The notes under the pieces were generated by a model, which worked only from the letters and a program-made list of their open reading frames with translations, had not been told where the DNA came from and did no database searches. The translations under genes and the position numbers were made by a program. From a virus, in IMG/VR virus record IMGVR_UViG_3300036806_000484, positions 1 through 64,000 of that record: a stretch of DNA of 64,000 nt. One strand, given 5' to 3'. Positions 1 through 64,000 of this stretch are shown in pieces (the first letter of the stretch is position 1; each line of letters begins with the position of its first letter).

Positions 1-1428
1 TCAGGGCTCGTCATCGCCGCCAGGCGGGCCGGATGAAATGGAGCTGTGTGCCCCGCCGCTCGACCTCGGCGCTTCGTCCCGGCTGCTGTAGCTGTCGAAC
101 CGCGTGTAGTTGGAATGAAAATGCAGCTTGATGGTCCCCGTCGGCCCGTTGCGCTGCTTCCCGATGATGACCTCCGCCTGGCCGCGCAGCTCGTCCCGTT
201 CGATCTCATCCTTCGCATACATCTCGGGCCGATAGAGGAAGAGGACGACGTCGGCATCCTGCTCGATCGCCCCCGACTCCCGCAAGTCGGAGAGCTGAGG
301 ACGCCGCCCCTCGCCGCCGCGCTGCTCCGGTGCGCGCGAAAGCTGGGAGAGCGCCATCACCGGTATCCGGAGCTCTTTCGCCAGCGCCTTGAGCGATCTC
401 GAGATGGCGCTCACTTCCTGAACCCGGTTCTCGCTGTATTCGGGCTCACGCATGAGCTGGAGATAGTCGACGATGATCATTTCGACATTCTGCTCGGCGC
501 AGATCCTTCGCGCCTTTGATCGCAGCTCCAGAGGCGTGAGCGCGGCGCTGTCGTCGATCCAGATCGGCGCCGAGTTGAGCATGCCGGCCGCGCCGGCGAT
601 CAGCTTGTAGTCGCCCGGACTCAGGGTGCCAGTTCGCAAGCGGTGCGCGTCGACGCGAGCCTCCCCGGTCAGCATTCGCTGCACCAGGGCTTCCTTGGAC
701 ATTTCCAGCGAGAAGACCGCGACCGCTTTTCCCTGGTCGATCGCCGCGTGCTGGGCAATGTTCAGGCAGAAGGCGGTCTTTCCCATCGAGGGCCGCGCCG
801 CGACGATGACCAGCTCCGACGGCTGGAATCCCGCGGTCCGCTCGTCCAGATCCTTGAATCCCGATGGGACTCCGGTGACCGTCTGCCCCGAGCCGTGCAG
901 CCGCTCGATCGTCTCGACGGCGTCGAAGACCAGCTTCTTGATGCGGACGAAGCCTTCCGCGGTGCGATGCTCGGCGACCTCGAAGATCTTCCGCTCGGCG
1001 GCGTCGAGGACCTCGGCGGCGAGCCGCTTTCCCTCGAAGGCTTCCTGGACGATCTGGGTGCCGACTTCGATCAGCCGGCGCAGCAGCGCCTTGTCGCGGA
1101 CGATCCGCGCGTGGTAGTCGAAGTTGGCAGCGGTGGGGACGACGTCGAGCAGGTAACTGAGGTAATCGACGCCGCCGACGCCCTCCAGCTCGTTCTTGCG
1201 CTCCAGCTCGGTCTTGAGGGTGACCGGATCGATCGCCTCGCCGCGGCGGGCGATCGCGATCATCACCCGGAAAAGGCGGCGGTGGCCTTCCCGGTAGAAC
1301 ATCCAGTCATCGAGCGTCTCCGCCGCGCGCAACGCCGCGTCGGCATCGATGACCATGGCGCCCAGCACCGCCTGCTCCGCCTCGACGGCATACGGGACCT
1401 TGCGACCGCCGAAGGAGTCTCCGCTCAC
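1..1428 (-). CDS. dnaB: Replicative DNA helicase, DnaB family
   Basis: This is a hexameric 5'-3' replicative helicase that unwinds DNA at the phage fork. The 475-residue protein has the DnaB N-terminal domain (about residues 10-115) and a RecA-like C-terminal domain. The Walker A motif ARPSMGKT is at about 211-218 and the Walker B motif IIVDYLQL at about 318-325. The GTG start at 1428 is chosen because it overlaps the upstream gene's TGA (GTGA), as most junctions here do; the frame is open 26 codons further but without a comparable signal. The stop codon falls exactly on the first bases of the window, so the gene is complete. It is the last gene of the replication block, a few genes downstream of the probable initiator/loader at 1864-2739. 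The family assignment is firm. Confidence 0.95.
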   Translation of the reverse strand: MSGDSFGGRKVPYAVEAEQAVLGAMVIDADAALRAAETLDDWMFYREGHRRLFRVMIAIARRGEAIDPVTLKTELERKNELEGVGGVDYLSYLLDVVPTAANFDYHARIVRDKALLRRLIEVGTQIVQEAFEGKRLAAEVLDAAERKIFEVAEHRTAEGFVRIKKLVFDAVETIERLHGSGQTVTGVPSGFKDLDERTAGFQPSELVIVAARPSMGKTAFCLNIAQHAAIDQGKAVAVFSLEMSKEALVQRMLTGEARVDAHRLRTGTLSPGDYKLIAGAAGMLNSAPIWIDDSAALTPLELRSKARRICAEQNVEMIIVDYLQLMREPEYSENRVQEVSAISRSLKALAKELRIPVMALSQLSRAPEQRGGEGRRPQLSDLRESGAIEQDADVVLFLYRPEMYAKDEIERDELRGQAEVIIGKQRNGPTGTIKLHFHSNYTRFDSYSSRDEAPRSSGGAHSSISSGPPGGDDEP

Positions 1429-1649
1429 GCCGAGGCCCGCTGGAAGGCCCCGACCGACTTGGCCTCGACGAGCCGATGCTCGGCGGCGGATCCGAGGAAC
1501 TGCCACTCGCCGATCGCCGCTTCGATGCCCTTGGCGATGCGCTCGTCACGGTCGCAGTCGCAGGCATACGGGAAGCATTGCTCATCCGCGCCACCCGTAG
1601 GACACCAATCTTCGTGGGGTACGGCTTTCACGGCCTCGAGGAAGGTCAT
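1425..1649 (-). CDS. Small hypothetical protein (74 aa)
   Basis: I do not recognise this family. The 74-residue protein has a Cys-rich stretch in its first third (CPTGGADEQCFPYACDCD), which could be a small metal knuckle, followed by a predicted helical segment. It starts at ATG 1649 overlapping the stop of the upstream 72-residue gene (ATGA), and its stop overlaps the dnaB start (GTGA). It is therefore probably translationally coupled between the initiator and helicase genes. Function unknown. Confidence 0.6.
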   Translation of the reverse strand: MTFLEAVKAVPHEDWCPTGGADEQCFPYACDCDRDERIAKGIEAAIGEWQFLGSAAEHRLVEAKSVGAFQRASA

Positions 1650-1864
1650 CGGAGCGGCGCGCGCCAGACGCCGTCGGCGCCCTGCTCGTAGTCGATCGCG
1701 TTGGGGAAGATCGGGCCCTCGCCGCGGTAGTTGATGATCCCACGCGGCTCGGTGTGAAGTTCCCCGAAGCCGAAGCCATCCGGCGCGCGGCCGTGCTCAC
1801 GCTGCGCCTGGTCGAGAAACGCCAGCATGGCGTCCTCGAAGTCTCCCTGTGGCTGTCGCGGCAT
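1646..1864 (-). CDS. Small hypothetical protein (72 aa)
   Basis: This is a 72-residue acidic protein of unknown function, starting MPRQPQGDFEDAMLAFLDQ. The start at ATG 1864 overlaps the TGA of the initiator-like gene and its own stop overlaps the next ATG, so it sits in a tight coupled string. The frame is open further upstream, but that extension only shadows the C-terminus of the upstream gene and was left out. Confidence 0.6.
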   Translation of the reverse strand: MPRQPQGDFEDAMLAFLDQAQREHGRAPDGFGFGELHTEPRGIINYRGEGPIFPNAIDYEQGADGVWRAPLR

Positions 1865-2739
1865 CACAGCTTCTCGCTTTCCGGCGTCATGTATTTCTTC
1901 CAGACCGGGTGCATCTCGCCGGCCTTGAACTTCCGGCTCGTCAGGTACTTCTCGATGTGCGCCCGGTCCCGGAAGAGCACCGGGATGTCGTGGCGCTTCA
2001 GCTCGACCGGCGCCCATTCGTCCGCAGCGGCCCCGTCGATGGCCCACATAAGTTCGCTGCCGTCGTCCCGGTTGGCCTTCAGCGCCCGGACGATCGGCTG
2101 CTCCCGGTGATCATCGTACAGCGCCCTGGTCTGGCCGAACTTCTTGCACCAGTACGAGAAGATCAATTCCGCGGCCATGCGTCGGAACTGCTCCTTCGCC
2201 AGCTTGGCGAGGTGCTCGGTGCCGACAGCGGCCAGGTGCAGGTTCACAGCCTCGAGTGAGTTATCACGACGGGCAGGCAGGTTGGGTTTTCTCGCCTCTC
2301 CATTCGTTTGACCTTCCTGAACCGACAAGTCTTTGTCTTGCTCTTGACTCAAGACTATAGACTCAGGACTCAAGACTCCCTTCCCGAAAACCTCGCGAGG
2401 GCCTCGCGAAAGTGTAGCGAGATACGACTTCGAAGGGTGGTCTATCTTCTGGTGTTTCTTGAAGTTGGACACTCTACCCAATACCCCGTCCGGAGTATCG
2501 AAGCACTGAAGCACGCCGATCACACGCAATTCCTCGAGCTCGCCGATCAACTTTTCCTCGGTGATGTCGTTGTCGTGTGGATACAGGTCTCCGAGTAGCG
2601 CTCGAGGAGTCGCCCCAAAATAGCCCTCATCATCAGCTTGCGTCCACAAAAGGATGAACGTGTAACGGGCGTTTCGCGAGACCCTCGCGAGCTTCGCGTC
2701 ACGGGCAGTTTCGGGTTTAACCGAGCGGATCCTCGCCAC
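1864..2739 (-). CDS. Phage replication initiator / helicase-loader-like protein (DnaD/O-type N-terminal winged helix)
   Basis: The N-terminus, MARIRSVKPE followed by FILLWTQADDEGYFGATPRA, matches the winged-helix module of phage replication proteins (typically R-IKPEFW... LF--LW--ADDEGR). These proteins bind origin DNA and help recruit the replicative helicase. The C-terminal half (about residues 150-291) is helical and divergent. The 291-residue length is normal for the group. It starts at GTG 2739 and overlaps the next ATG by ATGA. It lies close to dnaB with only two small genes between, which supports a role as initiator or helicase loader. The winged-helix family call rests on sequence; the exact role is inferred. 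Confidence 0.75.
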   Translation of the reverse strand: MARIRSVKPETARDAKLARVSRNARYTFILLWTQADDEGYFGATPRALLGDLYPHDNDITEEKLIGELEELRVIGVLQCFDTPDGVLGRVSNFKKHQKIDHPSKSYLATLSRGPREVFGKGVLSPESIVLSQEQDKDLSVQEGQTNGEARKPNLPARRDNSLEAVNLHLAAVGTEHLAKLAKEQFRRMAAELIFSYWCKKFGQTRALYDDHREQPIVRALKANRDDGSELMWAIDGAAADEWAPVELKRHDIPVLFRDRAHIEKYLTSRKFKAGEMHPVWKKYMTPESEKL

Positions 2740-2742
2740 GTC

Positions 2743-3309
2743 TCAGGCCCACTCCCCGCGAATCATCTTCCAGCAACAGCCGCAGAAATACTTCCACCTC
2801 TTCCAGTCGCTCCACCTGTCAGCCGGGATGCGGGCCATGGCGACGTCCATCGCTTGGAGCACCCTCGCCTGCGGCAGGCGCGCGAGAAACACGCGCACAG
2901 ACTGCCGACGCTCTTGGCTGAAAACGAACTTGTCCTGCTGCCTGTGAATGGCATTGAACCAGCGGAGACCGAGGTGCTCGATGGCGAGGTCTGTGCACTC
3001 GCGCTGTTGCATCAGGAAGTCGTTGAACGCTTGCAGCTGGAGGGCCCGCTCCTTGGCCTCCCGAAGCTGCTCGGTCACCGGCTGATGTATCTCCGAGAGC
3101 GGGATGTCGGCCTTGCCACGGTTGCAGTCGAAGCACGATGTCAGCAGGTTGGCCTCGTGGTCGACACCGCCCTTGGAAAATGGCAGGATGTGATCGACCT
3201 CAAGGATAGCATCCGGCGGCGTCTGGCCACAGTACTGGCAGGCGAACATGTCACGCTTGAAGACCTCGAAGCGCGTGCGCTTGGAAAGCGATCGTCTCTT
3301 GGAGACCAC
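2743..3309 (-). CDS. HNH endonuclease
   Basis: This is an HNH nuclease with the motif order CQYCG, LEVDHILPFSKGG, NLL and CFDCNRGK, giving two zinc-binding CxxC pairs around a DH catalytic core. About 110 residues follow, including a second Cys cluster (YFCGCCW) near the C-terminus. I place the start at GTG 3309, just before KRRSLSKRTRFEVFKRD. The frame is open to a GTG at 3486 that overlaps the methylase stop, but the intervening 177 bases have poor third-position GC and form a strong hairpin (3329-3411), so they look noncoding. It could be a free-standing homing-type nuclease or a phage DNA-processing HNH. Confidence 0.8.
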   Translation of the reverse strand: MVSKRRSLSKRTRFEVFKRDMFACQYCGQTPPDAILEVDHILPFSKGGVDHEANLLTSCFDCNRGKADIPLSEIHQPVTEQLREAKERALQLQAFNDFLMQQRECTDLAIEHLGLRWFNAIHRQQDKFVFSQERRQSVRVFLARLPQARVLQAMDVAMARIPADRWSDWKRWKYFCGCCWKMIRGEWA

Positions 3310-3328
3310 GGGGGCACCCTGAAAAGAA

Positions 3329-3411
3329 ATGCGCCTGTCTGAGGTCTCGGGGACGAAGTCCCACGCCCCCGCGGAAGCGAGGACAGGGCACCCAAGGTCA
3401 GACAGGCGCAT
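3329..3411 (-). other. Structured element: 14-bp perfect inverted repeat with inner hairpin
   Basis: The 14-base arms at 3329-3342 and 3398-3411 are exact reverse complements (ATGCGCCTGTCTGA). On the minus strand the stem closes a 55-base loop with its own GGGAC/GTCCC hairpin and is followed by TTTCTTTTC. The octamer GGGTGCCC occurs inside the loop and again just past the stem. It sits between the methylase stop and the HNH start. It may be an intrinsic terminator, a processing signal or a structured RNA linked to the HNH gene. Confidence 0.6.
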
Positions 3412-3482
3412 AAACGTCTGGAATCGACCATCGCCGAGGCTTCGTTCCCCGACGACACGAAAAGTACCGCCTGCCGGCGCCA

Positions 3483-4937
3483 TCACGCAATTACCTCACA
3501 CAGGACCGGCCCGACGCGCTGCCTGGCAAGCTCGGCGTATGCCGGGTTGAGCTCCACGCCGATGGCCTCGCGCCCGCCGGCCACGGCCACGGCCACCGCC
3601 AAGGTGGTACCGCTGCCCGCGAATGGGTCCAGGACACGACAAGGGGCCGTAGGGGCGTCGTGGGCGCAGGTAGCCGCCCACCGCAGCGTCTGGCGCGTGG
3701 TCGGTGCCCAGGGCACCGACGAGCCCATGTGCATATTCACCCGGCCGTTCTCCGCGTCGCCGGCCAGCTTCCGCTCGCTGTTGCCGGATCCCCGGCCCTC
3801 GACGGCCTCGGCCTCGTCCAGGACGCGCCGCCGCGGCGCCCCGCACTCCGAGCAGCACCCACCCATTGAAGCGCCGGCGTCGATGCAGCGGCGCGCGAGC
3901 TCCCAGGGGAAGACGGCAAAATGGGCGCCCTTGAATGGTTGCGCGTTGATCGTCCAGACACTCCGGGCGTTGCGGCCGCCGGGGTGGTATTCCCGGTTGC
4001 GCATGACGAACGGCGAGCGGCTGATGCCATCGGCGCGCCCAGCCGCGCGGTCCTTGTAGCCGGGCTTCGAGACGCCACCCTTTTCGCGCCCGTCCCGGTG
4101 ATAGGAGCCGTGCGAACCTTTACCGCTTGAGGTGTCCCAACCGTCGGGCGTCTTGCCGCCCTCGCGCCTCGAGCTGACCAGCGGCTCTCGAATGGCATCG
4201 TTGTCGTAGAAATATCGGGCACTCTTCGCGAGCAGAAAAACGTACTCGTGGGACTTGGTGGGCCGGTCGCGAACACTCTCCGGCATGGGCGAGCCTTTGG
4301 CCCACACAATGTCCGCGCGGAGCCACCAACCATCTTGTTGAAGCGCGAGCGCGAGTCGCGCCGGCATCATCAGTAACTGCTTGCCGGCGAGGCCATCCAT
4401 GTGACGCCGCTCGTCTCGAGCGCTGAGGCTGCCGCGGTTGCTGCGCTGGCGGGTATGTAGCGACGATCCGGGATTGCCGCCCCGGCCGCTGTCGGTGTAC
4501 GAGTCGCCCATGTTTAACCACAAGGTCCCGTCCTTCCGCAGCACCCGCCTCACCTCGCGGAACAGGTCGACCATGTGCTCGACGTACATCTCGGGCGACG
4601 GCTCGAGGCCGAGGCACCCGCGCCAGGCGCCGCAGCGCACGCAGGTCTGGCCGAGCAGATCCTTCTGCCGCTTCTGGGCCTCGACGTTATTGCGCGCCTT
4701 CCGGACGGACGTGGAGCCCTGCCCGCCCTGGGGCCCGCCGCGCTCGAGCGGGTCGCTCCATTCGTGGTCGCTGGTGCATAACGGTTGATGCCCGGCGAAG
4801 ATCGTCGGCGGCAGGTTGTAGTTGCGCAGGCCCCAGTATGGCTATGGAGGTGACGTGACAACACAATGCACACTGTTGTCAGGCAGCCGCTTCATCACGT
4901 CGAATACATCGCCGAGATAGAGTTTGGCTATCGTCAC
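3483..4937 (-). pseudogene. N6-adenine/N4-cytosine DNA methyltransferase (beta class), interrupted by an amber codon in motif IV
   Basis: The order of motifs, with the catalytic S-P-P-Y motif first and the AdoMet motif DPFAGSGT late (about residue 437), marks a beta-class type II-like DNA methylase. The true start is GTG 4937, with a strong Shine-Dalgarno sequence and a GTGA overlap with the upstream gene. Translation gives VTIAKLYLGDVFDVMKRLPD, then VVTSPP, then TAG at 4844-4842, then PYWGLRNYNLPP. The amber therefore splits the motif SPPYWG, apparently after a 6-base near-duplication (CCATAG CCATAC). The remaining 385 or more codons are intact, including GTLWLNMGDSY. Either the enzyme is inactive, or a short restart product lacking motif IV is made. 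TAG ends several other genes here, so general recoding is unlikely. Confidence 0.9.
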
Positions 4938-5065
4938 CTCTCGTCCCTCCTTCCCACGGCATTGAGGGCTTTCGCCTTGAGAAACAAGGACTCCATCTCG
5001 GCCCCGGTTTCGTCGATGTCAAAGACGTCGCCGAGGTAGAGCTTGGCAGCCGTCTTGGAGCTCAC
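4934..5065 (-). CDS. 43-residue protein sharing the N-terminal motif of the adjacent methylase
   Basis: This is a 43-codon reading frame starting at GTG 5065 after a GGAGGG ribosome site and overlapping both neighbours by GTGA. Its start, SSKTAAKLYLGDVFDIDETG, shares AKLYLGDVFD with the start of the following methylase, although most shared codons differ at the third base. It could be a remnant of a duplicated methylase N-terminus or a small regulatory peptide. Function unknown. Confidence 0.55.
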   Translation of the reverse strand: MSSKTAAKLYLGDVFDIDETGAEMESLFLKAKALNAVGRRDER

Positions 5066-5373
5066 GATTCCCTCCGTAGGTGGGGCGGCAGCGCCGCCTG
5101 GATGGCGCGGTACGAGGCCTCCATGAGGCCGCGGGCGTCGAAGTCGGGCCCGGTTTTCTCGCCGATCGCCGCGACGAAGCAGACGTAGAGGTTCTTCCCG
5201 CCCTCGCCCATGATGCCCTGGAAGCCGTGCATCCCGCGGACCTTGTCGTCCGCAGCGGTCCCCTGCATCCACTCGGCGAAAAGCTCCTTGATCTCGCCTG
5301 CGATCTCGGCGACCTCGGGCGCGCAGCCGCGCAGCTTCAGGTCGTTCTCCCAGGACTGGCCCTCGGTGGTCAT
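5062..5373 (-). CDS. Hypothetical protein (103 aa)
   Basis: This is a 103-residue protein of unknown function, mixed alpha/beta in appearance (MTTEGQSWENDLKLRGCAPE at the start, GKNLYVCFVAAIGEKTG in the middle). The start at ATG 5373 overlaps the upstream stop (ATGA) and its own TGA overlaps the 43-residue gene. It lies between the HerA-like ATPase and the methylase. It has no recognisable motif. Confidence 0.65.
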   Translation of the reverse strand: MTTEGQSWENDLKLRGCAPEVAEIAGEIKELFAEWMQGTAADDKVRGMHGFQGIMGEGGKNLYVCFVAAIGEKTGPDFDARGLMEASYRAIQAALPPHLRRES

Positions 5374-5672
5374 CCGGTCCTATCCTTGACGATGTGGTCG
5401 ATCGCGATTTCCGCGGCCGCAGCGAAGCCGATGTCGGTGAACGATGGCACCTCGCCGGCCGAAGCTGGCGCCACACCGCCGATGGCCGCGAGGTACAGCC
5501 TGCCGTCGAGGGTGATTGCCACCCAGCGCGCCATCGGCCTGATGCCGGCGTCAGCGTTCAGGACGGCAAACATCTTCTGCGCCTCGGCCATGAACATCCG
5601 GTACGCGCGGGCGAGATCCGGGTCTTTCGGTAGTTCGCGGTCGTCGGTCCACTCGAAGATGGGGGCGCTCAC
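5370..5672 (-). CDS. Hypothetical protein (100 aa)
   Basis: This is a 100-residue unknown protein with the start MSAPIFEWTDDRELPKDPDL and an alanine-rich hydrophobic C-terminal half. It is coupled by ATGA to the ATPase gene upstream and to the 103-residue gene downstream. The context suggests a partner of the DNA-processing genes around it, but nothing in its sequence shows this directly. Confidence 0.6.
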   Translation of the reverse strand: MSAPIFEWTDDRELPKDPDLARAYRMFMAEAQKMFAVLNADAGIRPMARWVAITLDGRLYLAAIGGVAPASAGEVPSFTDIGFAAAAEIAIDHIVKDRTG

Positions 5673-7459
5673 CGCCCCTCCAGGAATAGGCTGGAGGTCG
5701 CGGCCACCTCGCCCGGTGACGGGTACTCGACGAGACCGAGCGAGCTGAGATGGCTCAGCGGGTTGCGGAAGGCGCTGCCTTCAGCGGAGTAGCGGGCGCC
5801 CTCGGCGACCTGGTCGCGGGTCAGCGCGTTGGGGTAGGCGTCGATCAGCACCGCGAGAATCTTCCACTCCGGGCCCGTCAGCACTTTCTCGACCCGGCTG
5901 AACACCTCCTGCTGCGTGGCCGGGCCGGGTGACTGCGCGAGATCGCGCCCCGCCCCGGTGAGCCTAACGGCGTCCGGGCGCGGGTACCTTACCAGTCCGG
6001 CGCTGCTCAGCGCGCTGAGTGGATTCCGGAAAGCCGAGCCTGTCGGGCTGTACCCGGCGCCTACCGCGACCTGTGTGCGGTTGGGTGACTCGACGTTCAG
6101 CGCCTCCCACCACGCGAGGCTGTTGAGGATCTTCCGAGCAGGTCCGCCGAGTCCTGCCACGTCGGGCATGGGAACATCGGGTCGAGGCCGCACGCGATTC
6201 CCTTGCTTCTGCTGCTCGAACACCTTCACGAGGGCGTCGGCTTCTCCAGCGAGTCGGCGATCTTTTTTCTGGAGCGGCGACAGGACCGGGGCCTTTGTGC
6301 TGTGGATAGCCGATGCGATCTCCGCCGCGTGCCGCTGGAGCGGGATGATCAGCTTGTTGGTGATCTCATCCACAAGGCCAACCATCCGTTCCGCTGCACC
6401 GTCGGCGCGCTCTACCAGCTTCTGGGCAAGCGCGAACTGCCCGTCCTTCAGGACCGGCTTCTCGACCACCTTCGCCTCTGCCTTCGGGGCGTCCAGCATC
6501 GTCTGGGCGTGAAGCCGCTCGAGCGCCCGCATCTCGCCGCGCAGCTTCCCGATTTCGGCGCGCAGCAGCTTCGGATCCTCGTTCTTCGCCTGTTCAGCGG
6601 CGGCGGCGAACCTCTGCGTCACGTCCGCCAGGTCGACCTCCGCCCATCCCTTGAGGTGCTTCGTCTCTTCGACGCTCTGCTCGCGGAACGAGTCGTAGGT
6701 CGAGAACATCGGGAACTTCACGCGCTCCGGGCCGAACTTCACCTCCGGGGACCACGCCCAGCCCTCGCCGCGCGCCATCTGCGCCACGGTCGCGAGGACC
6801 TCCTTGCCCTCGGAGTCGCCGGCGCCCTTGATCCAGTCCGCCACCGCGTCGCGGTCGGCCTTGTGGATCACCCGCATGGCGATCAGCGTCTCGGCCGACG
6901 TCAGGGAGTCGTTGTGCACCTTCTGGGGGCGCTGCGAGGCGAAGAGCAGCCGCAGTCCCTTGCCCAGACCCTCGCTGGCGATCCGGTTCGACCAGTGCAG
7001 CATCTTCCCGGCGTCCACGTCCAGCACCTTCCCCTTCGGCGCGAAGTTGTGGAACTCGTCGACGGCGAGCCACCGCTGGCCCCTCGTGTGCCGGAACAGT
7101 GCCGAGGCGAAGTCGATCCAGAACCTCGTCCGGTCGCCGGGCATCCAGCCGCCCAGGTCGATCAGGCAGGGCCGGTTGTCGGTCGCGAACAGGTCGGCCA
7201 CGCCGGCGCCGCTGGTCGCGTTGATCGGCACGTCGGCGTGCTCGCCGCCGAAGATGACCACCGGGAAGCCGGCGCTCTTGCCGTCGGCGCCGAGCTTGAT
7301 GCCCCACCAGTCGCCCTTGGGGTCGACGATGCAGACCGGCATGTGACGCCGCAGCAGGTCCTCGACCAACAGCCGCATGACCGACGACTTCCCCGAGCGG
7401 GTCTTGCCCAGGATGGCGACGTGCTGGCCGAGGACCTCGGCAGGAATCGGCAGCTTCAT
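5669..7459 (-). CDS. HerA-like (DUF87) ATPase with two tandem C-terminal winged-helix repeats
   Basis: This is a FtsK/HerA-superfamily ATPase that probably translocates on or remodels DNA. Walker A GKTRSGKS is at residues 18-25, Walker B LAVDE at about 131-135 and the sensor region ASQRP at about 174-178. A coiled-coil segment spans roughly 270-400. The C-terminus holds two copies of a winged-helix-like unit, recognisable by GYSPTGSAFRNPLSALSSAG and RYSAEGSAFRNPLSHLSSLG. It starts at ATG 7459, overlapping the upstream stop. HerA in cellular organisms works with the NurA nuclease in end resection; no NurA is visible here. The ATPase family is sure, the role is not. Confidence 0.85.
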   Translation of the reverse strand: MKLPIPAEVLGQHVAILGKTRSGKSSVMRLLVEDLLRRHMPVCIVDPKGDWWGIKLGADGKSAGFPVVIFGGEHADVPINATSGAGVADLFATDNRPCLIDLGGWMPGDRTRFWIDFASALFRHTRGQRWLAVDEFHNFAPKGKVLDVDAGKMLHWSNRIASEGLGKGLRLLFASQRPQKVHNDSLTSAETLIAMRVIHKADRDAVADWIKGAGDSEGKEVLATVAQMARGEGWAWSPEVKFGPERVKFPMFSTYDSFREQSVEETKHLKGWAEVDLADVTQRFAAAAEQAKNEDPKLLRAEIGKLRGEMRALERLHAQTMLDAPKAEAKVVEKPVLKDGQFALAQKLVERADGAAERMVGLVDEITNKLIIPLQRHAAEIASAIHSTKAPVLSPLQKKDRRLAGEADALVKVFEQQKQGNRVRPRPDVPMPDVAGLGGPARKILNSLAWWEALNVESPNRTQVAVGAGYSPTGSAFRNPLSALSSAGLVRYPRPDAVRLTGAGRDLAQSPGPATQQEVFSRVEKVLTGPEWKILAVLIDAYPNALTRDQVAEGARYSAEGSAFRNPLSHLSSLGLVEYPSPGEVAATSSLFLEGR

Positions 7460-7944
7460 GTCGCCGCAGTCTCCGCCACCACGTCCGACTGCTTGGCTGG
7501 CTCGAGGCCATCCGGCAGCAGCTTCTGTTCGTCCAGCAGCGGCAGGATCCGACCCTCGACGTCTGCGGCGATGTCCTCCGCCTCCGTCGCCCAGTCAGAG
7601 CGAGAGCAGCCCAAGCAGGTGCCGCGCAGCGCCTTCAGGTTCTTCACGTACATGGCGATCGCCGTGCGCCCGAGCTCGCGCTGCTTCGCGGTGAGGCCGG
7701 CGACGCCCTGCTCGTCAAGCACGCGCGGCATCAACGTGTCGAGCTGCCCGACGTCCGCGCGAATCGCCTGCGCTGCCCTGGTCGAGTGCATCTCCTCCTG
7801 CTCCTCGGCCTTCTTGCCCTGCTTCGACGCTAGCACCCGGAACGCCGCCTTCAGGTGGCCGATGTCGTCCTTCGGTATCTCCGGCGCCTCGACCTCAACA
7901 TCCTCTTCGTCGAACGCCTCTCCCTGCGTCTCGTCGTCCTTCAC
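7456..7944 (-). CDS. Hypothetical protein (162 aa), acidic, upstream of the HerA-like ATPase
   Basis: This is a 162-residue protein of unknown function with a very acidic first 30 residues and long helices after that. It starts at GTG 7944 behind AGGAG and overlaps the ATPase start by ATGA, so the two are probably co-translated and may interact. A Cys pair (CLGC, about residue 110) is present. The sequence does not match a family I recognise. Confidence 0.65.
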   Translation of the reverse strand: MKDDETQGEAFDEEDVEVEAPEIPKDDIGHLKAAFRVLASKQGKKAEEQEEMHSTRAAQAIRADVGQLDTLMPRVLDEQGVAGLTAKQRELGRTAIAMYVKNLKALRGTCLGCSRSDWATEAEDIAADVEGRILPLLDEQKLLPDGLEPAKQSDVVAETAAT

Positions 7945-7969
7945 AGCGCACTCCTGGTGAATGGTTGAA

Positions 7970-8048
7970 TTGCGGTGGCGGGGATCGAACCCGCCTCCTG
8001 CCCGGGAGCTACCAGCCGGGCATCCGACGACCCTGTCGGCTCACCGCG
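7970..8048 (-). tRNA. tRNA-like element with an expanded anticodon loop (isotype unclear, possibly Thr GGT)
   Basis: The element has an acceptor stem (CGCGGTG/CACCGCA, with a C-A mismatch at the end), a D-arm (CCGA/TCGG) and a T-arm (GCGGG TTCGATC CCCGC), all in the right order. The anticodon arm is abnormal: TGCCCGG/CCGGGCA closes a 10-base loop CTGGTAGCTC, so the total is 79 bases. Removing CTC would give a normal Thr (GGT) arm. No CCA is encoded. It may be a degenerate tRNA, an unusual functional one or a tRNA mimic. The rest of 7945-8158 shows no gene. Confidence 0.45.
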
Positions 8049-8158
8049 AACCTCATCTTTGCCGCCGCGGCGGGTCTTCCCCGGCGCTCCCCGCTGCTTG
8101 GCTGGCGTACTACCACGTGGACCAGCCCTGCCACTTACAGCCGGTTCGGCGGCATCAA

Positions 8159-9376
8159 CTACTCGTCCAGGTCGCTCTTCACCTTCTCCAGGTCGAGAAT
8201 CACTTCGGCTGCCTGCTCCGCCGTGGCGATCGCTTGGTAGGTGTCCAGCTTCAGGACGCGCTTCACGATGGCGTTGAGGTCGGACAGCGTGTCGAGCCCG
8301 AGCCGCTTCGCCTCGGCCTTCAGGTGCTTGTGCAGGTCCGACTGCTTCATCCCCTCGAGGCTTTCGAGGACGAGCGTCAGGCGGTCCTTCGGCTCTTCTG
8401 CGGCCGGCGGCGGAGTCGGGGTGGAAGCGACGTCTGGGGCCTTTTCACCGTTGCCGGGTTGGGCGGCAGGGGTACCATCTTTGTCCGTCGCTTCCGACCC
8501 CGACGGCGCGCCGGAAGCGGGCTTCCTCTTCTTCGCCTCAAGCTGCTCGCGCAGCTTGTCCTGCCGCTCCTTGGTGCGTGCTGCCGTGCGCTCGTTGTCA
8601 TCCTCGCCGTCGAGGTTGCGGATCAATCCCTCGACTGTCGTATCGCCGTCCCGGATGGCGGTGATCACGCCGCGCAGCGTGATCAACTCGTCGGTGCCGA
8701 TGTCGTCCAGCCCCTGCACGCCGAGCAGCTTGAACACCTGAGCCTCCACTACGCCGGCCTTGGCGAACCACGCCATCGCGTTCTGGCGCGTCTGGGCCAG
8801 CGTGCCGGCCTGCCCCACCGATGCCGCACGCGCCGCCTGATAGATGCGCTGCGTCAGCGCCGCGGGGATGACCTTGAAGACCGAATTGCGGAGCGCGATC
8901 GACGTCGCCGCATTGCCGGTCACCACGATCATGTCGTCGTTGAGCCGCTTCCCGTTCCTGTCGGTGATCCGCCGGCGCACCCGCACCCGGACGGCCACGT
9001 TCTTCTCGAGGTCGAAGCAGGTGCCCTGGGCGGTAACGTGGGTTGCGTCGTCGCCCACCACGCCGGCGTCGACCCGCAGGTTGCCCCACGAGTAGGCCAT
9101 GATCTCGGCCAGCCGCGCCGAGGGACCCTCGATCGTCTTGCCCGCGCGCGGCAGGGCGTAGAAGCAGCTTGCCGCCGTCTCCGCATCGAGGGTGGCGAGA
9201 TCCATCGCCTCCTTCAACGACTTGGTGATGCTGCGCGGGTACTTCTTCGCCGTCGAGACCTGCACGTCGACAGACGCGCGGTCGACGTCGTCCATCCGAA
9301 CGAGCCCCGATCCGATCACGACCTCTTCCTGAATCTCGTCTTCTGCGCCTTGGGCGCCCTTCCCTGGTCCCGTCAT
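8159..9376 (-). CDS. Probable phage single-strand annealing/recombination-associated protein (405 aa)
   Basis: The central part (about residues 40-240) carries conserved-looking phrases such as ETAASCFYALPRAGKTIEGP, SARLAEIMAYSWGNLRV and NGKRLNDDMIVVTGNAATS. I know these from phage proteins that commonly sit beside YqaJ-type exonucleases. The last 130 residues are charged and low-complexity. It directly follows the YqaJ-like nuclease with an ATGA overlap, the usual layout of a nuclease/annealing-protein pair (compare lambda Exo/Beta). The function is inferred from context and not from a motif; it could instead be an unrelated DNA-binding protein. It ends in TAG. Confidence 0.6.
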   Translation of the reverse strand: MTGPGKGAQGAEDEIQEEVVIGSGLVRMDDVDRASVDVQVSTAKKYPRSITKSLKEAMDLATLDAETAASCFYALPRAGKTIEGPSARLAEIMAYSWGNLRVDAGVVGDDATHVTAQGTCFDLEKNVAVRVRVRRRITDRNGKRLNDDMIVVTGNAATSIALRNSVFKVIPAALTQRIYQAARAASVGQAGTLAQTRQNAMAWFAKAGVVEAQVFKLLGVQGLDDIGTDELITLRGVITAIRDGDTTVEGLIRNLDGEDDNERTAARTKERQDKLREQLEAKKRKPASGAPSGSEATDKDGTPAAQPGNGEKAPDVASTPTPPPAAEEPKDRLTLVLESLEGMKQSDLHKHLKAEAKRLGLDTLSDLNAIVKRVLKLDTYQAIATAEQAAEVILDLEKVKSDLDE

Positions 9377-10440
9377 TCTTTCTCCTTGTCGTTGTCATCG
9401 CCGCGCAGGTATAGCCGCAGCTCGTCGTAGGGTGCGCCCCGCTTCTCGAACTGCGCGAGGTCGATGGTCACGTCTTCCTTCTCCAGAATCGCCTGGAGTA
9501 TCTTCGGGCCAGCGAGCGTCGGGTCCATCGTCTTGGCCATGAGCCCGAACAGCTTCTGCCGATCGATGGGCCGGGCGGCGAGCAGCGCCTTCTTGTCGAA
9601 GGACGTTTTCTGTCGGGCGCTGAAGTGCAAGGTATCGTTGCCGATGCGCAGCGCGCCGCGGCTCGGGCCCAGGAGCTCGATCATCTGCCCGCGCGCCTGC
9701 TTCTGGAGGTCCTCGCCGGTCTTCGCCAGGTCGCGCGCCTCGGCATAGGCATCGATCGCGGCGCGAAGCTCCGGCGTCTCGGCAAGCTCGATCACCTCGG
9801 TCTGGGCCTTCACCAGCGCCGACGGCACCCGCCAGCCGGTGTCAGATGGCGGCTTCTCCGTCAGGATGTGATCGTTGTAGAAGGTCTGCGCGGCCTGGAA
9901 CAGGCTCCGCTGGAGAATGTTGTCGGCCTCGTGGTCGAAGCGGATCAGCACCCAGTATTCGGCGCTGAACACCCCGAAGGCGCCGGTCGGGCTCTCCATC
10001 AGTCCCGGCTGCATGTACCACTGAAGCTGGGTGCCGAACCTCTCCGGGAGCCCGTCGCGCTGCGCGGCGATGAAGACAGGGACCATCATCGTCTTCAACT
10101 CGAGGGGAGAAAGCTGGCCGGCCGCGCGCCTGATCTCGTCGAGGTAGAAGCCGCGATCGACGTTGCCCACCACGAACGGGTACTTCGGATGCCGCAGCAT
10201 CTCCTTCACGCGGACCAGTTTCCGTCCGGTGTCCTTCTGATACTTCTTCGCCACGATCGGCTCGAGCATCCGGCCGCGCTCGAGCACCGGCAGGTCCTCG
10301 GGCAATTCCTTCGCCTGCCCCATCTTCTCGAGGAACAGGTCCAGCGGGCCCTTCTTGGGATCCGCCCCGACCAGGGCGGCGACGTCTGACCCTCCGATGC
10401 CCGAGCGGCGATCGGCGAGGAACTTCTTCCTGCTCGTCAT
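9373..10440 (-). CDS. YqaJ-like viral recombinase (PD-(D/E)XK exonuclease)
   Basis: This is a lambda-exonuclease-fold nuclease that would resect dsDNA ends for recombination. The N-terminal motif RRSGIGGSDVAALVG, the later PFVVGNVDR and the ELKTM core (E-x-K) are diagnostic of the YqaJ family. The 355-residue length fits. It starts at ATG 10440 behind AGGAG and heads the recombination/replication string. It overlaps the probable annealing-protein gene by ATGA. Bases 10441-10554 upstream are noncoding and may hold its promoter, although I see no convincing sigma70 site. Confidence 0.85.
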   Translation of the reverse strand: MTSRKKFLADRRSGIGGSDVAALVGADPKKGPLDLFLEKMGQAKELPEDLPVLERGRMLEPIVAKKYQKDTGRKLVRVKEMLRHPKYPFVVGNVDRGFYLDEIRRAAGQLSPLELKTMMVPVFIAAQRDGLPERFGTQLQWYMQPGLMESPTGAFGVFSAEYWVLIRFDHEADNILQRSLFQAAQTFYNDHILTEKPPSDTGWRVPSALVKAQTEVIELAETPELRAAIDAYAEARDLAKTGEDLQKQARGQMIELLGPSRGALRIGNDTLHFSARQKTSFDKKALLAARPIDRQKLFGLMAKTMDPTLAGPKILQAILEKEDVTIDLAQFEKRGAPYDELRLYLRGDDNDKEKE

Positions 10441-10554
10441 GTGAATTGACTCCTACGTGGGGCTTGGTATCTTGCTCGTCAGGCGAGTCGGGTGCTCCTG
10501 TTCCCGATCCCTGCCTGTAGCACCGGCCTGCGCTGCCCACCAGCGCGGGCCGAC

Positions 10555-10722
10555 TTACTTCCTGCCGTTACGCTCCCACTTCATGAGCACCTTGCGCATG
10601 TAGTCGGTGATCAGCCGTTCGATGGTGGTGTTGTTGTCGGACGCGAGCCTGCGCAACCGCCACATTTCGTCGCGGGTCATGAGGTGCCGGATCAGGCCCT
10701 TCTTTTCCGGTTGGTTCGCCAT
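10555..10722 (-). CDS. Small ribbon-helix-helix-like protein (55 aa)
   Basis: This is a 55-codon gene (MANQPEKKGLIRHLMTRDEM ... TTIERLITDYMRKVLMKWE), basic, with the strand-helix-helix pattern of Arc/MetJ-type DNA-binding proteins. The start is ATG 10722 and the stop TAA. There is no good Shine-Dalgarno sequence. Its place between the lysis and recombination blocks suits a small regulator, which is an inference. Confidence 0.6.
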   Translation of the reverse strand: MANQPEKKGLIRHLMTRDEMWRLRRLASDNNTTIERLITDYMRKVLMKWERNGRK

Positions 10723-10762
10723 GGGAGGGACGGTACTACGTTACGTCGAAACGCGCAAGTCC

Positions 10763-11419
10763 TTACGGTATGTGCGACCGCCCGAGCAGGTAGACGCCGA
10801 TACCGAGCAGCAGCTTGAAGGCAAGGCTCTGGGTCTGGTGCAGGTTGGTGGCGATCTGGACCCGGGCGCTGTCCACCTGGACGGTTGCCGAGGCGTCCGG
10901 CGTGGCGGCGCGCAGGGCCATGCGACCGTCCGCGCTCCGATTCAGCGCCGCGATGATTTCCGTAGGGTCGCGCCGAATAGTCCACGCGACAGTGGCAGGC
11001 TTCGGCGGCCGCGGTACGTCGGCCTTGATGCTGGCGTGGAAACCGGCGGTATCGATCGATGCCGCGAGCTGCCGCACGGTGCTATCGGTGGTGGACGTCG
11101 TAACCGTACCGGCGCGCACGACCTCGTGTAGCGAATCGAGCTGAACCTTGAGCGCCGTCAAGCTGACGGTCTTCTGGCCATCGTCCTTCAGCGCCTTGCC
11201 GAGCTCGCCGCGCAGCTGGATGGCCTGCGTCTGCTGGAATGCCAAGCGCTCGTGGACATTGAGGGACTTCGAGCGGTAGACCAGCCGCGACGTGTCGACC
11301 GCCGCCATGTCGTTGAAGTGATCGAGCTTCTCCTGTGCGAGACGATCGCGGAGCAGAGAGATGATCAGGAGCATCGCGGCGAACGCCGCAGCAATGGCGA
11401 GGACGATGGGGCGTTTCAC
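10763..11419 (-). CDS. Membrane-anchored protein of the lysis region (218 aa), possible spanin-type component
   Basis: An N-terminal transmembrane segment (about residues 4-24) is followed by a charged, partly coiled region with two SxTDST-like runs. A second hydrophobic segment (FKLLLGIGVYLLG) lies near the C-terminus. It overlaps the 28-residue membrane peptide by ATGA and is the last gene of the lysis cassette. Its size and single N-terminal anchor recall inner-membrane spanins, but the second membrane segment is atypical. The role is inferred from position only. Confidence 0.55.
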   Translation of the reverse strand: MKRPIVLAIAAAFAAMLLIISLLRDRLAQEKLDHFNDMAAVDTSRLVYRSKSLNVHERLAFQQTQAIQLRGELGKALKDDGQKTVSLTALKVQLDSLHEVVRAGTVTTSTTDSTVRQLAASIDTAGFHASIKADVPRPPKPATVAWTIRRDPTEIIAALNRSADGRMALRAATPDASATVQVDSARVQIATNLHQTQSLAFKLLLGIGVYLLGRSHIP

Positions 11420-11502
11420 GGGTGCCTCGGGGGCCTGGGACCGAAGGAAAGAAGGGCGGCGATACCAACCATGATCCAGCCGAATACCCAGACGGCGTCC
11501 AT
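11416..11502 (-). CDS. 28-residue single-span membrane peptide
   Basis: The peptide MDAVWVFGWIMVGIAALLSF plus a short PRPPRHP tail is one transmembrane helix. ATG 11502 overlaps the upstream TGA and its stop overlaps the next ATG, so it sits in the same coupled string as its neighbours. This argues that it is translated in spite of its size. Its place between endolysin and spanin-like genes suggests a lysis role; function unknown. Confidence 0.5.
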   Translation of the reverse strand: MDAVWVFGWIMVGIAALLSFGPRPPRHP

Positions 11503-11747
11503 CAGCGTGGGGGAAGGACGTCCTTGAAAGCTCGCTGCATCCAGCCGTTCAGAAAGCGGGCCTGGCTGGGGTCGTGGGCCACGATGTTGGCGTAGTGCCG
11601 GGCCCGGTCCTCGGAGAACAGGACGCGCACCTTGAGACGGTGGAACTCGGTGGTGTCGCAGGCGACTGCCGATGTAGTCTGCGGATTCCTGGGGGCCGGG
11701 ACAGCCGCAATGACGAGGGCAGCCGCCCATGGAACCCAGCTACGCAT
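11502..11747 (-). CDS. Small exported protein with signal peptide (81 aa), candidate outer-membrane lipoprotein
   Basis: The start MRSWVPWAAALVIAAVPAPR is a signal peptide. A Cys at residue 30 preceded by SAVA is a weak lipobox. It starts at ATG 11747, overlapping the endolysin stop by 8 bases, and ends in ATGA with the membrane peptide. Small lipoproteins next to endolysins are often o-spanins; here that is a guess from size and context. The longer open frame upstream only shadows the endolysin gene. Confidence 0.5.
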   Translation of the reverse strand: MRSWVPWAAALVIAAVPAPRNPQTTSAVACDTTEFHRLKVRVLFSEDRARHYANIVAHDPSQARFLNGWMQRAFKDVLPPR

Positions 11748-12153
11748 CGCGCGCTCGCTCGAGCCGGGCCTTGGCGACGGACTCGCCCTCGTTGATCGAG
11801 GAGTCGTAGACCTCGTCTGCCAGCTCCTGGTCGGGTTCACTGTCGAGGCCCAGCGGCGTCCAGTACCGCTCCTTCCGGAAGTCTTTCACCAGCTGCTTGA
11901 ACTCCGGATGCTGTGAGGCAAGCTCGGCGTCAACCTGCTTCCAGACCGCCGCGCCGGCGTCCTTCGTCGTGGTGAGGCCCAACCTGCGGCATACCTCGGA
12001 TACGGCGTGATCAACGAGTGGCCAGCCGATGAAGTGAGGGTTGGCCTGGCGTGCGATCGCGCAGATTGTTTCCCCGCCGCGGTCCTTCGAGTCGTTGGCG
12101 TAGCCGCCCTCGGCCCCGGACGTCTTTGCGTCGGAGATGTTGAAGTCAGCCAT
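11740..12153 (-). CDS. Endolysin, glycoside hydrolase family 108 (N-acetylmuramidase)
   Basis: This enzyme cuts the glycan chain of peptidoglycan at the end of infection. The N-terminal signature AEGGYANDSKDRGGET (catalytic Glu at about residue 15) is the GH108 hallmark EGGY-ND--D-GGET. The C-terminal half corresponds to the PG_binding_3 region. At 137 residues it is slightly shorter than usual. There is no signal peptide, so it needs a holin; the two membrane-protein genes directly upstream are candidates. The stop is TAG. Confidence 0.85.
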   Translation of the reverse strand: MADFNISDAKTSGAEGGYANDSKDRGGETICAIARQANPHFIGWPLVDHAVSEVCRRLGLTTTKDAGAAVWKQVDAELASQHPEFKQLVKDFRKERYWTPLGLDSEPDQELADEVYDSSINEGESVAKARLERARDA

Positions 12154-12580
12154 CGCCGCGCCGCGCGAACGGGACCAGCTTCCCGGCCAGGTTGCCGATC
12201 GTCGAGAACGCTGCTTGGGTGACGGTCTGCGAGAGCGACATACAGCCGGCGACGAAGAGCCCGCCAGCTGCGATCAGGGCGATGACCTTGGCGGACAAGG
12301 GGCTCGCGACGGCCATGCTGTCGAGCCACCACTGGGCCTTCACGACCTTGGTGAGGCCGAAGAAGAAGGCGCCCGCCACCGCGACGTGGGCCACGGTGAT
12401 GACGATGTTGAGCCCAGGGGACCGCATCTGTACCGCCGTCTGGACGTTCTCATCGGCCTTCTTCACCGCGTCGGCGATCTTAGTGAGGGTCGTCGACCGA
12501 CTGGGCCGTGGCTGCGGCACCGGCGGCGGCGTAGCTGGCCGCTCGAGTCCGGTCAGGTCCTTGGCGTCGCTGTCCGTCAT
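12146..12580 (-). CDS. Holin-like membrane protein (144 aa)
   Basis: A proline-rich cytoplasmic N-terminus (about 30 residues) is followed by two transmembrane segments (about 58-77 and 95-115) and a basic tail ending FARRGDG. It overlaps the endolysin gene by 8 bases and the upstream gene by ATGA. Size, topology and position fit a holin, although holins have no diagnostic motif. Confidence 0.65.
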   Translation of the reverse strand: MTDSDAKDLTGLERPATPPPVPQPRPSRSTTLTKIADAVKKADENVQTAVQMRSPGLNIVITVAHVAVAGAFFFGLTKVVKAQWWLDSMAVASPLSAKVIALIAAGGLFVAGCMSLSQTVTQAAFSTIGNLAGKLVPFARRGDG

Positions 12581-13116
12581 GCTGGGCTCCCCTCGCCGCG
12601 GTCGCCGCGGCCCGTGGTGGCGTAGTAGAGCCGGGCGATCCGCTCGCGCGCGATGCGCTCTTCCGTCGCCGTCGACTGCTGCACTGCCATGAACTCCGAC
12701 ACCTTCACCGTGAACTCGCTGATGACCGCGACGAGCCCGTCCAATCGCTCGAGCGCGGCGCCTCCCGGCTGCTCACTTGGCGGGTTGGCGGCTCCCTTGA
12801 CCAGTTTGAAAGCCAGACCGATCCCGCCACTGGCGGCTCCGATGCCGACGCCGATGCCTTCGATGAGCTGGGGTAGCGAACCCGACTGCCCGCTCTGGGA
12901 CTGCTGGAGCGCGTGGAGCACCGCCGGCGCGAAGATCACCACCAGCACCCCGGCTGTCGCGGACATGAGCACGTCGCGCAGTCTCATCATAGCGGCCTTC
13001 CACCGAGCATCGTTCCTCCTGGACGGTTTCAGGACGACTACGTGGTTAATCGGGGACGCCACAAAGTAGGGGGTTTCATGAAGGCGTCCACTAGGGTTGC
13101 TCCGAGTCGCGGTCAT
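12577..13116 (-). CDS. Membrane protein upstream of the holin (179 aa), possible second holin component
   Basis: Residues about 47-70 (LMSATAGVLVVIFAPAVLHAL) and 85-105 (a glycine-rich GIGVGIGAASGGIGLAFKL) are hydrophobic, and a helical tail follows (about 125-175). The ATG at 13116 overlaps the stop of the giant gene (ATGA). A start at the internal MMRLRDVL (about residue 42) is also possible. It is probably part of the lysis set, as a holin or antiholin; this is an inference. Confidence 0.6.
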   Translation of the reverse strand: MTATRSNPSGRLHETPYFVASPINHVVVLKPSRRNDARWKAAMMRLRDVLMSATAGVLVVIFAPAVLHALQQSQSGQSGSLPQLIEGIGVGIGAASGGIGLAFKLVKGAANPPSEQPGGAALERLDGLVAVISEFTVKVSEFMAVQQSTATEERIARERIARLYYATTGRGDRGEGSPA

Positions 13117-16100
13117 CGCCCCACCCTGAGATGTTGTGGATGAACGGGCCGCACCGGACGGGCGACTCCACCGCCGGCGTGGTTGGCTTCCTTCTGCTCG
13201 AGGATCGGCTGCCAGAGCGCCTTTTCCTGCGGTGTCCCCACGTTGTAGACGTTCTGGGCTTCCTCGAAGTTCAGCTGCCTGAAGCTGCTTACCCGCGGAT
13301 CCTCTTCCGTGCCCCGCATCGTGCTCAGGTACTGGAGCCTCGTGATCTGGCCGCTGTTCACCATTGAGTCAAGCGCCATCTGGGCGGTCTGGTCGCCGGC
13401 CTTGATCCGGCGTCCAATCTCCCGCCTGGCGTCGCGTAAGGCACCCTGTTCCGGTGTCGGTGTGTCCTGGCCGCGCCGCGAGAGGTAGTCGTGCATCATA
13501 TTCACTGCGTCGGACCCCTGATGCTCGGCCGGCGCCGACGTGATGCCCAGCATGCTCTGGACGTCCCCGCCGTACTGGAGCCCGATCGGCTTGAACTGCT
13601 TGATGGAATGGGCGAATTCCTGCTCCGCCACCTTCCCCGCGTAATGCGGCAACGCCTCGTTCGGCTCGCGCGGGCTATGGATCATTCGGCCGCTGAAGTC
13701 GCGGTTGTCGAGCACGTCGAAGATGGCCGTCAGCAGCGGGTGGAGCTTGTTCTTCACCGTCTGCCAGGGGCGGCTCTGGAAGTCGATCACGTCGCGCATG
13801 TAGGACGCGAACCAGCGCCGGTGCGGTGTACCGTCCGGGTTGAGCGTGCCGTCCTGGGGGAAGTAGAGGTCCTTCAAGCTCTCAGGCGGCTTCCCTGACG
13901 CCAGCATCTGATAGATGGCCCCGGCCATGGCGATCGTCGCCGGCAGGGCAATCGTGTAGGCCAGCGGATGCGTCAGTCGCGGGCGCTTCAGCGGCTCGCG
14001 CGCCTCGCCCTCGTCCTGGAAACCATCCTCGTCCGGCGCCGACTTCGGGCCCTTCGGGCGCTCGGAGGTGCGGCCATTGAGTAGGTGCCTTACGTCGGCC
14101 ATGCCTCCGCCCAATTCTTTTCCGGACCCCACGTTCCAGCCCAGCGAGCGCACCGTGACCATGCCGAGGTCGCGCATCAGCGGGTGCCAGAACAGGTAGT
14201 TTACCGACATCTGCCCGAGCCGGTTCTCGACCGAGTTCCAGACCTCGCGCGCGATCATCCTAGCGTCGTCGTCCGTCGCTCCGTCTGGCATTCTCGAGAG
14301 TTCGTAGCGCATCAGGTCGGCAAAGACGCCCAGTTTCTGGAGCGGCACCAGGCGCTCCATGATCGGGCGAGCCACCCACTCAATGAGCCCCGGCGCGGAC
14401 CACGCAGCCGCGCTCAGCGGGTGCTTCTGACGCAGCGCCTCCCAGAACTTGGCCGCAGCGCCGGTCTTATAGAAGCCGTGCTGATCGACGCGGCCGCCGG
14501 CCACCACGAGGGCGTGCACCAGCGCCTGCATCTCGGGATCCACGTTGCCGCCCGAGAGGTAAGCGTTCCTGAGCTTCACGCCGCGCAAGAGGTTGGCGAC
14601 CGGAGCGATCGGCGCCGCCGCCCAGGACGCCAGCGCCTTACCGGGATCTCCGCCCATCATCTGCTCGATGCCAAGCGCCACCTTCGAGACCACCACGTCC
14701 ATCGTTGTGAACATCGCGTGGAAGGCGGACAGGCCTAGCTGCACTTGGTTGAGCACGTTCCCTATGCCGCGGTACGCCGAGTAGAGCGCGTTCTGCTGGA
14801 GCCCGGGCGCGAGGGATCGGTTGATGGTGTCAGCGGCCTCGGGCTCGGCGTAGTAGTGACCGCGCACGACGAGGCCTCCGACGGCCTGGTCATACTGCGC
14901 TGTCTCGATCACCAGCGACGGCTTGATGTCGAGCAGCGGCCGCAGGTCAGGGTCCGTCTGGAAAATCTTCGTCAGCGCCGCCTTCACGGTGGGCGCGATC
15001 TTCTGCATCAACTCCGGCGCGTACATGAGTGCGTGCACCGCATTGGCGATCTGCTCCGCGCGCCCGCGCACATACTCCTTGTAACCCTGGGTCGCCGTGG
15101 CTTCGCTCCCCTGGAACCGTGCGTCGGCCAGGTCGCGCAACTCTGAGCGCATCGTTACCCTGCGCTGCCGCTCCGCATCGCGCGCCGCCTTGATCTTGGC
15201 GTTGTCGCGGTTGATGGCGCCGTGCTTGGATTGCCGACCACTCGCCTTGTCGATGACCGCATCCACCAACTTGTCGTGCGCCGTGGCCGGAGGAATCAGC
15301 TTCTCCATGAGGTGGTAGCGGACGTCGAGGATGTGCCCCAGTTCGTGCATCTTGACGCCGTGCACGCTGCCACTGCGCGTCGCCATCAGGTTCCCGCCCT
15401 CGGCGAATCCCGGCGCGCGACCGCCGATGTTTGGGCCGTGCTCATGCGTGACGCCGTGGCGCGCGATCCAGTCATCCAGCGCCTCGTTGACCATCCCATC
15501 GACCGCCTCGGAGACCTTCACGTAGGGCGACCCGAACACCGTGAAGATGTTGTCTTCGATCTTTTTCATGTCCTTGGGGGGCGGCATGAGCGCTGATCGG
15601 AAGACGAAGCGGCCAGCCCGCTTCCCTTGCGCCACCAGCTTGTGGGCGAGGATGTAGCGGTCCATCTCGTGGAGTTTGAGCAGGAGTAGATCGGCCGGGT
15701 TGGTGCTCACTGGCCAGCGGGATCCGGACTGCCGCGCCTCCTTCAGCATCTTTGCAGCTGTCTTCCCGTCGCCGGCCATGGCGGCCGACCGGAAGGCGTT
15801 GATCCGGTCCGCGTCCCCGTCGAAGATGCCATCCAGCGTGGTCGGGATCGACCGGTGCTTCGTGAACGACTTCCCTCCCTCGATCGGCCGCCGGCCTACG
15901 ACCTTGCCGATCTGGGCCTCGCGCGCTCCGCGCTCCCAGATATGCTCCATGTAGTTCTCGACCAGCACCTCGAGCTTGCCCGTGCCGAGCGACCGAACCT
16001 GCGCGATGCGCGCCTGGCGCATCCTGTCGAACAGTTCGGCGGCTGCGGGACGATCGCCGCCGTAGGTGTCCGGGCTCTCAGCTTGGTCGATGAACATGAG

Positions 16101-19100
16101 CCGCTGCCAGTCGGCCAGCTTCTCGAGCTGCGCACGGACCTGCTTCACCCGCTTCTTCGCGAGTTCGTCCCGACGCGCCAGCCGGCCCTGCATCTCGCGG
16201 TACATATCCGCCACCTGCCCAGCCTCGGGCGTCACGGTCGGCAGGGCGAAAGCCTCCTGCACCGCCGAGCCGATCTTCGCCAGCTTGTCCAGCGCAGTCC
16301 GGACCTCACCGGTGTGCATCGGGGGCGTGGCGCCCTCCGGGGCTGGCGAGACGTCGACAAGCGCCGGTACGTCCAGCGGCTTGCGCTTCGCGCGTGGCCG
16401 CACCGGAGGCGGCGCGGTGCCGCGGCTGACCGCCCTGGCTTCGTTCACCTCGCCGCCCTTGGCTGGGCCCTGCGCCGGCGGGAATCGATCGAGGAGTTTC
16501 TTGAGGTGCGTATCGTCGAGCGGGACGTACAAGAAGGTCCCCACCGGCTCATAGCGCGCGTAGCCCTTCAGCACTCCTTGGTGCTTCGAGAGCGTGGCGC
16601 CCTTGATCTGGACCTTGTCGTCTCGCCGCGGGTGCAGTATCCACTTCTCTCCGTTGGCGCCCATGATCGGGACGTTCTCGCCCAGGCGCAACGCGGCGAT
16701 AGCGTCCTCGGCCGTGGCGATCGTCGCGCCGGCGCCGAAGGCGCTCGCCACCCGGGAGCCCTCGGCTGGATTCAGTACCATGCCAGAGATGACCGCTCCG
16801 GTCTTGTCGTCGGTGAACTGGCCGTAGCGGCGGCTGCGCGCCTCGCCGTACTCGTGGCCGCGGACGCTCTGAATCGTGATCATGTGGTCGGTCACGTAGC
16901 CATTGAGCATCGCGCCCTTGCCGCCGGCTGCGTCGACGGTCTCGTACATCGTCAGCGGCGGCTTCTCTGAGAGCTTGATCGACCGAACGATCTCCCCGTG
17001 GGCCCTGGCTGTACGCCTGGCGGCGGAGGCCTCGGCTCGCTCCCCGGTGGTCAACGCCTCGCGGTTCGCCACCCAGAGCCGCATGACCTCTTCGGCTTCC
17101 TTCGTCGGCAGCATCATCACTTCGAGCAGGAACTTGCGGATGTCGATGCCGTCAGGACTGTGCTTCGGCACGTACATATCCGGCGCGCCATGGCCACCCT
17201 TCCGGAACTCCACGAAGGTCGAGCCGGTGAAGTGCTCCTTGATCGAGCCGGGCAGCTGCTGGTAGGCGAGGCGCGCGGCCTCGAGGGAGATGTCACCGCC
17301 CATCTCGAAGCGCTCGAGCGCGTCGGCGGCCGAACTGGACTCTGCGGACCCCGTGCTGCTGGCCCCCAGGGTTGACATGCGCGCCGCGATCGTCGCGGCG
17401 AACTTGCGCTCGCCCGCGGCGTTGGACGCCACCAGCTCGATGATGGGCTTCGACTTCTGCCCGGCGCGATCGACCCGGCCCAGTTCCTGCCAGAAGGTGT
17501 CGGCGCTCCATTCGTAGTCGGCCACCAGCATGTGACGCTGCTTGCCGTTCACGTCATGGAGGCTGATGCCGACCTTGCCGGCCGGGCTGATGAGCGCCAC
17601 CGGACGCGCGCCAGACTGGAACTCGGCCATCAGGGCGCCGCGCTTCTTCTGCGCCACGCGGCCGGTGATCGCCGCGACTTTGGAGGCGCCGAACCGGTCC
17701 TCGATCGTCCGGACCGGATCCCGCAGCGGCACTAGTTCGCGCGCGCGCTCCAGCAGCTTGGCCTTCTTGACCACCGCCTCCGGGATCTCTCCCAGGTCGA
17801 TGTATTCCGCGTCCTCGCCGGATCCTTCCTTCTCCACCTCGCGGGTGTTGATCCGGTTGATCGCGGCCTCGAGCCGCTTGTTGACCGGGACCTCGCTGTC
17901 AGCGGCAGACATGCCCTCTTCGAGGTCGGCGTCGCCTGCGACCGAGTGGACGCTGATCACCGGCTGGCGCCCGGCCTTCAGCGCGTCCTCGGCGGCATCG
18001 AGCACGTCGTCCAGGCGCAGGTCGAACAGCACCTGCTTGAGGTAGGACTGGATCATCGCCCGGTCGAGGCCCATCGTCTTCGTCTGCTTGTTCATCTGGC
18101 CGAACTTTCGGCCGGCGCGCACGATGTCGCGGGAAAGTTCTGCGGCCGTGTCGTACCGCTTCCGGTCCTTCACGCTCTTGGTGCTGTCGCCGAGCAGGTC
18201 GATCTCCTTGACCCGGAACACGACGCCGCCACGCCACAGGTCCCGCGAGATGAACTTGCCCTTGCCCTTCAGCTCCCGGACGATCTGCTCGGTCTCCGCC
18301 GGCGTCACGCGCGTCGTAAATACGTCCGGCCTGGTGCGCATGAACTTCTTCTTCTTGCCCGGCTCGATGTCCTGCCCCTCGGCGCCACCCGCCTTCACGG
18401 TGGGCCGCTCACCGACCTCGGCGTCCTCTCCCTGCTGTGCGGCCGCGGCGGCATCGGCCGCCTCCTGCTCTCCCTCGGGCTTCTCAGGTGGCGCGTGACC
18501 CGTCTTCCGGTCCACCCAGTCGCTGAAGCCGCCGATCGGCCATTCCTTCAGGCCGTAGAGGTAGGCGTATTCGTCGAGGGTAACGCCAGGCGTCGCCGTC
18601 AGGTAGGCAAACTTGCCGCCCTGCTCGAGCATCTGGTTGTGCAGTCCGCGCCACGCCATGCCGCGTCCGGCGAACTGGTTCTTGTAGAGGTGGGCCTCGT
18701 CCGCGATCCAGACCTTGGGGTTGATCTCGGCGAGGGCCGCGGCGTAGGCCTCGAGGTTCGTGGCCTGGACGAAGTAGATGGCCGCGCCCTTCGGTTGCGG
18801 CAGTGACTCCGTCCCCTTCTTCACGCCCTTGTAGTCGCTGACGCGCACGAAGGTCGCCGGGAACTCCCCATCTTCCTTCCCCGAAGATACCAGCCGGAAC
18901 TCGCGCATGGCGTCGTCAATGTTCACTTCGTTCTTGGTGGAGTAGATGATCGGCCCGTAGTCGCGGGCGATCGCCTCGAGGGCCAGCGCCGCTGCCTCGC
19001 GCGTCTTCCCGAGGCCCACGTTGTCGGCGACGAGGATGCCGTGGTCGTTCTCCCAGGCGGTCAGGCCGTGGAGAACGGCGTCGGCCTGTTCGTCTGAGAT

Positions 19101-22100
19101 GCCGCCTTGGTTACCGGGACGGCCCCATGCAGCTTCGACGAGTGGGGATTTGAACCCGGCGTCGATCGGCGGGGACGGCATCCCGCCGAGCGAGCGGGTC
19201 TCGACTACGAGTCGCGGGTGGGGACGCCGACGCTCGGCAGTTCCGAGTGGGTAAGCACTAAACACCGGGCTATCGTTTGCCGCCTCGAGCTCAGATCGGC
19301 GTTCCTCAGAGTCTCCTGTTCGGGGCTCAACTCTCCCCCGAGCCACTCCAGGAACCACTGCTTTCTTTCCTCCGGGCTGAGCGGCTTGGGATCCTTCTGG
19401 GGCCACCACGTCGGCACCCCGTCCGGTCCCAGTTGCAGCGCCGCCTCCGGATCCTGATGCGGGTCGCTCGGATCCACCGCTGGCCCCGCCTCGCTGGGCT
19501 GGAGCGGATGCTTCACGATTTCCAGCAGCCACTCCTCCAGCAGCTGGGGGCTCAACGGCTTGGGCGGTACCACCAGTCTCCTCCTCCACCAAGGCGGCGC
19601 GCGGCTTCTCTTTCGGCGGCGCGGTCTCGGTGCGCTTGACGGGGGCCACGTTCTCGGCTGGCTCATGTCCACCGGTCCGGCGCAGGTCGCCGGAGCCGCC
19701 GAGTCGCGCCACCGCGTCCATCCACTGCTCCCACGACGGCTTGGTGACCATGGCGATGTCGCCGCCCGTCGCATCGGTCGGTGGCTCCTTGTCGACCACC
19801 ACCATGACCGTCCCGAAGTCAGTGCCCCGCGTGCTGTAGGCGCCCTCCGGGCTCTCCAGATACATCCTAACGTGATAGTTCTCGCGCAGCCACTTCCGGA
19901 ACGGCGTTGAGCTGGGGTTCAGCGTCCCCTGCCCCATGATCGCCACCAGTCGGCCGCCGGGGATCAGGCTCTCCATGGCAGCATAGACGAACCTCTGCGC
20001 CACGTCGTTCGAGGCGAACGGCGTCGCACCGAAGCCGCTGTACTTACCGGTGTTGGCCGCGCCGAAGGGCGGGTTCATCACCACCGAGTTCACGCGCAGG
20101 CCGGTCAGGGGCAGTTCGAGTGCGCTTCCGGTCATCGGGTGGAAGCCAAGCTCCTCGAGCAGGTGCGCGCGCCGCGGGTCCAGCTCGTTGACGATGACGT
20201 TCTGCGCGGCCGGCAGCATCGAGATGAGGTTGCCGGTGCCGGCGGTCGGCTCCAGCAGTTTCTCTTGGGTGATGGCATCCGTCGCCCACTGCGCGGCCGC
20301 AGCCATCGGCAGCGGCGTCGAGAACTGCTGGTTCGCCAGCTTGTCGGAGCCGCGCGGCGAGAGCGGGACCATCTTCTCTTCGACCTCGCGCATCGCCTTC
20401 AGGTAGTCGATGATGCGCGTGCCATCCCACTTCATCAGGTCGATGCGACCGAAGGTGTTCTGGACCCAGCGGTTCAGCGCCACCTCGACCGCGTCGTACA
20501 GGTCGTCGGTGCGCCACGTCCCGCTCGCGTAGTCGCGACCGAGCACCTGGCCGGCCCACTTCCGGAGGTCCTGCGCCTTCTTGGGCAGCGAGCGGTCGAT
20601 CAGGCTGTTGAGCGCCGCGTCGGACAGCTTTGTGAGATCCGCGCTGCTCGCCCGCGTGGCGCCCTCTTCGATGACCGACTGGACGCCGCGCTTCGACGTG
20701 GCCCCGGGTGCCGGTGCCTCATTGAATTCTTCGGTCTCGGCCACCGACGGCGTGCTCAGCTTCTCGAGATCGGCGATGAGGACCTGAATGGCGCGCTTCG
20801 TCTGGCCCTCGCCGATGTCGACGTAGGCGCGATGAAGACTGCGATCCGCCTGCTCAATGTCGCCCCGCTCTAGATCGGCGGCGACCTCCTCGAGGTAGCG
20901 TGCGATGCGCCGCGGCTGACCGCTGGCAATGTCGAGCGCCTCGGCCGACAGGTTGCTGAGCCGCTGGCTGACCTTTTTCTCCGCGGGAGACGGCTCTACT
21001 ACTCCCTCCTGCGCGGCCATCTTCGCCAGTTCCTCGGCGCTCATGTCGTTCAGCATCCGCTCGTCGTCGGATCCCGGCTCGGGCGCCAGCCTGCGGATGA
21101 TCTCCTGGCGCGCGGCCTGCTGCTGCGGCGTCAACTGGTGCGGCAAGGTCTCCGTGGCAGGCTTCGGCAGCGGCTTCGGCGGCGCAACCATCCCCGGCTC
21201 GACCGCTGGCGGCAGGTCGCGCACGTTGCCGACCTCGCTCGCCGGCTCCGAGGGGATCGCCTCGGGCCGGTATACCACCTCGCCGTTAGGCCCGCGCGTC
21301 GGCACAACACGGCCCTTGTCCGCGGGCTTCGGCGCCGGCGCGGACCATCCGCCCATAGCCGTCATGGGGTGATCAGTGATCTGCTTTATCCTGGCCTTCA
21401 GGATTTTTACGATTTTCTTGGCCTGCTGAGTCTCCTCGTCTGTGGCGAGCCCTGCATCAAGCATCTCTTCATGGCGCGCTAGTTCCGCTTGGGCACGGGC
21501 CATGTCGAGCGAGGCGAACCCCTGCTCGTTCGCGCTCAGCGGCGGGGGCACCTTTACGGCTGGCGAGGCGGCAGTCTCCCCGTTGAAGAATGACTCGATC
21601 GCCTTCTGCGTCGGCTTGATACCGAACTTCTTCGCGGTCGCGCGGATCGCCGGGCCGTTGGTCACCGTGTAGTTGCCGGACTCGAAGGCCTTCCGCATCG
21701 CGGTCAGCACGCCCGGCACCTTGTCGAGCCCGTAGGCGTACTCGGTCGGCCTGGTGCGCACGGCGTTTTTCAGTTCCTCGCCGTAGACGGTCATCCAGCG
21801 GTCGACATTCTCGGCCCGACCCGTGAGGCCTTCCGGAACCGACTCGCCTGAGCGGTTGATCGTGTGCGGGGACTCCGGCGCCTGCCATCCCTTGGTCGGC
21901 GCTGCCGGTGCATAGGTCGGCGCTGCCACCGACGTCTCGCCTGGCTGCCCCACGCCGAGCACGCGCCGCAACTCGTTCAGCAGCTTCGTGCCCTTGAGCA
22001 TGATCTTCGATCCGTCCGTCTGCTCCAGCGACAACCGCGGGTTCTTGCCGCCCCAGTGCTCGAAGCCGGCCATCTTCTCCGAACCGCCGGTGCCGCCCAT

Positions 22101-25100
22101 GACGCCGAAAGCCTCGCTGGCGTGCTGGCGAAGCTCCTCGTCGCTCAGACCGTACTCCCGCGCCACGTCCCACTTCGGGGATCCGCCGCTGGTTGCGCGC
22201 CACACGGCGCGATCGTTCCGGTCGGTGATGGCTTGCTCGCGCGCGATCTCGTCGTTGGAGTGGCCGTGCTCACTCTCTCTCAGTTCGTGGTCGATGACGC
22301 TGGCACGGGCCCGCAGGATCTCCAGCACTCCGCCGCGCTCACCGGTCTGCTCTCCTGGCGTGGCGCGCGAGCTCTCGAGGTGCAGACGTTCAAGTTCGCG
22401 GCGCGCGTTGACCGTATCGCCGGTGTGCGCCAGCCGCGCGGCCGTGTCGATCCGGGAAGACGCCGCGCGCAGCGCGGGGTCGGCGATCGCGTCGGTCTGC
22501 GGGCCTTCTAGCGCGGCGCGCATGTCCTTCATCTGGTCGCGCACCTGTCCCGAGTAGGCGTTGCCCCATGACTTGTCGTATTCGGCCAACATCTGCTGGG
22601 CGTCGTCGGCCGACTCATGGAAGCCGCCGCGTGCGCTGACCCGGCCCACCTCATCAGGCGCGGCCATCGCCTCGATCGTTAGCCCGCGCAATTCGCCCAT
22701 GCGGTTCTCTACCAGGCTGTGAAGCGGCATCATCGCCTGGGCGGGCGTCTGGTGTTCTGGCTGCCGCAGGGCCGCTTCTTCGCGCGGCATGTGCTCGATC
22801 GCCTCGGGGAAGAATTCCGGCTGCTGCTTCGCCTCTTCCTCCCGCTGCTGGATCGCGTGCTCCAGGGCGTCGTCCGGCTCATGCGCTGCGGCCATTTCGT
22901 CGTAGAGCGCGCGCGCGTCCCTCACCCGGCCGCCGCGCATCGCGTCGAGGATCCGGTCCTGGTAGTCCCGCATGTCGCCACGCTCGAACGGATAGGCGTC
23001 GTCGCCCAACGTCGGCCTGTTCACCGACTCGTCGCGCTCGAGCGCCGTGGTGCCGGCCCTCTGCGCCTCGCCGCGCTGTTCCTCTGAGATTCCAGCGACC
23101 TCGGTCTTGGCCTGCTCCAGCGGCTTCCCGCCGCCCAGCAGGTCCTCGAGCTTGAAGGGGGCCGCTGCTGCGCCGCTGCTCGGCACTGCGCCCGGAGCGA
23201 CCGGCGGTGGGGCTGTGGCTGGCGTGGGAGCCGCTTCAGGCTCCGTCGTGGCGGGGCTCTGGATGAACGCCGGGATCTCAGCCGGTGGCTCCGTCGGCGG
23301 GGCCGGAATATCGATCGGCTGGGTCGGCTTCCCTATGATGGACTGCCAGTCGCCGCCGGCCAGGCGCGCCTCGCTGGCCCGCTCCGCCACAGAAGGCGAG
23401 ACGTCGGGCCAGATGTGCGAGGAGCCGTCCGACAGCCAGACCGTGGCGCCGTTGCCGTTGCGCTCCACCCGATCGATGGTCGGGCGCTCGGCGGCGGCTT
23501 CCTGTGGGGCCGCAGGAGGGGCTTCGGCTGCCGGAGCCACAGGTGGCGGGGTTTCGGCCGCGGGCGGCTCCTGCACGCTGGGAGCCCTTGGGGGAGCCGC
23601 TTCCGGAGCCGTCACGCCCGGCATGTTCGTAGCTTCCGTCTGATACGCTGCCAACGGGTCGCCTGCCTGCTGTATCCCTCTCTGGATAGCCGACCGCGCC
23701 TTCGCCACGGCTGCGCGCTCTGCCGGCGTCTTGGCAGCGCGAAGCTGGTCGTCTGTGGCGCGCAGCTGCTCCATCAGCGGGGCGAGGCGAGCCTGGACGG
23801 CCTGCTGATCGGACAGCGCCGCATCACGAGCCTTTGTCATCAGCCGGTAGGCATCTGGATCCGGTTGCGCGCCTGTGTCCGGGTGATACTGCATCACGGC
23901 TCGGCGATAGGCGCTCTTCACGTCCTCGACGCTGGCGTTGGCGTCCAGCCCGAGCGTGTAGAACGGGTCGCCGGATCCCGCGCGCACGATCGGCGAGGCG
24001 GGCGACGTCAGCGACTTGCCGGCCGTCATGATCTGGGCCTGCTGCACCGCGCCCGCCCACGCCTGCCGGGCCCGCTCCATGGTGGCTCGAGCTGCGGCCC
24101 CGATGAAGGGCTCCGCTGCTCCGAAGCCGACACCGGCCGCAGTCGCCTGGCTGACGTTCTCGCCCAGCTGCTCGGCCGTCGGGCGATCGGGGCCAGCGAG
24201 CTCCTTGCCCGCCTCGTAGGTGCCGAAGCGCGCACCCTCGGTCACGCCGGACTCCAGCGCTCGCTCTCCGATCGGCTGGGCGGCGTGGGCGACGGACGCA
24301 GCGACGTCGGCTGCCGCTGGCGCTCCGGACTCCAGGACAGCCTCTGTCAGCGGCGCTGCTTCTCCGCCCACGGCCATCGGCAGCATTCCAGCGGCTACGC
24401 GGGCGAGGTCGCCGGCGCCTTGGGCAATGCGCTCGGGAAGTGGAGCGCCTTCGTCGGTCCTCCCGACCTCGTCAATGGCGCGGCGCTTCATCTCCGACAT
24501 CGCCAACTGATCTTCGAGCGCCTGAGACCCTGTGGCCGCGGCGCCCGCCTTCAGTAGTGCTTCTCGCACCGGCTCCCCAAAATCCGACCACGCCTGTCCC
24601 ACACCTCTCGCGATGGAGTTCTCGCCAAGATTGCGCTCGTACCCTTCCCTCGTCGCCGGCTCGGCCGCCGCCGCAGCTTCCTCCGCTTTCCCGCGGCGGA
24701 TCGTGTCACCCATCGCCCCTTCAACGAGGTCGGCCTGGTCAGGCCGTTCGCCGAACGGCCGCGCCTGGACGGGCGGCATCGTAGCGGCCGGAACCGTCTT
24801 CGGCGGCGTGAGATCCATCCCCGGAGTCACCGGCGCGCGCCCGAACCTCTCGTTCTGCGCCTCGGCACCGAGCGTCGGACCCTCGGCTGCCGGCGGCTGG
24901 AAGCGCACCGGGGCGACATCGAGCGGCTGTATCTCGCGGGTGTCGGCCTGCTGGGTGGCTTCGGCGGCGGCGGGGCGCGGTTCGAGCGCGGGCGCGGCGT
25001 GCGCGCTGGCCTCGAGAGAGTCGAGAAGCTGCTGGCCGCCGGCTGCGGTGGGCACGGGCTGGCGGCGCTGGATGTCGGTAACGGGTTTGAGGAGGTCCTC

Positions 25101-25169
25101 AATGCGAAAAGCAGGGCCTTTGCCCTGCTCTCCGGAAAGAAGGTCCTCGAGCCGGAACGGTGTGCTCAG
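13113..25169 (-). CDS. Giant polyvalent virion-type protein: J-domain, N6-adenine methylase, strawberry-notch helicase, zincin
   Basis: A protein of about 4,018 residues (3,980 from the inner GTG at 25055). Numbering from that GTG: a J-domain with YHPD at about 390; an N-6 DNA methylase with EPTAGTGN at about 1602 and NPPFG at about 1661; a strawberry-notch-type superfamily 2 helicase with Walker A VGLGKT at about 2013-2018, DEAH at 2119 and QELGRVDRAGQ at about 2521; a zinc-protease motif HELGH at 3237; and a long helical C-terminus. Such polyvalent proteins, including the methylase/helicase DarB of phage P1, are thought to be injected with the DNA and protect it. The likely start is CTG 25169 behind GGAGGG, because LEDLL-type motifs (PFRLEDLLSG, AFRIEDLLKP) precede the GTG and recur inside (PFKLEDLLGG). 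A segment near 19265-19577 seems to be coded in another frame. Confidence 0.85.
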   Translation of the reverse strand: MSTPFRLEDLLSGEQGKGPAFRIEDLLKPVTDIQRRQPVPTAAGGQQLLDSLEASAHAAPALEPRPAAAEATQQADTREIQPLDVAPVRFQPPAAEGPTLGAEAQNERFGRAPVTPGMDLTPPKTVPAATMPPVQARPFGERPDQADLVEGAMGDTIRRGKAEEAAAAAEPATREGYERNLGENSIARGVGQAWSDFGEPVREALLKAGAAATGSQALEDQLAMSEMKRRAIDEVGRTDEGAPLPERIAQGAGDLARVAAGMLPMAVGGEAAPLTEAVLESGAPAAADVAASVAHAAQPIGERALESGVTEGARFGTYEAGKELAGPDRPTAEQLGENVSQATAAGVGFGAAEPFIGAAARATMERARQAWAGAVQQAQIMTAGKSLTSPASPIVRAGSGDPFYTLGLDANASVEDVKSAYRRAVMQYHPDTGAQPDPDAYRLMTKARDAALSDQQAVQARLAPLMEQLRATDDQLRAAKTPAERAAVAKARSAIQRGIQQAGDPLAAYQTEATNMPGVTAPEAAPPRAPSVQEPPAAETPPPVAPAAEAPPAAPQEAAAERPTIDRVERNGNGATVWLSDGSSHIWPDVSPSVAERASEARLAGGDWQSIIGKPTQPIDIPAPPTEPPAEIPAFIQSPATTEPEAAPTPATAPPPVAPGAVPSSGAAAAPFKLEDLLGGGKPLEQAKTEVAGISEEQRGEAQRAGTTALERDESVNRPTLGDDAYPFERGDMRDYQDRILDAMRGGRVRDARALYDEMAAAHEPDDALEHAIQQREEEAKQQPEFFPEAIEHMPREEAALRQPEHQTPAQAMMPLHSLVENRMGELRGLTIEAMAAPDEVGRVSARGGFHESADDAQQMLAEYDKSWGNAYSGQVRDQMKDMRAALEGPQTDAIADPALRAASSRIDTAARLAHTGDTVNARRELERLHLESSRATPGEQTGERGGVLEILRARASVIDHELRESEHGHSNDEIAREQAITDRNDRAVWRATSGGSPKWDVAREYGLSDEELRQHASEAFGVMGGTGGSEKMAGFEHWGGKNPRLSLEQTDGSKIMLKGTKLLNELRRVLGVGQPGETSVAAPTYAPAAPTKGWQAPESPHTINRSGESVPEGLTGRAENVDRWMTVYGEELKNAVRTRPTEYAYGLDKVPGVLTAMRKAFESGNYTVTNGPAIRATAKKFGIKPTQKAIESFFNGETAASPAVKVPPPLSANEQGFASLDMARAQAELARHEEMLDAGLATDEETQQAKKIVKILKARIKQITDHPMTAMGGWSAPAPKPADKGRVVPTRGPNGEVVYRPEAIPSEPASEVGNVRDLPPAVEPGMVAPPKPLPKPATETLPHQLTPQQQAARQEIIRRLAPEPGSDDERMLNDMSAEELAKMAAQEGVVEPSPAEKKVSQRLSNLSAEALDIASGQPRRIARYLEEVAADLERGDIEQADRSLHRAYVDIGEGQTKRAIQVLIADLEKLSTPSVAETEEFNEAPAPGATSKRGVQSVIEEGATRASSADLTKLSDAALNSLIDRSLPKKAQDLRKWAGQVLGRDYASGTWRTDDLYDAVEVALNRWVQNTFGRIDLMKWDGTRIIDYLKAMREVEEKMVPLSPRGSDKLANQQFSTPLPMAAAAQWATDAITQEKLLEPTAGTGNLISMLPAAQNVIVNELDPRRAHLLEELGFHPMTGSALELPLTGLRVNSVVMNPPFGAANTGKYSGFGATPFASNDVAQRFVYAAMESLIPGGRLVAIMGQGTLNPSSTPFRKWLRENYHVRMYLESPEGAYSTRGTDFGTVMVVVDKEPPTDATGGDIAMVTKPSWEQWMDAVARLGGSGDLRRTGGHEPAENVAPVKRTETAPPKEKPRAALVEEETGGTAQAVEPPAAGGVAAGNREASAPAQRGGASGGSERPASGSGGGAATGTGRGADVVAPEGSQAAQPGGKKAVVPGVARGRVEPRTGDSEERRSELEAANDSPVFSAYPLGTAERRRPHPRLVVETRSLGGMPSPPIDAGFKSPLVEAAWGRPGNQGGISDEQADAVLHGLTAWENDHGILVADNVGLGKTREAAALALEAIARDYGPIIYSTKNEVNIDDAMREFRLVSSGKEDGEFPATFVRVSDYKGVKKGTESLPQPKGAAIYFVQATNLEAYAAALAEINPKVWIADEAHLYKNQFAGRGMAWRGLHNQMLEQGGKFAYLTATPGVTLDEYAYLYGLKEWPIGGFSDWVDRKTGHAPPEKPEGEQEAADAAAAAQQGEDAEVGERPTVKAGGAEGQDIEPGKKKKFMRTRPDVFTTRVTPAETEQIVRELKGKGKFISRDLWRGGVVFRVKEIDLLGDSTKSVKDRKRYDTAAELSRDIVRAGRKFGQMNKQTKTMGLDRAMIQSYLKQVLFDLRLDDVLDAAEDALKAGRQPVISVHSVAGDADLEEGMSAADSEVPVNKRLEAAINRINTREVEKEGSGEDAEYIDLGEIPEAVVKKAKLLERARELVPLRDPVRTIEDRFGASKVAAITGRVAQKKRGALMAEFQSGARPVALISPAGKVGISLHDVNGKQRHMLVADYEWSADTFWQELGRVDRAGQKSKPIIELVASNAAGERKFAATIAARMSTLGASSTGSAESSSAADALERFEMGGDISLEAARLAYQQLPGSIKEHFTGSTFVEFRKGGHGAPDMYVPKHSPDGIDIRKFLLEVMMLPTKEAEEVMRLWVANREALTTGERAEASAARRTARAHGEIVRSIKLSEKPPLTMYETVDAAGGKGAMLNGYVTDHMITIQSVRGHEYGEARSRRYGQFTDDKTGAVISGMVLNPAEGSRVASAFGAGATIATAEDAIAALRLGENVPIMGANGEKWILHPRRDDKVQIKGATLSKHQGVLKGYARYEPVGTFLYVPLDDTHLKKLLDRFPPAQGPAKGGEVNEARAVSRGTAPPPVRPRAKRKPLDVPALVDVSPAPEGATPPMHTGEVRTALDKLAKIGSAVQEAFALPTVTPEAGQVADMYREMQGRLARRDELAKKRVKQVRAQLEKLADWQRLMFIDQAESPDTYGGDRPAAAELFDRMRQARIAQVRSLGTGKLEVLVENYMEHIWERGAREAQIGKVVGRRPIEGGKSFTKHRSIPTTLDGIFDGDADRINAFRSAAMAGDGKTAAKMLKEARQSGSRWPVSTNPADLLLLKLHEMDRYILAHKLVAQGKRAGRFVFRSALMPPPKDMKKIEDNIFTVFGSPYVKVSEAVDGMVNEALDDWIARHGVTHEHGPNIGGRAPGFAEGGNLMATRSGSVHGVKMHELGHILDVRYHLMEKLIPPATAHDKLVDAVIDKASGRQSKHGAINRDNAKIKAARDAERQRRVTMRSELRDLADARFQGSEATATQGYKEYVRGRAEQIANAVHALMYAPELMQKIAPTVKAALTKIFQTDPDLRPLLDIKPSLVIETAQYDQAVGGLVVRGHYYAEPEAADTINRSLAPGLQQNALYSAYRGIGNVLNQVQLGLSAFHAMFTTMDVVVSKVALGIEQMMGGDPGKALASWAAAPIAPVANLLRGVKLRNAYLSGGNVDPEMQALVHALVVAGGRVDQHGFYKTGAAAKFWEALRQKHPLSAAAWSAPGLIEWVARPIMERLVPLQKLGVFADLMRYELSRMPDGATDDDARMIAREVWNSVENRLGQMSVNYLFWHPLMRDLGMVTVRSLGWNVGSGKELGGGMADVRHLLNGRTSERPKGPKSAPDEDGFQDEGEAREPLKRPRLTHPLAYTIALPATIAMAGAIYQMLASGKPPESLKDLYFPQDGTLNPDGTPHRRWFASYMRDVIDFQSRPWQTVKNKLHPLLTAIFDVLDNRDFSGRMIHSPREPNEALPHYAGKVAEQEFAHSIKQFKPIGLQYGGDVQSMLGITSAPAEHQGSDAVNMMHDYLSRRGQDTPTPEQGALRDARREIGRRIKAGDQTAQMALDSMVNSGQITRLQYLSTMRGTEEDPRVSSFRQLNFEEAQNVYNVGTPQEKALWQPILEQKEANHAGGGVARPVRPVHPQHLRVGR
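19265..19577 (-). other. Out-of-frame coding-like segment inside the giant gene
   Basis: Between the methylase and helicase domains the giant frame reads a low-complexity Gly/Ala/Ser stretch with poor third-position GC. The neighbouring frame reads a protein-like sequence with almost uniform G or C at third positions and two copies of a motif (PPKPLSPQLLEEWLLEI and DPKPLSPEERKQWFLEW). It joins the giant frame cleanly after ALVEEE at one end and near FSAYPLG at the other. This suggests two compensating indels or an overprinted frame. Confidence 0.6.
25106..25130 (-). terminator. Hairpin with U-run inside or just before the giant gene
   Basis: On the minus strand AGCAGGGC and GCCCTGCT form a perfect 8-bp stem around AAAG, followed by TTTT. 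If the giant gene starts at GTG 25055 this is an intergenic intrinsic terminator. If it starts at CTG 25169 the hairpin lies within codons 14-21. The short U-run makes it at most a weak terminator. Confidence 0.4.
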
Positions 25170-25170
25170 A

Positions 25171-26247
25171 CTACTGCCCTCCGAACGTCACATTGAATCC
25201 TTCGCTGCGCATCTTGTCGCGAATCTGCTGTGGATTCAAGCCCTGAGTCTGGAGATCCATGGCGCGTCGCTGCGCCACTGCCGGGTCTGTCACGTCCGCG
25301 CGCGTCGACGTCGAACTCGGCTGAGTCATCTGGGGCCTCATCGTCGGCGCAACGGTCGTCGGTCTCACCGCCGGTGCCGGGGCGACTGGAGCGGCCGCGC
25401 TCGGCGCAGTCGCGGGAGCCGCGGTCGTATCGGCCGGAACGGTCTCATCTGCCTGGCCACCCGTAGCGATGCGGCCGATCGCCTTCACCCTGCCCCACAG
25501 CCCGGTCGGCTGAACGGTGGTCGGAACGACTGGTGGGGGCGTGACAGTGGGCGCGGCGGGTGCGGAGGGTGTCATTCTGCCGCCCTTCACCAGGTTGACT
25601 GTCTCGTCGTACATCTGGTCGTAACTGGTGCCATCCGGAACCGCCATCATCCGGCCGCCGACCATCTGCGTCTTCGTGTGTTGGTCGGTCACCATCCGCC
25701 ACGCCTGGGAGAATGTCGGCGCGCCGCGACCGCCGCCAGTACCGGTACCTGATCCGCGCCGGTTGTTGTATCCGGCCTGCGCGAGCGCCCGATCCGCCTC
25801 GTCCTGCCAGAGCTGGCGGCGCTGGTCGTCATCGAGGTTCGCGCGGTCCTGCGCGCCCTTCTTGAGTAGGAAGTCGGGATCTTGGTCGGGCCGAAGAATG
25901 TATCCCGACGCCGCGGGGCCCCCGATCGCGACGTAACGATCGTCTGGGTGTGCTGGCGTGCCTGGCGTCGTGGCGGTCGTCGTGAGATCCGCGCCCGCGC
26001 CGGCGTTGGCCATCTGATCGCGCGAGAGCGGCGTCGTCTCGGTGACGGCAGGCGTCGCGGCCACCACAGGCGGAGCGCCGACGCCGCCGCCGTGCAGCGC
26101 GGCGAATTCGGAGAACCTCGCGGCGTCCTGCTGCGCTTGGCGCGCGCGCGTCTCGGCGTCCTGCTGATCCTGACCGGCAATCTGGCCGATCCTGAACAGG
26201 CCGTTGCTCAACGCCAGTCCGGCACCAGCCCTCGCAAGGTTGTCCAT
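25171..26247 (-). CDS. Probable internal virion protein (358 aa)
   Basis: An N-terminal helical region (residues 1-50, Gln-rich) is followed by low-complexity Thr/Ala/Pro linkers and a conserved-looking block (about 95-225, with DDRYVAIGG and GYILRPDQDPDFLLKKGAQD). I do not recognise the family. Its position between other low-complexity virion genes and the giant polyvalent gene suggests an ejected internal protein. It ends in TAG, two bases before the proposed CTG start of the giant gene. Confidence 0.6.
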   Translation of the reverse strand: MDNLARAGAGLALSNGLFRIGQIAGQDQQDAETRARQAQQDAARFSEFAALHGGGVGAPPVVAATPAVTETTPLSRDQMANAGAGADLTTTATTPGTPAHPDDRYVAIGGPAASGYILRPDQDPDFLLKKGAQDRANLDDDQRRQLWQDEADRALAQAGYNNRRGSGTGTGGGRGAPTFSQAWRMVTDQHTKTQMVGGRMMAVPDGTSYDQMYDETVNLVKGGRMTPSAPAAPTVTPPPVVPTTVQPTGLWGRVKAIGRIATGGQADETVPADTTAAPATAPSAAAPVAPAPAVRPTTVAPTMRPQMTQPSSTSTRADVTDPAVAQRRAMDLQTQGLNPQQIRDKMRSEGFNVTFGGQ

Positions 26248-26250
26248 GGC

Positions 26251-27096
26251 CTAGTGGCCCGTCCGGCTGGATTCCCATGTCGCGAACGGTACGCGCGGCG
26301 TCAGCGCCTTCTTTGCGGCGGCCTGCTGGAGCGCCAGCTCCGCGTCCTGCGCCTGGCCCCGCTGCTCGGCCCCGTACATGCCGGCCGCGGTACCGGCCAT
26401 ACCCAGCGCCAGTTGCGGGTTCTTCGTGGCGAACCTGCCGATCGCGCTCGGCAAGCTCATGATCGTGCTGCCGAGGTTGGGCCCGGCGGCAGCCATCGCA
26501 GGCGCGGCGTCTTCCTCGCCCGTCGCGATCGTGGCTCCCGGACCGCCGCCCGGCATGACCGAGGATCCATCTCCCGGCACGCCCGAGCCACCGCCGATGA
26601 TGTCCTGCGCCGCGTGGGCCGCGCCGGCTGCGAGTCCACCACGAACGGCGCCGCCCACTACCGAGTGGTTCGTCACTCCGGTTCCGGCCTCGAGTCCACC
26701 CATCGCCGCCCCGGCGGCGATACCGCCGATGCCGGGAAGCAGCAGTCCAGCCGCAGCAGGCGCGAGTTCGGCCAGCGTGCCGCCATCCCAGTCCTTGTGG
26801 CTCTGAGTAGCTGTCTGGGACAGCGTGTTGAATCGATCCTGGTTGCCGGAGAGCAGTGCGCCAGCGGCGGCGCGCTCAGATGCTCGGCCGCCCTGCGAGC
26901 CGGAACTGTCCTGCGAGTTCCAGTTGATGTCGCCATTCCACCCAGGCACCTCTGTTCCGTGGGTCGTGCCTCCCTGGGAGATGGTGCGCAACGTCGCCAG
27001 CGACTGCGCGTCGCCGCGCGCCGCCAGCTGCTGGAGCGCGCTCATGACCGCCGGATTGCCCCCTGGATTCCGACTATGCTCGCCGAGAAGGCCCAT
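26251..27096 (-). CDS. Gly/Ala-rich probable internal virion (ejection) protein (281 aa)
   Basis: The central part (about residues 110-170) has glycine-zipper-like hydrophobic stretches (AGLLLPGIGGIAAGAAMGGL), typical of phage proteins that insert into or cross membranes during DNA ejection. The N-terminus is polar and the C-terminal 60 residues are helical. It is followed after three bases by the 358-residue gene. The function is inferred from composition and neighbours. Confidence 0.6.
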   Translation of the reverse strand: MGLLGEHSRNPGGNPAVMSALQQLAARGDAQSLATLRTISQGGTTHGTEVPGWNGDINWNSQDSSGSQGGRASERAAAGALLSGNQDRFNTLSQTATQSHKDWDGGTLAELAPAAAGLLLPGIGGIAAGAAMGGLEAGTGVTNHSVVGGAVRGGLAAGAAHAAQDIIGGGSGVPGDGSSVMPGGGPGATIATGEEDAAPAMAAAGPNLGSTIMSLPSAIGRFATKNPQLALGMAGTAAGMYGAEQRGQAQDAELALQQAAAKKALTPRVPFATWESSRTGH

Positions 27097-27111
27097 TGTC
27101 CCCGTCCCTTT

Positions 27112-28740
27112 TTACGCGGCCCGCGACTGGAGCCACTGGAGAATTTCGTTCTGGGTGGTCGGATCCAGCCCAGCCAACGTAGTGCTAAGACCAGCGATAT
27201 CCGAGCCCTGTGCACTTCCAGTCGGCAGCGGCGTCCCGGCTGGGTAATACTGCCCGCCGATCACCGTGCCCCCCGGAGGCGAGACGCCCCCACCGGACCC
27301 TGTCCCCGTACCGCCGCCCGTCGACTGACCGCTCGGTGTGCTGCCGGTCGGATTGCCGCCAGGCACGGTCGGTACGCCAGGCTGCGTGCCCGGCTGCGTG
27401 CCCGCGCCAGCGCCTCCGGTGCCAATCGCCCCGGTTCCCGGCGTGCCGGGAGCAGGCGCTCCGCCGCTGGTGATGCCGAGGTTCTGTTCCGCGAGCCACG
27501 TCTGGAAGTCGAGGTTGCCCTGATACTGGGTCTGCTGCTGGGCAAGCTGGCGATTCTGGTAATCCAGCTCGGCTTGGCGGTAGGCCTGATCCGCCGTCAT
27601 GCCCTGCTGCTGGAGATTCAGCGCCTCCTGCTTGAACTGCGCGTCTTCCGACAGCGCGGCGTAGCGGTAGGCGTTGTCCTGCGCCATCCCCTGAGCCTGA
27701 AGCGCCTGCGCCGCTTGCGTCAATTCCTTCGACTGCGCGAGCGAGGCCTGCTGGTACGCCGTGTTGGCGTCGAGGCCCTGCTGCTGGAGGTCCAGCGCGC
27801 GGTTCTGGAGCCCCGTGGTAACGGTGAACTGTGTGTCCTTGTCCTGGAGCGTCGCCGCAAACTGCTGATTCTGCATCAGCAAGGCGCTGCTCGAGAGAGC
27901 GTATTGCTGGGCGAACTGGCTCTGCTGCGCCGCAAACTGCTGCTCGTTGAGCCCCATCGTCGAGGCGAATTCCGTCTGGCGCTGCGAAAGGTCCGCAGCG
28001 GCTTGATTCGCCTGGTTGGAGACCTGCTGCTGCGCGATCGACTGCGTGCCGCCGAATTCCCGCTCCTGCTCGGCAAGTTTCGCGGCGTCCTGCGCGGACT
28101 GAGTGCGCGCCAGGCCGGACGTCTCACCCTCCTGCGCAGCCGCCAGCGCGTTCCCCGACGCGGCCGCATTACCGGACGCCTGGGCCTGCGCGATCTTATC
28201 GAGCAGCGTGGACTCGAAGTCACCCTTCGCGCGCTGCATCTCACCGGCGAGTTCTGTCCGCTGGTCTCCCTCGTAGCTGCTGCCCACCAGTCCGCGGCTG
28301 GACGCCCAATCAGAGATGCCGCGCTCGGCATCGGCCTGCGATTTGGCGAGGTCCGCGTCGCTCGCTGACCGCTCCGCCTGGACGGTGGTGCTGTTGTAGG
28401 CGTTCGGATTGTTCAGCCAATCGCCCGCGAAGCTCTGTATCTGCGACTCGAGGTCGCCGAGGTTCGGCGGCGGCGGCGGCGGAGCCGGTGGCGGCGGGGC
28501 GAAGCCCGTCGGGAGGTCGGTTGTCGGTGTGGTCGATGCCGGGGCAGCCGGCGCTGATGGCTGCGCACCGCTCGCCGAAGCGGTCGGCGCTTGGGCCGCC
28601 AACTGGTCCGCTGCCGTGGTGTCGGTGGAGGAATCAGCCGTGGCTGTCGGATCGGCACCGGTGGTAGCGGCCGTCTGCTGCTTCTTGAGCAGAGGGTCGT
28701 TGGGATCCACGGTCGGAGCAACGGGAGCGGTCATTGTCAC
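27112..28740 (-). CDS. Gln/Ala-rich repeat protein, probable internal virion protein (542 aa)
   Basis: Residues 1-100 are Ala/Pro/Thr-rich and include a run of prolines. Residues about 120-420 form a very long Gln-rich helix with short repeats of the type LDLQQQGLDANTAYQQA, AQALQAQGMAQDNAYRYA and LNLQQQGMTADQAYRQA. The tail is Gly/Thr/Pro-rich. Such proteins occur in the internal-core or ejection set of short-tailed phages. It overlaps the upstream gene by ATGA. No enzyme motif is seen. Confidence 0.6.
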   Translation of the reverse strand: MTMTAPVAPTVDPNDPLLKKQQTAATTGADPTATADSSTDTTAADQLAAQAPTASASGAQPSAPAAPASTTPTTDLPTGFAPPPPAPPPPPPNLGDLESQIQSFAGDWLNNPNAYNSTTVQAERSASDADLAKSQADAERGISDWASSRGLVGSSYEGDQRTELAGEMQRAKGDFESTLLDKIAQAQASGNAAASGNALAAAQEGETSGLARTQSAQDAAKLAEQEREFGGTQSIAQQQVSNQANQAAADLSQRQTEFASTMGLNEQQFAAQQSQFAQQYALSSSALLMQNQQFAATLQDKDTQFTVTTGLQNRALDLQQQGLDANTAYQQASLAQSKELTQAAQALQAQGMAQDNAYRYAALSEDAQFKQEALNLQQQGMTADQAYRQAELDYQNRQLAQQQTQYQGNLDFQTWLAEQNLGITSGGAPAPGTPGTGAIGTGGAGAGTQPGTQPGVPTVPGGNPTGSTPSGQSTGGGTGTGSGGGVSPPGGTVIGGQYYPAGTPLPTGSAQGSDIAGLSTTLAGLDPTTQNEILQWLQSRAA

Positions 28741-29156
28741 ACCCCTATGTCAATGAAGGCCATCCTGTCGGGACGACCGGACTGCCCATCGAAGTAGAGC
28801 TTGGCGCCAGCGCCATCGATCTGCACCGGGATCAGCCACACCCAGTACCGACCGTAGGGAAGCTCCGCCAGCGTCACGTCCTGTAGCCCGCCGGCGCGGC
28901 AATCCTGGTCGACCTCGGAAACAAAGTTCACCGGGTCGAACGTCCCGCCGCCCTTGCCGGGGTCGGTGTCCTGGACGTGGATGCGCACGTATGGCGTGCC
29001 GATCGCCGCCCGGAACCGGACATTCAGGTTGGTGCCATCATTGCGCCAGCCTACGAAGGTGGGCTCGATCTGGTCGAGCAGCGCGTTCAGCAGCGCCGCG
29101 ACCTGCGTGAGCCACAGATCGCCGCTCGGCGGCGCCCCCATCCGCGGCAGCGTCAC
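28737..29156 (-). CDS. Hypothetical virion-region protein (139 aa)
   Basis: This is a 139-residue, probably beta-rich protein (for example YVRIHVQDTDPGKGGG and YGRYWVWLIPVQIDGAG). It is coupled by ATGA to both neighbours, downstream of the beta-propeller tail protein. It is likely a minor structural component. I recognise no family. Confidence 0.6.
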   Translation of the reverse strand: MTLPRMGAPPSGDLWLTQVAALLNALLDQIEPTFVGWRNDGTNLNVRFRAAIGTPYVRIHVQDTDPGKGGGTFDPVNFVSEVDQDCRAGGLQDVTLAELPYGRYWVWLIPVQIDGAGAKLYFDGQSGRPDRMAFIDIGV

Positions 29157-30826
29157 TGCGTCGGCTCCCTCATCAACTCTGACGTCAGCCCGATCAGCGT
29201 CAGCTTGACGTCGTCGGTCGTGCGCACCTCGACGTGCGGCTCGTCCGCCACCAGATAGGTCGGGGCGGTGCTGCGCTGCGGGTCGTCGTCAATCGTGCCG
29301 GGGATGTTGATGGTGCGCTCTGGCGACCGCTTGAGGCCAGCGTGGCTCAGCACGGTCAGAACAGCAGGCGCAGTAGAGGTGGCGGCGACGTGGATCGCCC
29401 TGGCCCGCTTGCGCTGCCGGGGACGGCCAAGAAGGTATGGCCGCGACACCACGGTCATCTCGACCGGGACCCCGCCCGTACCGTCGGATAGCGTGTCGTC
29501 GTTGTTCACGCCGTAGTGCAGACGCACGAAGCCATCGTAGCCCAAGGAGTAGACCATCGATGGCCGCGCGGTGCCCGGCGCCACAAACAGCGTGGCCGGC
29601 AAAGCGTCATTGGTGACCGTCGAGAGATAGCCCGCTACTGAGGCGATGGAATCGCCGCCGCCCGATGCAGAGGCCAGGGAGAGGTAGCCAGCGGCGTCGC
29701 TCACCGCGTCCACGCCACTGGTACCCGCGTCGAGATAGCCGTCCGAGGCGCCAGACAGCAGGATGTCATCCGCTGTGCCCGGAAACCGATCGACCGAACT
29801 CGCAGATCGAGGCCCCGGCCGCTGCCACTGCACCTGCTGGAGCATGTTGATCACCAGGACCCGGTTATTTCTGATCCCGGTGGTCGAGAGCGCGAGGAAG
29901 TAATTCTGCTCGACCGTGTCGTAGGTCGCGCATGGCACGCCAGGGTTCGCGGCGATGAACGTCCAGTTGATGCTCTGAAGGAAGATCGGGACGTTCTTGG
30001 TGATCAGCACGATGCCGGACGCCGGCGTGTAATACTCGACGCCGCGCTTGCTGAGCCAGCAGGCCGCGTTATCGCCGATACCCACCACGGTACGGAAGGC
30101 GATGCAGCCCACCGACCTCGAGAAGCCCTCCGCGCCGACCGCGACCACCAGCGTCGCTTGGCCGTACCCGTCGATGTAGGAGGTCGAGTCCTCATCGTAG
30201 ACGAGCAGGTGCGGGCCAATCTGGAAAAGCCCCGTGGGCCTGTTGCCGCTGTTGGTCATCACCTGCACTGTGAGGCCGTCGGGAGAGGCCCAGAGTGTCT
30301 GGTCCCCAATCGCAGAGCCCTGCACGATCACACCGTTGTGGCCCGTGGCGTAGAGCCGGCTGTTGAATACAGCGATGAACTTCACGCCGCTGGGAGCGTT
30401 GGTGACGGTGCCCCACGTCGCGCCATCCCACTGGTAGATGACCGTGTCGCCGTTGGCCATAAACAGAAAGTTCGAGGCACCGACGCGCATCGTCGCAAAA
30501 CTGCAATAGTCCTCGTGCGTCACAGTCGCGATGTTCGCCCAGGTCGCGCCATTGTCGTCGCTCGCCCAGACATCGGTGCCGAATACGACGACCATCCAGT
30601 CCACGGCGCTTGCATCCCGGAAGTAGGCTCCGCCCCAGCCGGTGCCGGCCGTCAGAAAAGAGGGATGCGTTCGGATGGATCCCCACCGGCGGCGCAAAGA
30701 GCCGTCCGGCTGTACCCGCGCGTTGATGAGGTCCGACACGGCGTTCTTTGGCATAGCCGTCGGGGCAGCCCCGTCGACCGCCCCGAACGAAAAGTCCGCC
30801 GTGACCTCCGGAATGAGCTTGGCCAT
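29153..30826 (-). CDS. Tail/head-stabilisation beta-propeller protein (P22 gp10 / T7 gp12-like)
   Basis: The 557 residues form repeated beta-propeller blades with phrases such as KNAVSDLINARVQPDGSLRR, FNSRLYATGHNGVIVQGS and GPHLLVYDEDSTSYIDGYG. This blade pattern is typical of the tail-nozzle and head-stabilising proteins of podoviruses. It starts at ATG 30826 three bases after the upstream gene and overlaps the 139-residue gene by ATGA. The fold family is recognised from pattern; the precise role is inferred. Confidence 0.75.
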   Translation of the reverse strand: MAKLIPEVTADFSFGAVDGAAPTAMPKNAVSDLINARVQPDGSLRRRWGSIRTHPSFLTAGTGWGGAYFRDASAVDWMVVVFGTDVWASDDNGATWANIATVTHEDYCSFATMRVGASNFLFMANGDTVIYQWDGATWGTVTNAPSGVKFIAVFNSRLYATGHNGVIVQGSAIGDQTLWASPDGLTVQVMTNSGNRPTGLFQIGPHLLVYDEDSTSYIDGYGQATLVVAVGAEGFSRSVGCIAFRTVVGIGDNAACWLSKRGVEYYTPASGIVLITKNVPIFLQSINWTFIAANPGVPCATYDTVEQNYFLALSTTGIRNNRVLVINMLQQVQWQRPGPRSASSVDRFPGTADDILLSGASDGYLDAGTSGVDAVSDAAGYLSLASASGGGDSIASVAGYLSTVTNDALPATLFVAPGTARPSMVYSLGYDGFVRLHYGVNNDDTLSDGTGGVPVEMTVVSRPYLLGRPRQRKRARAIHVAATSTAPAVLTVLSHAGLKRSPERTINIPGTIDDDPQRSTAPTYLVADEPHVEVRTTDDVKLTLIGLTSELMREPTQ

Positions 30827-30828
30827 GA

Positions 30829-31269
30829 CTACGAGGTCGGGGCCTCGTCCACGGTGAACAGGTCGCCCAAATCGGCGATAACGGCACCGAGGGCCGCGCC
30901 GTTTCTCCAGCCATCCTGGCCGGACTCGGCGCTGGGTAGATCGGCCTGCTTCAGGGCAAACTCGATCGGCAGGGCAACATCGATCATGGCATCGTCTACT
31001 CCGCGCTGCGAGGCGTCGATGGCGAGCCTGAGAACCTGCTCCTGCATCGGCGTGAGCGACGCTCCCTCCGGCACCTCTTCCTGGTAGAGGGCAAGCGCGT
31101 TGGCGCTCTTCTTGGCCTCGAGCGGCTCCGCGAGAGGTGCCAGTAGGCGCAGCATCCGCGCGACCTTGAGGTCCGCGCCGAGGTTGGCCATGCGCCGGTT
31201 GCCCAGAATCTTGAGAGCACCGAACATCCGCTGGAGATCCGAGTTCTTCATCTGCATTGCCTTTGCCAT
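30829..31269 (-). CDS. Hypothetical protein (146 aa)
   Basis: This is a mostly helical 146-residue protein (MAKAMQMKNSDLQRMFGALK at the start). The ATG at 31269 has a GAGG site five bases upstream. The frame is open further, but that part overlaps the fibre-like gene and is rejected. It lies between fibre and propeller genes, so it is probably structural or an assembly factor. Unknown family. Confidence 0.6.
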   Translation of the reverse strand: MAKAMQMKNSDLQRMFGALKILGNRRMANLGADLKVARMLRLLAPLAEPLEAKKSANALALYQEEVPEGASLTPMQEQVLRLAIDASQRGVDDAMIDVALPIEFALKQADLPSAESGQDGWRNGAALGAVIADLGDLFTVDEAPTS

Positions 31270-31285
31270 CCCAACCTCGAAAGAA

Positions 31286-32131
31286 TTAGGCCCCGATGAG
31301 TCCGTGAGTCGTGATGTCTGCCTGAAGTTGCGCGACCCGACCGGCGAGTTGCGCGAGTGTAACGGTTCCGGTCGCATACGCGGTGGCCTTGTCGGGCGAT
31401 CCGGTCATCGCCGTGTAGCCGGTTACCCTAGCCCTCACGACCTGGGTGCCACCGATTTGGAAAGCACGGCCGTTATCAAGGTCGAGGTCTTCGTAAACCA
31501 CCATCTGTGCCGATCCTATGTTCTGGCGCATCACCCGGCTCCAGAGGGGCTGAGAAGCCCCCGCAGCGTCGGTTGTGAAGCAGACGAAATTGTTGTCATT
31601 CTGGGCGACGAAATATCCTTTCCCGCCACCCGTGTCGAGAAAGACGAGTTTCGCGTTGTTCTGGGGTCCGAAATCGTTATAGAACGTGAACGCAGCGCCG
31701 GCACCGAACGCCCTGAGTGTCGTGGCGCCCGTCGCGTCGGTCAGGCTGCCCCAGCAGTTGTTTCCGTCGTAGCCGAATAACACCTGGTACGTGGTCCCGG
31801 CCTGGGTGCCGAGAACTATCAGTGCGTTGACGTTAGCTGCTCCGACCGAGATGGTGGTACCCCCGCCAAAGCGCACCAACCCCAGCCCGGTATAGATGGC
31901 ATAGCAAGTACTACCGCCGATCGCCGACGCCCCGGCTGCGATAAGTCCGCCGGCGATCGTGAGGTTGCCGTTCAGGTCTAGCACCAGCCTCTTCGCGGCC
32001 CCGGTGCCGTCGTTCCACGCCTCGAGAAGCGAATCGTTAGGGGCCGTGCGTGGAGTGGCAAAGCCGAATATATGAGGGATATTCGCGCCGGCTCCCTGCT
32101 GAATAGATTTGATTCCATACAAGAGTGACAT
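31286..32131 (-). CDS. Tail-fibre-like protein (281 aa)
   Basis: The sequence is beta-rich with short hydrophobic repeats and fibre-type phrases (LVLDLNGNLTIAGGLIAAG, TTISVGAANVNALIVLG). It ends in a coiled-coil segment, LAQLAGRVAQLQADITTHG, as fibre trimerisation tails often do. It lies next to an HNH gene inserted on the opposite strand. It is probably a receptor-binding or decoration fibre. Confidence 0.65.
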   Translation of the reverse strand: MSLLYGIKSIQQGAGANIPHIFGFATPRTAPNDSLLEAWNDGTGAAKRLVLDLNGNLTIAGGLIAAGASAIGGSTCYAIYTGLGLVRFGGGTTISVGAANVNALIVLGTQAGTTYQVLFGYDGNNCWGSLTDATGATTLRAFGAGAAFTFYNDFGPQNNAKLVFLDTGGGKGYFVAQNDNNFVCFTTDAAGASQPLWSRVMRQNIGSAQMVVYEDLDLDNGRAFQIGGTQVVRARVTGYTAMTGSPDKATAYATGTVTLAQLAGRVAQLQADITTHGLIGA

Positions 32132-32171
32132 GGTGTCAGCGCCCCGTTTTGGTTAGATTGTGGGCGTGGAC

Positions 32172-32693
32172 ATGGCACGACTCCCAGCGCGATTCATCTC
32201 GAAGACCAGAGTCGACCGGACGACGGGGTGCTGGAAGTGGACCGGCACAATTCTCAGTCGCGGCTACGGTCAGTATTACGTCGGAGGAGGGCAGAAGAAC
32301 CGCATTCAACTCTTGGCGCATCGCTTTGCATACGAAGTTCTCATCGGGCCCATCCCGTCGGATCTCACCATCGACCACCTGTGTCGGAATCGGGCCTGCG
32401 TCAATCCGCTCCACATGGAGGTTGTCACTCGAGGCGAGAACGTACTGCGCGGCATCGGCACATCGGCTGTCAACAAGCGGAAGAAGAAGTGCATCCACGG
32501 TCACGCCTTTACTGACGCGAACACATACCGGCCGCCGGGCAACCCCAACCAGCGCATGTGCCGAGAGTGCCTGCGCGCCAGAGACAGGGCCAACAACGCG
32601 AAGCGGCGTGCCTACTTCCGCCGCTACCAACGCAGTGCGCGCGGCCGCGAAGTACAGCGCGCCTACCGCGAGCGAAAGAGAGCCAAGACCTAG
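32172..32693 (+). CDS. HNH homing-type endonuclease on the opposite strand
   Basis: The protein has the common phage HNH layout: GCWKWTGTILSRGYGQYYVG, LAHRFAYEVLIGPIPSDL, then TIDHLCRNRACVNPLHMEVV, then a CxxGH and CRECLRARDR zinc-binding tail. The start is ATG 32172, with GTG 32160 as an alternative. It is the only plus-strand gene within the structural block, which marks it as an insertion. It is probably a free-standing homing nuclease. It ends in TAG. Confidence 0.85.
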   Translation: MARLPARFISKTRVDRTTGCWKWTGTILSRGYGQYYVGGGQKNRIQLLAHRFAYEVLIGPIPSDLTIDHLCRNRACVNPLHMEVVTRGENVLRGIGTSAVNKRKKKCIHGHAFTDANTYRPPGNPNQRMCRECLRARDRANNAKRRAYFRRYQRSARGREVQRAYRERKRAKT

Positions 32694-32709
32694 CGACATC
32701 GCGTCTCTC

Positions 32710-33054
32710 CTACTTCATCAGCAGTTGAAGCGTGCGCGCGCCAGACTCTCCGTCTGCCGCGTCCGAGGAGAGCTCGATGTAGTTACAGCCCGCGATCGCA
32801 TCGGCGAACGTGCCGGTGATGCCCACGGTCGTTCCCTGCGCGACGACGATGTTCACCGGGGCGCCTGTGGCGTCGTACAGCGGCTGGTACGTGCCGCCGC
32901 GTGTCGGGGCGACCTTCACCTGGAGGTGGGTCCCGTCAAAGGTGGCCGGCAGGACTACCGTGAACATCGTGTAGTTGCCGCCGATCTCGATTTCCGAGGA
33001 GTCGGCGGCGCTCGAGGCGATCGTCGCGGTGCGAACAGCTGGCTGGATATACAT
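32710..33054 (-). CDS. Hypothetical virion-region protein (114 aa)
   Basis: This is a 114-residue beta-rich protein (IEIGGNYTMFTVVLPATFDG, VKVAPTRGGTYQPLYDATG), resembling small decoration proteins or neck proteins in composition. It starts at ATG 33054 behind TAAGGAG and ends in TAG. Unknown family; a structural role is inferred. Confidence 0.6.
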   Translation of the reverse strand: MYIQPAVRTATIASSAADSSEIEIGGNYTMFTVVLPATFDGTHLQVKVAPTRGGTYQPLYDATGAPVNIVVAQGTTVGITGTFADAIAGCNYIELSSDAADGESGARTLQLLMK

Positions 33055-33066
33055 GGCCTATTCTCC

Positions 33067-33198
33067 TTAGCGCCGGCGACGTCGGTCGCGGCGCCCGAAG
33101 CGTTCGTGGTCGGTGGTACTGGACGCGCCCCCACCGCCAGCGCCACCGAAATAGCCCTGACGGAAAAACTTCTGGGCAAAGAACCCCTGGCGGAACAT
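33067..33198 (-). CDS. 43-residue FRQGFF-type small phage protein
   Basis: The start MFRQGFFAQKFFRQGYFGGAGG resembles very short proteins with repeated F-x-F/GFF units that I know from phage structural operons. ATG 33198 overlaps the upstream stop (ATGA) and the TAA is followed by the ribosome site of the next gene. The tail is Arg-rich. Function unknown. Confidence 0.6.
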   Translation of the reverse strand: MFRQGFFAQKFFRQGYFGGAGGGGASSTTDHERFGRRDRRRRR

Positions 33199-34025
33199 CA
33201 GCTTGCGTCCCTCGTGACGGCGGTGCGATTGAAGCTGCCGTCGATGGTTGCGGTAAGCCTGTCCTTCGTGTCGTTGAAGTCCCGGTACTTCTCGGTGCCG
33301 GTGCCCGCTCCGGTGTTCTTGCTAAAGAGGGCAGAGGCCCCCAAACGGAACCATCCGCGGAGTGTGAGATTGGTCTCCACTCCCGCCGCACCGTCGAGGG
33401 CGCCGTCCAGGGCACCGGCCGCGCTCGACACCATGGTGGACTGAAAAGGCAGCGTCGAGACGCCCCGCGGAGCCGCGAACACCCGGACGAAAACGCCGAG
33501 CGAGGTCGCGGTCAGCGGCGAGTTCGGGAACAGCAGCGTGTCGTTGGCGGTGTTCGTGGTCGCGAGCTCCTCGATGAAGACCTCGCCGATCCCGTCCACC
33601 ATCACCCAGTTTCCCACGGTGATGCCCGCGAAGCGTCCGGCCGGCATGACGATCTGCACGGTGTTGCTGCCGGTCGCGGCAACGCCAGCCTGCTTGATGC
33701 CCTCGTTGTTCAGCCTGGTGTTGAAGGTGATAACGACCTCACCGACGACTGAACTGCCGCCGACCGTTCCGGTCGTGATCGTGGCGCCGAAATCCTCGCT
33801 GAACGGGTAGGTCGTGGCATCGGTCATGTCGATCGCCAACCGATTGTAGCCCGTGACGCCATCGTAATCGACCACCAGCGTCACGCCGGTCGTGAACTGC
33901 GTCACGCCGCCCGCGCCGCTGTAGACGCTGATGGCTGGCGTGCCCGAGAGCGTGGCCGGCACCCCGGCTGCCCGGCAGGTGAACCAGTGGTAGTGGGTGC
34001 GGCCCGGAATCCGTCTGACGCTCAT
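33198..34025 (-). CDS. Hypothetical virion/tail protein (275 aa)
   Basis: This is a beta-rich 275-residue protein (SVYSGAGGVTQFTTGVTLVV, AGRFAGITVGNWVMVDGIGE) without a recognisable motif. It is coupled by ATGA to both neighbours in the tail and fibre region. It is probably a structural or decoration protein; this rests on context. Confidence 0.6.
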   Translation of the reverse strand: MSVRRIPGRTHYHWFTCRAAGVPATLSGTPAISVYSGAGGVTQFTTGVTLVVDYDGVTGYNRLAIDMTDATTYPFSEDFGATITTGTVGGSSVVGEVVITFNTRLNNEGIKQAGVAATGSNTVQIVMPAGRFAGITVGNWVMVDGIGEVFIEELATTNTANDTLLFPNSPLTATSLGVFVRVFAAPRGVSTLPFQSTMVSSAAGALDGALDGAAGVETNLTLRGWFRLGASALFSKNTGAGTGTEKYRDFNDTKDRLTATIDGSFNRTAVTRDAS

Positions 34026-34306
34026 GCGTCACCTCGCGAGGAGATAGTGGGCTCCCCCATCGGCTCGGGGCGCAGGCGTTCGGCCAGTGTGTCTGTGATC
34101 TCGTGCGCCTCGAGCTCGCGAAGCCGATTCACCTTGCCGGCCATCGCGCCGGGGTGCTTGGCGAGGACCCGCGTCACCGCGTCGTCCTCGTTGGCCGCGC
34201 GGACGTGGTGGAGGACCGTGAGTTTCGAGGGGTCCGAGGCCGGCGTGCTGCGCGCCGACAGAACCTCGACCTCGAAGACGGCGACGGGATCGGTGCTGGT
34301 GTCCAT
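34022..34306 (-). CDS. Hypothetical protein (94 aa)
   Basis: This is a 94-residue protein with the pattern VFEVEVLSAR ... AANEDDAVTRVLAKHPGA, resembling small phage proteins with a single beta-alpha unit. It overlaps the 275-residue gene by ATGA. Function unknown. Confidence 0.6.
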   Translation of the reverse strand: MDTSTDPVAVFEVEVLSARSTPASDPSKLTVLHHVRAANEDDAVTRVLAKHPGAMAGKVNRLRELEAHEITDTLAERLRPEPMGEPTISSRGDA

Positions 34307-34317
34307 TGTATTGCTCC

Positions 34318-35448
34318 TTAGCCTACAGGTCCGCCGACGCCGACCGGCCGCGCGCCAGCGACGCTGATGCCATCATTCACGCCGACGATGCCCAGGGAGA
34401 ACCAGAAGGGCAGTTTGGTCGGCGTCTTGGTCCACGCCCCGCCGGCGCGCGTCGCAAAGCCAGCAACGATGCCCGAGAGCAACTGCACCTCATTGGCCGT
34501 CGAGAAGGTCAGCGTGTGGATCGTCACGTTGGTCGCGCCAGCAGGCGTGACCGCGAGGAAGATGTCGCCATTCGCCACCGAGGCGGCGTAGTCGGTGAAC
34601 GCGGCCTCCATCATTCCGCCCGTCGCATCGGCGCGCCAGTTTTTGGAACTGATGGGAACGGTCTTCTTGGATGTCGTCCCCTCGTACAGCGTGAAGGTGA
34701 AGTCGCCGCCGGCAACCGTGCGGATGAATGCCGCGAGTCTTGCGAGGTAAAGCGGCTCGCCCGGCGTGAGGTACAGCCCCTGCTCGTTGGTGCCGGTGTT
34801 GTTGAACGTCACCGTCGTGACCGCGGCGCTGATGGCTGGGTAGCACCCCTCCAGCGTCCCGTAGTGCGTGCCGGTGGCGTCGACGAACGTGAAGGCGGGC
34901 ATGTCGCCCGAGGTGTACACGGCGTAGGTCGTGCCGTTGTAGTACGTCGCGACGGGGTACTGGGGCGCGATCGCACCGCCCGATGGCGGGCAGGCGATCT
35001 GGACCGAACCCGAGACGTAGGCCGAGAAGTCCCAGACAACCGTGCGCAGCGCGCCATGCGCCACCCCGGTGTCGTCGACCGTGAAGTTGGTCGTAAAGTT
35101 GGTATTGCTCGCCGGGTTGGTATGCAGGCCGTTCGTGCTGCCGGCTGTTCCGTTGTCGCGTGCCGGGGGGCCGTTCGACAGGTCAGTGGTCCGCGTGCCT
35201 ACGCGCACGATCGTGCCCGCGTTCGGCGCCGCTGTCAGCGTCCGCCACAAGATCGAGTGGATGTCGTGAGTCCCGCCGTCGTCCCACTTGACCGTGCCCG
35301 TGACCATGATGCGCTCGTTGGCGCTGGCGGCCGCGCCCAGGGCCTGACCGGTCTGGAGCGCGGGCGCGCTCCCGCCGCTGGTTACCGATAACGCGGGCCA
35401 CGATGGGACCATTGCCGCCGCCCCACCCGGGAATCTCACCTTTGCCAT
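34318..35448 (-). CDS. Probable tail surface/fibre protein (376 aa)
   Basis: The protein is dominated by beta-strand patterns with many T, G, A and N residues (TVKWDDGGTHDIHSILWRTL, AGGDFTFTLYEGTTSKKTVP). It lies directly downstream of the Ig-like adhesin gene, with a TAATG overlap, and there is no enzyme motif. It is likely a virion surface or fibre component. Confidence 0.6.
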   Translation of the reverse strand: MAKVRFPGGAAAMVPSWPALSVTSGGSAPALQTGQALGAAASANERIMVTGTVKWDDGGTHDIHSILWRTLTAAPNAGTIVRVGTRTTDLSNGPPARDNGTAGSTNGLHTNPASNTNFTTNFTVDDTGVAHGALRTVVWDFSAYVSGSVQIACPPSGGAIAPQYPVATYYNGTTYAVYTSGDMPAFTFVDATGTHYGTLEGCYPAISAAVTTVTFNNTGTNEQGLYLTPGEPLYLARLAAFIRTVAGGDFTFTLYEGTTSKKTVPISSKNWRADATGGMMEAAFTDYAASVANGDIFLAVTPAGATNVTIHTLTFSTANEVQLLSGIVAGFATRAGGAWTKTPTKLPFWFSLGIVGVNDGISVAGARPVGVGGPVG

Positions 35449-37322
35449 TAGGCCGCCATCCCCATCGGCTTGGAGCCAATGCCGATCATGTCGAATTGGT
35501 CAGAACTGGTCCCATCATTCACGCTGTTGGTGGTCCCGCGGTACTGGTGGAACTGCCATGAGCCGACGGAGATGTTGCGCTGCGTCCCGCTGGCCTTCGT
35601 GTAGTCGAAGTAGAGCACGCCGTTGATCCAGCCCTCGAAGTCGGTCGTGCCATCGCCGTTGTCCTTGACGTGCGACTCGAAGACGACCCAAGTACCCAGC
35701 AGCGAGTTCATGTTGGGCGCCGGCAGATTGACGTTGGGGCCAAGATTATGCGACGGATCCACTGTGTCGAAGCGGAAAATGATCCCGCCGGGATTACTGT
35801 TGTAGCTATTGCCCAGCAGCCACGAGCATCGGGTCACGCCGTTCCCGATGGCGTGGCGGCGAGCGAGCTTCACCTCGTCAACGTTACTGGTGCCCGACTG
35901 TGGCCCACTCGTCGGCGCGTTGAACGGGTTCGACTGCTTATAGGCGAACCGTTCAAAATCCTCAGTGACCGCAGCCGCACGCTTGTAGTAGAACTCAGTG
36001 CCGGTGTTGTAGCCCACCGCGCCGTTGTTCGGGGTCGGGGCTACCGTGCAACTGACGGCCGTGCCGCCCGAGGTAACGAAGGTGAAGTGGTCGGCATCAA
36101 TCTTGGTCCCGGTCCCAGCTTGGTTCGGGGACACGTTGAAGGTGCCGCCCACGATCGCCGCGACGTTGACGCTCTTGGTCGCCCCCCATGATGCACAGGC
36201 ACCGGGCGCGTGGAAGACTGCGGGGCTCGCGACCGAGACGTCGGTAACCTGGAATCCGGTCTGCGAGTAGACCTGCCGCACGCACTGGGCGCCGATGTAG
36301 GCGTCGGCGTACCGATCCCACGGCGTGTTCTCGATGAATGCCTGGTTGCCGGCATTGATGAATGGCCCGTCGGCTGCGGCATCCGATGCGCCCTCGAAAC
36401 TGTTTCCTGCTGTGCCGTTGTTCGGCGTGACGTCCGGGGTGTCGCACATCGCTACCGTGGGATCTGCGCCCTGGCCGGTCATGTGAATACCGTTGATGCT
36501 CGCCGAGACGGTCAGCGCGCTACGATCGGCGGAACCCAGGGTGAGGGCGGTGAACGTGAACGTGTAGGTGCCATCGCCGTTATCCACCACTGACGAGAGC
36601 GCCCACGACCCGGAATTCGTCCCGGTCACCGACGCTATGACAACTGGGCCGCCGCTTGCGCCGATCGCCACGCCAGCGGCCTTCGCCGTCACCGTGAAGG
36701 TCGCGATAACCGCACCACCGCCGGTTCCGATCACCACTCTCGTTGTCGATCCAACGAGGGTGGATGTCGCGTCGCCCAGACCGCCCGAGACGGTGCCGGT
36801 CACGGTGACAGTGGCCTCGAGCGTGACGCTGCGGACCTTGAACGTGAAGACGTGGGCGCTCGCGTCGGTCGTGGTGAACGAGGCGGTCGAGACGCCATTG
36901 GCGTCTGCGGCGCTGAAGGCGCCGAGCGTTCCGGTGCCGGTGAACGTCGCCGTGGGGACGTCGCCCGCGATGGCGGCGCTCTTGATGCCCTTCACGTTGA
37001 CCGTCAGCGTCGCCTGCTGGGAGCCGTCGTTCTTGATCGTGAGAGCGTTGGTGCTGGCGGTCGAATTGTGCGCCGACGGCCCGTAGGCCGAGTCCGCAGC
37101 CTTGCCGAGAGGCGTCGCCAAGAGCACGGCGATTGGCATCGCTAGCATGAGCCCACGAACACCTCGACCGGCGTGGGCCGAGATCGCGTTGAAGAGCACC
37201 GACAGGCTCGGCGTAGCGTGCGCGACGACGTGCACCGTGGCCAGCGCCCGGCTCGGAGCCATGAGCACGAGGCCGACGATAGCGCCGGCGAACTTGACGA
37301 GGAACCAAGCGAGGCGGCGCAT
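35448..37322 (-). CDS. Ig-like domain tail/adhesion protein with a C-terminal lectin-like region (624 aa)
   Basis: Two hydrophobic stretches come first (about residues 5-30 and 57-75), which is odd for a virion protein. Bacterial Ig-like/invasin-type repeats follow (about 85-280, for example STLVGSTTRVVIGTGGGAVI and VVDNGDGTYTFTFTALTLGS). The C-terminal part has concanavalin/laminin-G-like phrases (WVVFESHVKDNGDGTTDFEG, WINGVLYFDYTKASGTQRN). Starting at ATG 37322 gives an ATGA overlap with the adaptor gene. It probably binds host surface glycans. Confidence 0.65.
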   Translation of the reverse strand: MRRLAWFLVKFAGAIVGLVLMAPSRALATVHVVAHATPSLSVLFNAISAHAGRGVRGLMLAMPIAVLLATPLGKAADSAYGPSAHNSTASTNALTIKNDGSQQATLTVNVKGIKSAAIAGDVPTATFTGTGTLGAFSAADANGVSTASFTTTDASAHVFTFKVRSVTLEATVTVTGTVSGGLGDATSTLVGSTTRVVIGTGGGAVIATFTVTAKAAGVAIGASGGPVVIASVTGTNSGSWALSSVVDNGDGTYTFTFTALTLGSADRSALTVSASINGIHMTGQGADPTVAMCDTPDVTPNNGTAGNSFEGASDAAADGPFINAGNQAFIENTPWDRYADAYIGAQCVRQVYSQTGFQVTDVSVASPAVFHAPGACASWGATKSVNVAAIVGGTFNVSPNQAGTGTKIDADHFTFVTSGGTAVSCTVAPTPNNGAVGYNTGTEFYYKRAAAVTEDFERFAYKQSNPFNAPTSGPQSGTSNVDEVKLARRHAIGNGVTRCSWLLGNSYNSNPGGIIFRFDTVDPSHNLGPNVNLPAPNMNSLLGTWVVFESHVKDNGDGTTDFEGWINGVLYFDYTKASGTQRNISVGSWQFHQYRGTTNSVNDGTSSDQFDMIGIGSKPMGMAA

Positions 37323-38005
37323 CAGTACCTGTTCGCTATGCGGTAAGGCTTCCGGAATTCCCGTGGGCCCTTGGTGGTACGAACGATGCCGCGCGCCTTC
37401 TCCCGCCACTGCGTCAACGCCTGGGCAATCTTGCTCTCGAGGTCGGTGAAGCCCGGCAGCCAGTTCTCTTCCTTGGCCGCGTTCGCCGCTTCCGCCGCGA
37501 TCAGATACCGCGCCTCGATCGGGAAGTCGAGGGTCACGCCGTCGGCGAGCTCGGGGTGACGGTAGTGGTAGTCGAGATAGCACGTCGTCGGCGGGTTGGC
37601 GCCGCGGGTGATCCACAGTTGCTCGCCCTGGACGTAGTAGAAGTCCCCACGCAGGCTCAGGTCCTCGTCTCCGACCTGGCGCCCCCACCGGTTGCCGTTG
37701 GCCTCGGTGATGGCGGAAAGCCGCTTGTTGCCGAAGGTGCGGAGAAAATCGTCCGGCACCGCGACGTAGCGACCACCAGTCGTGTCGTCGGATCCCACGA
37801 AGACCAGCGCCGCGCTCCTCGATCGCCAGCCCGTGTAACCCATCTTCAGCAGCCACCGCTGCGCTTCCCTGATCCCGGTCGTCAGGAAGAGGTATCCGAC
37901 CTCGTCCTGCGCCTCGCCGTTCTGGGTGAGCGCCGGATCGTCAGGCGCCACCCCGGTGAGGCGGTAGAAGGCCGCGAGCAGGGAAGCCGCAGTGGTGATC
38001 TCCAT
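37322..38005 (-). CDS. Probable head-tail adaptor protein (227 aa)
   Basis: The helical N-terminus (MEITTAASLLAAFYRLTGVA), the central beta region and the helical tail (EARYLIAAEAANAAKEENWL) follow the pattern of podovirus adaptor / tail-tubular-A proteins (T7 gp11, P22 gp4). The length fits T7 gp11. The gene lies between the capsid and tail genes, as expected. The assignment is by pattern and position, not by an invariant motif. Confidence 0.55.
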   Translation of the reverse strand: MEITTAASLLAAFYRLTGVAPDDPALTQNGEAQDEVGYLFLTTGIREAQRWLLKMGYTGWRSRSAALVFVGSDDTTGGRYVAVPDDFLRTFGNKRLSAITEANGNRWGRQVGDEDLSLRGDFYYVQGEQLWITRGANPPTTCYLDYHYRHPELADGVTLDFPIEARYLIAAEAANAAKEENWLPGFTDLESKIAQALTQWREKARGIVRTTKGPREFRKPYRIANRY

Positions 38006-38668
38006 CTAGATCTCGGGCTGCGCGTTGGACTCGGCCACCGCCTCGGTGCGCAGTGCCTCGTCCGCCTTCTGGGCGTCAACCTTCTTGCCCTTGAACTCGC
38101 TGCCATCGGAGAGCTGCCAGACGTTCCCATGCTTGTGTATCGGGAAGCCGTAAACGACCGGCACATTCTCGGGCGCCGGCGCGGCGACGGGAGCCTCGGC
38201 TGCCGGGGCCGACGGAGTGGCCGCGCTTTCCACGCGGCGGCGGGCGATCTCCTCGACGAACTGCCGAACCGTGAGGCCGCTGTCCACGATCTCGGCCGCC
38301 AGCTCGTTCTTGGCGGACTCGATCGCGCGGTTACGCCGTTCGGCGGCCAGTTCTTCCTCGGTCGGCATGTGCCACTCTTCCCAGGACAGGTTGCCGTTCC
38401 CCTGCTGGTTCGGGACGATCAGCATCGTCTCCATGACGGCGGGACCGCGGGTCATGATCGTGTAGGCCGGCTCTCCGGTCGTGGGGTGCTTCTTCATGAC
38501 GTCGTTGCCGTCCCGGTCCTTCTTGACCGAGGCGGGGCCAGCCATCATCCTGCTGCGCTTGTAGATCGGTCGACCGTCCGGCGTCCGACCGACGATCACG
38601 GCCCCTTCGGGCGGTTCCACGTCGACAATGAGTGGCTTGATTTTCGGAAGCGTCGCGCTCGACATCAC
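38006..38668 (-). CDS. Hypothetical structural-region protein (220 aa)
   Basis: An N-terminal beta region (GAVIVGRTPDGRPIYKRSRM) is followed by a helical middle (about 100-145), an Ala/Pro linker and a short C-terminal domain (VYGFPIHKHGNVWQLSDGSE). The start is GTG 38668 (GTGA overlap) or the next-codon ATG. Unknown family, in the head-tail joining region. Confidence 0.6.
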   Translation of the reverse strand: MMSSATLPKIKPLIVDVEPPEGAVIVGRTPDGRPIYKRSRMMAGPASVKKDRDGNDVMKKHPTTGEPAYTIMTRGPAVMETMLIVPNQQGNGNLSWEEWHMPTEEELAAERRNRAIESAKNELAAEIVDSGLTVRQFVEEIARRRVESAATPSAPAAEAPVAAPAPENVPVVYGFPIHKHGNVWQLSDGSEFKGKKVDAQKADEALRTEAVAESNAQPEI

Positions 38669-39264
38669 TTCTCCTCGCGTTTGAGATCCACAGCAACAGG
38701 GACTACAGGAATCTTGAGCAGCGAGCGCCGGCGGTCGCGGGCGGTCGCTTTGGCGTCCTCGCGCTTGCCAGCGCGCAGCTTTACGGCGGCCTCGTCATCG
38801 GCCGCGAGCGCCTTCTTCACTGATTCTTCTACGGACTGGAACTCTCCACGGCCGCTGAAGGTGTCGCCCTTCTCGAGAAATTCGCGCACGCCCGAGGCAC
38901 CCATCTGGCAGATGTCGAGCGGGACGTAGCGACCGTGCCGGACTGGCCGTCCGTTCACGATCTCGCCCGTTGGCTTGCCATCGAGCGGGTTGTTCTGGTG
39001 AAACCAGATGTCCTCGGTCGGCGGTGCGGCGGCCCGCCCCTCCTGGTACATGATCATCCGTCGATCGTTGGACCGGAGGCTGAAACGCGCCATCCATCCA
39101 CCGACCGGGATGAAGTGAAGCGTGCCGGTGCGCCCATGCCTGCGAGCGTACAGCTCCACCTCGTCCACGATCTCGACCGGAGCAGCGGGTAGCCCATTAC
39201 TGCCGACTCGAACAGTCGAGCCGAGCCGAAGTGTGCCGCCCGCCATGCCGGTCGCGATCGTCAT
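38665..39264 (-). CDS. Hypothetical structural-region protein (199 aa)
   Basis: This is a 199-residue protein with a beta-rich first half (GTLRLGSTVRVGSNGLPAAP, WMARFSLRSNDRRMIMYQEG) and a charged helical tail. It overlaps the 220-residue gene by GTGA and starts at ATG 39264. It lies downstream of a capsid-region gene. Function unknown. Confidence 0.6.
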   Translation of the reverse strand: MTIATGMAGGTLRLGSTVRVGSNGLPAAPVEIVDEVELYARRHGRTGTLHFIPVGGWMARFSLRSNDRRMIMYQEGRAAAPPTEDIWFHQNNPLDGKPTGEIVNGRPVRHGRYVPLDICQMGASGVREFLEKGDTFSGRGEFQSVEESVKKALAADDEAAVKLRAGKREDAKATARDRRRSLLKIPVVPVAVDLKREEK

Positions 39265-39267
39265 GAC

Positions 39268-40338
39268 CTACAGGCCGTCAGCCGTGAAGGAGTCCTGATA
39301 GGTCGGCAGCGCCGGCCGGGTAACCTGGTGCGAGTTGAAGCCGCTGGGCACGTTCCGGTTCCAACCCAGTGCGTCGCCGTCGGTGATGGTCGACGTAACG
39401 CTGGTGGCGTCCCAGTGGGTGGTCTTGGCTGTGAACGTCCCGGCCGCTTGGTTGCTGACCTTGATCAGCGCCAGCGGCACGAAGAGCGACGGCAGGCGGT
39501 CGACCACGAGGTCGGAGTGCGCCAGGGCGATGGCGGCCGTGGTCTGGCCGATCGCGGTGGCTCCAGGCGTACCCTCTCCATTCAGCGTGACAAATCCCGT
39601 CCCCACGAGGTTCGAGAGAACGAGGATGTTGCCGTACTTGAGTGTTGCGATCGTGTCGGCGTCCGTGAGCGCCTGCGCCGCGGCGGCCGCTATCTGCGCG
39701 ACCTTGAGACCGTTGATGTTCAGGTCCCATGTGTCGTGGCCGAAGGTCGTGGAGGCTGCCGTCAGCGTCGAGGCGGCGCCGGGCGCGGCGTTCATCCCGC
39801 TGATGCGCTTGCGGGGACCACGCTCGTAGTAGATCACCGCCGTCGCCGTCGCCACGGTCAGGTTGTCGGTCCCGATGTTGAAGGCCGATCCCGTCTTGAT
39901 GATGGTCAGGTAGCCCAGCGTGACCGCGCCTGCGGTCGGGGCCAGTCCGCCCATTGCCAGCAGGGCGATCTGCGCCGAGGCGTAGCCGCCGACCGTCGGT
40001 GACGACTTCGCCGTCACGGCGCCCAGCTTGTCGATCTCGATGCGCCACGAGCCGTAGTTGTTCTGGCTGATGTCGCCGAGATCCTCGAGTGTGATCGTGG
40101 CGGGCATGACGGCGGTATAGACCACCCCGCCGATGCGGTAGCGCACCACCCCAGTCGCCGCGAGCGTGACAGCGGCGCCAGCCGAGAAGAGGTAGCTGCC
40201 GCTTTCCACGCCGTCCGCTGTGATGCCGGGGTCAATGTTGTTGATCAGAGATTCGCGGCCGAGAACGGCCGTGTTGATCCACTGGAGCACCTTCCGGAAC
40301 GTGGCCCAGCCGGTGCCGTACAGTCGGATGCCAGACAT
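39268..40338 (-). CDS. Hypothetical virion protein (356 aa)
   Basis: This is a beta-rich protein with fibre-like repeated phrases (YSAGAAVTLAATGVV-type runs, VVDRLPSLFVPLALIKVSNQ). It is the first gene after the capsid gene and its HNH neighbour. It is probably a structural protein such as a head fibre or decoration protein. There is no recognisable motif. The region 40339-40429 upstream holds no gene. Confidence 0.6.
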   Translation of the reverse strand: MSGIRLYGTGWATFRKVLQWINTAVLGRESLINNIDPGITADGVESGSYLFSAGAAVTLAATGVVRYRIGGVVYTAVMPATITLEDLGDISQNNYGSWRIEIDKLGAVTAKSSPTVGGYASAQIALLAMGGLAPTAGAVTLGYLTIIKTGSAFNIGTDNLTVATATAVIYYERGPRKRISGMNAAPGAASTLTAASTTFGHDTWDLNINGLKVAQIAAAAAQALTDADTIATLKYGNILVLSNLVGTGFVTLNGEGTPGATAIGQTTAAIALAHSDLVVDRLPSLFVPLALIKVSNQAAGTFTAKTTHWDATSVTSTITDGDALGWNRNVPSGFNSHQVTRPALPTYQDSFTADGL

Positions 40339-40429
40339 GATCTTCTCCTCTGCGCCGAAGACTTGGGCGCTTGCAGCCGTTTACGTCGATCGCGGCCCGG
40401 TCAGGCTCCGCGGCGTGAGTATCGTCTTT

Positions 40430-40948
40430 CTACTCGAGGTGCGTCCATATCTTTCGGCGCACGATCTGACTGATCAGCGGCTGGCTGACGTGATACTTTC
40501 TTGCCAGCGCTGCGGTGCTGACATCGCCTTGGGCGTAGCGCGCGCGAATCGCTCGTACCTTTTTGTCCGTGAGCTTCGCCCGTCCGTGCTCTGCTCCCCG
40601 CGTTTGGAGTCCAGTCCTGTAAGCGTGCAACTGATTCTCGGACCTAGTGCACCACTCCAGATTGTCCGCGCGGTTATCATCCTTGACGCCATTCTTGTGG
40701 TTCGGCGCGCAGTCCTCCGGGGGGTTGCCCAGGAACGCTCTCGCAACGACTTGGTGAACGAAGAAATGCGCCGCGAGACGAGCGCCGTCTCTCCGAAGCC
40801 CGACTCGCAGGTAACCTTGAGGATTCGGCGTCCCGATGAGCACGAGCCCCGGGCGCGTTCCAGATGCCGGTGCTGAGCGCCTGATGCGCCCGAGACTCGA
40901 GACTTCATAGGGCCAGCCCTCAATGTTCCTCCACTGTTCCTGTGCCAC
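40430..40948 (-). CDS. NUMOD4/HNH homing endonuclease with C-terminal HTH
   Basis: The N-terminal NUMOD4 module (EQWRNIEGWPYEVSSLGRIR) is followed by an HNH_3 core (HFFVHQVVARAFLGNPPEDC, NHKNGVKDDNRADNLEWCTR) and a resolvase-like HTH (KLTDKKVRAIRARYAQGDVS, HVSQPLISQIVRR). It starts at GTG 40948 behind AGGAG. It lies directly downstream of the capsid gene. The full set of DNA-binding modules suggests an intact, site-specific free-standing homing nuclease. Confidence 0.9.
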   Translation of the reverse strand: MAQEQWRNIEGWPYEVSSLGRIRRSAPASGTRPGLVLIGTPNPQGYLRVGLRRDGARLAAHFFVHQVVARAFLGNPPEDCAPNHKNGVKDDNRADNLEWCTRSENQLHAYRTGLQTRGAEHGRAKLTDKKVRAIRARYAQGDVSTAALARKYHVSQPLISQIVRRKIWTHLE

Positions 40949-40963
40949 GGCTCTCGACTCCTG

Positions 40964-40997
40964 CTAGGGTGAACCGACATCATAACGTCCACCCTAG
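40964..40997. repeat. 8-bp inverted repeat between capsid and HNH genes
   Basis: CTAGGGTG at 40964-40971 and CACCCTAG at 40990-40997 are perfect complements around an 18-base loop, in the short gap between the capsid stop and the HNH start. There is no U-run on the minus strand, so it is a poor terminator. It may be a processing hairpin or mark the insertion site of the HNH gene. Confidence 0.55.
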
Positions 40998-41014
40998 TAG
41001 TAGCGTAAGAGCCG

Positions 41015-42337
41015 TTAATAATTTGGCACGGCATCGAAGTCGGCGGTGGTCACGTCCGGCGTCGAAATGCCGGTCAGTGCTCCGTTGGCCCCGCGGTGGT
41101 TGGAGAAGAACTGCACGTAGTCCACCACGAAGGCTTCCTTCCCGTCGTAGTCCATGATCCGCTGCCACATGGAGCCATCCTCGCCCCAGAAGTCCGCCTG
41201 GGCTCCGAGCGGAACGCGGTACAACCGTTCCTTGTTCAGCGTGACCATGGCGTTGTGGTAGAAGAAGTGGTCCTGGACGAAGTCGACGTTGGCGATCCGG
41301 ACGCCGGAGTACCCGCCGTCCAGATTCCCGCCGCTGTAGCTGGCGTTCATCTGGAAGCCCATGAGGCTGCGGGCCAGCTGCGCGATCGGCGCGGGGTGGC
41401 TCAGCGCCACGTCCGTGCCTGCCGTGACGTCGAAGCCACGCTTCGCGGCGAGCTTCAGCCAGAATTCCGTCACCTCGAGATGGTCGAACGTCACCGAGGC
41501 CTTCCGGAACGGCTTCCACCGCTGATACGTGCCCTCGGCGATGTTGAACACCGTCGTCGCCGCAGCGGCCGGATCCACGATGGTTCCGACACCGTTCGGC
41601 GCCAGGTTGCGCTCGAGGGTGAAGTAGTCCTTCGTGCTGTCCGTCGTCGTGGCGAAGTAGATCAGGTCGTCCGCGGCGATCTGGGCCGAAGGCTCCCAGG
41701 TCGTCGCTGACGCCATCGTGATCGTGTTGTTGACGTAGTCGATGCTCGAGATCTTCCCCGAACCGCCCACGCCGACGGCGCTGACATCGTACCAGCCGAT
41801 GATCGAGCCTTCGGAGAGGTGCTGGATCGGGTTGGTGCCCGAGTTTCCGTAGCCGCTCTTGAGCACGACGACCGTGCTCGAGGTGCGGGAGGAGCACTTG
41901 CACACCAGGCCGGTCGAGTCGCCGATCGAGTGGCGGATCTCCATCGAGGCCCACGAATCCCAGAGCTGATCGAAGATTCGCTGGGCGAGATCCTCGAACG
42001 CGCCGGGACCGCTGGCACGCTTCTCGACGAAGTTGTCCACCGCAAGCCGAGCGTAGCGCCGGATCGGGGTGATCTTGCCCTGGACGGCGTCCATCGGGAC
42101 ATGGTCGGGGAGTTTCCCGTCCGTGCCGAGGGCGCCAGTCTTGAAGCGGAGGTCCGTCGCAAAGACCATGTTCTGGCCCTCGAGGCGGTAGTCGCCCTTG
42201 CCCGCTTCCTGGAAGAGCATGGCGGTCTTCGACTCGCGCTTGACGTCGTTTTCCACCTGCCCGACGAAGATGTCGTGCGTCAGGCCCGTCAGGGCGCTGA
42301 TCAGATCGACATTTGCCTGTTGGCTGCCGAGTGACAT
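41015..42337 (-). CDS. Major capsid protein, N4-gp56-like
   Basis: The 440-residue protein has the layout of the N4-gp56 capsid family (HK97 fold). It includes the N-terminal helix region (VENDVKRESKTAMLFQEAGK), RYARLAVDNFVEKRASG in the middle and a late P-domain-like part (GFDVTAGTDVALSHPAPIAQ, HHNAMVTL-type strands). Its place directly after the scaffold gene supports the call. A ribosome site GGGAG precedes ATG 42337. The stop is TAA. Confidence 0.8.
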   Translation of the reverse strand: MSLGSQQANVDLISALTGLTHDIFVGQVENDVKRESKTAMLFQEAGKGDYRLEGQNMVFATDLRFKTGALGTDGKLPDHVPMDAVQGKITPIRRYARLAVDNFVEKRASGPGAFEDLAQRIFDQLWDSWASMEIRHSIGDSTGLVCKCSSRTSSTVVVLKSGYGNSGTNPIQHLSEGSIIGWYDVSAVGVGGSGKISSIDYVNNTITMASATTWEPSAQIAADDLIYFATTTDSTKDYFTLERNLAPNGVGTIVDPAAAATTVFNIAEGTYQRWKPFRKASVTFDHLEVTEFWLKLAAKRGFDVTAGTDVALSHPAPIAQLARSLMGFQMNASYSGGNLDGGYSGVRIANVDFVQDHFFYHNAMVTLNKERLYRVPLGAQADFWGEDGSMWQRIMDYDGKEAFVVDYVQFFSNHRGANGALTGISTPDVTTADFDAVPNY

Positions 42338-42381
42338 TGTTGACTCCCGCGCCGGCTAGGCCGGCGACCGTGATTTCTCCG

Positions 42382-43668
42382 TTAGGTGCCTGGGGATGCG
42401 AACCGTCGCCCGATTTCGGCGGCGTTCGCGCGATTGGTCCGGCGAACCTGACCGGCGGTCCCAGTCCCTTCCTCACGGCCAGCAGCTGCCGGCGGCGAGG
42501 CCACGGGTGCGGGCGCTCCGGGAATGCGGCTCGTCGCGGCGGCGGCGATCTTCCCCAGCGGACTGAGCGGGGGCTGACCAGCCCTGCGAGTGGCCTGCTG
42601 CTTGATGAACTCCTCGACGGCCTCTTTCCGGAGGCGGTCGTCCCGCGCCTTCAATTCCGCGGCCGTCATGGCGACGGAATCCTTACCCTTCTCGAGTGCC
42701 GCCTTCGCGGCGGAGAAAGCCTGCACAACCGATGGCTGGTTCTTCAGGATGTCCCCGAAGAACAGCTTGAACGCCGTCACCATCTCGTCCCGGTTGGTGA
42801 CGTTCACGCCAGCGATCTGGTGGCCCAGCTGAAGTTCGGACTCGAAGGACTCGAGCGCCGCGTCGAACCAGCCCTTGAACTGCGGCAGCGCCGTCACGGC
42901 CGGGTTGATCTGGTTCACGTCGACCCACATCTCGCTCATGAAGCGCACCGCCGCGCGGCCCTCGCGCTCGGTCTGCGCCTCGGAGGTCATCTTGCTGACC
43001 TCGTCCTTCATCAGCGATTCAAGGCTGCGGTCGAGCCCGGCCAGATACTGGTCGGCGTCCTCGTCCCCATACTGCTCGCGGATCTCCGCGGCGCGCTGCA
43101 TAGCGGCCTGGTACTTCGGGTCCTTCGCGAGCTTCTCGCCCGCGATCTGCCGCGCCTTTATGGTGATCAACTCGCTCTGGAGTTTCTGGTTCGACTGATC
43201 GAGCTCGGACAGTTCGCGCGGGCGCACATACGTCCCGTTGATCATGGCGCGCGTGGCGTCGGCCTGCTCCTGGGTCTGGAACTCGTAGGTGACGGCCTTG
43301 CCCCGCGCCGCAGGGTGCTCGGCAGGCAGTTCGACCCTGAAGGTCTTCGGCGCCTCGGCCGCCGGTGCGGCTGGGGCGGCAGGAGCGCCAGCTGCGGGCG
43401 CGCCGGACTTCGCCTCTCCCTCGCCGGCCTTGGGCTCGGCAATGAGCTCCTCGCTGCCACCCACGGCCTCGAAGGCCTTCCGGGCGATGTCGCCCAGGCC
43501 CGAGCGCGCGTCGCGCTTCGAGCGGGGGCCCTGCGGTTCGGCGGCCGGCGCAGGTGCGGCTGCTGGCTCTGCGGCGGCTGGCGCGGCTGCTGGCTCCGCG
43601 GCCCCGGCATCAGCGGGGGCGGCGGGTTCGGCTACGGCGGCTGCGCCTTCGTCTGCAAGCATGGTCAT
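42382..43668 (-). CDS. Capsid scaffolding protein (428 aa)
   Basis: An Ala/Pro/Glu-rich N-terminus is followed by long charged helices (about 150-370) with coiled-coil character and a basic C-terminus (RRTNRANAAEIGRRFASPGT), the usual composition of phage scaffolds. It lies between portal and capsid genes, the canonical scaffold position. The family has no invariant motif, so the call relies on composition and synteny. Confidence 0.75.
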   Translation of the reverse strand: MTMLADEGAAAVAEPAAPADAGAAEPAAAPAAAEPAAAPAPAAEPQGPRSKRDARSGLGDIARKAFEAVGGSEELIAEPKAGEGEAKSGAPAAGAPAAPAAPAAEAPKTFRVELPAEHPAARGKAVTYEFQTQEQADATRAMINGTYVRPRELSELDQSNQKLQSELITIKARQIAGEKLAKDPKYQAAMQRAAEIREQYGDEDADQYLAGLDRSLESLMKDEVSKMTSEAQTEREGRAAVRFMSEMWVDVNQINPAVTALPQFKGWFDAALESFESELQLGHQIAGVNVTNRDEMVTAFKLFFGDILKNQPSVVQAFSAAKAALEKGKDSVAMTAAELKARDDRLRKEAVEEFIKQQATRRAGQPPLSPLGKIAAAATSRIPGAPAPVASPPAAAGREEGTGTAGQVRRTNRANAAEIGRRFASPGT

Positions 43669-43734
43669 CCTCGCTACGTGTGTCGGGGTGCGGCGGCGCG
43701 GCGTTCGCGACGCTCACCGGTCCCCCGGTAACAG

Positions 43735-46164
43735 CTACCGCGCGGTCGAAGCCACCAACGGCGCGGGGTTGCTCGGTCTCGTCGGAGGGACGTGCTGCCC
43801 TCCGCTCAGAACTTGCGCGGCGATGCCGCGCCGATCGATGGGACTACCAGTTCGAGCCGGCTGCCCCGGCGCGGGGGGAGGACCAGCCGGTGCGCCCGGC
43901 GCCCCAGCGGCACGACGCCCGTTCTGGGCTGGCGGCTGGGCCTGGTCATCCGTGATCCCCTCGTCGGCCATGACCTTGTCGAGCTGGCTCTGGGTCAGGT
44001 CCTGACCCTTCAGGGCGAGGTTGACGGTCATCGGCTGTGGCTGCGCGCCGCCGCCGGCCATCTGCTGCTGCCACTGGAAGTAGAGTTGCTGCCTGAGCTT
44101 GGCGGCGATGCGCGCCACCGGATCGGCCGTCTCGTCCTGGGTGATCTCGGACAGAGCGGCCAGATGGGAGGCGAGGTCGTCGTCCTGGAGCCGGGGATAC
44201 CGGGACTCGAGGATCATGAACAACTGCTGCGCCGCCTTCGCGACATTCGGGCTGGCGATGTTGTCGTCGTTCATGCCGGTGCGCGTGCGGTACGTCTCCG
44301 CGAGGAAAAGGATCTGGGCGGAGATCGTCTTGGCGCGCCGGCGCGCGACGGTGCCTGGATCGCCGGCGTCATCGAAGATCGAGTGGTCCGGGTACGCCTT
44401 ACGGGCCTCGGGGGTGAGCAGGAAGGGCTTGCCGTCCGCGCCCTTGGTCTGCATCAGCTCGAGGATTTCCTGCGCGCGAAGTTCGGGGCTGGCCCCGAAG
44501 GCGTTCACCAGCTTGTAGTTGGGCGGGGTGTCTGAGAGCTTTGTCCAGTCGACCCACGGCTCCGCGAGGTAGGCCCAGTTGTCTCCGGTCGCCTTCAGCG
44601 CCATTCCGACGTCGCCATACGCCTTGAACTGCTTCCAGCAGCCGCGGGCGAAATCACACGCCGCGCGCCTGAATCGCAGGTTCACCGGACCATGGATCGA
44701 GTTGTCGGCCTGCTGGAGCGCCACGATCGCCCGGTAGGCGATGCGGGATCCCGGGGCCTCGCCGCGCGACGCGGCTTGGTATCCGCCGGCAGAGTAGATC
44801 GCCTGGCGCAGGTCTCTGATCTCGGCATCGAGGCCGGTCAGGATCTCGACCGGGAACCTCATCATCTCTGGGCGCCACGCGCCCGCGCTCGGCTCGATCT
44901 CGAGTATCTGGTAGCCGCCGATGTCGGCCATGTCGCCGTCGATCGCGCCCGCAGGCGAGACGATCGGCGCGTCCATCATGCGGTTGATGGCTTCCCACCG
45001 CTTGGACTTGGCGATGTTGAGGTCGACCTGGAGCGGATCGAGGTCGCCCACCCACGGCGCCCCGTGGATGTCGTTGCCGCGGTGGTGGGAGTAGAAGTTG
45101 GTCAGCGAGAAGTCGGCACCCGGTAGCTCCTGGTCGGCCAGCGCGACCGCAGCGCTCGCCCGGCCCTGGCCGCGGAGCAGATCCACCGCGCCCGGGACGG
45201 CCACGATCTGGAGCCGGCCGCGCGGGTAGTCCGTCAGCACCCCGGGAGCGGTCTCCCGGCAGATTATGACGATCTGCTCTTCTTCCTCCGGGTCGCCGCG
45301 CCGGTACGATGTGACCGGGCTGCCGTGCACGTTCAGGCCCATCATGTTCCAGTTACGTGCGATACGCTGGAATTCGGCCACCGACGGGATCCGCATCGTC
45401 CCTTCGAGCGTCCTGGACTCCGGGATGTGGTCGAAGGCCTGCTTCACCAAGCTGAGTGGCAGCACCCGCCCGTATGAGGTCCAGATCCACGACCCGCGCT
45501 TGGCGCCGCGATCGAAAACGGTGTCGAAGGGGTTCCCGAGCCAGCAATCGATCATCCCAGCGCCAATCGGCTGGATCATCTGTCCGCCGGCGCTCTGCTG
45601 GTCGCCATAAGCGATCGGTTCGTAGAGGTCGTTCCCATCCTCGCGCCAGTACCGGTGCACCGGGCAGAACCCGGCAGGCACGCCCATGAACATCGCGTCA
45701 GCGAACAGGCTATTGAGGTCCTGCTCGTCGGCGATCGTGTTCATCATCAGCGTGTCTACGAGGGCCTTCTGGCGGGACTTACGGTCGGAGCGGGCGTCGG
45801 TGTAGTAGTTGAGCGGCATCGTCGTGTGGTGCGCCACGGCGTTCTCGACGACCACGCGCAGGATGTTCTCGGTCTTCCGGAACTCCGAGACCATCCGCGG
45901 GATCTCGACGCGGGCGCCGTAGACGATGTCGGCCCACTGGAATTCACCGCCGTCGATGTGCAGGAGGTACTTCTCGCTGAGCAGGTCCCGCTCGCGCCGC
46001 GCCTGAAGCCCGGCCTGGTGCGCCTCGACAACCCGTCGCGCATCATCCGCTTTCGAGCGCCTGCCCAGGGCGTCCACTTGGTTCGAACTGGGCATGGGTG
46101 ACACCACCGGCGGAGGCGGTGCTGGGCGCTGCGGTTGCTGGATGAGAGCCGGCGCTGCGGTCAT
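43735..46164 (-). CDS. Portal protein
   Basis: This is the 809-residue head-vertex protein through which DNA is packaged. Portal-like features are the helix-rich N-terminal region (RRVVEAHQAGLQARRERDLL, NYYTDARSDRKSRQKALVDT), a beta-rich stretch around residues 280-340 (EEEEQIVIICRETAPGVLTD) and a long helical C-terminus with Ala/Pro-rich tail. Size and position before scaffold and capsid fit N4-like portals (about 760 residues). It starts at ATG 46164 behind GGGAGG, just after a structured leader. Confidence 0.8.
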   Translation of the reverse strand: MTAAPALIQQPQRPAPPPPVVSPMPSSNQVDALGRRSKADDARRVVEAHQAGLQARRERDLLSEKYLLHIDGGEFQWADIVYGARVEIPRMVSEFRKTENILRVVVENAVAHHTTMPLNYYTDARSDRKSRQKALVDTLMMNTIADEQDLNSLFADAMFMGVPAGFCPVHRYWREDGNDLYEPIAYGDQQSAGGQMIQPIGAGMIDCWLGNPFDTVFDRGAKRGSWIWTSYGRVLPLSLVKQAFDHIPESRTLEGTMRIPSVAEFQRIARNWNMMGLNVHGSPVTSYRRGDPEEEEQIVIICRETAPGVLTDYPRGRLQIVAVPGAVDLLRGQGRASAAVALADQELPGADFSLTNFYSHHRGNDIHGAPWVGDLDPLQVDLNIAKSKRWEAINRMMDAPIVSPAGAIDGDMADIGGYQILEIEPSAGAWRPEMMRFPVEILTGLDAEIRDLRQAIYSAGGYQAASRGEAPGSRIAYRAIVALQQADNSIHGPVNLRFRRAACDFARGCWKQFKAYGDVGMALKATGDNWAYLAEPWVDWTKLSDTPPNYKLVNAFGASPELRAQEILELMQTKGADGKPFLLTPEARKAYPDHSIFDDAGDPGTVARRRAKTISAQILFLAETYRTRTGMNDDNIASPNVAKAAQQLFMILESRYPRLQDDDLASHLAALSEITQDETADPVARIAAKLRQQLYFQWQQQMAGGGAQPQPMTVNLALKGQDLTQSQLDKVMADEGITDDQAQPPAQNGRRAAGAPGAPAGPPPAPGQPARTGSPIDRRGIAAQVLSGGQHVPPTRPSNPAPLVASTAR

Positions 46165-46181
46165 GCACCTCCCACAACGAG

Positions 46182-46261
46182 AAAAAGCCCCGAGGCGCCT
46201 GATGGTTCAGGCGACCCAGAGCCTTGATCAGCAGTCCGCCGTGCTGGCGGAGGCCTCGAGG
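46182..46261 (-). promoter_or_regulatory. Structured leader with terminator-like end upstream of the portal gene
   Basis: On the minus strand CCTCGAGGC (46261-46253) pairs with GCCTCGGGG (46196-46188), enclosing two further hairpins (TCCGCC/GGCGGA and GCCTGA/TCAGGC). TTTTT follows directly, and the portal ribosome site lies 14 bases on. The layout resembles an attenuator or riboregulator, but no known riboswitch class is recognised. It could simply be an intrinsic terminator. Confidence 0.45.
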
Positions 46262-46307
46262 AGTCCGGACTACGTTCTGCGTTAAATCAGATGAGCGACG
46301 TTGGCGA

Positions 46308-46336
46308 ACTTAGGGACTTGATGGGCATGAGGTCAA
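46308..46336 (-). promoter_or_regulatory. Candidate promoter for the head operon (weak)
   Basis: TTGACC lies at 46336-46331 on the minus strand, with a 17-18 base spacer and a poor -10 (CTAAGT/TAAGTT). TTGACCTCA occurs again in front of the packaging genes at 56803-56795. Bases 46262-46442 contain no gene; another 8-bp stem (GGGCCTCC/GGGGGCCC) lies within them. Confidence 0.3.
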
Positions 46337-46442
46337 GTTTTCCACGCATGAGGGCCCCCAGCTCGCTACCGCCGGAGGCCCGTTCTTCGCTTCGCTCAAG
46401 CTACTCTCGGGTGGGTTTTCTGGCCCCTCAGCAAGGTACGAA

Positions 46443-46515
46443 TGGCGGGGGCTGGACTTGAACCAGCGACCTCCGGGATATGAGCCCGGCGAGCTACCAA
46501 CTGCTCCACCCCGCT
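46443..46515 (-). tRNA. tRNA-Met (CAT)
   Basis: This is a 73-base cloverleaf with acceptor AGCGGGG/CCCCGCC (A-C mismatch at position 1), D-stem GAGC/GCTC, anticodon stem CCGGG/CCCGG with loop CTCATAT, variable AGGTC, and T-arm GCTGG TTCAAGT CCAGC. The CAT anticodon means Met, or Ile if the C is modified to lysidine. CCA is not encoded. Confidence 0.85.
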
Positions 46516-46538
46516 ACGGTGTTCCCGCTACCAGTGAG

Positions 46539-46611
46539 TCGCGGCGGTCGGACTCGAACCGACGGCCCCCTGCTCCCAAGGCAGGTGCTCTGCCAACTGA
46601 GCTACGCCACG
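46539..46611 (-). tRNA. tRNA-Pro (TGG)
   Basis: This is a 73-base cloverleaf with acceptor CGTGGCG/CGCCGCG starting with the C1-G72 pair typical of proline tRNAs. The D-stem is GCTC/GAGC, the anticodon stem CCTGC/GCAGG with loop CTTGGGA, and the T-arm GTCGG TTCGAGT CCGAC. CCA is not encoded. It lies 23 bases upstream of tRNA-Met and was probably co-transcribed with it. Confidence 0.9.
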
Positions 46612-46718
46612 AAGGATTAACGTGGCGGTCGGGGGAAGGGCGCGCGTCTCACGCGCTGAAAATGGGGAACAGCATCTGACGGCGCAATGGTCGGCCGCCC
46701 CGGAACCTTACCTGTGCG

Positions 46719-46880
46719 TCAGGAGGGCCGGGGCGGCGCGTGTTCGGGAGGGCGGTGCGGATTCATGGTGGCGTAGACACTGCCGCCGGCACGCTGGCAG
46801 TCGCGTGCAATCTCAAGAAACCACGCGTCATGCATCAGCGAGAACTCTTCGGTGATCAGGATGATCCGGGCGCCAAGCAT
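46719..46880 (-). CDS. Small hypothetical protein (53 aa)
   Basis: This is a 53-residue protein with the start MLGARIILITEEFSLMHDAW and a Pro-rich tail. It uses ATG 46880 behind AGGA and good third-position GC. The first half has a beta-alpha-beta look, but the family is unknown. Bases 46612-46718 downstream carry no gene. Confidence 0.5.
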   Translation of the reverse strand: MLGARIILITEEFSLMHDAWFLEIARDCQRAGGSVYATMNPHRPPEHAPPRPS

Positions 46881-46889
46881 GACCGAATC

Positions 46890-47096
46890 CTACCGGCCAC
46901 TCGTTTCTCCTGCAAGGCTGGGCAGGTCCGACGGCTGGCGCTGACGGGAATCCTTGATCGTTCGTACAGCGCCACCGACGCAGTTTAGTTCGATCGATCC
47001 CGTGAATCCCGAAATGAGCAGGCGCGCGACCTCGGCGAGGGCGGCTCTCGTCCCCTCCGAAAGCTTCGACGGATCGATCGCCTGCTCCGCGCTCAC
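46890..47096 (-). CDS. Small hypothetical protein (68 aa)
   Basis: This is a 68-residue protein (VSAEQAIDPSKLSEGTRAAL at the start) that begins at GTG 47096, overlapping the GroES stop (GTGA), and ends in TAG. A helix followed by two strands with one Cys is predicted. Unknown function. Confidence 0.5.
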   Translation of the reverse strand: MSAEQAIDPSKLSEGTRAALAEVARLLISGFTGSIELNCVGGAVRTIKDSRQRQPSDLPSLAGETSGR

Positions 47097-47413
47097 CGCT
47101 TGATGACCGCCATGACGTCAGCCTCGCGGATGATCAGCACCGGCTTCTCGTCGACGGTAACCTCGGTTCCGCTGTATTTACCAAACAAGACGCGGTCCCC
47201 CTTCTTGAGGTCCATCGGCACCAGCACCCCGTTCTCCGTCCTCCGGCCCGGGCCCACCGCCAGAATCTCGCCCTCCTGTTGCTTCTCCTGGGCCACGTCC
47301 GGGATGTGGATCCCGCCCCTCGACATCTCCGCCTGCTTGACCGGCAGCACGATCATCCGGTCCCCGGTCGGCTCCAACCGCGCCGCTGACTTTTGCTTCG
47401 GGATCGACTTCAC
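47093..47413 (-). CDS. GroES-like co-chaperonin (Cpn10)
   Basis: This is a phage-encoded co-chaperonin, probably helping host GroEL fold capsid proteins as T4 gp31 does. The 106 residues include LEPTGDRMIVLPVKQAE, RGGIHIPDVAQEKQQEG (mobile-loop region) and EILAVGPGRR, then KKGDRVLFGKYSGTEV, all classic Cpn10 phrases. The GTG start at 47413 has a strong GAGGAGG site. A longer open frame upstream overlaps another gene. The position close to head genes fits a folding role. Confidence 0.9.
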   Translation of the reverse strand: MKSIPKQKSAARLEPTGDRMIVLPVKQAEMSRGGIHIPDVAQEKQQEGEILAVGPGRRTENGVLVPMDLKKGDRVLFGKYSGTEVTVDEKPVLIIREADVMAVIKR

Positions 47414-47699
47414 TGTTCCGCGCCTCCTCTGGAAGTAGGTGTCGCTTCTCATACGCTATCATCGCGGCCTCGTGCCAGCCCTGCACCAGGAGCCACAGCT
47501 TCTTGTACCACGGCAGCTCAAGGTACTCCACGCGCCGGCGCAGGCCGGCAACGTAGTCTCGGTCATAGGCCGCCATCGAGAGGGCCATGGAGTGACCCTG
47601 TTCGACGCGGAACTCGTGCATCACCCGATTCATGTACGCCTCGAGCTTGTGCACGCGGACGGTCTTTTGCTGCGGCCTATCGTGGTGGTTCGGCACCAT
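47178..47699 (-). CDS. Hypothetical protein (173 aa) overlapping the GroES gene
   Basis: The N-terminal 95 residues (for example RVEYLELPWYKKLWLLVQGW) look genuine, with a possible amphipathic or membrane-associated helix. The last 78 residues lie in another frame over the GroES gene and are Gly/Pro/Asp-rich, as out-of-frame readings of this GC-rich DNA usually are. Either the overlap is real or a lost stop has lengthened the protein. It starts at ATG 47699, overlapping the upstream stop by 23 bases. Confidence 0.5.
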   Translation of the reverse strand: MVPNHHDRPQQKTVRVHKLEAYMNRVMHEFRVEQGHSMALSMAAYDRDYVAGLRRRVEYLELPWYKKLWLLVQGWHEAAMIAYEKRHLLPEEARNSEVDPEAKVSGAVGADRGPDDRAAGQAGGDVEGRDPHPGRGPGEATGGRDSGGGPGPEDGERGAGADGPQEGGPRLVW

Positions 47700-48045
47700 T
47701 TCCCCCGTTGTCTTCTAGTTCGTCGTATTGCTGCCACACCGGCTTCGGCGTCATCGCCTCGCGCTTGATCGCTTCCCATGACTCGCCGGCAAGGTGGCGC
47801 TTGTAGGCCTCGTTGCGCTGCGCGCGCCGGATACTCGGATCCGCAAAGGCGTTGAGATGCTCGGCCAGGTCGTCGGGCATCGACTCGATTTTCTTTCGTG
47901 GCTCGCGCGGGACCTCGGCTAGGCCGTGCTCGGCGCGGTCGACGCGCTTGACGTGGTCGAGCAGTTTGCCGTTCTGCTCGATCAGCCGATCGCGCTCGCC
48001 GCAAACGGCCTCGAAGGCGCCACGCGACACCCAAGGCCACTTCAT
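47677..48045 (-). CDS. Hypothetical protein (122 aa) following the terminase
   Basis: The N-terminal MKWPWVSRGAFEAVCGERDRL is followed by a coiled-coil-like stretch and a helical second half with repeated charged residues. It overlaps the terminase gene by ATGA. Small coiled-coil proteins next to terminase genes are common, but I recognise no family. Confidence 0.6.
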   Translation of the reverse strand: MKWPWVSRGAFEAVCGERDRLIEQNGKLLDHVKRVDRAEHGLAEVPREPRKKIESMPDDLAEHLNAFADPSIRRAQRNEAYKRHLAGESWEAIKREAMTPKPVWQQYDELEDNGGNGAEPPR

Positions 48046-50843
48046 GCGCGCTTCCGGAACATGCGCTTGATGCGATTCTCCTCGAGCCGCACCCGCTTGG
48101 CGTGTTCGGCCAGCCGGCGCTCGAGCCCGAAATCGCGGTTACGGTCGGTCTCGCGTGAAGGCGGCGGCTCCTTCCCTTCGCCGCGCGGAACCCACGCGCG
48201 CCGGCGCACAAAGTTGCCGCAGGCCAGCGCCATCGCCTGGTTGGGGCTGCGCTTGATCAACTTCTTCACCGCCTTGGTCTCGCAGACCTCGATCTTACCG
48301 CCTGGCGTGGCGAAGGTGAAGGCGGTCATCTCCTCGAAGAGCTTTTTGCTGTACGGGATGGCGACGCGCAGGAGCCTAACGTCTTCCCGGAGCTTCCAGA
48401 GGGCCTGGCTGCGAATATTGTCGAACTTCTCGGCCTCAACCACCTTCGGCCCGGCCGCCTTGATCTCCCCGTCCCTGACATCGACCTCGCTCCACAGCGA
48501 GTCCTCATCGAGTCCCGGGACTGCCTTCATCGCCTCGGAGATCACGCGCGGCCGGAAGCCGCCCTTCCGCATCGCGTTGACCGTGCCGGCGCCGACACCC
48601 ACGCCGTCCACGCCGACGTGGCGCTGGTCAATGGGATGGTCGTCACTCTGCACCACAAGCAGCAGGTCCTCGCCGAGTTTATTGGCGTCCGGGCATGGCT
48701 TCTCGTCGATATGCGTGCAGCAGGCGCCGTCACCGTAGGCGATCGCAGCCGGGTCCCCGTCGTCGGAGTTTGCCGGGTCGACGCCCATCCATGGCGCGCC
48801 GCCGACGCGGTAGTTGGGGCTGTCGTGCAGCTTGGCGGAGGCCTCGCACCAGGCCCACTGGATCAGCGACTCGGATGACTGGGCCGGGCAGACGCCGCGG
48901 ATCTGCGAGAGGTAGCGCCGGGAATCCGGCGGCTGGTTCTTCAGCTTCCGTTCTGCCAGCCGGCGGCGGCCGATCGCGCCCGGGACGATCCGGAGCCCGC
49001 TCACCACGTTGGGGTGGTCATCGGCGCTGATGCGCACCGCGATGGTGGACTCGAGGACGCAGAACTGGTGTAGTTCGTCGCGCTGGTGATCCGGGTTGCC
49101 GAGCGCCAAGTGGAGGTTGTGGTCGTCCGTCCGGGTTTCGCTCAGCGAGCTCATGATGGCGCCGTCGATCGACTGCGTCTCTTCGCTGATGATCAGCATG
49201 TGCCCAGCGTGGAAGCCTTTGGCGCGGCCGGCCAGTTCTTCGTTCGCGCCGACGCCGCAGACGAAAGCCTGCGCGGCCCACACCTCCTGCTCAGCTCGAG
49301 CCGGCTTCATCCGGAGCTTGCCGCTCGCCGGCAGAAATTCCGCCTCGGGGAACATGGCCTGGAAACGGGGCCACAGTTTGCCCATCTCCATCCAGATTTG
49401 CGTGAGGAGCTGGTCTTCCTTCGGCGCGACGTGGATGACGCGCGAATCGCCGTAGACCGCGAGGAAGGCGTAGGTGATGCAGGCGGCGGTATAGGTATTG
49501 TGTGTGACGATGTAATCTCTGGTAACGTAGAGATGGTCATCGGCCGCCACTCTGATACAGACACACTCCGCTTCTCCGTCCGGCACAACTGACCGCAGCA
49601 GCCTCCTTGGCTCGCGACCCGTGACTACCCTAGCCGCCTTACGTGCAAGGCGAAACGGGTTAATTCCGTCTGGAAGGCGGATGTACACCCAGTGGGCATC
49701 GAGACACCGCTTCCCACCGAACCAGGACGGCAGCGTTGTCAAAGTTGCCGTGCCGCCAAGCGACCTCACCAGATCCTGCACCCCGTTAGCTAGATCGCGC
49801 GATGTGGAGCAGAACCCCATAGCGCCACTGGGGCGACAGAATCCGTCGGTATCCATTAGACCTTGCAGAAGGGCAAGTCGGTCCCGCTGTGCTGCAATCA
49901 GATATTCGGGGGGAATGTGTTTGTTCTCGCTACGCTTGCCCATCAGGTCGAGCGTCCTAAGCGTGGCCGTCAGGGGGTTTTCCCTACCGCCTCGCTGGCC
50001 TCCAGTAATCCCGTAGTCGCACGTCAAGCCGCGCTGCACCACCCCGATGTCTTGGGGAAGGGATTCCTCTACCTCGTTTACTATCTCGGCATCGGTCGAC
50101 GAGAGAGTCGGGTAGCCAGATCGCAGTCCCCCGTCACCTAGAAGAACGCCCAGTAGGTATGGATCGAGCGGTAGGTCGGACCCGCGCATCTCAATCGGCC
50201 GAGGCACAGGGATACGCCATGATGCGTCCGGATGTGCGGCCAAGAGCCTCGCCATATCCAAGGTGGAGACCGTGCGCCATCCCGAACCTCGGTGCGCAGC
50301 GCTCTTATCTTGGATCGACCACAGGTGAGCGCCGCAGGCGCGAGTGGTTGAACCATCCGAGAAGGCGAGCGAAAAAACCTCCTTGCGACCTTGCGGAAAT
50401 ACGCCTGTCACCCGTGTCGGCAGACCGTTGCTACCGATGACATGATCGCCGAGACGGAGGGATCCAATCGACTGCCAGCCCGTGGGGGTCAATACCGGCT
50501 CGTCAACGGGCTGGGCCTTCTGGCAGCCGGTGGCAGATTCGACGCCGCAGTCCCGGCCCTCGCTGATGGCGTTGATCATCTTCGCCAGCGGGTCGACGTC
50601 GCCGTCCCATTGATGCGCCTCGTAGCCAGGATTCAGCGACCACTCGATCGTGTTCCGAGGAACGCCCAGCTTCTCGACGATCCAGTCCAGCAGCCGGCCC
50701 TCGTATTCCGAGTGCGGCTGTGGTCCGGCGGACGAGCCCTCAGTCCTGACCCTGCGCTCGAACTCCGCCTTGCAGCGGAGTCGGAAGGCTTCGTCATCGG
50801 CCGGCGAACTGGGTTCGAGGCGAGGGAGAAGAGCGGCGGTCAC
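48042..50843 (-). CDS. Terminase large subunit, interrupted by an intein
   Basis: This is the packaging ATPase/nuclease. Residues 1-109 and 450-933 make the terminase. The Walker A region SATGCQK is split exactly before its Thr by the intein and resumes as TYTAACITYAF. Walker B is LIISEE at about 550-555, and the nuclease domain includes PWMGVDPANSDDGDP and HVGVDGVGVGAGTVNA. The GTG start at 50843 overlaps the TGA of the small upstream gene (GTGA). After splicing the protein would have 593 residues, a normal TerL size. The gene overlaps the next one by ATGA. Confidence 0.9.
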   Translation of the reverse strand: MTAALLPRLEPSSPADDEAFRLRCKAEFERRVRTEGSSAGPQPHSEYEGRLLDWIVEKLGVPRNTIEWSLNPGYEAHQWDGDVDPLAKMINAISEGRDCGVESATGCQKAQPVDEPVLTPTGWQSIGSLRLGDHVIGSNGLPTRVTGVFPQGRKEVFSLAFSDGSTTRACGAHLWSIQDKSAAHRGSGWRTVSTLDMARLLAAHPDASWRIPVPRPIEMRGSDLPLDPYLLGVLLGDGGLRSGYPTLSSTDAEIVNEVEESLPQDIGVVQRGLTCDYGITGGQRGGRENPLTATLRTLDLMGKRSENKHIPPEYLIAAQRDRLALLQGLMDTDGFCRPSGAMGFCSTSRDLANGVQDLVRSLGGTATLTTLPSWFGGKRCLDAHWVYIRLPDGINPFRLARKAARVVTGREPRRLLRSVVPDGEAECVCIRVAADDHLYVTRDYIVTHNTYTAACITYAFLAVYGDSRVIHVAPKEDQLLTQIWMEMGKLWPRFQAMFPEAEFLPASGKLRMKPARAEQEVWAAQAFVCGVGANEELAGRAKGFHAGHMLIISEETQSIDGAIMSSLSETRTDDHNLHLALGNPDHQRDELHQFCVLESTIAVRISADDHPNVVSGLRIVPGAIGRRRLAERKLKNQPPDSRRYLSQIRGVCPAQSSESLIQWAWCEASAKLHDSPNYRVGGAPWMGVDPANSDDGDPAAIAYGDGACCTHIDEKPCPDANKLGEDLLLVVQSDDHPIDQRHVGVDGVGVGAGTVNAMRKGGFRPRVISEAMKAVPGLDEDSLWSEVDVRDGEIKAAGPKVVEAEKFDNIRSQALWKLREDVRLLRVAIPYSKKLFEEMTAFTFATPGGKIEVCETKAVKKLIKRSPNQAMALACGNFVRRRAWVPRGEGKEPPPSRETDRNRDFGLERRLAEHAKRVRLEENRIKRMFRKRA
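49497..50516 (-). other. Intein (340 aa) with LAGLIDADG homing endonuclease, class 3 signature
   Basis: The in-frame insertion begins AQPVDEPVLTPTGWQSIG and ends DYIVTHN, followed by Thr as the +1 residue. Block B reads CGAHLW (His B:10, Trp B:12), block F has VCIRV (Cys F:4) and block G has VTHN (Thr G:5), giving the Trp-Cys-Thr triad of class 3 inteins, which lack an N-terminal nucleophile. The first residue is Ala. The LAGLIDADG motifs are LLGVLLGDGGL and LLQGLMDTDGF, so a homing nuclease domain is present. The excision point restores the Walker A lysine-threonine pair. Confidence 0.9.
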
Positions 50844-51193
50844 GAAATCCAGTCCTCGGGCACCGGGACGGATGCGCCCATGCACACGCCGCAGGGATTG
50901 CTGGTTGTCACGCTACGGCATTTGCGACAAATCCTGTCGCCCGCGCGGTAGTTGCCGCCGCGGCGAGGACGTGGTACCGATGGCGCAGCTACCGCACGCT
51001 TGGTGTACGGCCGCCGCGGCGGGATCGATCGGTGGATGGGCTTCTTGCGGATCCAGCCGCGGGCCTTGGCGTGCAGGTGAATGGAGGAGTCGCTGATGCC
51101 GTGGCTATGGGCGATCGCGTCGACGGTTTCTTCGCCAGCCTCGTACCGTGGCTTGATCTCGTCCCAGGACTCCTGCCTGATGCGGGGAGCCAG
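50840..51193 (-). CDS. HTH / zinc-knuckle protein directly upstream of TerL (terminase-small-like), probable CTG start
   Basis: The N-terminal HTH (SWDEIKPRYEAGEETVDAIA, HGISDSSIHLHAKARGW) resembles small-terminase or resolvase-type DNA-binding modules. A basic linker and a CRKC/CGVC zinc knuckle follow. There is no ATG, GTG or TTG near the beginning. CTG 51193 lies one base after the upstream TAG with GAGGA at the right distance. It overlaps TerL by GTGA. It may be the true small terminase or an accessory; the gene at 55350-56276 is the other candidate. Confidence 0.6.
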   Translation of the reverse strand: MAPRIRQESWDEIKPRYEAGEETVDAIAHSHGISDSSIHLHAKARGWIRKKPIHRSIPPRRPYTKRAVAAPSVPRPRRGGNYRAGDRICRKCRSVTTSNPCGVCMGASVPVPEDWIS

Positions 51194-51194
51194 G

Positions 51195-51794
51195 CTATTC
51201 CTCGTCCGTCCGCTGCACCTGGGCGATGCGGCCGATAGCCGGCGCGATCGCTGCGCGCAGCGCCGGGATCCTCTTCTGGGTCCAACCGGGGTTCTGCTCG
51301 AGACCGCCTTCGCCGTAGCCGCCGACCGCTGCGGTGTTCGTGGTATTCGGTATCTGGTGGTAGAAGTTCTCGCGGATGTCGATGTAGTGAGACGGATCTC
51401 CGCCACTCTCAGCCAGCATCTTCCGAGCTTCGCCCTGACCGTGGTTGACCGCCGCGTCGAAGTGCACGAGGCCCAGGCTGCGCGGCATCGCGCCGGCGCC
51501 TGACCGCTGCCACTGATCGTGCCAGAATCCGAGGTTGAAATCCGACATGGCCCTGGGCCCGTCGTTCGCCGCAGCGGCGTGCTCGCTCGGATGCTTCGCG
51601 ACATACTCGTTGTACGCGTCGCCGGTACCCGCGCCTGACGCCAGCGCCTCCGGGACGGTCTCGCGCGGATCCCGCTCCTGGTCGAGCACGAACTGGAGCG
51701 CGTGCATGAACGGCATGTCGTCGCGAGGTCCAGGCGGTGGCGCCGGCGCAGCTGGGCCCGTCGGCGCCATTGGGTTTCCGAAGGGGCTCGTCAC
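51195..51794 (-). CDS. Muramidase-like (GH108-related) protein, possibly virion-associated (199 aa)
   Basis: The phrases HALQFVLDQERDP, FNLGFWHDQWQRSG and LGLVHFDAAVNHGQGEARKM match the layout of GH108/TtsA-type muramidases and their PG_binding_3 region. The catalytic EGGY motif is not conserved. A proline-rich N-terminus replaces a signal peptide. It lies far from the lysis cassette and next to packaging genes, so it may act from the virion on the cell wall or be a structural derivative. It ends in TAG. Confidence 0.55.
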   Translation of the reverse strand: MTSPFGNPMAPTGPAAPAPPPGPRDDMPFMHALQFVLDQERDPRETVPEALASGAGTGDAYNEYVAKHPSEHAAAANDGPRAMSDFNLGFWHDQWQRSGAGAMPRSLGLVHFDAAVNHGQGEARKMLAESGGDPSHYIDIRENFYHQIPNTTNTAAVGGYGEGGLEQNPGWTQKRIPALRAAIAPAIGRIAQVQRTDEE

Positions 51795-52025
51795 CTAGTC
51801 GCCGTCGTTGTCGGTGTCGGGACCGCGTTTCATGGCGATGCGGCCCATGTTGCGGGCGAAGTTGGCCTTCTTTTTCATCGCGGGCGAGGCGTTAGGCGAC
51901 GCCAGTTCGTGGGCGGCAAAAGCCTGGACGCCCTCGCCGGCCCTGTTTGCGGCCGCGGTGAAACTGCCGGTCGTGCCCTTTTTCTTCATGCGCTCGCTGG
52001 CGTCTTGGATCCACTTCCCGGCCAT
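51795..52025 (-). CDS. Small conserved-type phage protein (76 aa)
   Basis: The start MAGKWIQDASERMKKKGTTG and the KKKANFARNMGRIAMK tail match a small basic protein (WIQ-type) that I have seen in many phage structural regions. The second ATG (52025) lies six bases after GGGAG, better than the first ATG at 52031. Function unknown. Confidence 0.6.
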   Translation of the reverse strand: MAGKWIQDASERMKKKGTTGSFTAAANRAGEGVQAFAAHELASPNASPAMKKKANFARNMGRIAMKRGPDTDNDGD

Positions 52026-52048
52026 GATCATCTCCCTGTTGGTGAAAG

Positions 52049-52121
52049 AGCCAAGGGCCGGGATCGAACCGGCGACATCCTGCTTACGAAGCAGGCGCTC
52101 TACCGTCTGAGCTACCTCGGC
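52049..52121 (-). tRNA. tRNA-Thr (CGT)
   Basis: This is a 73-base cloverleaf with acceptor GCCGAGG/CCTTGGC, D-stem GCTC/GAGC, anticodon stem CCTGC/GCAGG with loop TTCGTAA, variable ATGTC, and T-arm GCCGG TTCGATC CCGGC. CCA is not encoded. It reads ACG, a frequent codon in GC-rich DNA. Confidence 0.9.
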
Positions 52122-52252
52122 ATCGCGGAACGGGGTCGGGGAGGGCCGTGTCCAGGACGCGGACCTTTTGTTGTTTTGGACCGGCTCGGTTTGCCGGCGC
52201 CGCGTTGCTCTACTGCGACTACCTCCCGTTGCCCGTTCGCGCGCTTGGTTCT

Positions 52253-52669
52253 TCAGCCCTGCGGCTGCGCTTCGACTTCCTCCGACATGGTCTCGGTCGT
52301 TGTGGATTCCGCCTCGGCGGCCTGGGTGGTGTCGATCGCGCCGACGCCCGCCACCACGGCGTCGGGCTCCGCCTCAGCGGCAGCGGGAGCCGGGGCCGGC
52401 TCTTCCACCACGACCGGGCTCGCCATCACGGCGACGCCGAAACCGAGCACCTGGCCGGTGCCCTGGCCGCCCTCGTCCTTCTCGGTCATCACCTCGACGC
52501 GGACGTCGAACTGCTTGCCGTGGTGGGGGACGGAGCGGAAGAATTCGACAGCGGCGTCGGCGGCTGCGGCGCCCAGGCGCGGGAACGCCTTCCCGATCGG
52601 GCCGCTGCGCAGGTCCTCGTTGACTCCCGCCTCGAATTCGGCGGTCTGATAGGTCTTGCGGTGCTCCAT
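52253..52669 (-). CDS. Hypothetical protein (138 aa), acidic C-terminus
   Basis: The first 85 residues (GKQFDVRVEVMTEKDEGGQG, TGQVLGFGVAVMASPVVVEE) look like a small beta domain. The last 50 are Ala/Glu/Thr-rich and disordered. It starts at ATG 52669 behind GGAGAG. Bases 52122-52252 downstream hold no gene. Unknown function. Confidence 0.6.
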   Translation of the reverse strand: MEHRKTYQTAEFEAGVNEDLRSGPIGKAFPRLGAAAADAAVEFFRSVPHHGKQFDVRVEVMTEKDEGGQGTGQVLGFGVAVMASPVVVEEPAPAPAAAEAEPDAVVAGVGAIDTTQAAEAESTTTETMSEEVEAQPQG

Positions 52670-52696
52670 TCACTCTCCACGTTGAAATGTTGACAG

Positions 52697-52927
52697 CTAT
52701 GTGGACGGACTCAGTCCCCTTCCAAAATCGGTGTAGATCATGCAGTGCTCGAAGATGTAGCCACCAATCAGGCGGCTCGGGATCCGGGTGACTGTCTTCT
52801 CGCGCGCCTTGCGATTTCGTGCGCGCCGCGCTCGCTCGGACCCCAGCGCCATCTCGAACCTGCGTCTCACCTCGTCCGACCTGACCTGGCCGGGCCGGCG
52901 CGAGTCTCCCTTCCCTGCGTCAGGCAC
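52697..52927 (-). CDS. Small basic hypothetical protein (76 aa)
   Basis: The start PDAGKGDSRRPGQVRSDEVR has the GKGD-RRP pattern of a widespread small phage protein, followed by an Arg/Lys-rich helix. It uses GTG 52927, overlapping the upstream stop by 8 bases. Function unknown. Confidence 0.6.
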   Translation of the reverse strand: MPDAGKGDSRRPGQVRSDEVRRRFEMALGSERARRARNRKAREKTVTRIPSRLIGGYIFEHCMIYTDFGRGLSPST

Positions 52928-53174
52928 CGTACTTCGGCAGCTGCACGCCGGGCGCCGAGATGTTGGCGATACGGCCGATCGCCCGGGTACCGAACTTCTT
53001 CTTCCCGGGGATCTGTGGCTTCACGCCGCCGGCGAAGTCCATGCCGGGGGCCTGGGCCATGGCGACCGGCGCCGCGGCGATCGGCGCGCGCATCGGAACG
53101 GCGGGGATGGCGGGCATCGCGATCGGGACGCGCGCGGCGGCGTGCGTGAAGGCTGGCTTCTTGGCCGGGAACAT
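52920..53174 (-). CDS. Pro/Ala-rich hypothetical protein (84 aa)
   Basis: A low-complexity middle (repeats of the VPxAMPAIPA type) is followed by a basic C-terminal region PGKKKFGTRAIGRIANISAP. The IGRIA phrase also occurs near the end of the muramidase-like protein at 51195 (PAIGRIAQVQ). No domain is recognised. ATG 53174 lies 8 bases after the upstream stop. Confidence 0.5.
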   Translation of the reverse strand: MFPAKKPAFTHAAARVPIAMPAIPAVPMRAPIAAAPVAMAQAPGMDFAGGVKPQIPGKKKFGTRAIGRIANISAPGVQLPKYGA

Positions 53175-53181
53175 GGGTTGC

Positions 53182-53361
53182 CTACCTGTGAAGGAGGTTG
53201 GTGTGCACGAGGATGGCGATGATCGCGGCCGCGACGGCGACGATCTCGAGCGGGGTGACGGACGTTTCCGACAACTTGAGTGCCTTGGCTGCCTTCTGGA
53301 TGAGCAGGAAGGCGAGCGCCAGGACGACGATCACGACGACGAGGAAGATCAGGATGTCCAT
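53182..53361 (-). CDS. Two-span small membrane protein (59 aa)
   Basis: The 59 residues contain two hydrophobic helices (MDILIFLVVVIVVLALAFLL and PLEIVAVAAAIIAILV) joined by a charged turn. ATG 53361 is preceded by GGAGGTGGT and the stop is TAG. The topology is holin-like, but the gene lies far from the lysis cassette. Function unknown. Confidence 0.6.
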   Translation of the reverse strand: MDILIFLVVVIVVLALAFLLIQKAAKALKLSETSVTPLEIVAVAAAIIAILVHTNLLHR

Positions 53362-53458
53362 ACCACCTCCGATAGTGTTGCACGTTTGTCAACACGCCTA
53401 ACGTGGCGCGCAGTCTGGTCTTCCGTCTCAGCGTTGGGCGGCCACGGCAGCGCGCGCC

Positions 53459-53740
53459 TCACCTGACCACCTGGATCATCGCCACGATGATAAGCATGAC
53501 CGTGGCCCGTTGAAAGAGGTCCTCGTAGCTGAGCCCGTTCCGGTCCCAGAACCGCTCGTACAGGTAGCTCACCACGCTGGCCGGCACGAGGGACTCCCAG
53601 CCGGGCAGTACCCAGAAGCGGTACATCATCCGCTCCCAGGGCGCCGTGAGGATCAGGCCGATCGCCACGCAGCCGGCGGCGCCGATCGATTCGACGATCC
53701 ACGAGCTCCACGGCCACATGAACTTCGGAGGGATGTTCAC
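53459..53740 (-). CDS. Membrane protein (93 aa)
   Basis: Two hydrophobic segments (ESIGAAGCVAIGLILTA at about 18-34 and RATVMLIIVAMIQVV at the end) flank an aromatic-rich loop. GTG 53740 overlaps the upstream TGA (GTGA), and the frame upstream of it shadows another gene. Unknown family. Confidence 0.6.
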   Translation of the reverse strand: MNIPPKFMWPWSSWIVESIGAAGCVAIGLILTAPWERMMYRFWVLPGWESLVPASVVSYLYERFWDRNGLSYEDLFQRATVMLIIVAMIQVVR

Positions 53741-53946
53741 CTGACCGCCTTCCCGGAGTAGAGGAATTCCGGCGTGCCGATCACGTTCTTGTAGACGCTG
53801 CACTCGGTCATCACGTACTCCTGCGTCTCACTAGGCCAGGTGGTGACCGTGTCGCGGCGCCGGATCGGCACGTAGATTGATGCCGCCGGGTTGGGCAGCT
53901 CGATCTCCACGCCGTCGTCGGGCCCACCGTTCAGCCGGAAGTGCAT
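53737..53946 (-). CDS. Hypothetical protein (69 aa)
   Basis: This is a 69-residue beta-rich protein (MHFRLNGGPDDGVEIELPNP) coupled by ATGA upstream and GTGA downstream. The GGPxDG start occurs in small phage proteins of unknown function. Confidence 0.6.
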   Translation of the reverse strand: MHFRLNGGPDDGVEIELPNPAASIYVPIRRRDTVTTWPSETQEYVMTECSVYKNVIGTPEFLYSGKAVR

Positions 53947-54380
53947 CAGAAAATCCCGCTTCCCTGCCAGCCGATGGTCGGGTTGGCTTCCCAGACCGCC
54001 TGGTCATGCTGGCGCGCGTGCTCGAGCGCCTCGGAGAACGAGTAGACCTTCCAATCCGGATGGTCCGTGCAGGTGAAGACCCGAAATCCCTCGGCAGGAT
54101 AGCGCGGATTTGGATGCTCGATCGAGTACCTGAGTCCGCGCTCGTACAGGCCCTGATCCGCCAGGCCGCGTGGCTGCGCCAGCGCCACCACCACGTCCCG
54201 CAGCTGCGGCTCGGCCGGCACTGGGTCGTCCAGGTGCGCGATCACCCAACCCGAGGACTCAAGGTTCTTCACGATGTCTTCGGCGACCTCCGAGGTCGGG
54301 TGACCGCTCTGGTAGAGGTGGTGCCTGGCGTTCAGCGCCGACTCCACCGCCCCCACCAGGTACTCCCGACGGCTCGGCAT
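53946..54380 (-). CDS. Hypothetical protein (144 aa), paralogue of the next upstream gene
   Basis: The first 50 residues (MPSRREYLVGAVESALNARH ... DIVKNLESSGWVIAHLDD) resemble those of the protein at 54380-54640 in spacing and in the ending (E-LV-SLERAGWAIVPHSE), which suggests duplication. The C-terminal part is mixed alpha/beta (YPAEGFRVFTCTDHPDWKVY). ATG 54380 overlaps the upstream stop. Unknown function. Confidence 0.6.
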   Translation of the reverse strand: MPSRREYLVGAVESALNARHHLYQSGHPTSEVAEDIVKNLESSGWVIAHLDDPVPAEPQLRDVVVALAQPRGLADQGLYERGLRYSIEHPNPRYPAEGFRVFTCTDHPDWKVYSFSEALEHARQHDQAVWEANPTIGWQGSGIF

Positions 54381-54640
54381 CAGTATCCCTCCGGGAAGGA
54401 GGCGCCACGGGCCCGCGCTCCGTCGATGCACGCCATCGTCTCGTCCATGGTCTCGCTATGCGGCACGATCGCCCAGCCTGCCCGCTCAAGGCTGTCGACC
54501 AGTTCCTCTTCGTACCTCACGCGATGCTTTTTTGCCCTGGAATTGGCACCGCGGATGGCCGAGAGTAGTGCCGCGGCGGACCGCTCGCGGTCGTCCTTCA
54601 ACCTGCGGCCGGAGACCAAACTCGCTGGACGGCTCGGCAT
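54380..54640 (-). CDS. Hypothetical protein (86 aa), paralogue of the downstream gene
   Basis: It begins MPSRPASLVSGRRLKDDRER, and its helix-strand region EEELVDSLERAGWAIVPHSE matches that of the 144-residue neighbour. ATG 54640 overlaps the upstream stop and the C-terminus ends in ATGA with the neighbour. Function unknown. Confidence 0.6.
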   Translation of the reverse strand: MPSRPASLVSGRRLKDDRERSAAALLSAIRGANSRAKKHRVRYEEELVDSLERAGWAIVPHSETMDETMACIDGARARGASFPEGY

Positions 54641-55353
54641 CACCCACCCGCCTCGTTCAGACGCTCCAGCTGCCGGCCCACCCGATTCAGCGCCAACTCG
54701 ACGTCGTCCAGCATCCCGTTCACCCGCGCCACCCACCCCGGCTCGTCCGGGCGCGCCGAATTCAGCGCCGCGTTCTCAGGAAGGGGTACCCGACCCAGAA
54801 TCTGGTCCGCCACGTCCGCCATACCGGCCAGCTTCCTTGACCGGCCCACCAGCATCTCTACCCGCTCCGCCAGCGCCGTCATCGGCGTCTCGCCTGGCAT
54901 CAACCGCCTGTCCGCACTCGGCTGCGATGTCTCGATCGCCGGGCGCCGCGCCAGATTCGGCGCCGGAACCGACTGGGCCGCAGCGTCGTCCCGCACAACC
55001 GGCTCCCCCAACCCACTGCGCCGAACCAGATTCTCAGTCCCCCGCGGCTCACCGAAATACCGGTCCCGACTCGCCTCGCTTGGTCCCGCCATGGCCTCGT
55101 TCCCCCTGTTCGACGTTGACCTACCCACTCCCGAACTGCCTTTTCGACCCTTTTTTTCCTTTTTTACCACATAATTCCTGGAAACTACGAAAACCCCACC
55201 CCCTACACCCGCTTTCTTCAAAAACTCCCACTCATCCAGAGGCGGAAACCGACTGAGGCCGGTGGGGTGTAACCCCGCCGGGGTGGGGGGTTGAACGGGC
55301 TTGGCGGTTTGCCGGCGCGCGCCTGTCGCCCGTCGCCTGGTGCCGTTCGTCAC
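54640..55353 (-). CDS. Hypothetical protein (237 aa, or 150 aa from an internal start)
   Basis: ATG 55353 overlaps the TerS-like stop (ATGA), giving 237 residues. ATG 55092 would give 150 residues (MAGPSEASRDRYFGEPRGTE). The DNA between them is unusually A/T-rich for this genome, with A-runs on the minus strand (about 55150-55175), so it might hold a promoter instead of coding. The C-terminal 90 residues are helical with heptads (coiled coil). Unknown function. Confidence 0.55.
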   Translation of the reverse strand: MTNGTRRRATGARRQTAKPVQPPTPAGLHPTGLSRFPPLDEWEFLKKAGVGGGVFVVSRNYVVKKEKKGRKGSSGVGRSTSNRGNEAMAGPSEASRDRYFGEPRGTENLVRRSGLGEPVVRDDAAAQSVPAPNLARRPAIETSQPSADRRLMPGETPMTALAERVEMLVGRSRKLAGMADVADQILGRVPLPENAALNSARPDEPGWVARVNGMLDDVELALNRVGRQLERLNEAGG

Positions 55354-56276
55354 GTCGCGTCGCTCTCATCGGTCGCGGTTTCGTCGCCGCCGGCTGCTGA
55401 AAGCGTGCGCGCGGGAATGGCGCGCTGCGTTTCGAGGGCAGCAAGGGCGGCTTGGGCGTCGGAGGCGAGCACGGCGAGCGGGTTTTCCCCTTGGGCTATC
55501 CGGGCGAGCTGGGCGAGGGTGAGCTTGGCGACGTCCAGTGTGGCGAGCGAGCCCTTGACCGTCACGGTGTCGCGGTAGCCGGGGTCGAGCTTCTTCATCC
55601 GGAACATGGTCAGGAGGTCGGAACGCTCCCGCACCAGCGCGCCAGGCTGCCCCTGATACCATCCCGTCGGCTTCAGAACCCCGATGACCGCCCGCCGCAT
55701 GACCTCGTCCTCGTACAGCTCGAGCACGATCCCCTCGGCAACCTTCATCCCCGCCTGAAACTGAGGATCCTCCTGCCACTGCGCCGTCCGGTTCGTGCCG
55801 TGCGACACCCCGGCCAGCCTCGCCGCCTCGGCCTTCAAGCCCGTCACCGCATATCCCGCGCAGAACGCTCGCCTTTTGCGATGGCCAACAAACGCGAACG
55901 GGCCCGCGGTGCTGGTCAGGGCCCTGAATCGGGCTCGGATGGCCAGTCGGAGTGCCTTTGAGACGCGGGCTTCGTGCTCAGGGATGGACTCGCCGGGTCG
56001 TCGGAGGGAGTAGTCGTCGTCGTCCTCGGGGATGTTTGAGGAGGAGATCGGGGCTCCTGGGGGCGCCTGCGAAGCCGAATCGATGGTATCGGCGCTGGAA
56101 TAGTGGGTCCGGGAGTCGGCGGGCGGGCCGGGGAGCGCGTCGCTGTTGGTGGCGTGGCGCTGGTCCTGCTGCGCGGGGTCGGGTCGTGGCGCAGTCGGGT
56201 CACCGGCAACTACATCGGCGGCTTCGCCGCCTCGCGGAGAGGTGGTGGTGCTGGAGGGTGGTTTCCGGCGCGTCAC
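55350..56276 (-). CDS. Terminase small-subunit-like HTH protein (308 aa)
   Basis: After a disordered Pro/Ser-rich N-terminus (about 85 residues) comes a block with an HTH and small-terminase-type phrases: RRAFCAGYAVTGLKAEAARL, AGVSHGTNRTAQWQEDPQFQ, then LTMFRMKKLDPGYRDTV. These proteins recognise the packaging site and load TerL. GTG 56276 overlaps the upstream TGA (GTGA). It lies about 4.5 kb from TerL, which is unusual; the HTH protein at 50840-51193 is the alternative TerS. Confidence 0.65.
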   Translation of the reverse strand: MTRRKPPSSTTTSPRGGEAADVVAGDPTAPRPDPAQQDQRHATNSDALPGPPADSRTHYSSADTIDSASQAPPGAPISSSNIPEDDDDYSLRRPGESIPEHEARVSKALRLAIRARFRALTSTAGPFAFVGHRKRRAFCAGYAVTGLKAEAARLAGVSHGTNRTAQWQEDPQFQAGMKVAEGIVLELYEDEVMRRAVIGVLKPTGWYQGQPGALVRERSDLLTMFRMKKLDPGYRDTVTVKGSLATLDVAKLTLAQLARIAQGENPLAVLASDAQAALAALETQRAIPARTLSAAGGDETATDESDAT

Positions 56277-56440
56277 AGGGTCCGTCCGTGGGAGAGGAGG
56301 TACCAGAGGGTGAGGCCTGCCGCGATGGCGAGGAGCGAGAGGAGGGCGCCGGAGAGGATACCGGCGCATCCTGCGGTGCCGTGGTCGGGCCCCAGGACGC
56401 GCGGATTCGCGTCGTGCTGGGGAGTCTGGCTACAGGCCAT
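56273..56440 (-). CDS. Small membrane protein (55 aa)
   Basis: A Cys-containing polar N-terminus (MACSQTPQHDANPRVLGPDH) precedes one transmembrane helix (GILSGALLSLLAIAAGLTLW). It overlaps the TerS-like gene by GTGA. No clear ribosome site precedes ATG 56440, so the start is uncertain. Confidence 0.45.
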   Translation of the reverse strand: MACSQTPQHDANPRVLGPDHGTAGCAGILSGALLSLLAIAAGLTLWYLLSHGRTL

Positions 56441-56598
56441 GAATGGAAGTGGGGCAAAGGGTCCCGGCTGCCCCGTACCGTGTTCCGGTCCTCGATCTGC
56501 GAGAGGATCGGCGCTCCATGCCCCCGATAAAGCCTGTCGGCCCAACCTCGACGTGAGTGCGCATCGACATCCGAGCGAGACCGGCCGGGGCAGGAGCG

Positions 56599-56775
56599 TT
56601 AGAAGCCGGTCTTCCGTATGTATCGGGCGATGTCCGTCGGCGAGGGTCGGCGGCTGGATTCGGGGGGGCAGTCTGCGTGATCCCGGAGCCGCCGGTGCTT
56701 GGCGGCGCGCTGGAGGCGCACCAGGTCGAGATTCTTTGCGCGTTGCGCGCGCCGTTGCCGGGTCACGGGGGCCAC
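56599..56775 (-). CDS. Small basic hypothetical protein (58 aa), first minus-strand gene of the packaging operon
   Basis: This is a 58-residue Arg-rich protein (TRQRRAQRAKNLDLVRLQRA) with third positions almost all G or C. Two GTG starts are possible (56775, 56766) and neither has a ribosome site; the second lies a few bases downstream of a possible -10 element, as in leaderless genes. The ending PTDIARYIRKTGF looks structured. Bases 56441-56598 downstream show no clear gene. Confidence 0.45.
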   Translation of the reverse strand: MAPVTRQRRAQRAKNLDLVRLQRAAKHRRLRDHADCPPESSRRPSPTDIARYIRKTGF

Positions 56776-56803
56776 AGTAGTCGAGACCGGGCTGTGAGGT
56801 CAA
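56774..56803 (-). promoter_or_regulatory. Candidate minus-strand promoter of the packaging operon (weak)
   Basis: TTGACC lies at 56803-56798 with an 18-base spacer and TACTGT as a poor -10 on the minus strand. The first nine bases TTGACCTCA match the candidate before the head genes. Divergent transcription toward the plus-strand operon begins at 56.9 kb, so a promoter is expected here. Confidence 0.3.
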
Positions 56804-56879
56804 GCCGGATCGGTGCATGCGAGGGGCAAGTGTAGGGGAAGTCGCGCAGCAATGCCAGTGCCGAGGTTGGGCAAGGTAC

Positions 56880-56909
56880 TTGACGTTGTTCGTATTCTGT
56901 TCGTATGAT
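56880..56909 (+). promoter_or_regulatory. Strong sigma70-type promoter of the plus-strand operon
   Basis: TTGACG (56880-56885), an 18-base spacer and TATGAT (56904-56909) match the consensus at five of six positions each. The spacer and -10 contain a direct repeat TGTTCGTAT 12 bases apart, which may be an operator. The first gene follows with AGGAGG 55 bases downstream of the -10. The rest of 56776-56979 shows no gene. Confidence 0.75.
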
Positions 56910-56979
56910 TGTGGTGCGTGGGTGCTGGTCGAGGTGGGCTCGGCCTGACCCGATTCCCGCAAACAGGAGGCTGCATCAA

Positions 56980-57213
56980 ATGAGACTGGACCGCAGCGAG
57001 AAGATGGCCCGAGCCTTGGCGAAAGCCCAAGCCTACGCGGCCTGCAACAAGATGGCCGAGGCGGAGCAGTGGGCACGCAGGCTGGTCGCGTTGCTCGGCC
57101 TCGCCGGGATTCTCAATGACGACGATAGCGAGATGGACGAGAGAGAGCACGACGACTCGCCCTCGCTGGAAGCTCATCCCGCCGCCGAACACATGAGGGG
57201 GTACACCTCGTGA
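56980..57213 (+). CDS. Small helical protein (77 aa), first gene of the plus-strand operon
   Basis: The start is ATG 56980, nine bases after AGGAGG; the frame is open to 56905 but lies on the promoter. A basic helix (MRLDRSEKMARALAKAQAYA) is followed by another helix (AEQWARRLVALLGLAGI) and an acidic tail. Unknown function; early position. Confidence 0.65.
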   Translation: MRLDRSEKMARALAKAQAYAACNKMAEAEQWARRLVALLGLAGILNDDDSEMDEREHDDSPSLEAHPAAEHMRGYTS

Positions 57214-58418
57214 ACCCTATCACCATCACGCGCGCCACCATCGTGCCGGATTTCTCGCACACCGAGAACGAGGCGCAGGTGTCGTTCAACGACCGGGACG
57301 GCAACGAGCGCACCCTCTACATCACCCTCGAAGAGAGGGAGAATCAGGCGGTCCCCGGCGCGAAGGCTGGGCTCACCATGATCGTGGTCCGCAACAAACC
57401 GACGATGTACGCGGAAGACCTGAAGGAGCGCACAGAGGCGACGGAGGACGAGCGCGCGGAGATGAGTACGCGCGAGCGGCGGCAGGATGGCTGGCCCGCC
57501 TACCTCATCACCTTTCGCCAGGGCGGCAAGGTGACAACGTGGACGCGGTTCTACGCGACGCCACAGGCGGCGGTAGTGGATGCCGTCGAGTTGATGCAGA
57601 AAGAATTCCCGGACGGCAAGGGTGGGACTACGGCTGACCTGATGGGCGTGCACCCCGAGCGCGCTGACATCTGCGAAGGCTGCGGCAAGCAAGTCGAGCC
57701 GCCTGCCATTCGCTGGTGCGCGGCCTGCCGTGGCGCCGACAACGAGGTGGCTTGCCCGAGGAACGACCCGAGCTGCACCAGCGGCGACGACGAGAACCAC
57801 GACGCCTGCGAGGCGCCGAAGCCCGGCACGATGTACGTCGTGCATTTTAAGACCCGACACGAGGAAGGGCTCGCGACCGTCCACGCCAGCGAGGACAATG
57901 CGGACGACGAGGCCGACTCGATGGCGAACAAGTGGGCGGCGGAAGACGCGCAGCACAAAGACGTCGAGGCGACCGCCGCCGAGTTGGAGGACTACTGGAC
58001 CGAGACGTGCGACCGAGGCTCCTACTGCCGCTCGGGCGGCGACGAGTGCATCTGGGTCGAGCCGGTGGACGCGGGCGAGGACCTTCTGGTGGTAATGGCA
58101 TCGGCCGAGGACAAACCCGAGCCGCCGAACATCACCGAGAACGGCATCGAGTGGGCGCCTAACGGCCACTTCGCCACAGGGCTGGACCCGTACAGCCGCC
58201 TGCTCGCCACGCTGGCGACCTGCCCGGTGTTCGCTGGGACCCAGATGCACCTCGAAGCCATTGAGGTAGGGGACAACGACGAGCTGGAACAGGTCGCGGT
58301 GAACCCGCAGCTTCGCGACGAACTCGACCACCTCCAGTCGGTCAACAACAACACCTTCCAGACCACGCGCATCGGAGGGCGGGAGTATGTCGTGTACGCG
58401 CTCCCGCACGGCGCATGA
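57210..58418 (+). CDS. Cys-rich hypothetical protein (402 aa)
   Basis: The 402 residues contain a zinc-ribbon-like CEGCGKQ ... CAACRG cluster (about 150-175), further Cys/Asp-rich segments (CPRNDPSCTSGDDENHDACE), and a C-terminal beta domain. It is very acidic. GTG 57210 overlaps the upstream stop (GTGA). I recognise no family. As the largest gene of the early operon it might be a host-takeover or counter-defence factor, but nothing in the sequence proves this. Confidence 0.65.
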   Translation: MNPITITRATIVPDFSHTENEAQVSFNDRDGNERTLYITLEERENQAVPGAKAGLTMIVVRNKPTMYAEDLKERTEATEDERAEMSTRERRQDGWPAYLITFRQGGKVTTWTRFYATPQAAVVDAVELMQKEFPDGKGGTTADLMGVHPERADICEGCGKQVEPPAIRWCAACRGADNEVACPRNDPSCTSGDDENHDACEAPKPGTMYVVHFKTRHEEGLATVHASEDNADDEADSMANKWAAEDAQHKDVEATAAELEDYWTETCDRGSYCRSGGDECIWVEPVDAGEDLLVVMASAEDKPEPPNITENGIEWAPNGHFATGLDPYSRLLATLATCPVFAGTQMHLEAIEVGDNDELEQVAVNPQLRDELDHLQSVNNNTFQTTRIGGREYVVYALPHGA

Positions 58419-58579
58419 TGGCCATCGCGATCGTTCTCATGGCGCTGCTGCTCGCCATCCGCGCCATCACCGCGCCGCGCTTCGGCCGCGGCGACTACGC
58501 TCTCCTGACGCTCCTGATCCTTGTCGTGGCCGTAGCGGTGTTCACGGCTCCCACACCAGCACCGGGGTACATCCCATGA
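58415..58579 (+). CDS. Two-span small membrane protein (54 aa)
   Basis: Two hydrophobic helices (AIVLMALLLAIRAI and ALLTLLILVVAVAVF) are separated by a short basic loop. ATG 58415 overlaps the upstream TGA and the stop overlaps the next ATG. Unknown function. Confidence 0.55.
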   Translation: MMAIAIVLMALLLAIRAITAPRFGRGDYALLTLLILVVAVAVFTAPTPAPGYIP

Positions 58580-59400
58580 AGCCGCTCAGCCTGCTTCCAA
58601 CATCCGCGTTCTCCTTCCACCCCGGCGACGATGCGCGTCGCCGGTCCACGGGCGAGCGCGTCCACGTCCTCGCCGTCTGCACCGCGAAGGGCGACCCGAA
58701 GCCCTACTACGTCAGTCGGGATCCCGAGCACGCGCAGCAGGAGCGCGTCCGGGCGTCCGACCTGGAGCCGTTGGCCGCAGCTCGCGGGCCGGGAACGATC
58801 CTGACCATCGTACTGCCAAACGGCGACGATGTGCGCCTGCGTGCCTACGTCGGCGCCTGGCGTGCGCTGCTGGACATGCCATCCGAGATAAGGGCTGGGC
58901 GCACCTTCCTCGGCTGGAGCCACTTTGCGGAGGATGGCGAGGTCATCCTGCGCGAGATGCGTCGGGGCATGGACGAGAGAATCAACCGCCACGTCCCCGG
59001 CTACGGCGTGGGAAAGAAGTGGGGCTCGGACTACTTCCACGCCTGCCTGCGCGACGCCACGCGCCTCAACAGCCGCACCGTGATCCATCGATTCGAGACC
59101 GAGGCGGCGCGCCTGCGCTTCCCCGACCGCGAGATGTACCCCGGCAACGTGAACCCGGGCCGGCTGCTCGCGCGCGACCTGCGGAGGATCCGCGCGGCAG
59201 TCGAGGCGGCAAAGCCCATCGGCAAGATGATCGCCGGTCTGGCGCTGGCCGCGATGCTCTTCACCGGGTGTGCCAGCCCCGCCGAGCCGTGCACGCTCAG
59301 GAACGCGACGTGGGTTGACACCCTCGCCACCTGGCCGACCGGGCAGCCGGCGGCGCTCAGCTTCGGCTGTGGCGCCGAACCTCGGAGGATTGCACCATGA
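58576..59400 (+). CDS. Hypothetical protein (274 aa) with a lipoprotein-like C-terminus
   Basis: The first 215 residues are a soluble, mixed domain (TFLGWSHFAEDGEVILREMR, YGVGKKWGSDYFHACLRDAT). The last 57 residues read like a complete lipoprotein: MIAGLALAAMLFTGC is a signal peptide with an LFTGC lipobox, followed by a short Cys-containing tail. ATG at about 59227 could start a separate product, although it lacks a ribosome site. Either this is a fusion or a C-terminal membrane anchor. ATG 58576 overlaps the upstream stop. Confidence 0.6.
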   Translation: MKPLSLLPTSAFSFHPGDDARRRSTGERVHVLAVCTAKGDPKPYYVSRDPEHAQQERVRASDLEPLAAARGPGTILTIVLPNGDDVRLRAYVGAWRALLDMPSEIRAGRTFLGWSHFAEDGEVILREMRRGMDERINRHVPGYGVGKKWGSDYFHACLRDATRLNSRTVIHRFETEAARLRFPDREMYPGNVNPGRLLARDLRRIRAAVEAAKPIGKMIAGLALAAMLFTGCASPAEPCTLRNATWVDTLATWPTGQPAALSFGCGAEPRRIAP

Positions 59401-59672
59401 GGCACACGCCGGGACCACTGCTGGCCTGCCCCTACCTCAACGCATTTGGCTCCTATCCGATCAAGACCGTGGCCGGGGGAGACACGCCACACAACCCTAA
59501 CGTCGGGAGCGCGCGGCGGATGGAGGACGCGCGGCTGTTCGCCGCTGCGCCGGAACTCCTCGAATTGGTACGCCAATTTCTTGCCGCCCACCCATGCGAC
59601 CTGCACCAATGCGCCAATGAAACCTGCCTCGCCGTCAGGGCCCGCGCCGCACTGGCGAAGGTGGACGCATGA
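59397..59672 (+). CDS. Hypothetical protein (91 aa)
   Basis: This 91-residue protein has a short beta region (MRHTPGPLLACPYLNAFGSY) and a helical half (MEDARLFAAAPELLELVRQF) with a C-x5-C-x4-C pattern. The pattern DARLFAAAPELLE with TPGP at the start is common among small phage proteins. It is coupled by ATGA on both sides. Unknown function. Confidence 0.65.
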   Translation: MRHTPGPLLACPYLNAFGSYPIKTVAGGDTPHNPNVGSARRMEDARLFAAAPELLELVRQFLAAHPCDLHQCANETCLAVRARAALAKVDA

Positions 59673-59755
59673 GGCGCCTCAAGATTGCCGCGTCAATCAC
59701 CTTGGGCGCGGCTGCCTTCGGCTGGCTGGTGTACGTCGCCTGGAGGCTCCTGTGA
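59669..59755 (+). CDS. 28-residue single-span membrane peptide
   Basis: MRRLKIAASITLGAAAFGWL plus VYVAWRLL forms one membrane helix with a basic N-terminus. ATGA and GTGA overlaps join it to both neighbours, which supports translation. Function unknown. Confidence 0.45.
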   Translation: MRRLKIAASITLGAAAFGWLVYVAWRLL

Positions 59756-59991
59756 GCGCGACATGGCCCGGATCGGTGATCGCGCACGGCGCGCTGCTCA
59801 ACAGCATCGAAGCCGAGATGGCCGAAGCCGAGGAGAAGGCATGGGACAGTCTCGGACGGTACAAGTTCCAGATGTTCGGCTACTGGGCCGCGATCTGGGT
59901 GCATCTCAACCGGCTCGGCGGATTCCGGCGTCCGAACCCCTTTACCACCATCGTTGCCGCCGCGCGCAACCGGCCGAGGAGCCATCTATGA
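59752..59991 (+). CDS. Hypothetical protein (79 aa)
   Basis: The GTG at 59752 overlaps the upstream stop. A long helix (HGALLNSIEAEMAEAEEKAW) is followed by an aromatic segment (FQMFGYWAAIWVHLNRLGGF) that could be membrane-associated. Unknown function. Confidence 0.55.
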   Translation: MSATWPGSVIAHGALLNSIEAEMAEAEEKAWDSLGRYKFQMFGYWAAIWVHLNRLGGFRRPNPFTTIVAAARNRPRSHL

Positions 59992-60029
59992 GCCGCAACC
60001 TCGACCACTTCGGCCAGGAGGCAGCATGA
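59988..60029 (+). CDS. 13-residue leader-like peptide before the HTH gene
   Basis: MSRNLDHFGQEAA lies between two ATGA overlaps, and its codons contain the AGGAGG ribosome site of the HTH gene. It may be a coupling leader or merely a chance frame. Confidence 0.3.
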   Translation: MSRNLDHFGQEAA

Positions 60030-60346
60030 CCAGCAAGGAACTTGTGGCGGCGCTCGAGCGCGCAGGTATGACGCAGGCCGAACTCGCCACGCGGCTGGGC
60101 GTCACGCTGCGGTATGTGCAGCGGTGGGTCGCGGCTGGCGTACCAGGGAAGTGGGCAGCGCGGTCCGTGGCGGCGATCCGCACTAGGCCGCGGATACTGC
60201 TCAACCGGGCGGAGCGCATCAGGGTCGCGGAACTACTGGATAAGATCACCGACCCGACGACACCGTGGAACCAAGGCGATCAGCGGGACTCCAAGCGGCT
60301 GCGCGACAAGATCAAGGCCAGCGTCGGAGGCGTGATGGCCGACTAG
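60026..60346 (+). CDS. XRE-type helix-turn-helix regulator (106 aa)
   Basis: The HTH (MTQAELATRLGVTLRYVQRW, residues about 15-34) is of the Cro/CI type, and an extended basic C-terminal region follows. It is the last gene of the plus operon and is followed by a terminator. It may control the divergent promoters at 56.8-56.9 kb; the repeated TGTTCGTAT there is a possible operator. That link is inference. Confidence 0.75.
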   Translation: MTSKELVAALERAGMTQAELATRLGVTLRYVQRWVAAGVPGKWAARSVAAIRTRPRILLNRAERIRVAELLDKITDPTTPWNQGDQRDSKRLRDKIKASVGGVMAD

Positions 60347-60372
60347 GACTGGACGGCGAGTGACTCCGGGAG

Positions 60373-60405
60373 ATGCCGCAGGGGACGCGCCTTGCGGCAT
60401 TTCTC
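60373..60405 (+). terminator. Intrinsic terminator of the plus-strand operon
   Basis: ATGCCGCA (60373-60380) and TGCGGCAT (60393-60400) form an 8-bp stem, extended by GG/CC inside, and are followed by TTCTCTT. It lies 27 bases after the HTH gene, in front of the convergent cytosine methylase. The gap 60347-60477 holds nothing else. Confidence 0.75.
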
Positions 60406-60477
60406 TTGTCAGGGGTGTTCGCTGGGTGCAGAGCCTCGCCACGGCATCCCGCTTGAACGACGTTGTGCGAGCGACCG

Positions 60478-61991
60478 TTAGGCGGGATTGTTCCGTAGCA
60501 GGCTGTCCGCAGCAACGATCCGTCGGCCAATCCACTCCGCGACATTCTTCACCACGCCGTTGCCGATCATCCGGTAGCGGGGCGAGTCCTTCATTCCGTT
60601 CACGTCCGTCCAGCCCCGGGGCCAGCCCATCAGTGTTTCGCATTCAGAGGGCGTTAGGCGACGGGGAATGATGGTCTGACTAAACACGGTCCCCGGATCG
60701 CCATTGCGACGTGTAAGCGGCGGGACGCCAGGGAGACTCAGTCCGAGCGCCGTGTCGCCTGCGGTATTCGCGAACACTCGCGGTTCGTCGGCAAGCAGAA
60801 CGGCGACGTTGCCTGTCGTATTCAATGGCGGCGCTTCCGCTGTCGGGTGCGAGCGGTTGGCCTTGCTGGTGATCTGGGCGAGGTCCACCGCAACAATCGG
60901 CGTTCCTCTGCCGGTCCCATCTTCCGAGGCGTCGAAGCCTTCCCCGCACAACGTGTGGGCGACCAGGTTTTGCGCTTCATCCACTGATGGCCCTCCCGTG
61001 CCTTTCGCCATCTTCGACGTGAGGCGGGGACGCAGGAGGGGACGTAGGTGTCGCCATCCAAGTCGCCGCGGAAACCGCCCGTCTGATTCGAGCCTAACGG
61101 GTTGGCGATCTCCGGCATGATGCCGTGCTGCTTCCCCGCTTGCAGCGTGAACATCGGGTCGCCAGGCTCGCCTATCCCGCATCCGTTGCGTCCCTCGCCG
61201 CCGCTCGCCGTTCGAGCGCCGACTTCAAGGACGGGGGTAACGCCTTCCCCCGTCGTTCGGCGCGGCGCAGAATCCCCCGACACGCTTTCGGGCTCAAGCA
61301 GTATTTCGGGTCGGGGCACTCTTCCAGTACCTGCGACAACGAACACACGCGCACGTCGCTGGGCCACGCCGAACCATTGAGCGTCCAGCACGCGCCAGAC
61401 GCACCAGCGCAGCGGGCCGACGCAGACGCCAGCCGAGCGCCACCCTTCTTCAGGAACGGCGGGCCGGAAGCCGGTGAAGCCCTCCAGGCAAACGGCGAAG
61501 TCGGAGCCAGCGGCGTCGCGCTGGTGCTCTTGGAGAAGGCTTGAGGCTGCGGCGACTTCGGCCTCGCGTCGCTCGGAATCCTTGAATCGGCGCACGAAGT
61601 CAGTCGCTGCCTCGCACTCAACACATCCGCACCGCCCGCTCGACAGAGCGCCATCGACGTTCTCCCACAGAATCCAATCGGGAGCGAGCCAATCAGCGAG
61701 GCGTATGAACTCGAAGAACAATCCGGACCTTGCGCCATCCAGTCCCGCACGGCGTCCAGCCACCGAGAGGTCTTGGCAGGGGGTTCCGCCGGCGAGGAGC
61801 TGAACAGGTTCAAGTCCGTCATGATCGGCTAGCCCTTCGAGATTGTCGTAGATGCTCACGCCGGGGAAGCGATGGCTGAGCACGGTGCGGCATTGCGCGT
61901 CCTTCTCGCAGAGCCACGCCAACGAGAAGCCCGCAGCCTCGAGCCCCATGTCCATCCCGCCGACGCCGGAACAGACGGAACCGAGTTTCAA
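60478..61991 (-). pseudogene. dcm: Cytosine-C5 DNA methyltransferase, frameshifted
   Basis: The N-terminal frame has motif I KLGSVCSGVGGMD, motif IV GGTPCQDLS (catalytic Cys at about 72), motif VI ENV (about 110) and motif VIII QRRARVF. The C-terminal frame has motif IX RRLTPSECETLMGWP and motif X RYRMIGNGVV. The two frames join at a run of four G (61026-61029; C on the minus strand). A fifth C would restore VPRLTSKMAKG, so one base seems to be missing within the target-recognition region. The TTG start at 61991 overlaps the upstream TGA. All motifs survive, so the damage is recent, or it is a sequence error. Confidence 0.9.
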
Positions 61992-62428
61992 ACGAGCGTT
62001 TCCTGCTGCTCGCCGACCGGCGTGACCGTCACCCAAACGCCCGGCTCGCCGCCATCGACGCGCTCAGCGACGATGCGCACCACCTGGCTGTCGTTCTCGA
62101 AGGCCAGATGCTGGAGTGAGTCCTCGAGCACCTTGATGCGGTTGGAGAGGTCGCCCGACCGAATCTTCCGGTGCCAGACGATGCCGAGCTCGATCGGCCC
62201 TTCGAGTGGCCGACGCTGCAAACCGAATACACGCCGGAACGCCGACTGCACCGCGACCTTGTACGCCTCGGCCTCGTCGGTGAGAATGACGAACGCGCGG
62301 AATCCCCCGCCCTTCTTTGGCCGCACCACGGCGCGCCAGTAGGCGTTGTTGCTCGGCGGGACCGGTAGAAAGATTTTCAGCGATCCCACCACAGCCCCGG
62401 CGCCTGCGCGGCGCGCTGAAGGTCTCAC
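61988..62428 (-). CDS. rusA: RusA-family Holliday-junction resolvase
   Basis: RusA cuts four-way DNA junctions during recombination and before packaging. The signature VPPSNNAYWR and the acidic site SGDLSNRIKVLEDSL ... FENDSQVV (Asp93, Asp103, Asn112-Asp113) fit the family. GTG 62428 overlaps the upstream TGA and gives 146 residues, slightly long for RusA (about 120). The stop overlaps the TTG of the methylase. Confidence 0.85.
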   Translation of the reverse strand: MRPSARRAGAGAVVGSLKIFLPVPPSNNAYWRAVVRPKKGGGFRAFVILTDEAEAYKVAVQSAFRRVFGLQRRPLEGPIELGIVWHRKIRSGDLSNRIKVLEDSLQHLAFENDSQVVRIVAERVDGGEPGVWVTVTPVGEQQETLV

Positions 62429-63132
62429 CGCGGCCACGATCGATCCTCGTGCTTGTCGTCGCCCTTGGCCTTCCAGTGCGCGTTGACGCCATCGCGCCAA
62501 GTGGCGTACCACTCGACTTGCTGCGCGTGCAGCTGGGGCAAGGTGAACTGGCGCAGGTGCTGAAACTGAATGGCCTGTTGCCTGGCCACCAGGCAGGAGA
62601 GTAGTGCGTCGGTCCTGGCGTCGTGCCAGCCAAGCGCCTTGGCCGTCGTCTCGGCGCGATCGAAAAGGTACTGCGGCGCCACGTCGGCGAGCTTTCGCGA
62701 ACCCTTCCGGTACTGGTCGCAGTGTCGATCGATGAGCAGCGGGTCGATGATGTGCGCCCGCATCGCCACCTCAAGCACGCCGGCGCGGCAGATCTCCTCG
62801 TACAGCACAGTCCAGTCGTAAGGGGCGTTGTAGATCACCACCGGCACGGCGCGCGGGAAGGCCCAAGCGAGGGACGTGCCGATGGTCCGCAGCAGCGGGC
62901 TGAGGTCGATGCCCTCGGCGTTGGCCTGCTCGGTGGTGACGTGGTGGATCCCGGTGGCTTCGGCCGGAATGGGCTGCGCCTGCTTCACGAGCTGGTACCA
63001 TGACTTTATTACCTGGCCGGCTCCATTGACCACGACCAGGGCGGCCGAGACGATACGCGCGACCTCCGGCAGCTTGTCGGTAGTTTCAAAATCAAGTCCG
63101 AGAAATCTCCGCTCATACCACGGCACCGGCAT
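62425..63132 (-). CDS. DEDDh 3'-5' exonuclease (DnaQ-like)
   Basis: Exo I DFETTD (Asp14, Glu16), GIHHVTTEQA, Exo II YNAPYDW and a late HDARTDALL (Exo III with His and Asp) mark a DnaQ-fold exonuclease of 235 residues. It could proofread or process ends during replication. Starting at ATG 63132 gives a TAATG overlap with the HNH gene upstream. No polymerase is fused to it. Confidence 0.85.
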   Translation of the reverse strand: MPVPWYERRFLGLDFETTDKLPEVARIVSAALVVVNGAGQVIKSWYQLVKQAQPIPAEATGIHHVTTEQANAEGIDLSPLLRTIGTSLAWAFPRAVPVVIYNAPYDWTVLYEEICRAGVLEVAMRAHIIDPLLIDRHCDQYRKGSRKLADVAPQYLFDRAETTAKALGWHDARTDALLSCLVARQQAIQFQHLRQFTLPQLHAQQVEWYATWRDGVNAHWKAKGDDKHEDRSWPR

Positions 63133-63375
63133 TTACCTCGGCACCTTGCGCTTGAACCTGCTGATCTTCCATGTCCCGTGGCGTATCGCATCGCGCAGGT
63201 TGTCGGTCCTAGTCCCGTACTCAAGGTTATCGGCGGTGTTGTTCGTGCGCGTGCCGTCCTTGTGGCGCACCTCCTGGCCTTGTGGGCAGGGACCGATGAA
63301 CGCTGCGGCTACGAGGGAATGGACTGTGCGTGAGTGACCGCGCCCCAGATGGCTAGTGCAGGTGCGGCTACTCAC
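63133..63375 (-). CDS. Short HNH endonuclease (80 aa), possibly N-terminally truncated
   Basis: The HNH_3 core is visible: VHSLVAAAFIGPCPQGQEV, RHKDGTRTNNTADNLEYGTR and TDNLRDAIRHGTW. The usual NUMOD4 or longer N-terminal region is missing, so it is a minimal or shortened homing-type nuclease. GTG 63375 overlaps the MazG-like stop. Activity is uncertain. Confidence 0.7.
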   Translation of the reverse strand: MSSRTCTSHLGRGHSRTVHSLVAAAFIGPCPQGQEVRHKDGTRTNNTADNLEYGTRTDNLRDAIRHGTWKISRFKRKVPR

Positions 63376-64000
63376 GCGTCGCCTTTCTGGTCGCTGGGGC
63401 TCGGCGCGACCGCGCCAAATGCCTCGTCCATCTGGCGCTGTAACTCGTGTTCGTTCGGACCCTTTGCCACGACACTCCGATACTGCGCCTGTTGCGCGAC
63501 GGTTAGGCAGGGACCGGCGCCGATCTCGTCGCGATCGCCGCAGTAGATGCAGAGTCCGCGTGGGCTGAAACTATGATTGCCGTCCGAGTCGGCGGAGGCA
63601 GGACTCACTTGCCGGGCTCTTACCGGCGACTCGGCTTCATCCTTCGGGGTGCTGGTGGGGCTCGACACGGAGCCGCCTAGCGGGAGAAAGAGGTCTGAGC
63701 CTAAGCCTAGCGCCTGCGACTTGGCATTGAACGTGTCGCGTACCGCGTCGCCAAGATCAATGCCTTGGCTGGCCGCTGTGAGGTCGGCGTAGATCACCAC
63801 GTCGGCCAGCTCAGCGCGCAGCTTTGCTCGCAGCGCATCGAGGTCGGTATCGGTGCCCTGATTGCCCCCCGTTGCGTCCCGGTGGCGAATCATCTTCTTG
63901 GCGATGTTGGCCGCTTCGCCCGCCTCGCCGCACATGGCGTTCGTCCACTCCGCCACCGACCAACTATCCAGCCGATGCTTGAAGCCATTGTAGCACCGAT
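63372..64000 (-). CDS. MazG-like nucleotide pyrophosphohydrolase with C-terminal extension (5' end outside the window)
   Basis: The frame runs off the right edge, so the N-terminus is missing. Visible are CYNGFKHRLDSWSVAEWTNA, MCGEAGEAANIAKK (metal-binding EAGE) and ELADVVIYADLTAASQGIDL, the alpha-helical MazG fold that hydrolyses (d)NTPs. A C-terminal extension of about 100 residues carries CIYCGDRDEIGAGPC, which may bind zinc. It is followed by the short HNH gene (GTGA). The in-frame GTG at 63956 is not the start, because conserved family residues precede it. Confidence 0.8.
   Translation of the reverse strand, partial: RCYNGFKHRLDSWSVAEWTNAMCGEAGEAANIAKKMIRHRDATGGNQGTDTDLDALRAKLRAELADVVIYADLTAASQGIDLGDAVRDTFNAKSQALGLGSDLFLPLGGSVSSPTSTPKDEAESPVRARQVSPASADSDGNHSFSPRGLCIYCGDRDEIGAGPCLTVAQQAQYRSVVAKGPNEHELQRQMDEAFGAVAPSPSDQKGDA

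Follow-up and report, generated by a model that had tools for sequence, protein, structure and literature searches.

A J-domain within a giant methylase-helicase polyvalent protein of a probable tailed phage

The giant gene and its genomic setting

The window, by which we mean the whole stretch of DNA analyzed, covers the first 64 kb of a 68.8-kb virus record. The feature discussed here is a single reading frame on the minus strand that closes a run of virion genes:

13113..25169, minus strand: polyvalent protein gene (P0001), 4,018 sense codons plus stop
25178..25182, minus strand: GGAGG, a ribosome-binding-site-like sequence 8 bases 5' of CTG 25169
43735..46164, minus strand: portal protein (phrog_156, E 8e-5; P22_portal, E 3e-4, below cut-off)
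48042..50885, minus strand: terminase large subunit (intein-like insert), close to where the virion module starts

A first-pass annotation, made from the letters alone, had placed a giant frame at these coordinates, correctly and with the strand left unstated. Read from 25169 down to 13113, the frame is free of internal stops over 4,018 codons, where simple arithmetic predicts about 90 stops by chance at this composition. GC content at codon positions 1, 2 and 3 is 0.70, 0.49 and 0.85 overall, and the third-position value stays between 0.77 and 0.89 in every full 400-codon block, the one that holds the J-domain included. The expected stops and the uniform third-position GC rule out a chance open reading frame, and P0001 is a single coherent gene rather than an artefact. 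A mechanical list of reading frames begins the protein at GTG 25055 (3,980 residues), the first in-frame ATG, GTG or TTG. We consider CTG 25169 a plausible and better placed start, because it directly follows the stop of the upstream gene, being the first codon past it, and is preceded at 8 bases by GGAGG; GTG 25055 is the fallback.

The late-gene position of P0001 is plain. It is co-transcribed with the small and large terminase subunits, the portal protein and a series of further genes, unassigned but probably encoding virion proteins, and it is the last gene of that run, with terminase and portal upstream on the same strand. Beyond it lie genes for a RecE-like exonuclease, an HNH nuclease, a separate DNA methylase and DnaB. 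Neither a DnaK nor a second J-domain was found in the phage record. The source is probably a tailed phage of podovirus-like character.

Domain architecture of the 4,018-residue protein

The features of the protein, from N- to C-terminus, are as follows:

25137..25157, minus strand: FRLEDLL, copy 1 of a repeated motif, candidate capsid-targeting signal (residues 5-11)
25089..25109, minus strand: FRIEDLL, copy 2 (residues 21-27)
24015..24407, minus strand: Ala/Gly-rich stretch with mildly hydrophobic segments, from sequence and hydropathy (residues 255-385)
23796..23969, minus strand: J-domain, from Pfam PF00226, an AlphaFold2 model and fold matches (residues 401-458)
23877..23885, minus strand: HPD motif of the J-domain (residues 429-431)
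22995..23657, minus strand: Pro/Ala-rich probable linker, from composition (residues 505-725)
23136..23156, minus strand: FKLEDLL, copy 3 (residues 672-678)
19770..20363, minus strand: N6-adenine DNA methylase, with LEPTAGTGN and with NPPF at 1699 (residues ~1603-1800)
17055..19223, minus strand: Strawberry-notch/SNF2-class helicase, with GLGKT at 2052, DEAH at 2157 and GRVDRAGQ (residues ~1983-2705)
14880..15422, minus strand: probable zincin metallopeptidase region, from motif and order (residues 3250-3430)
15333..15347, minus strand: HELGH (residue 3275)
13899..13955, minus strand: most hydrophobic segment of the protein, in the C-terminal region (residues 3739-3757)

Residues 401-458 are a J-domain with the HPD motif between helices II and III. 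Pfam PF00226 matches residues 402-448 at 30.5 bits against a gathering cut-off of 27.8 (E 4e-7, or 2e-10 when the search is limited to the protein's own record). Aligned with 48 viral J-domains, the segment retains HPD, the helix II lysine, the AYR core and LG; the basic residues of helix II and nearly all consensus positions are kept. AlphaFold2, supplied with the viral J-domain alignment, returned a model of mean pLDDT 85.6 in which helix II (30-44) is followed by the HPD loop and then by a long helix III. In the PDB, nearly every top Foldseek match of this model is an annotated J-domain structure, with probabilities of about 1.0 and, for so small a fold, E-values of only 0.02-1 (best 0.024), and its viral matches are mostly DnaJ proteins. 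An HPD motif outside a J-domain, the outcome that the first-pass annotation had named as fatal to its proposal, was examined by profile and by structure prediction and is rejected by the Pfam match, the fold matches and the retained key residues. The Ala/Gly-rich stretch lies directly N-terminal to the J-domain, and the Pro/Ala-rich linker, which contains the motif copy FKLEDLL, separates it from the enzymes. Because the J-domain sits near the N-terminus between these two segments, a tethered recruiting module fits better than a part of an enzyme.

The methylase and helicase assignments, which the first-pass annotation had also made, are firm by profile comparison and their motifs are intact. 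The methylase is matched by phrog_9133 (E 7e-23) and by a DNA methyltransferase PHROG (E 5e-11), and the helicase by Helicase_C_4 (E 8e-22) and AAA_34 (E 5e-7), both Pfam families above cut-off. The HELGH region is a probable zincin metallopeptidase. The motif proposed earlier is there, but scans of the whole protein and of the isolated region gave no Pfam match to it, and the single-sequence AlphaFold2 model of the region was unusable (pLDDT 40), so the call rests on the motif, the domain order and 'RAEQIANA', a segment C-terminal of HELGH that resembles a third ligand and is seen in relatives too. In relatives with the same domain order, HExxH stands at the corresponding position and a similar helix that contains a Glu comes after it. 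Zincin-like metallopeptidases are common among polyvalent proteins (~36%; PMC5512222).

The C-terminal region with the hydrophobic segment is where relatives have LPD38 (PF18857). This domain was found in Ruegeria phage 45A6 and in the Ammonifex locus L099 and had no match in P0001, and an hhalign comparison of the P0001 C-terminus with L099 was not significant. A general Pfam scan likewise gave no match at the place N-terminal to the methylase where polyvalent proteins carry LPD36.

Known systems and the distribution of the J-domain

Most of this finding is a known sort of protein, since giants that combine a methylase, a helicase and a metallopeptidase have been described. Polyvalent proteins, with their methylase-helicase dyad, their zincins and their late-gene context, were defined by Iyer et al. 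2017 (PMC5512222), who proposed that the helicase of the dyad translocates on incoming duplex DNA as the methylase modifies it. Like them, P0001 is a very large polypeptide built of several functionally unrelated domains, with a methylase, an SNF2/Strawberry-notch helicase and a probable zincin, and its gene lies beside late virion genes. The helicase fused in P0001 is the translocase of such an antirestriction dyad, not a replicative helicase. Unlike them, it has an added J-domain; DnaJ, J-domain and Hsp70 go unmentioned in the main text of that paper. The first-pass annotation had not seen the combination described, which, in the open papers searched, holds for the J-domain and fails for the rest.

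The likeness to the P1 antirestriction protein DarB that had been suggested for this locus is supported by domain order, by the place of the gene at the end of the virion module and by giant podovirus counterparts detected in virions, more than by direct sequence similarity. In both proteins a methylase stands N-terminal to an SNF2-class helicase, and for both, protection of injected DNA in cis is proposed. DarB is shorter (2,255 against 4,018 residues), and HPD, HExxH and any J-domain match are absent from it. The direct match is very weak (58 residues of the C-part of the helicase, E 0.003) and does not extend to the methylase, although the N-terminal methylase region of DarB matches the methylase of other giants (E ~3e-4). 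Closer in gene order are the Bcep22-like podoviruses, in which the giant gene (BcepIL02 gp70, JC1 gp69) also encodes a methylase and a helicase and closes the virion module. The BcepIL02 gene, annotated 'DarB-like antirestriction', is 4,667 residues long and follows the same plan as here; its similarity to P0001 is weak (methylase E 5e-4). Mass spectrometry of JC1 virions purified on CsCl detected gp69 (4,515 residues) by 51 unique peptides (PMC9144972). Unlike P0001, JC1 gp69 has a HepA-type helicase, and a J-domain is not reported for either podovirus protein. When the window's proteins were compared with BcepIL02, the giant alone was weakly similar and none matched the structural genes significantly, and membership of the phage in Lessievirus is rejected on this ground.

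No close phage relatives of P0001 were recovered by megablast. Peptide-pattern scanning of viral contigs was equally negative, whether the query was the whole protein, the methylase-helicase part, the portal or the P0001/L099 helicase alignment. A tblastn search with the C-terminal 1,233 residues gave no phage match, and neither did searches with the portal and a possible capsid protein. Searches based on the methylase returned giants of ~2,900-6,500 residues, some in frames that end at the edge of the locus, from Bacteroidales phages and prophages, a Ruegeria phage, and Vibrio, Falsiroseomonas, Rhizobiales and Ammonifex genomes, together with many 1,470-residue plasmid methylase-helicase proteins. 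The nearest relative found is a 3,589-residue frame of an Ammonifex MAG (L099), 31% identical over 780 residues of the helicase and 38% in the methylase; unlike P0001 it lacks a J-domain and carries LPD38 at its C-terminus. The order methylase-helicase-HExxH is common to P0001, L099 and a Rhizobiales MAG (L176).

A J-domain HMM run over the methylase-bearing loci found a same-frame J-domain in none of ~20 distinct comparable giants. Among 150 frames of at least 1,000 residues in 254 loci it matched only P0001 and L084, a 1,129-residue protein with an N-terminal J-domain and without methylase, helicase or HExxH motifs. Free-standing phage J-domain proteins are already known (PMC7824862; PMC12619734), and in the ~145 loci sampled from two J-domain scans of viral contigs, the best 80 of each, nearly all J-domains were N-terminal in proteins of ~150-440 residues. 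The exceptions were L084 and L191, a 733-residue protein with an internal J-domain; rarer fusions may be missed because these scans are biased toward J-domains with canonical peptides and each retains just its top 80. The J-domain matches on plasmids and huge phages that we followed up were small chaperone-type genes or frames, not giants, and an Erythrobacter phage paper uses 'J domain' for the tip attachment protein J, which has no relation to the DnaJ-type domain. By these sequence comparisons the new element is the J-domain, which neither P1 DarB nor any of the ~20 comparable giants has and which the main text of PMC5512222 does not mention, and a methylase-helicase giant that bears one is known from the single sequence of P0001.

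Possible roles of the J-domain

We favor a model, to which we assign a probability of about 0.5, in which P0001 is a virion-borne antirestriction giant whose J-domain acts as a self-directed co-chaperone, the protein being refolded by DnaK after ejection. The protein is probably packaged in the virion and would enter the cell alongside the phage DNA, where the methylase-helicase pair could shield the incoming genome from host restriction in the manner of DarB in P1. By established reasoning, a protein as large as P0001 cannot traverse portal and tail while folded, and the giant chain would be threaded largely unfolded through both. Through its HPD, the J-domain would then stimulate host DnaK, with the giant chain itself as the client. 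As a first choice, we envision DnaK capturing the arriving chain in the cytoplasm and aiding its refolding, possibly also drawing the chain in. The partner would be the host's DnaK, because the record encodes no DnaK and no other J-domain. We infer that this J-domain binds DnaK, and likewise which client it serves and when; the RB43 protein Rki, a phage-encoded J-domain protein that acts on host DnaK, is a precedent for such an engagement, although it is a separate protein made early in infection (PMC3486835).

In favor of this model are a J-domain recognized by Pfam, fold and key residues, intact methylase and helicase motifs, and the placement of P0001 at the end of the virion module, like the DarB-like giants of BcepIL02 and JC1. 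Against it, LPD38 is absent although present in two relatives, the structural genes lack a significant BcepIL02 match, and the phage is known from sequence alone. In addition, relatives of the same size do without a J-domain, and such a domain is thus not generally needed to eject or refold these giants. We rank self-directed chaperoning first, with action after ejection slightly ahead of action during assembly, and regard manipulation of DnaK as the main rival.

Chaperoning of P0001 by itself could instead take place during assembly, a near alternative though a less probable one, in which the J-domain would bring DnaK to the nascent giant, keep it soluble and competent for loading, and pass it to the prohead. 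The closeness of the J-domain to the N-terminal repeated motif is consistent with this, as is the finding that the N-terminal 30 residues of P1 DarB suffice for loading into heads (PMC9024508), and jumbo-phage J-domain proteins are predicted to aid folding and assembly (PMC7824862); the relatives of equal size that lack a J-domain argue against it. Somewhat less probable still is an anti-host effector that diverts DnaK, for example by stabilizing sigma-32, or that disturbs DnaJ-dependent sensing of the phage. Rki is toxic through DnaK, stabilizes sigma-32 and aids RB43 growth (PMC3486835), detection of phage by bNACHT25 requires host DnaJ (PMC12169576), and polyvalent proteins often chain unrelated host-directed domains (PMC5512222). 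A P1 virion carries ~40 DarB molecules (PMC9024508), however, and a few dozen injected copies seem hardly enough to tie up so abundant a chaperone. P0001 showed no feature specific to an effector.

We also entertain, with slightly less confidence than the effector, a J-domain that serves ejection itself: injection would proceed N-terminus first and set a DnaK-loading site at the inner mouth of the channel, where host DnaK would ratchet in and refold the rest of the chain. Mitochondrial import, which J-domain/Hsp70 motors drive, is the model for such a ratchet. It is unlikely that the J-domain is a recently captured remnant whose chaperone role is lost or absent; among the giants examined it occurs in P0001 only, but it retains HPD, the basic residues of helix II and almost every consensus position, and the coding bias of the frame is uniform. 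Least probable is remodeling of host or phage helicase complexes in early replication, since, although the phage has DnaB-type helicase genes, host DnaJ and DnaK remodel helicase complexes in lambda replication, and SV40 large T places an N-terminal J-domain beside a helicase in one viral protein, the helicase fused here is an antirestriction translocase some 1,500 residues away from the J-domain. Large T comes from a eukaryotic virus and is unrelated to P0001; its helicase is replicative, and it lacks a methylase.

A phage that delivers enzymes of several hundred kilodaltons has to bring them through a channel a few nanometers wide and obtain them active inside the cell. A giant that includes a domain for recruiting DnaK suggests that a host chaperone takes part, which a three-residue change could probe, and it extends the known components of polyvalent proteins by a co-chaperone. 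Should the J-domain prove to be an ejection aid, phage protein delivery would include a chaperone-driven step.

Since so short an N-terminal segment of DarB suffices for loading, N-terminal repeats in giants, P0001 included, are by analogy candidate capsid-targeting signals. The pattern F[RK][LI]EDLL occurs in three copies in P0001 and nowhere else in the 6.2 million six-frame residues searched; for the N-terminal repeat of P0001 itself, 5 of 100 shuffles reach the score. Of 21 giants whose N-termini are distinct, 15 have within their first 75 residues an internal repeat with a score that no more than 1 shuffle in 100 reaches; several of these giants are mutually related, and they are not 15 independent cases. 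The repeated motif varies from phage group to phage group.

N-terminal repeats of the giant polyvalent proteins

Most of the giant polyvalent proteins, the very large methylase-helicase proteins comparable to the 4,018-residue P0001 of the window, carry a short motif twice within their first ~75 residues, and the motif differs between phage groups. Among 21 giants with distinct N-termini, the repeat score was reached by at most one of 100 shuffles in 15. The repeats were located as follows.

Window 25089-25157 and 23136-23156: repeat motif of P0001
L002, L086, L089, L095, L098-L101, L105-L107, L116 and L120 (loci from other genomes or viral contigs): repeat motifs of other giants

Seven repeat-bearing N-termini were compared with Pfam and matched no family above its cut-off. 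We consider the duplicated motifs candidate capsid-targeting signals.

A further giant and two longer J-domain proteins

One of these giants is gp3 of Bacteroides phage BS-TP4, a methylase-helicase protein whose existing annotation is only 'hypothetical' and whose gene lies directly upstream of the portal gene. Longer J-domain proteins were found in two frames of other viral contigs.

L002 1511-17686: BS-TP4 gp3, 5,391 residues
L084 9908-13294: J-domain protein, 1,129 residues, J-domain N-terminal
L191: J-domain protein, 733 residues, J-domain internal

Packaging, helicase and methylase genes

The remaining features belong to the record that encodes P0001.

Window 48042-50885: large terminase with an intein-like insert (~residues 105-470)
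Window 1-1506 and L180 3773-4921 (record 67672-68820): DnaB-type helicases, one at each record end
Window 3483-4640: separate N6/N4 DNA methylase
Window 5669-7459: HerA/FtsK-like ATPase

The terminase insert matches LAGLIDADG_3 above cut-off and resembles insertions that other, unrelated genes of phages carry; the similar sequences include homing endonuclease and hedgehog/hint proteins. Small-terminase PHROGs are matched by two different genes, at window 55350-56369 and 50840-51604 (phrog_4044 and phrog_1206). The two helicase genes, 75% identical in DNA across 1,068 bases, are by sequence comparison diverged copies, and they would be adjacent if the genome is circular. The separate methylase has its catalytic half on one side of a match-free region and its motif I half on the other; with this enzyme the phage may also methylate its own DNA before packaging. 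The HerA/FtsK-like ATPase, whose gene does not belong to the virion module, matches one terminase PHROG together with HerA/mads_8 defence models.
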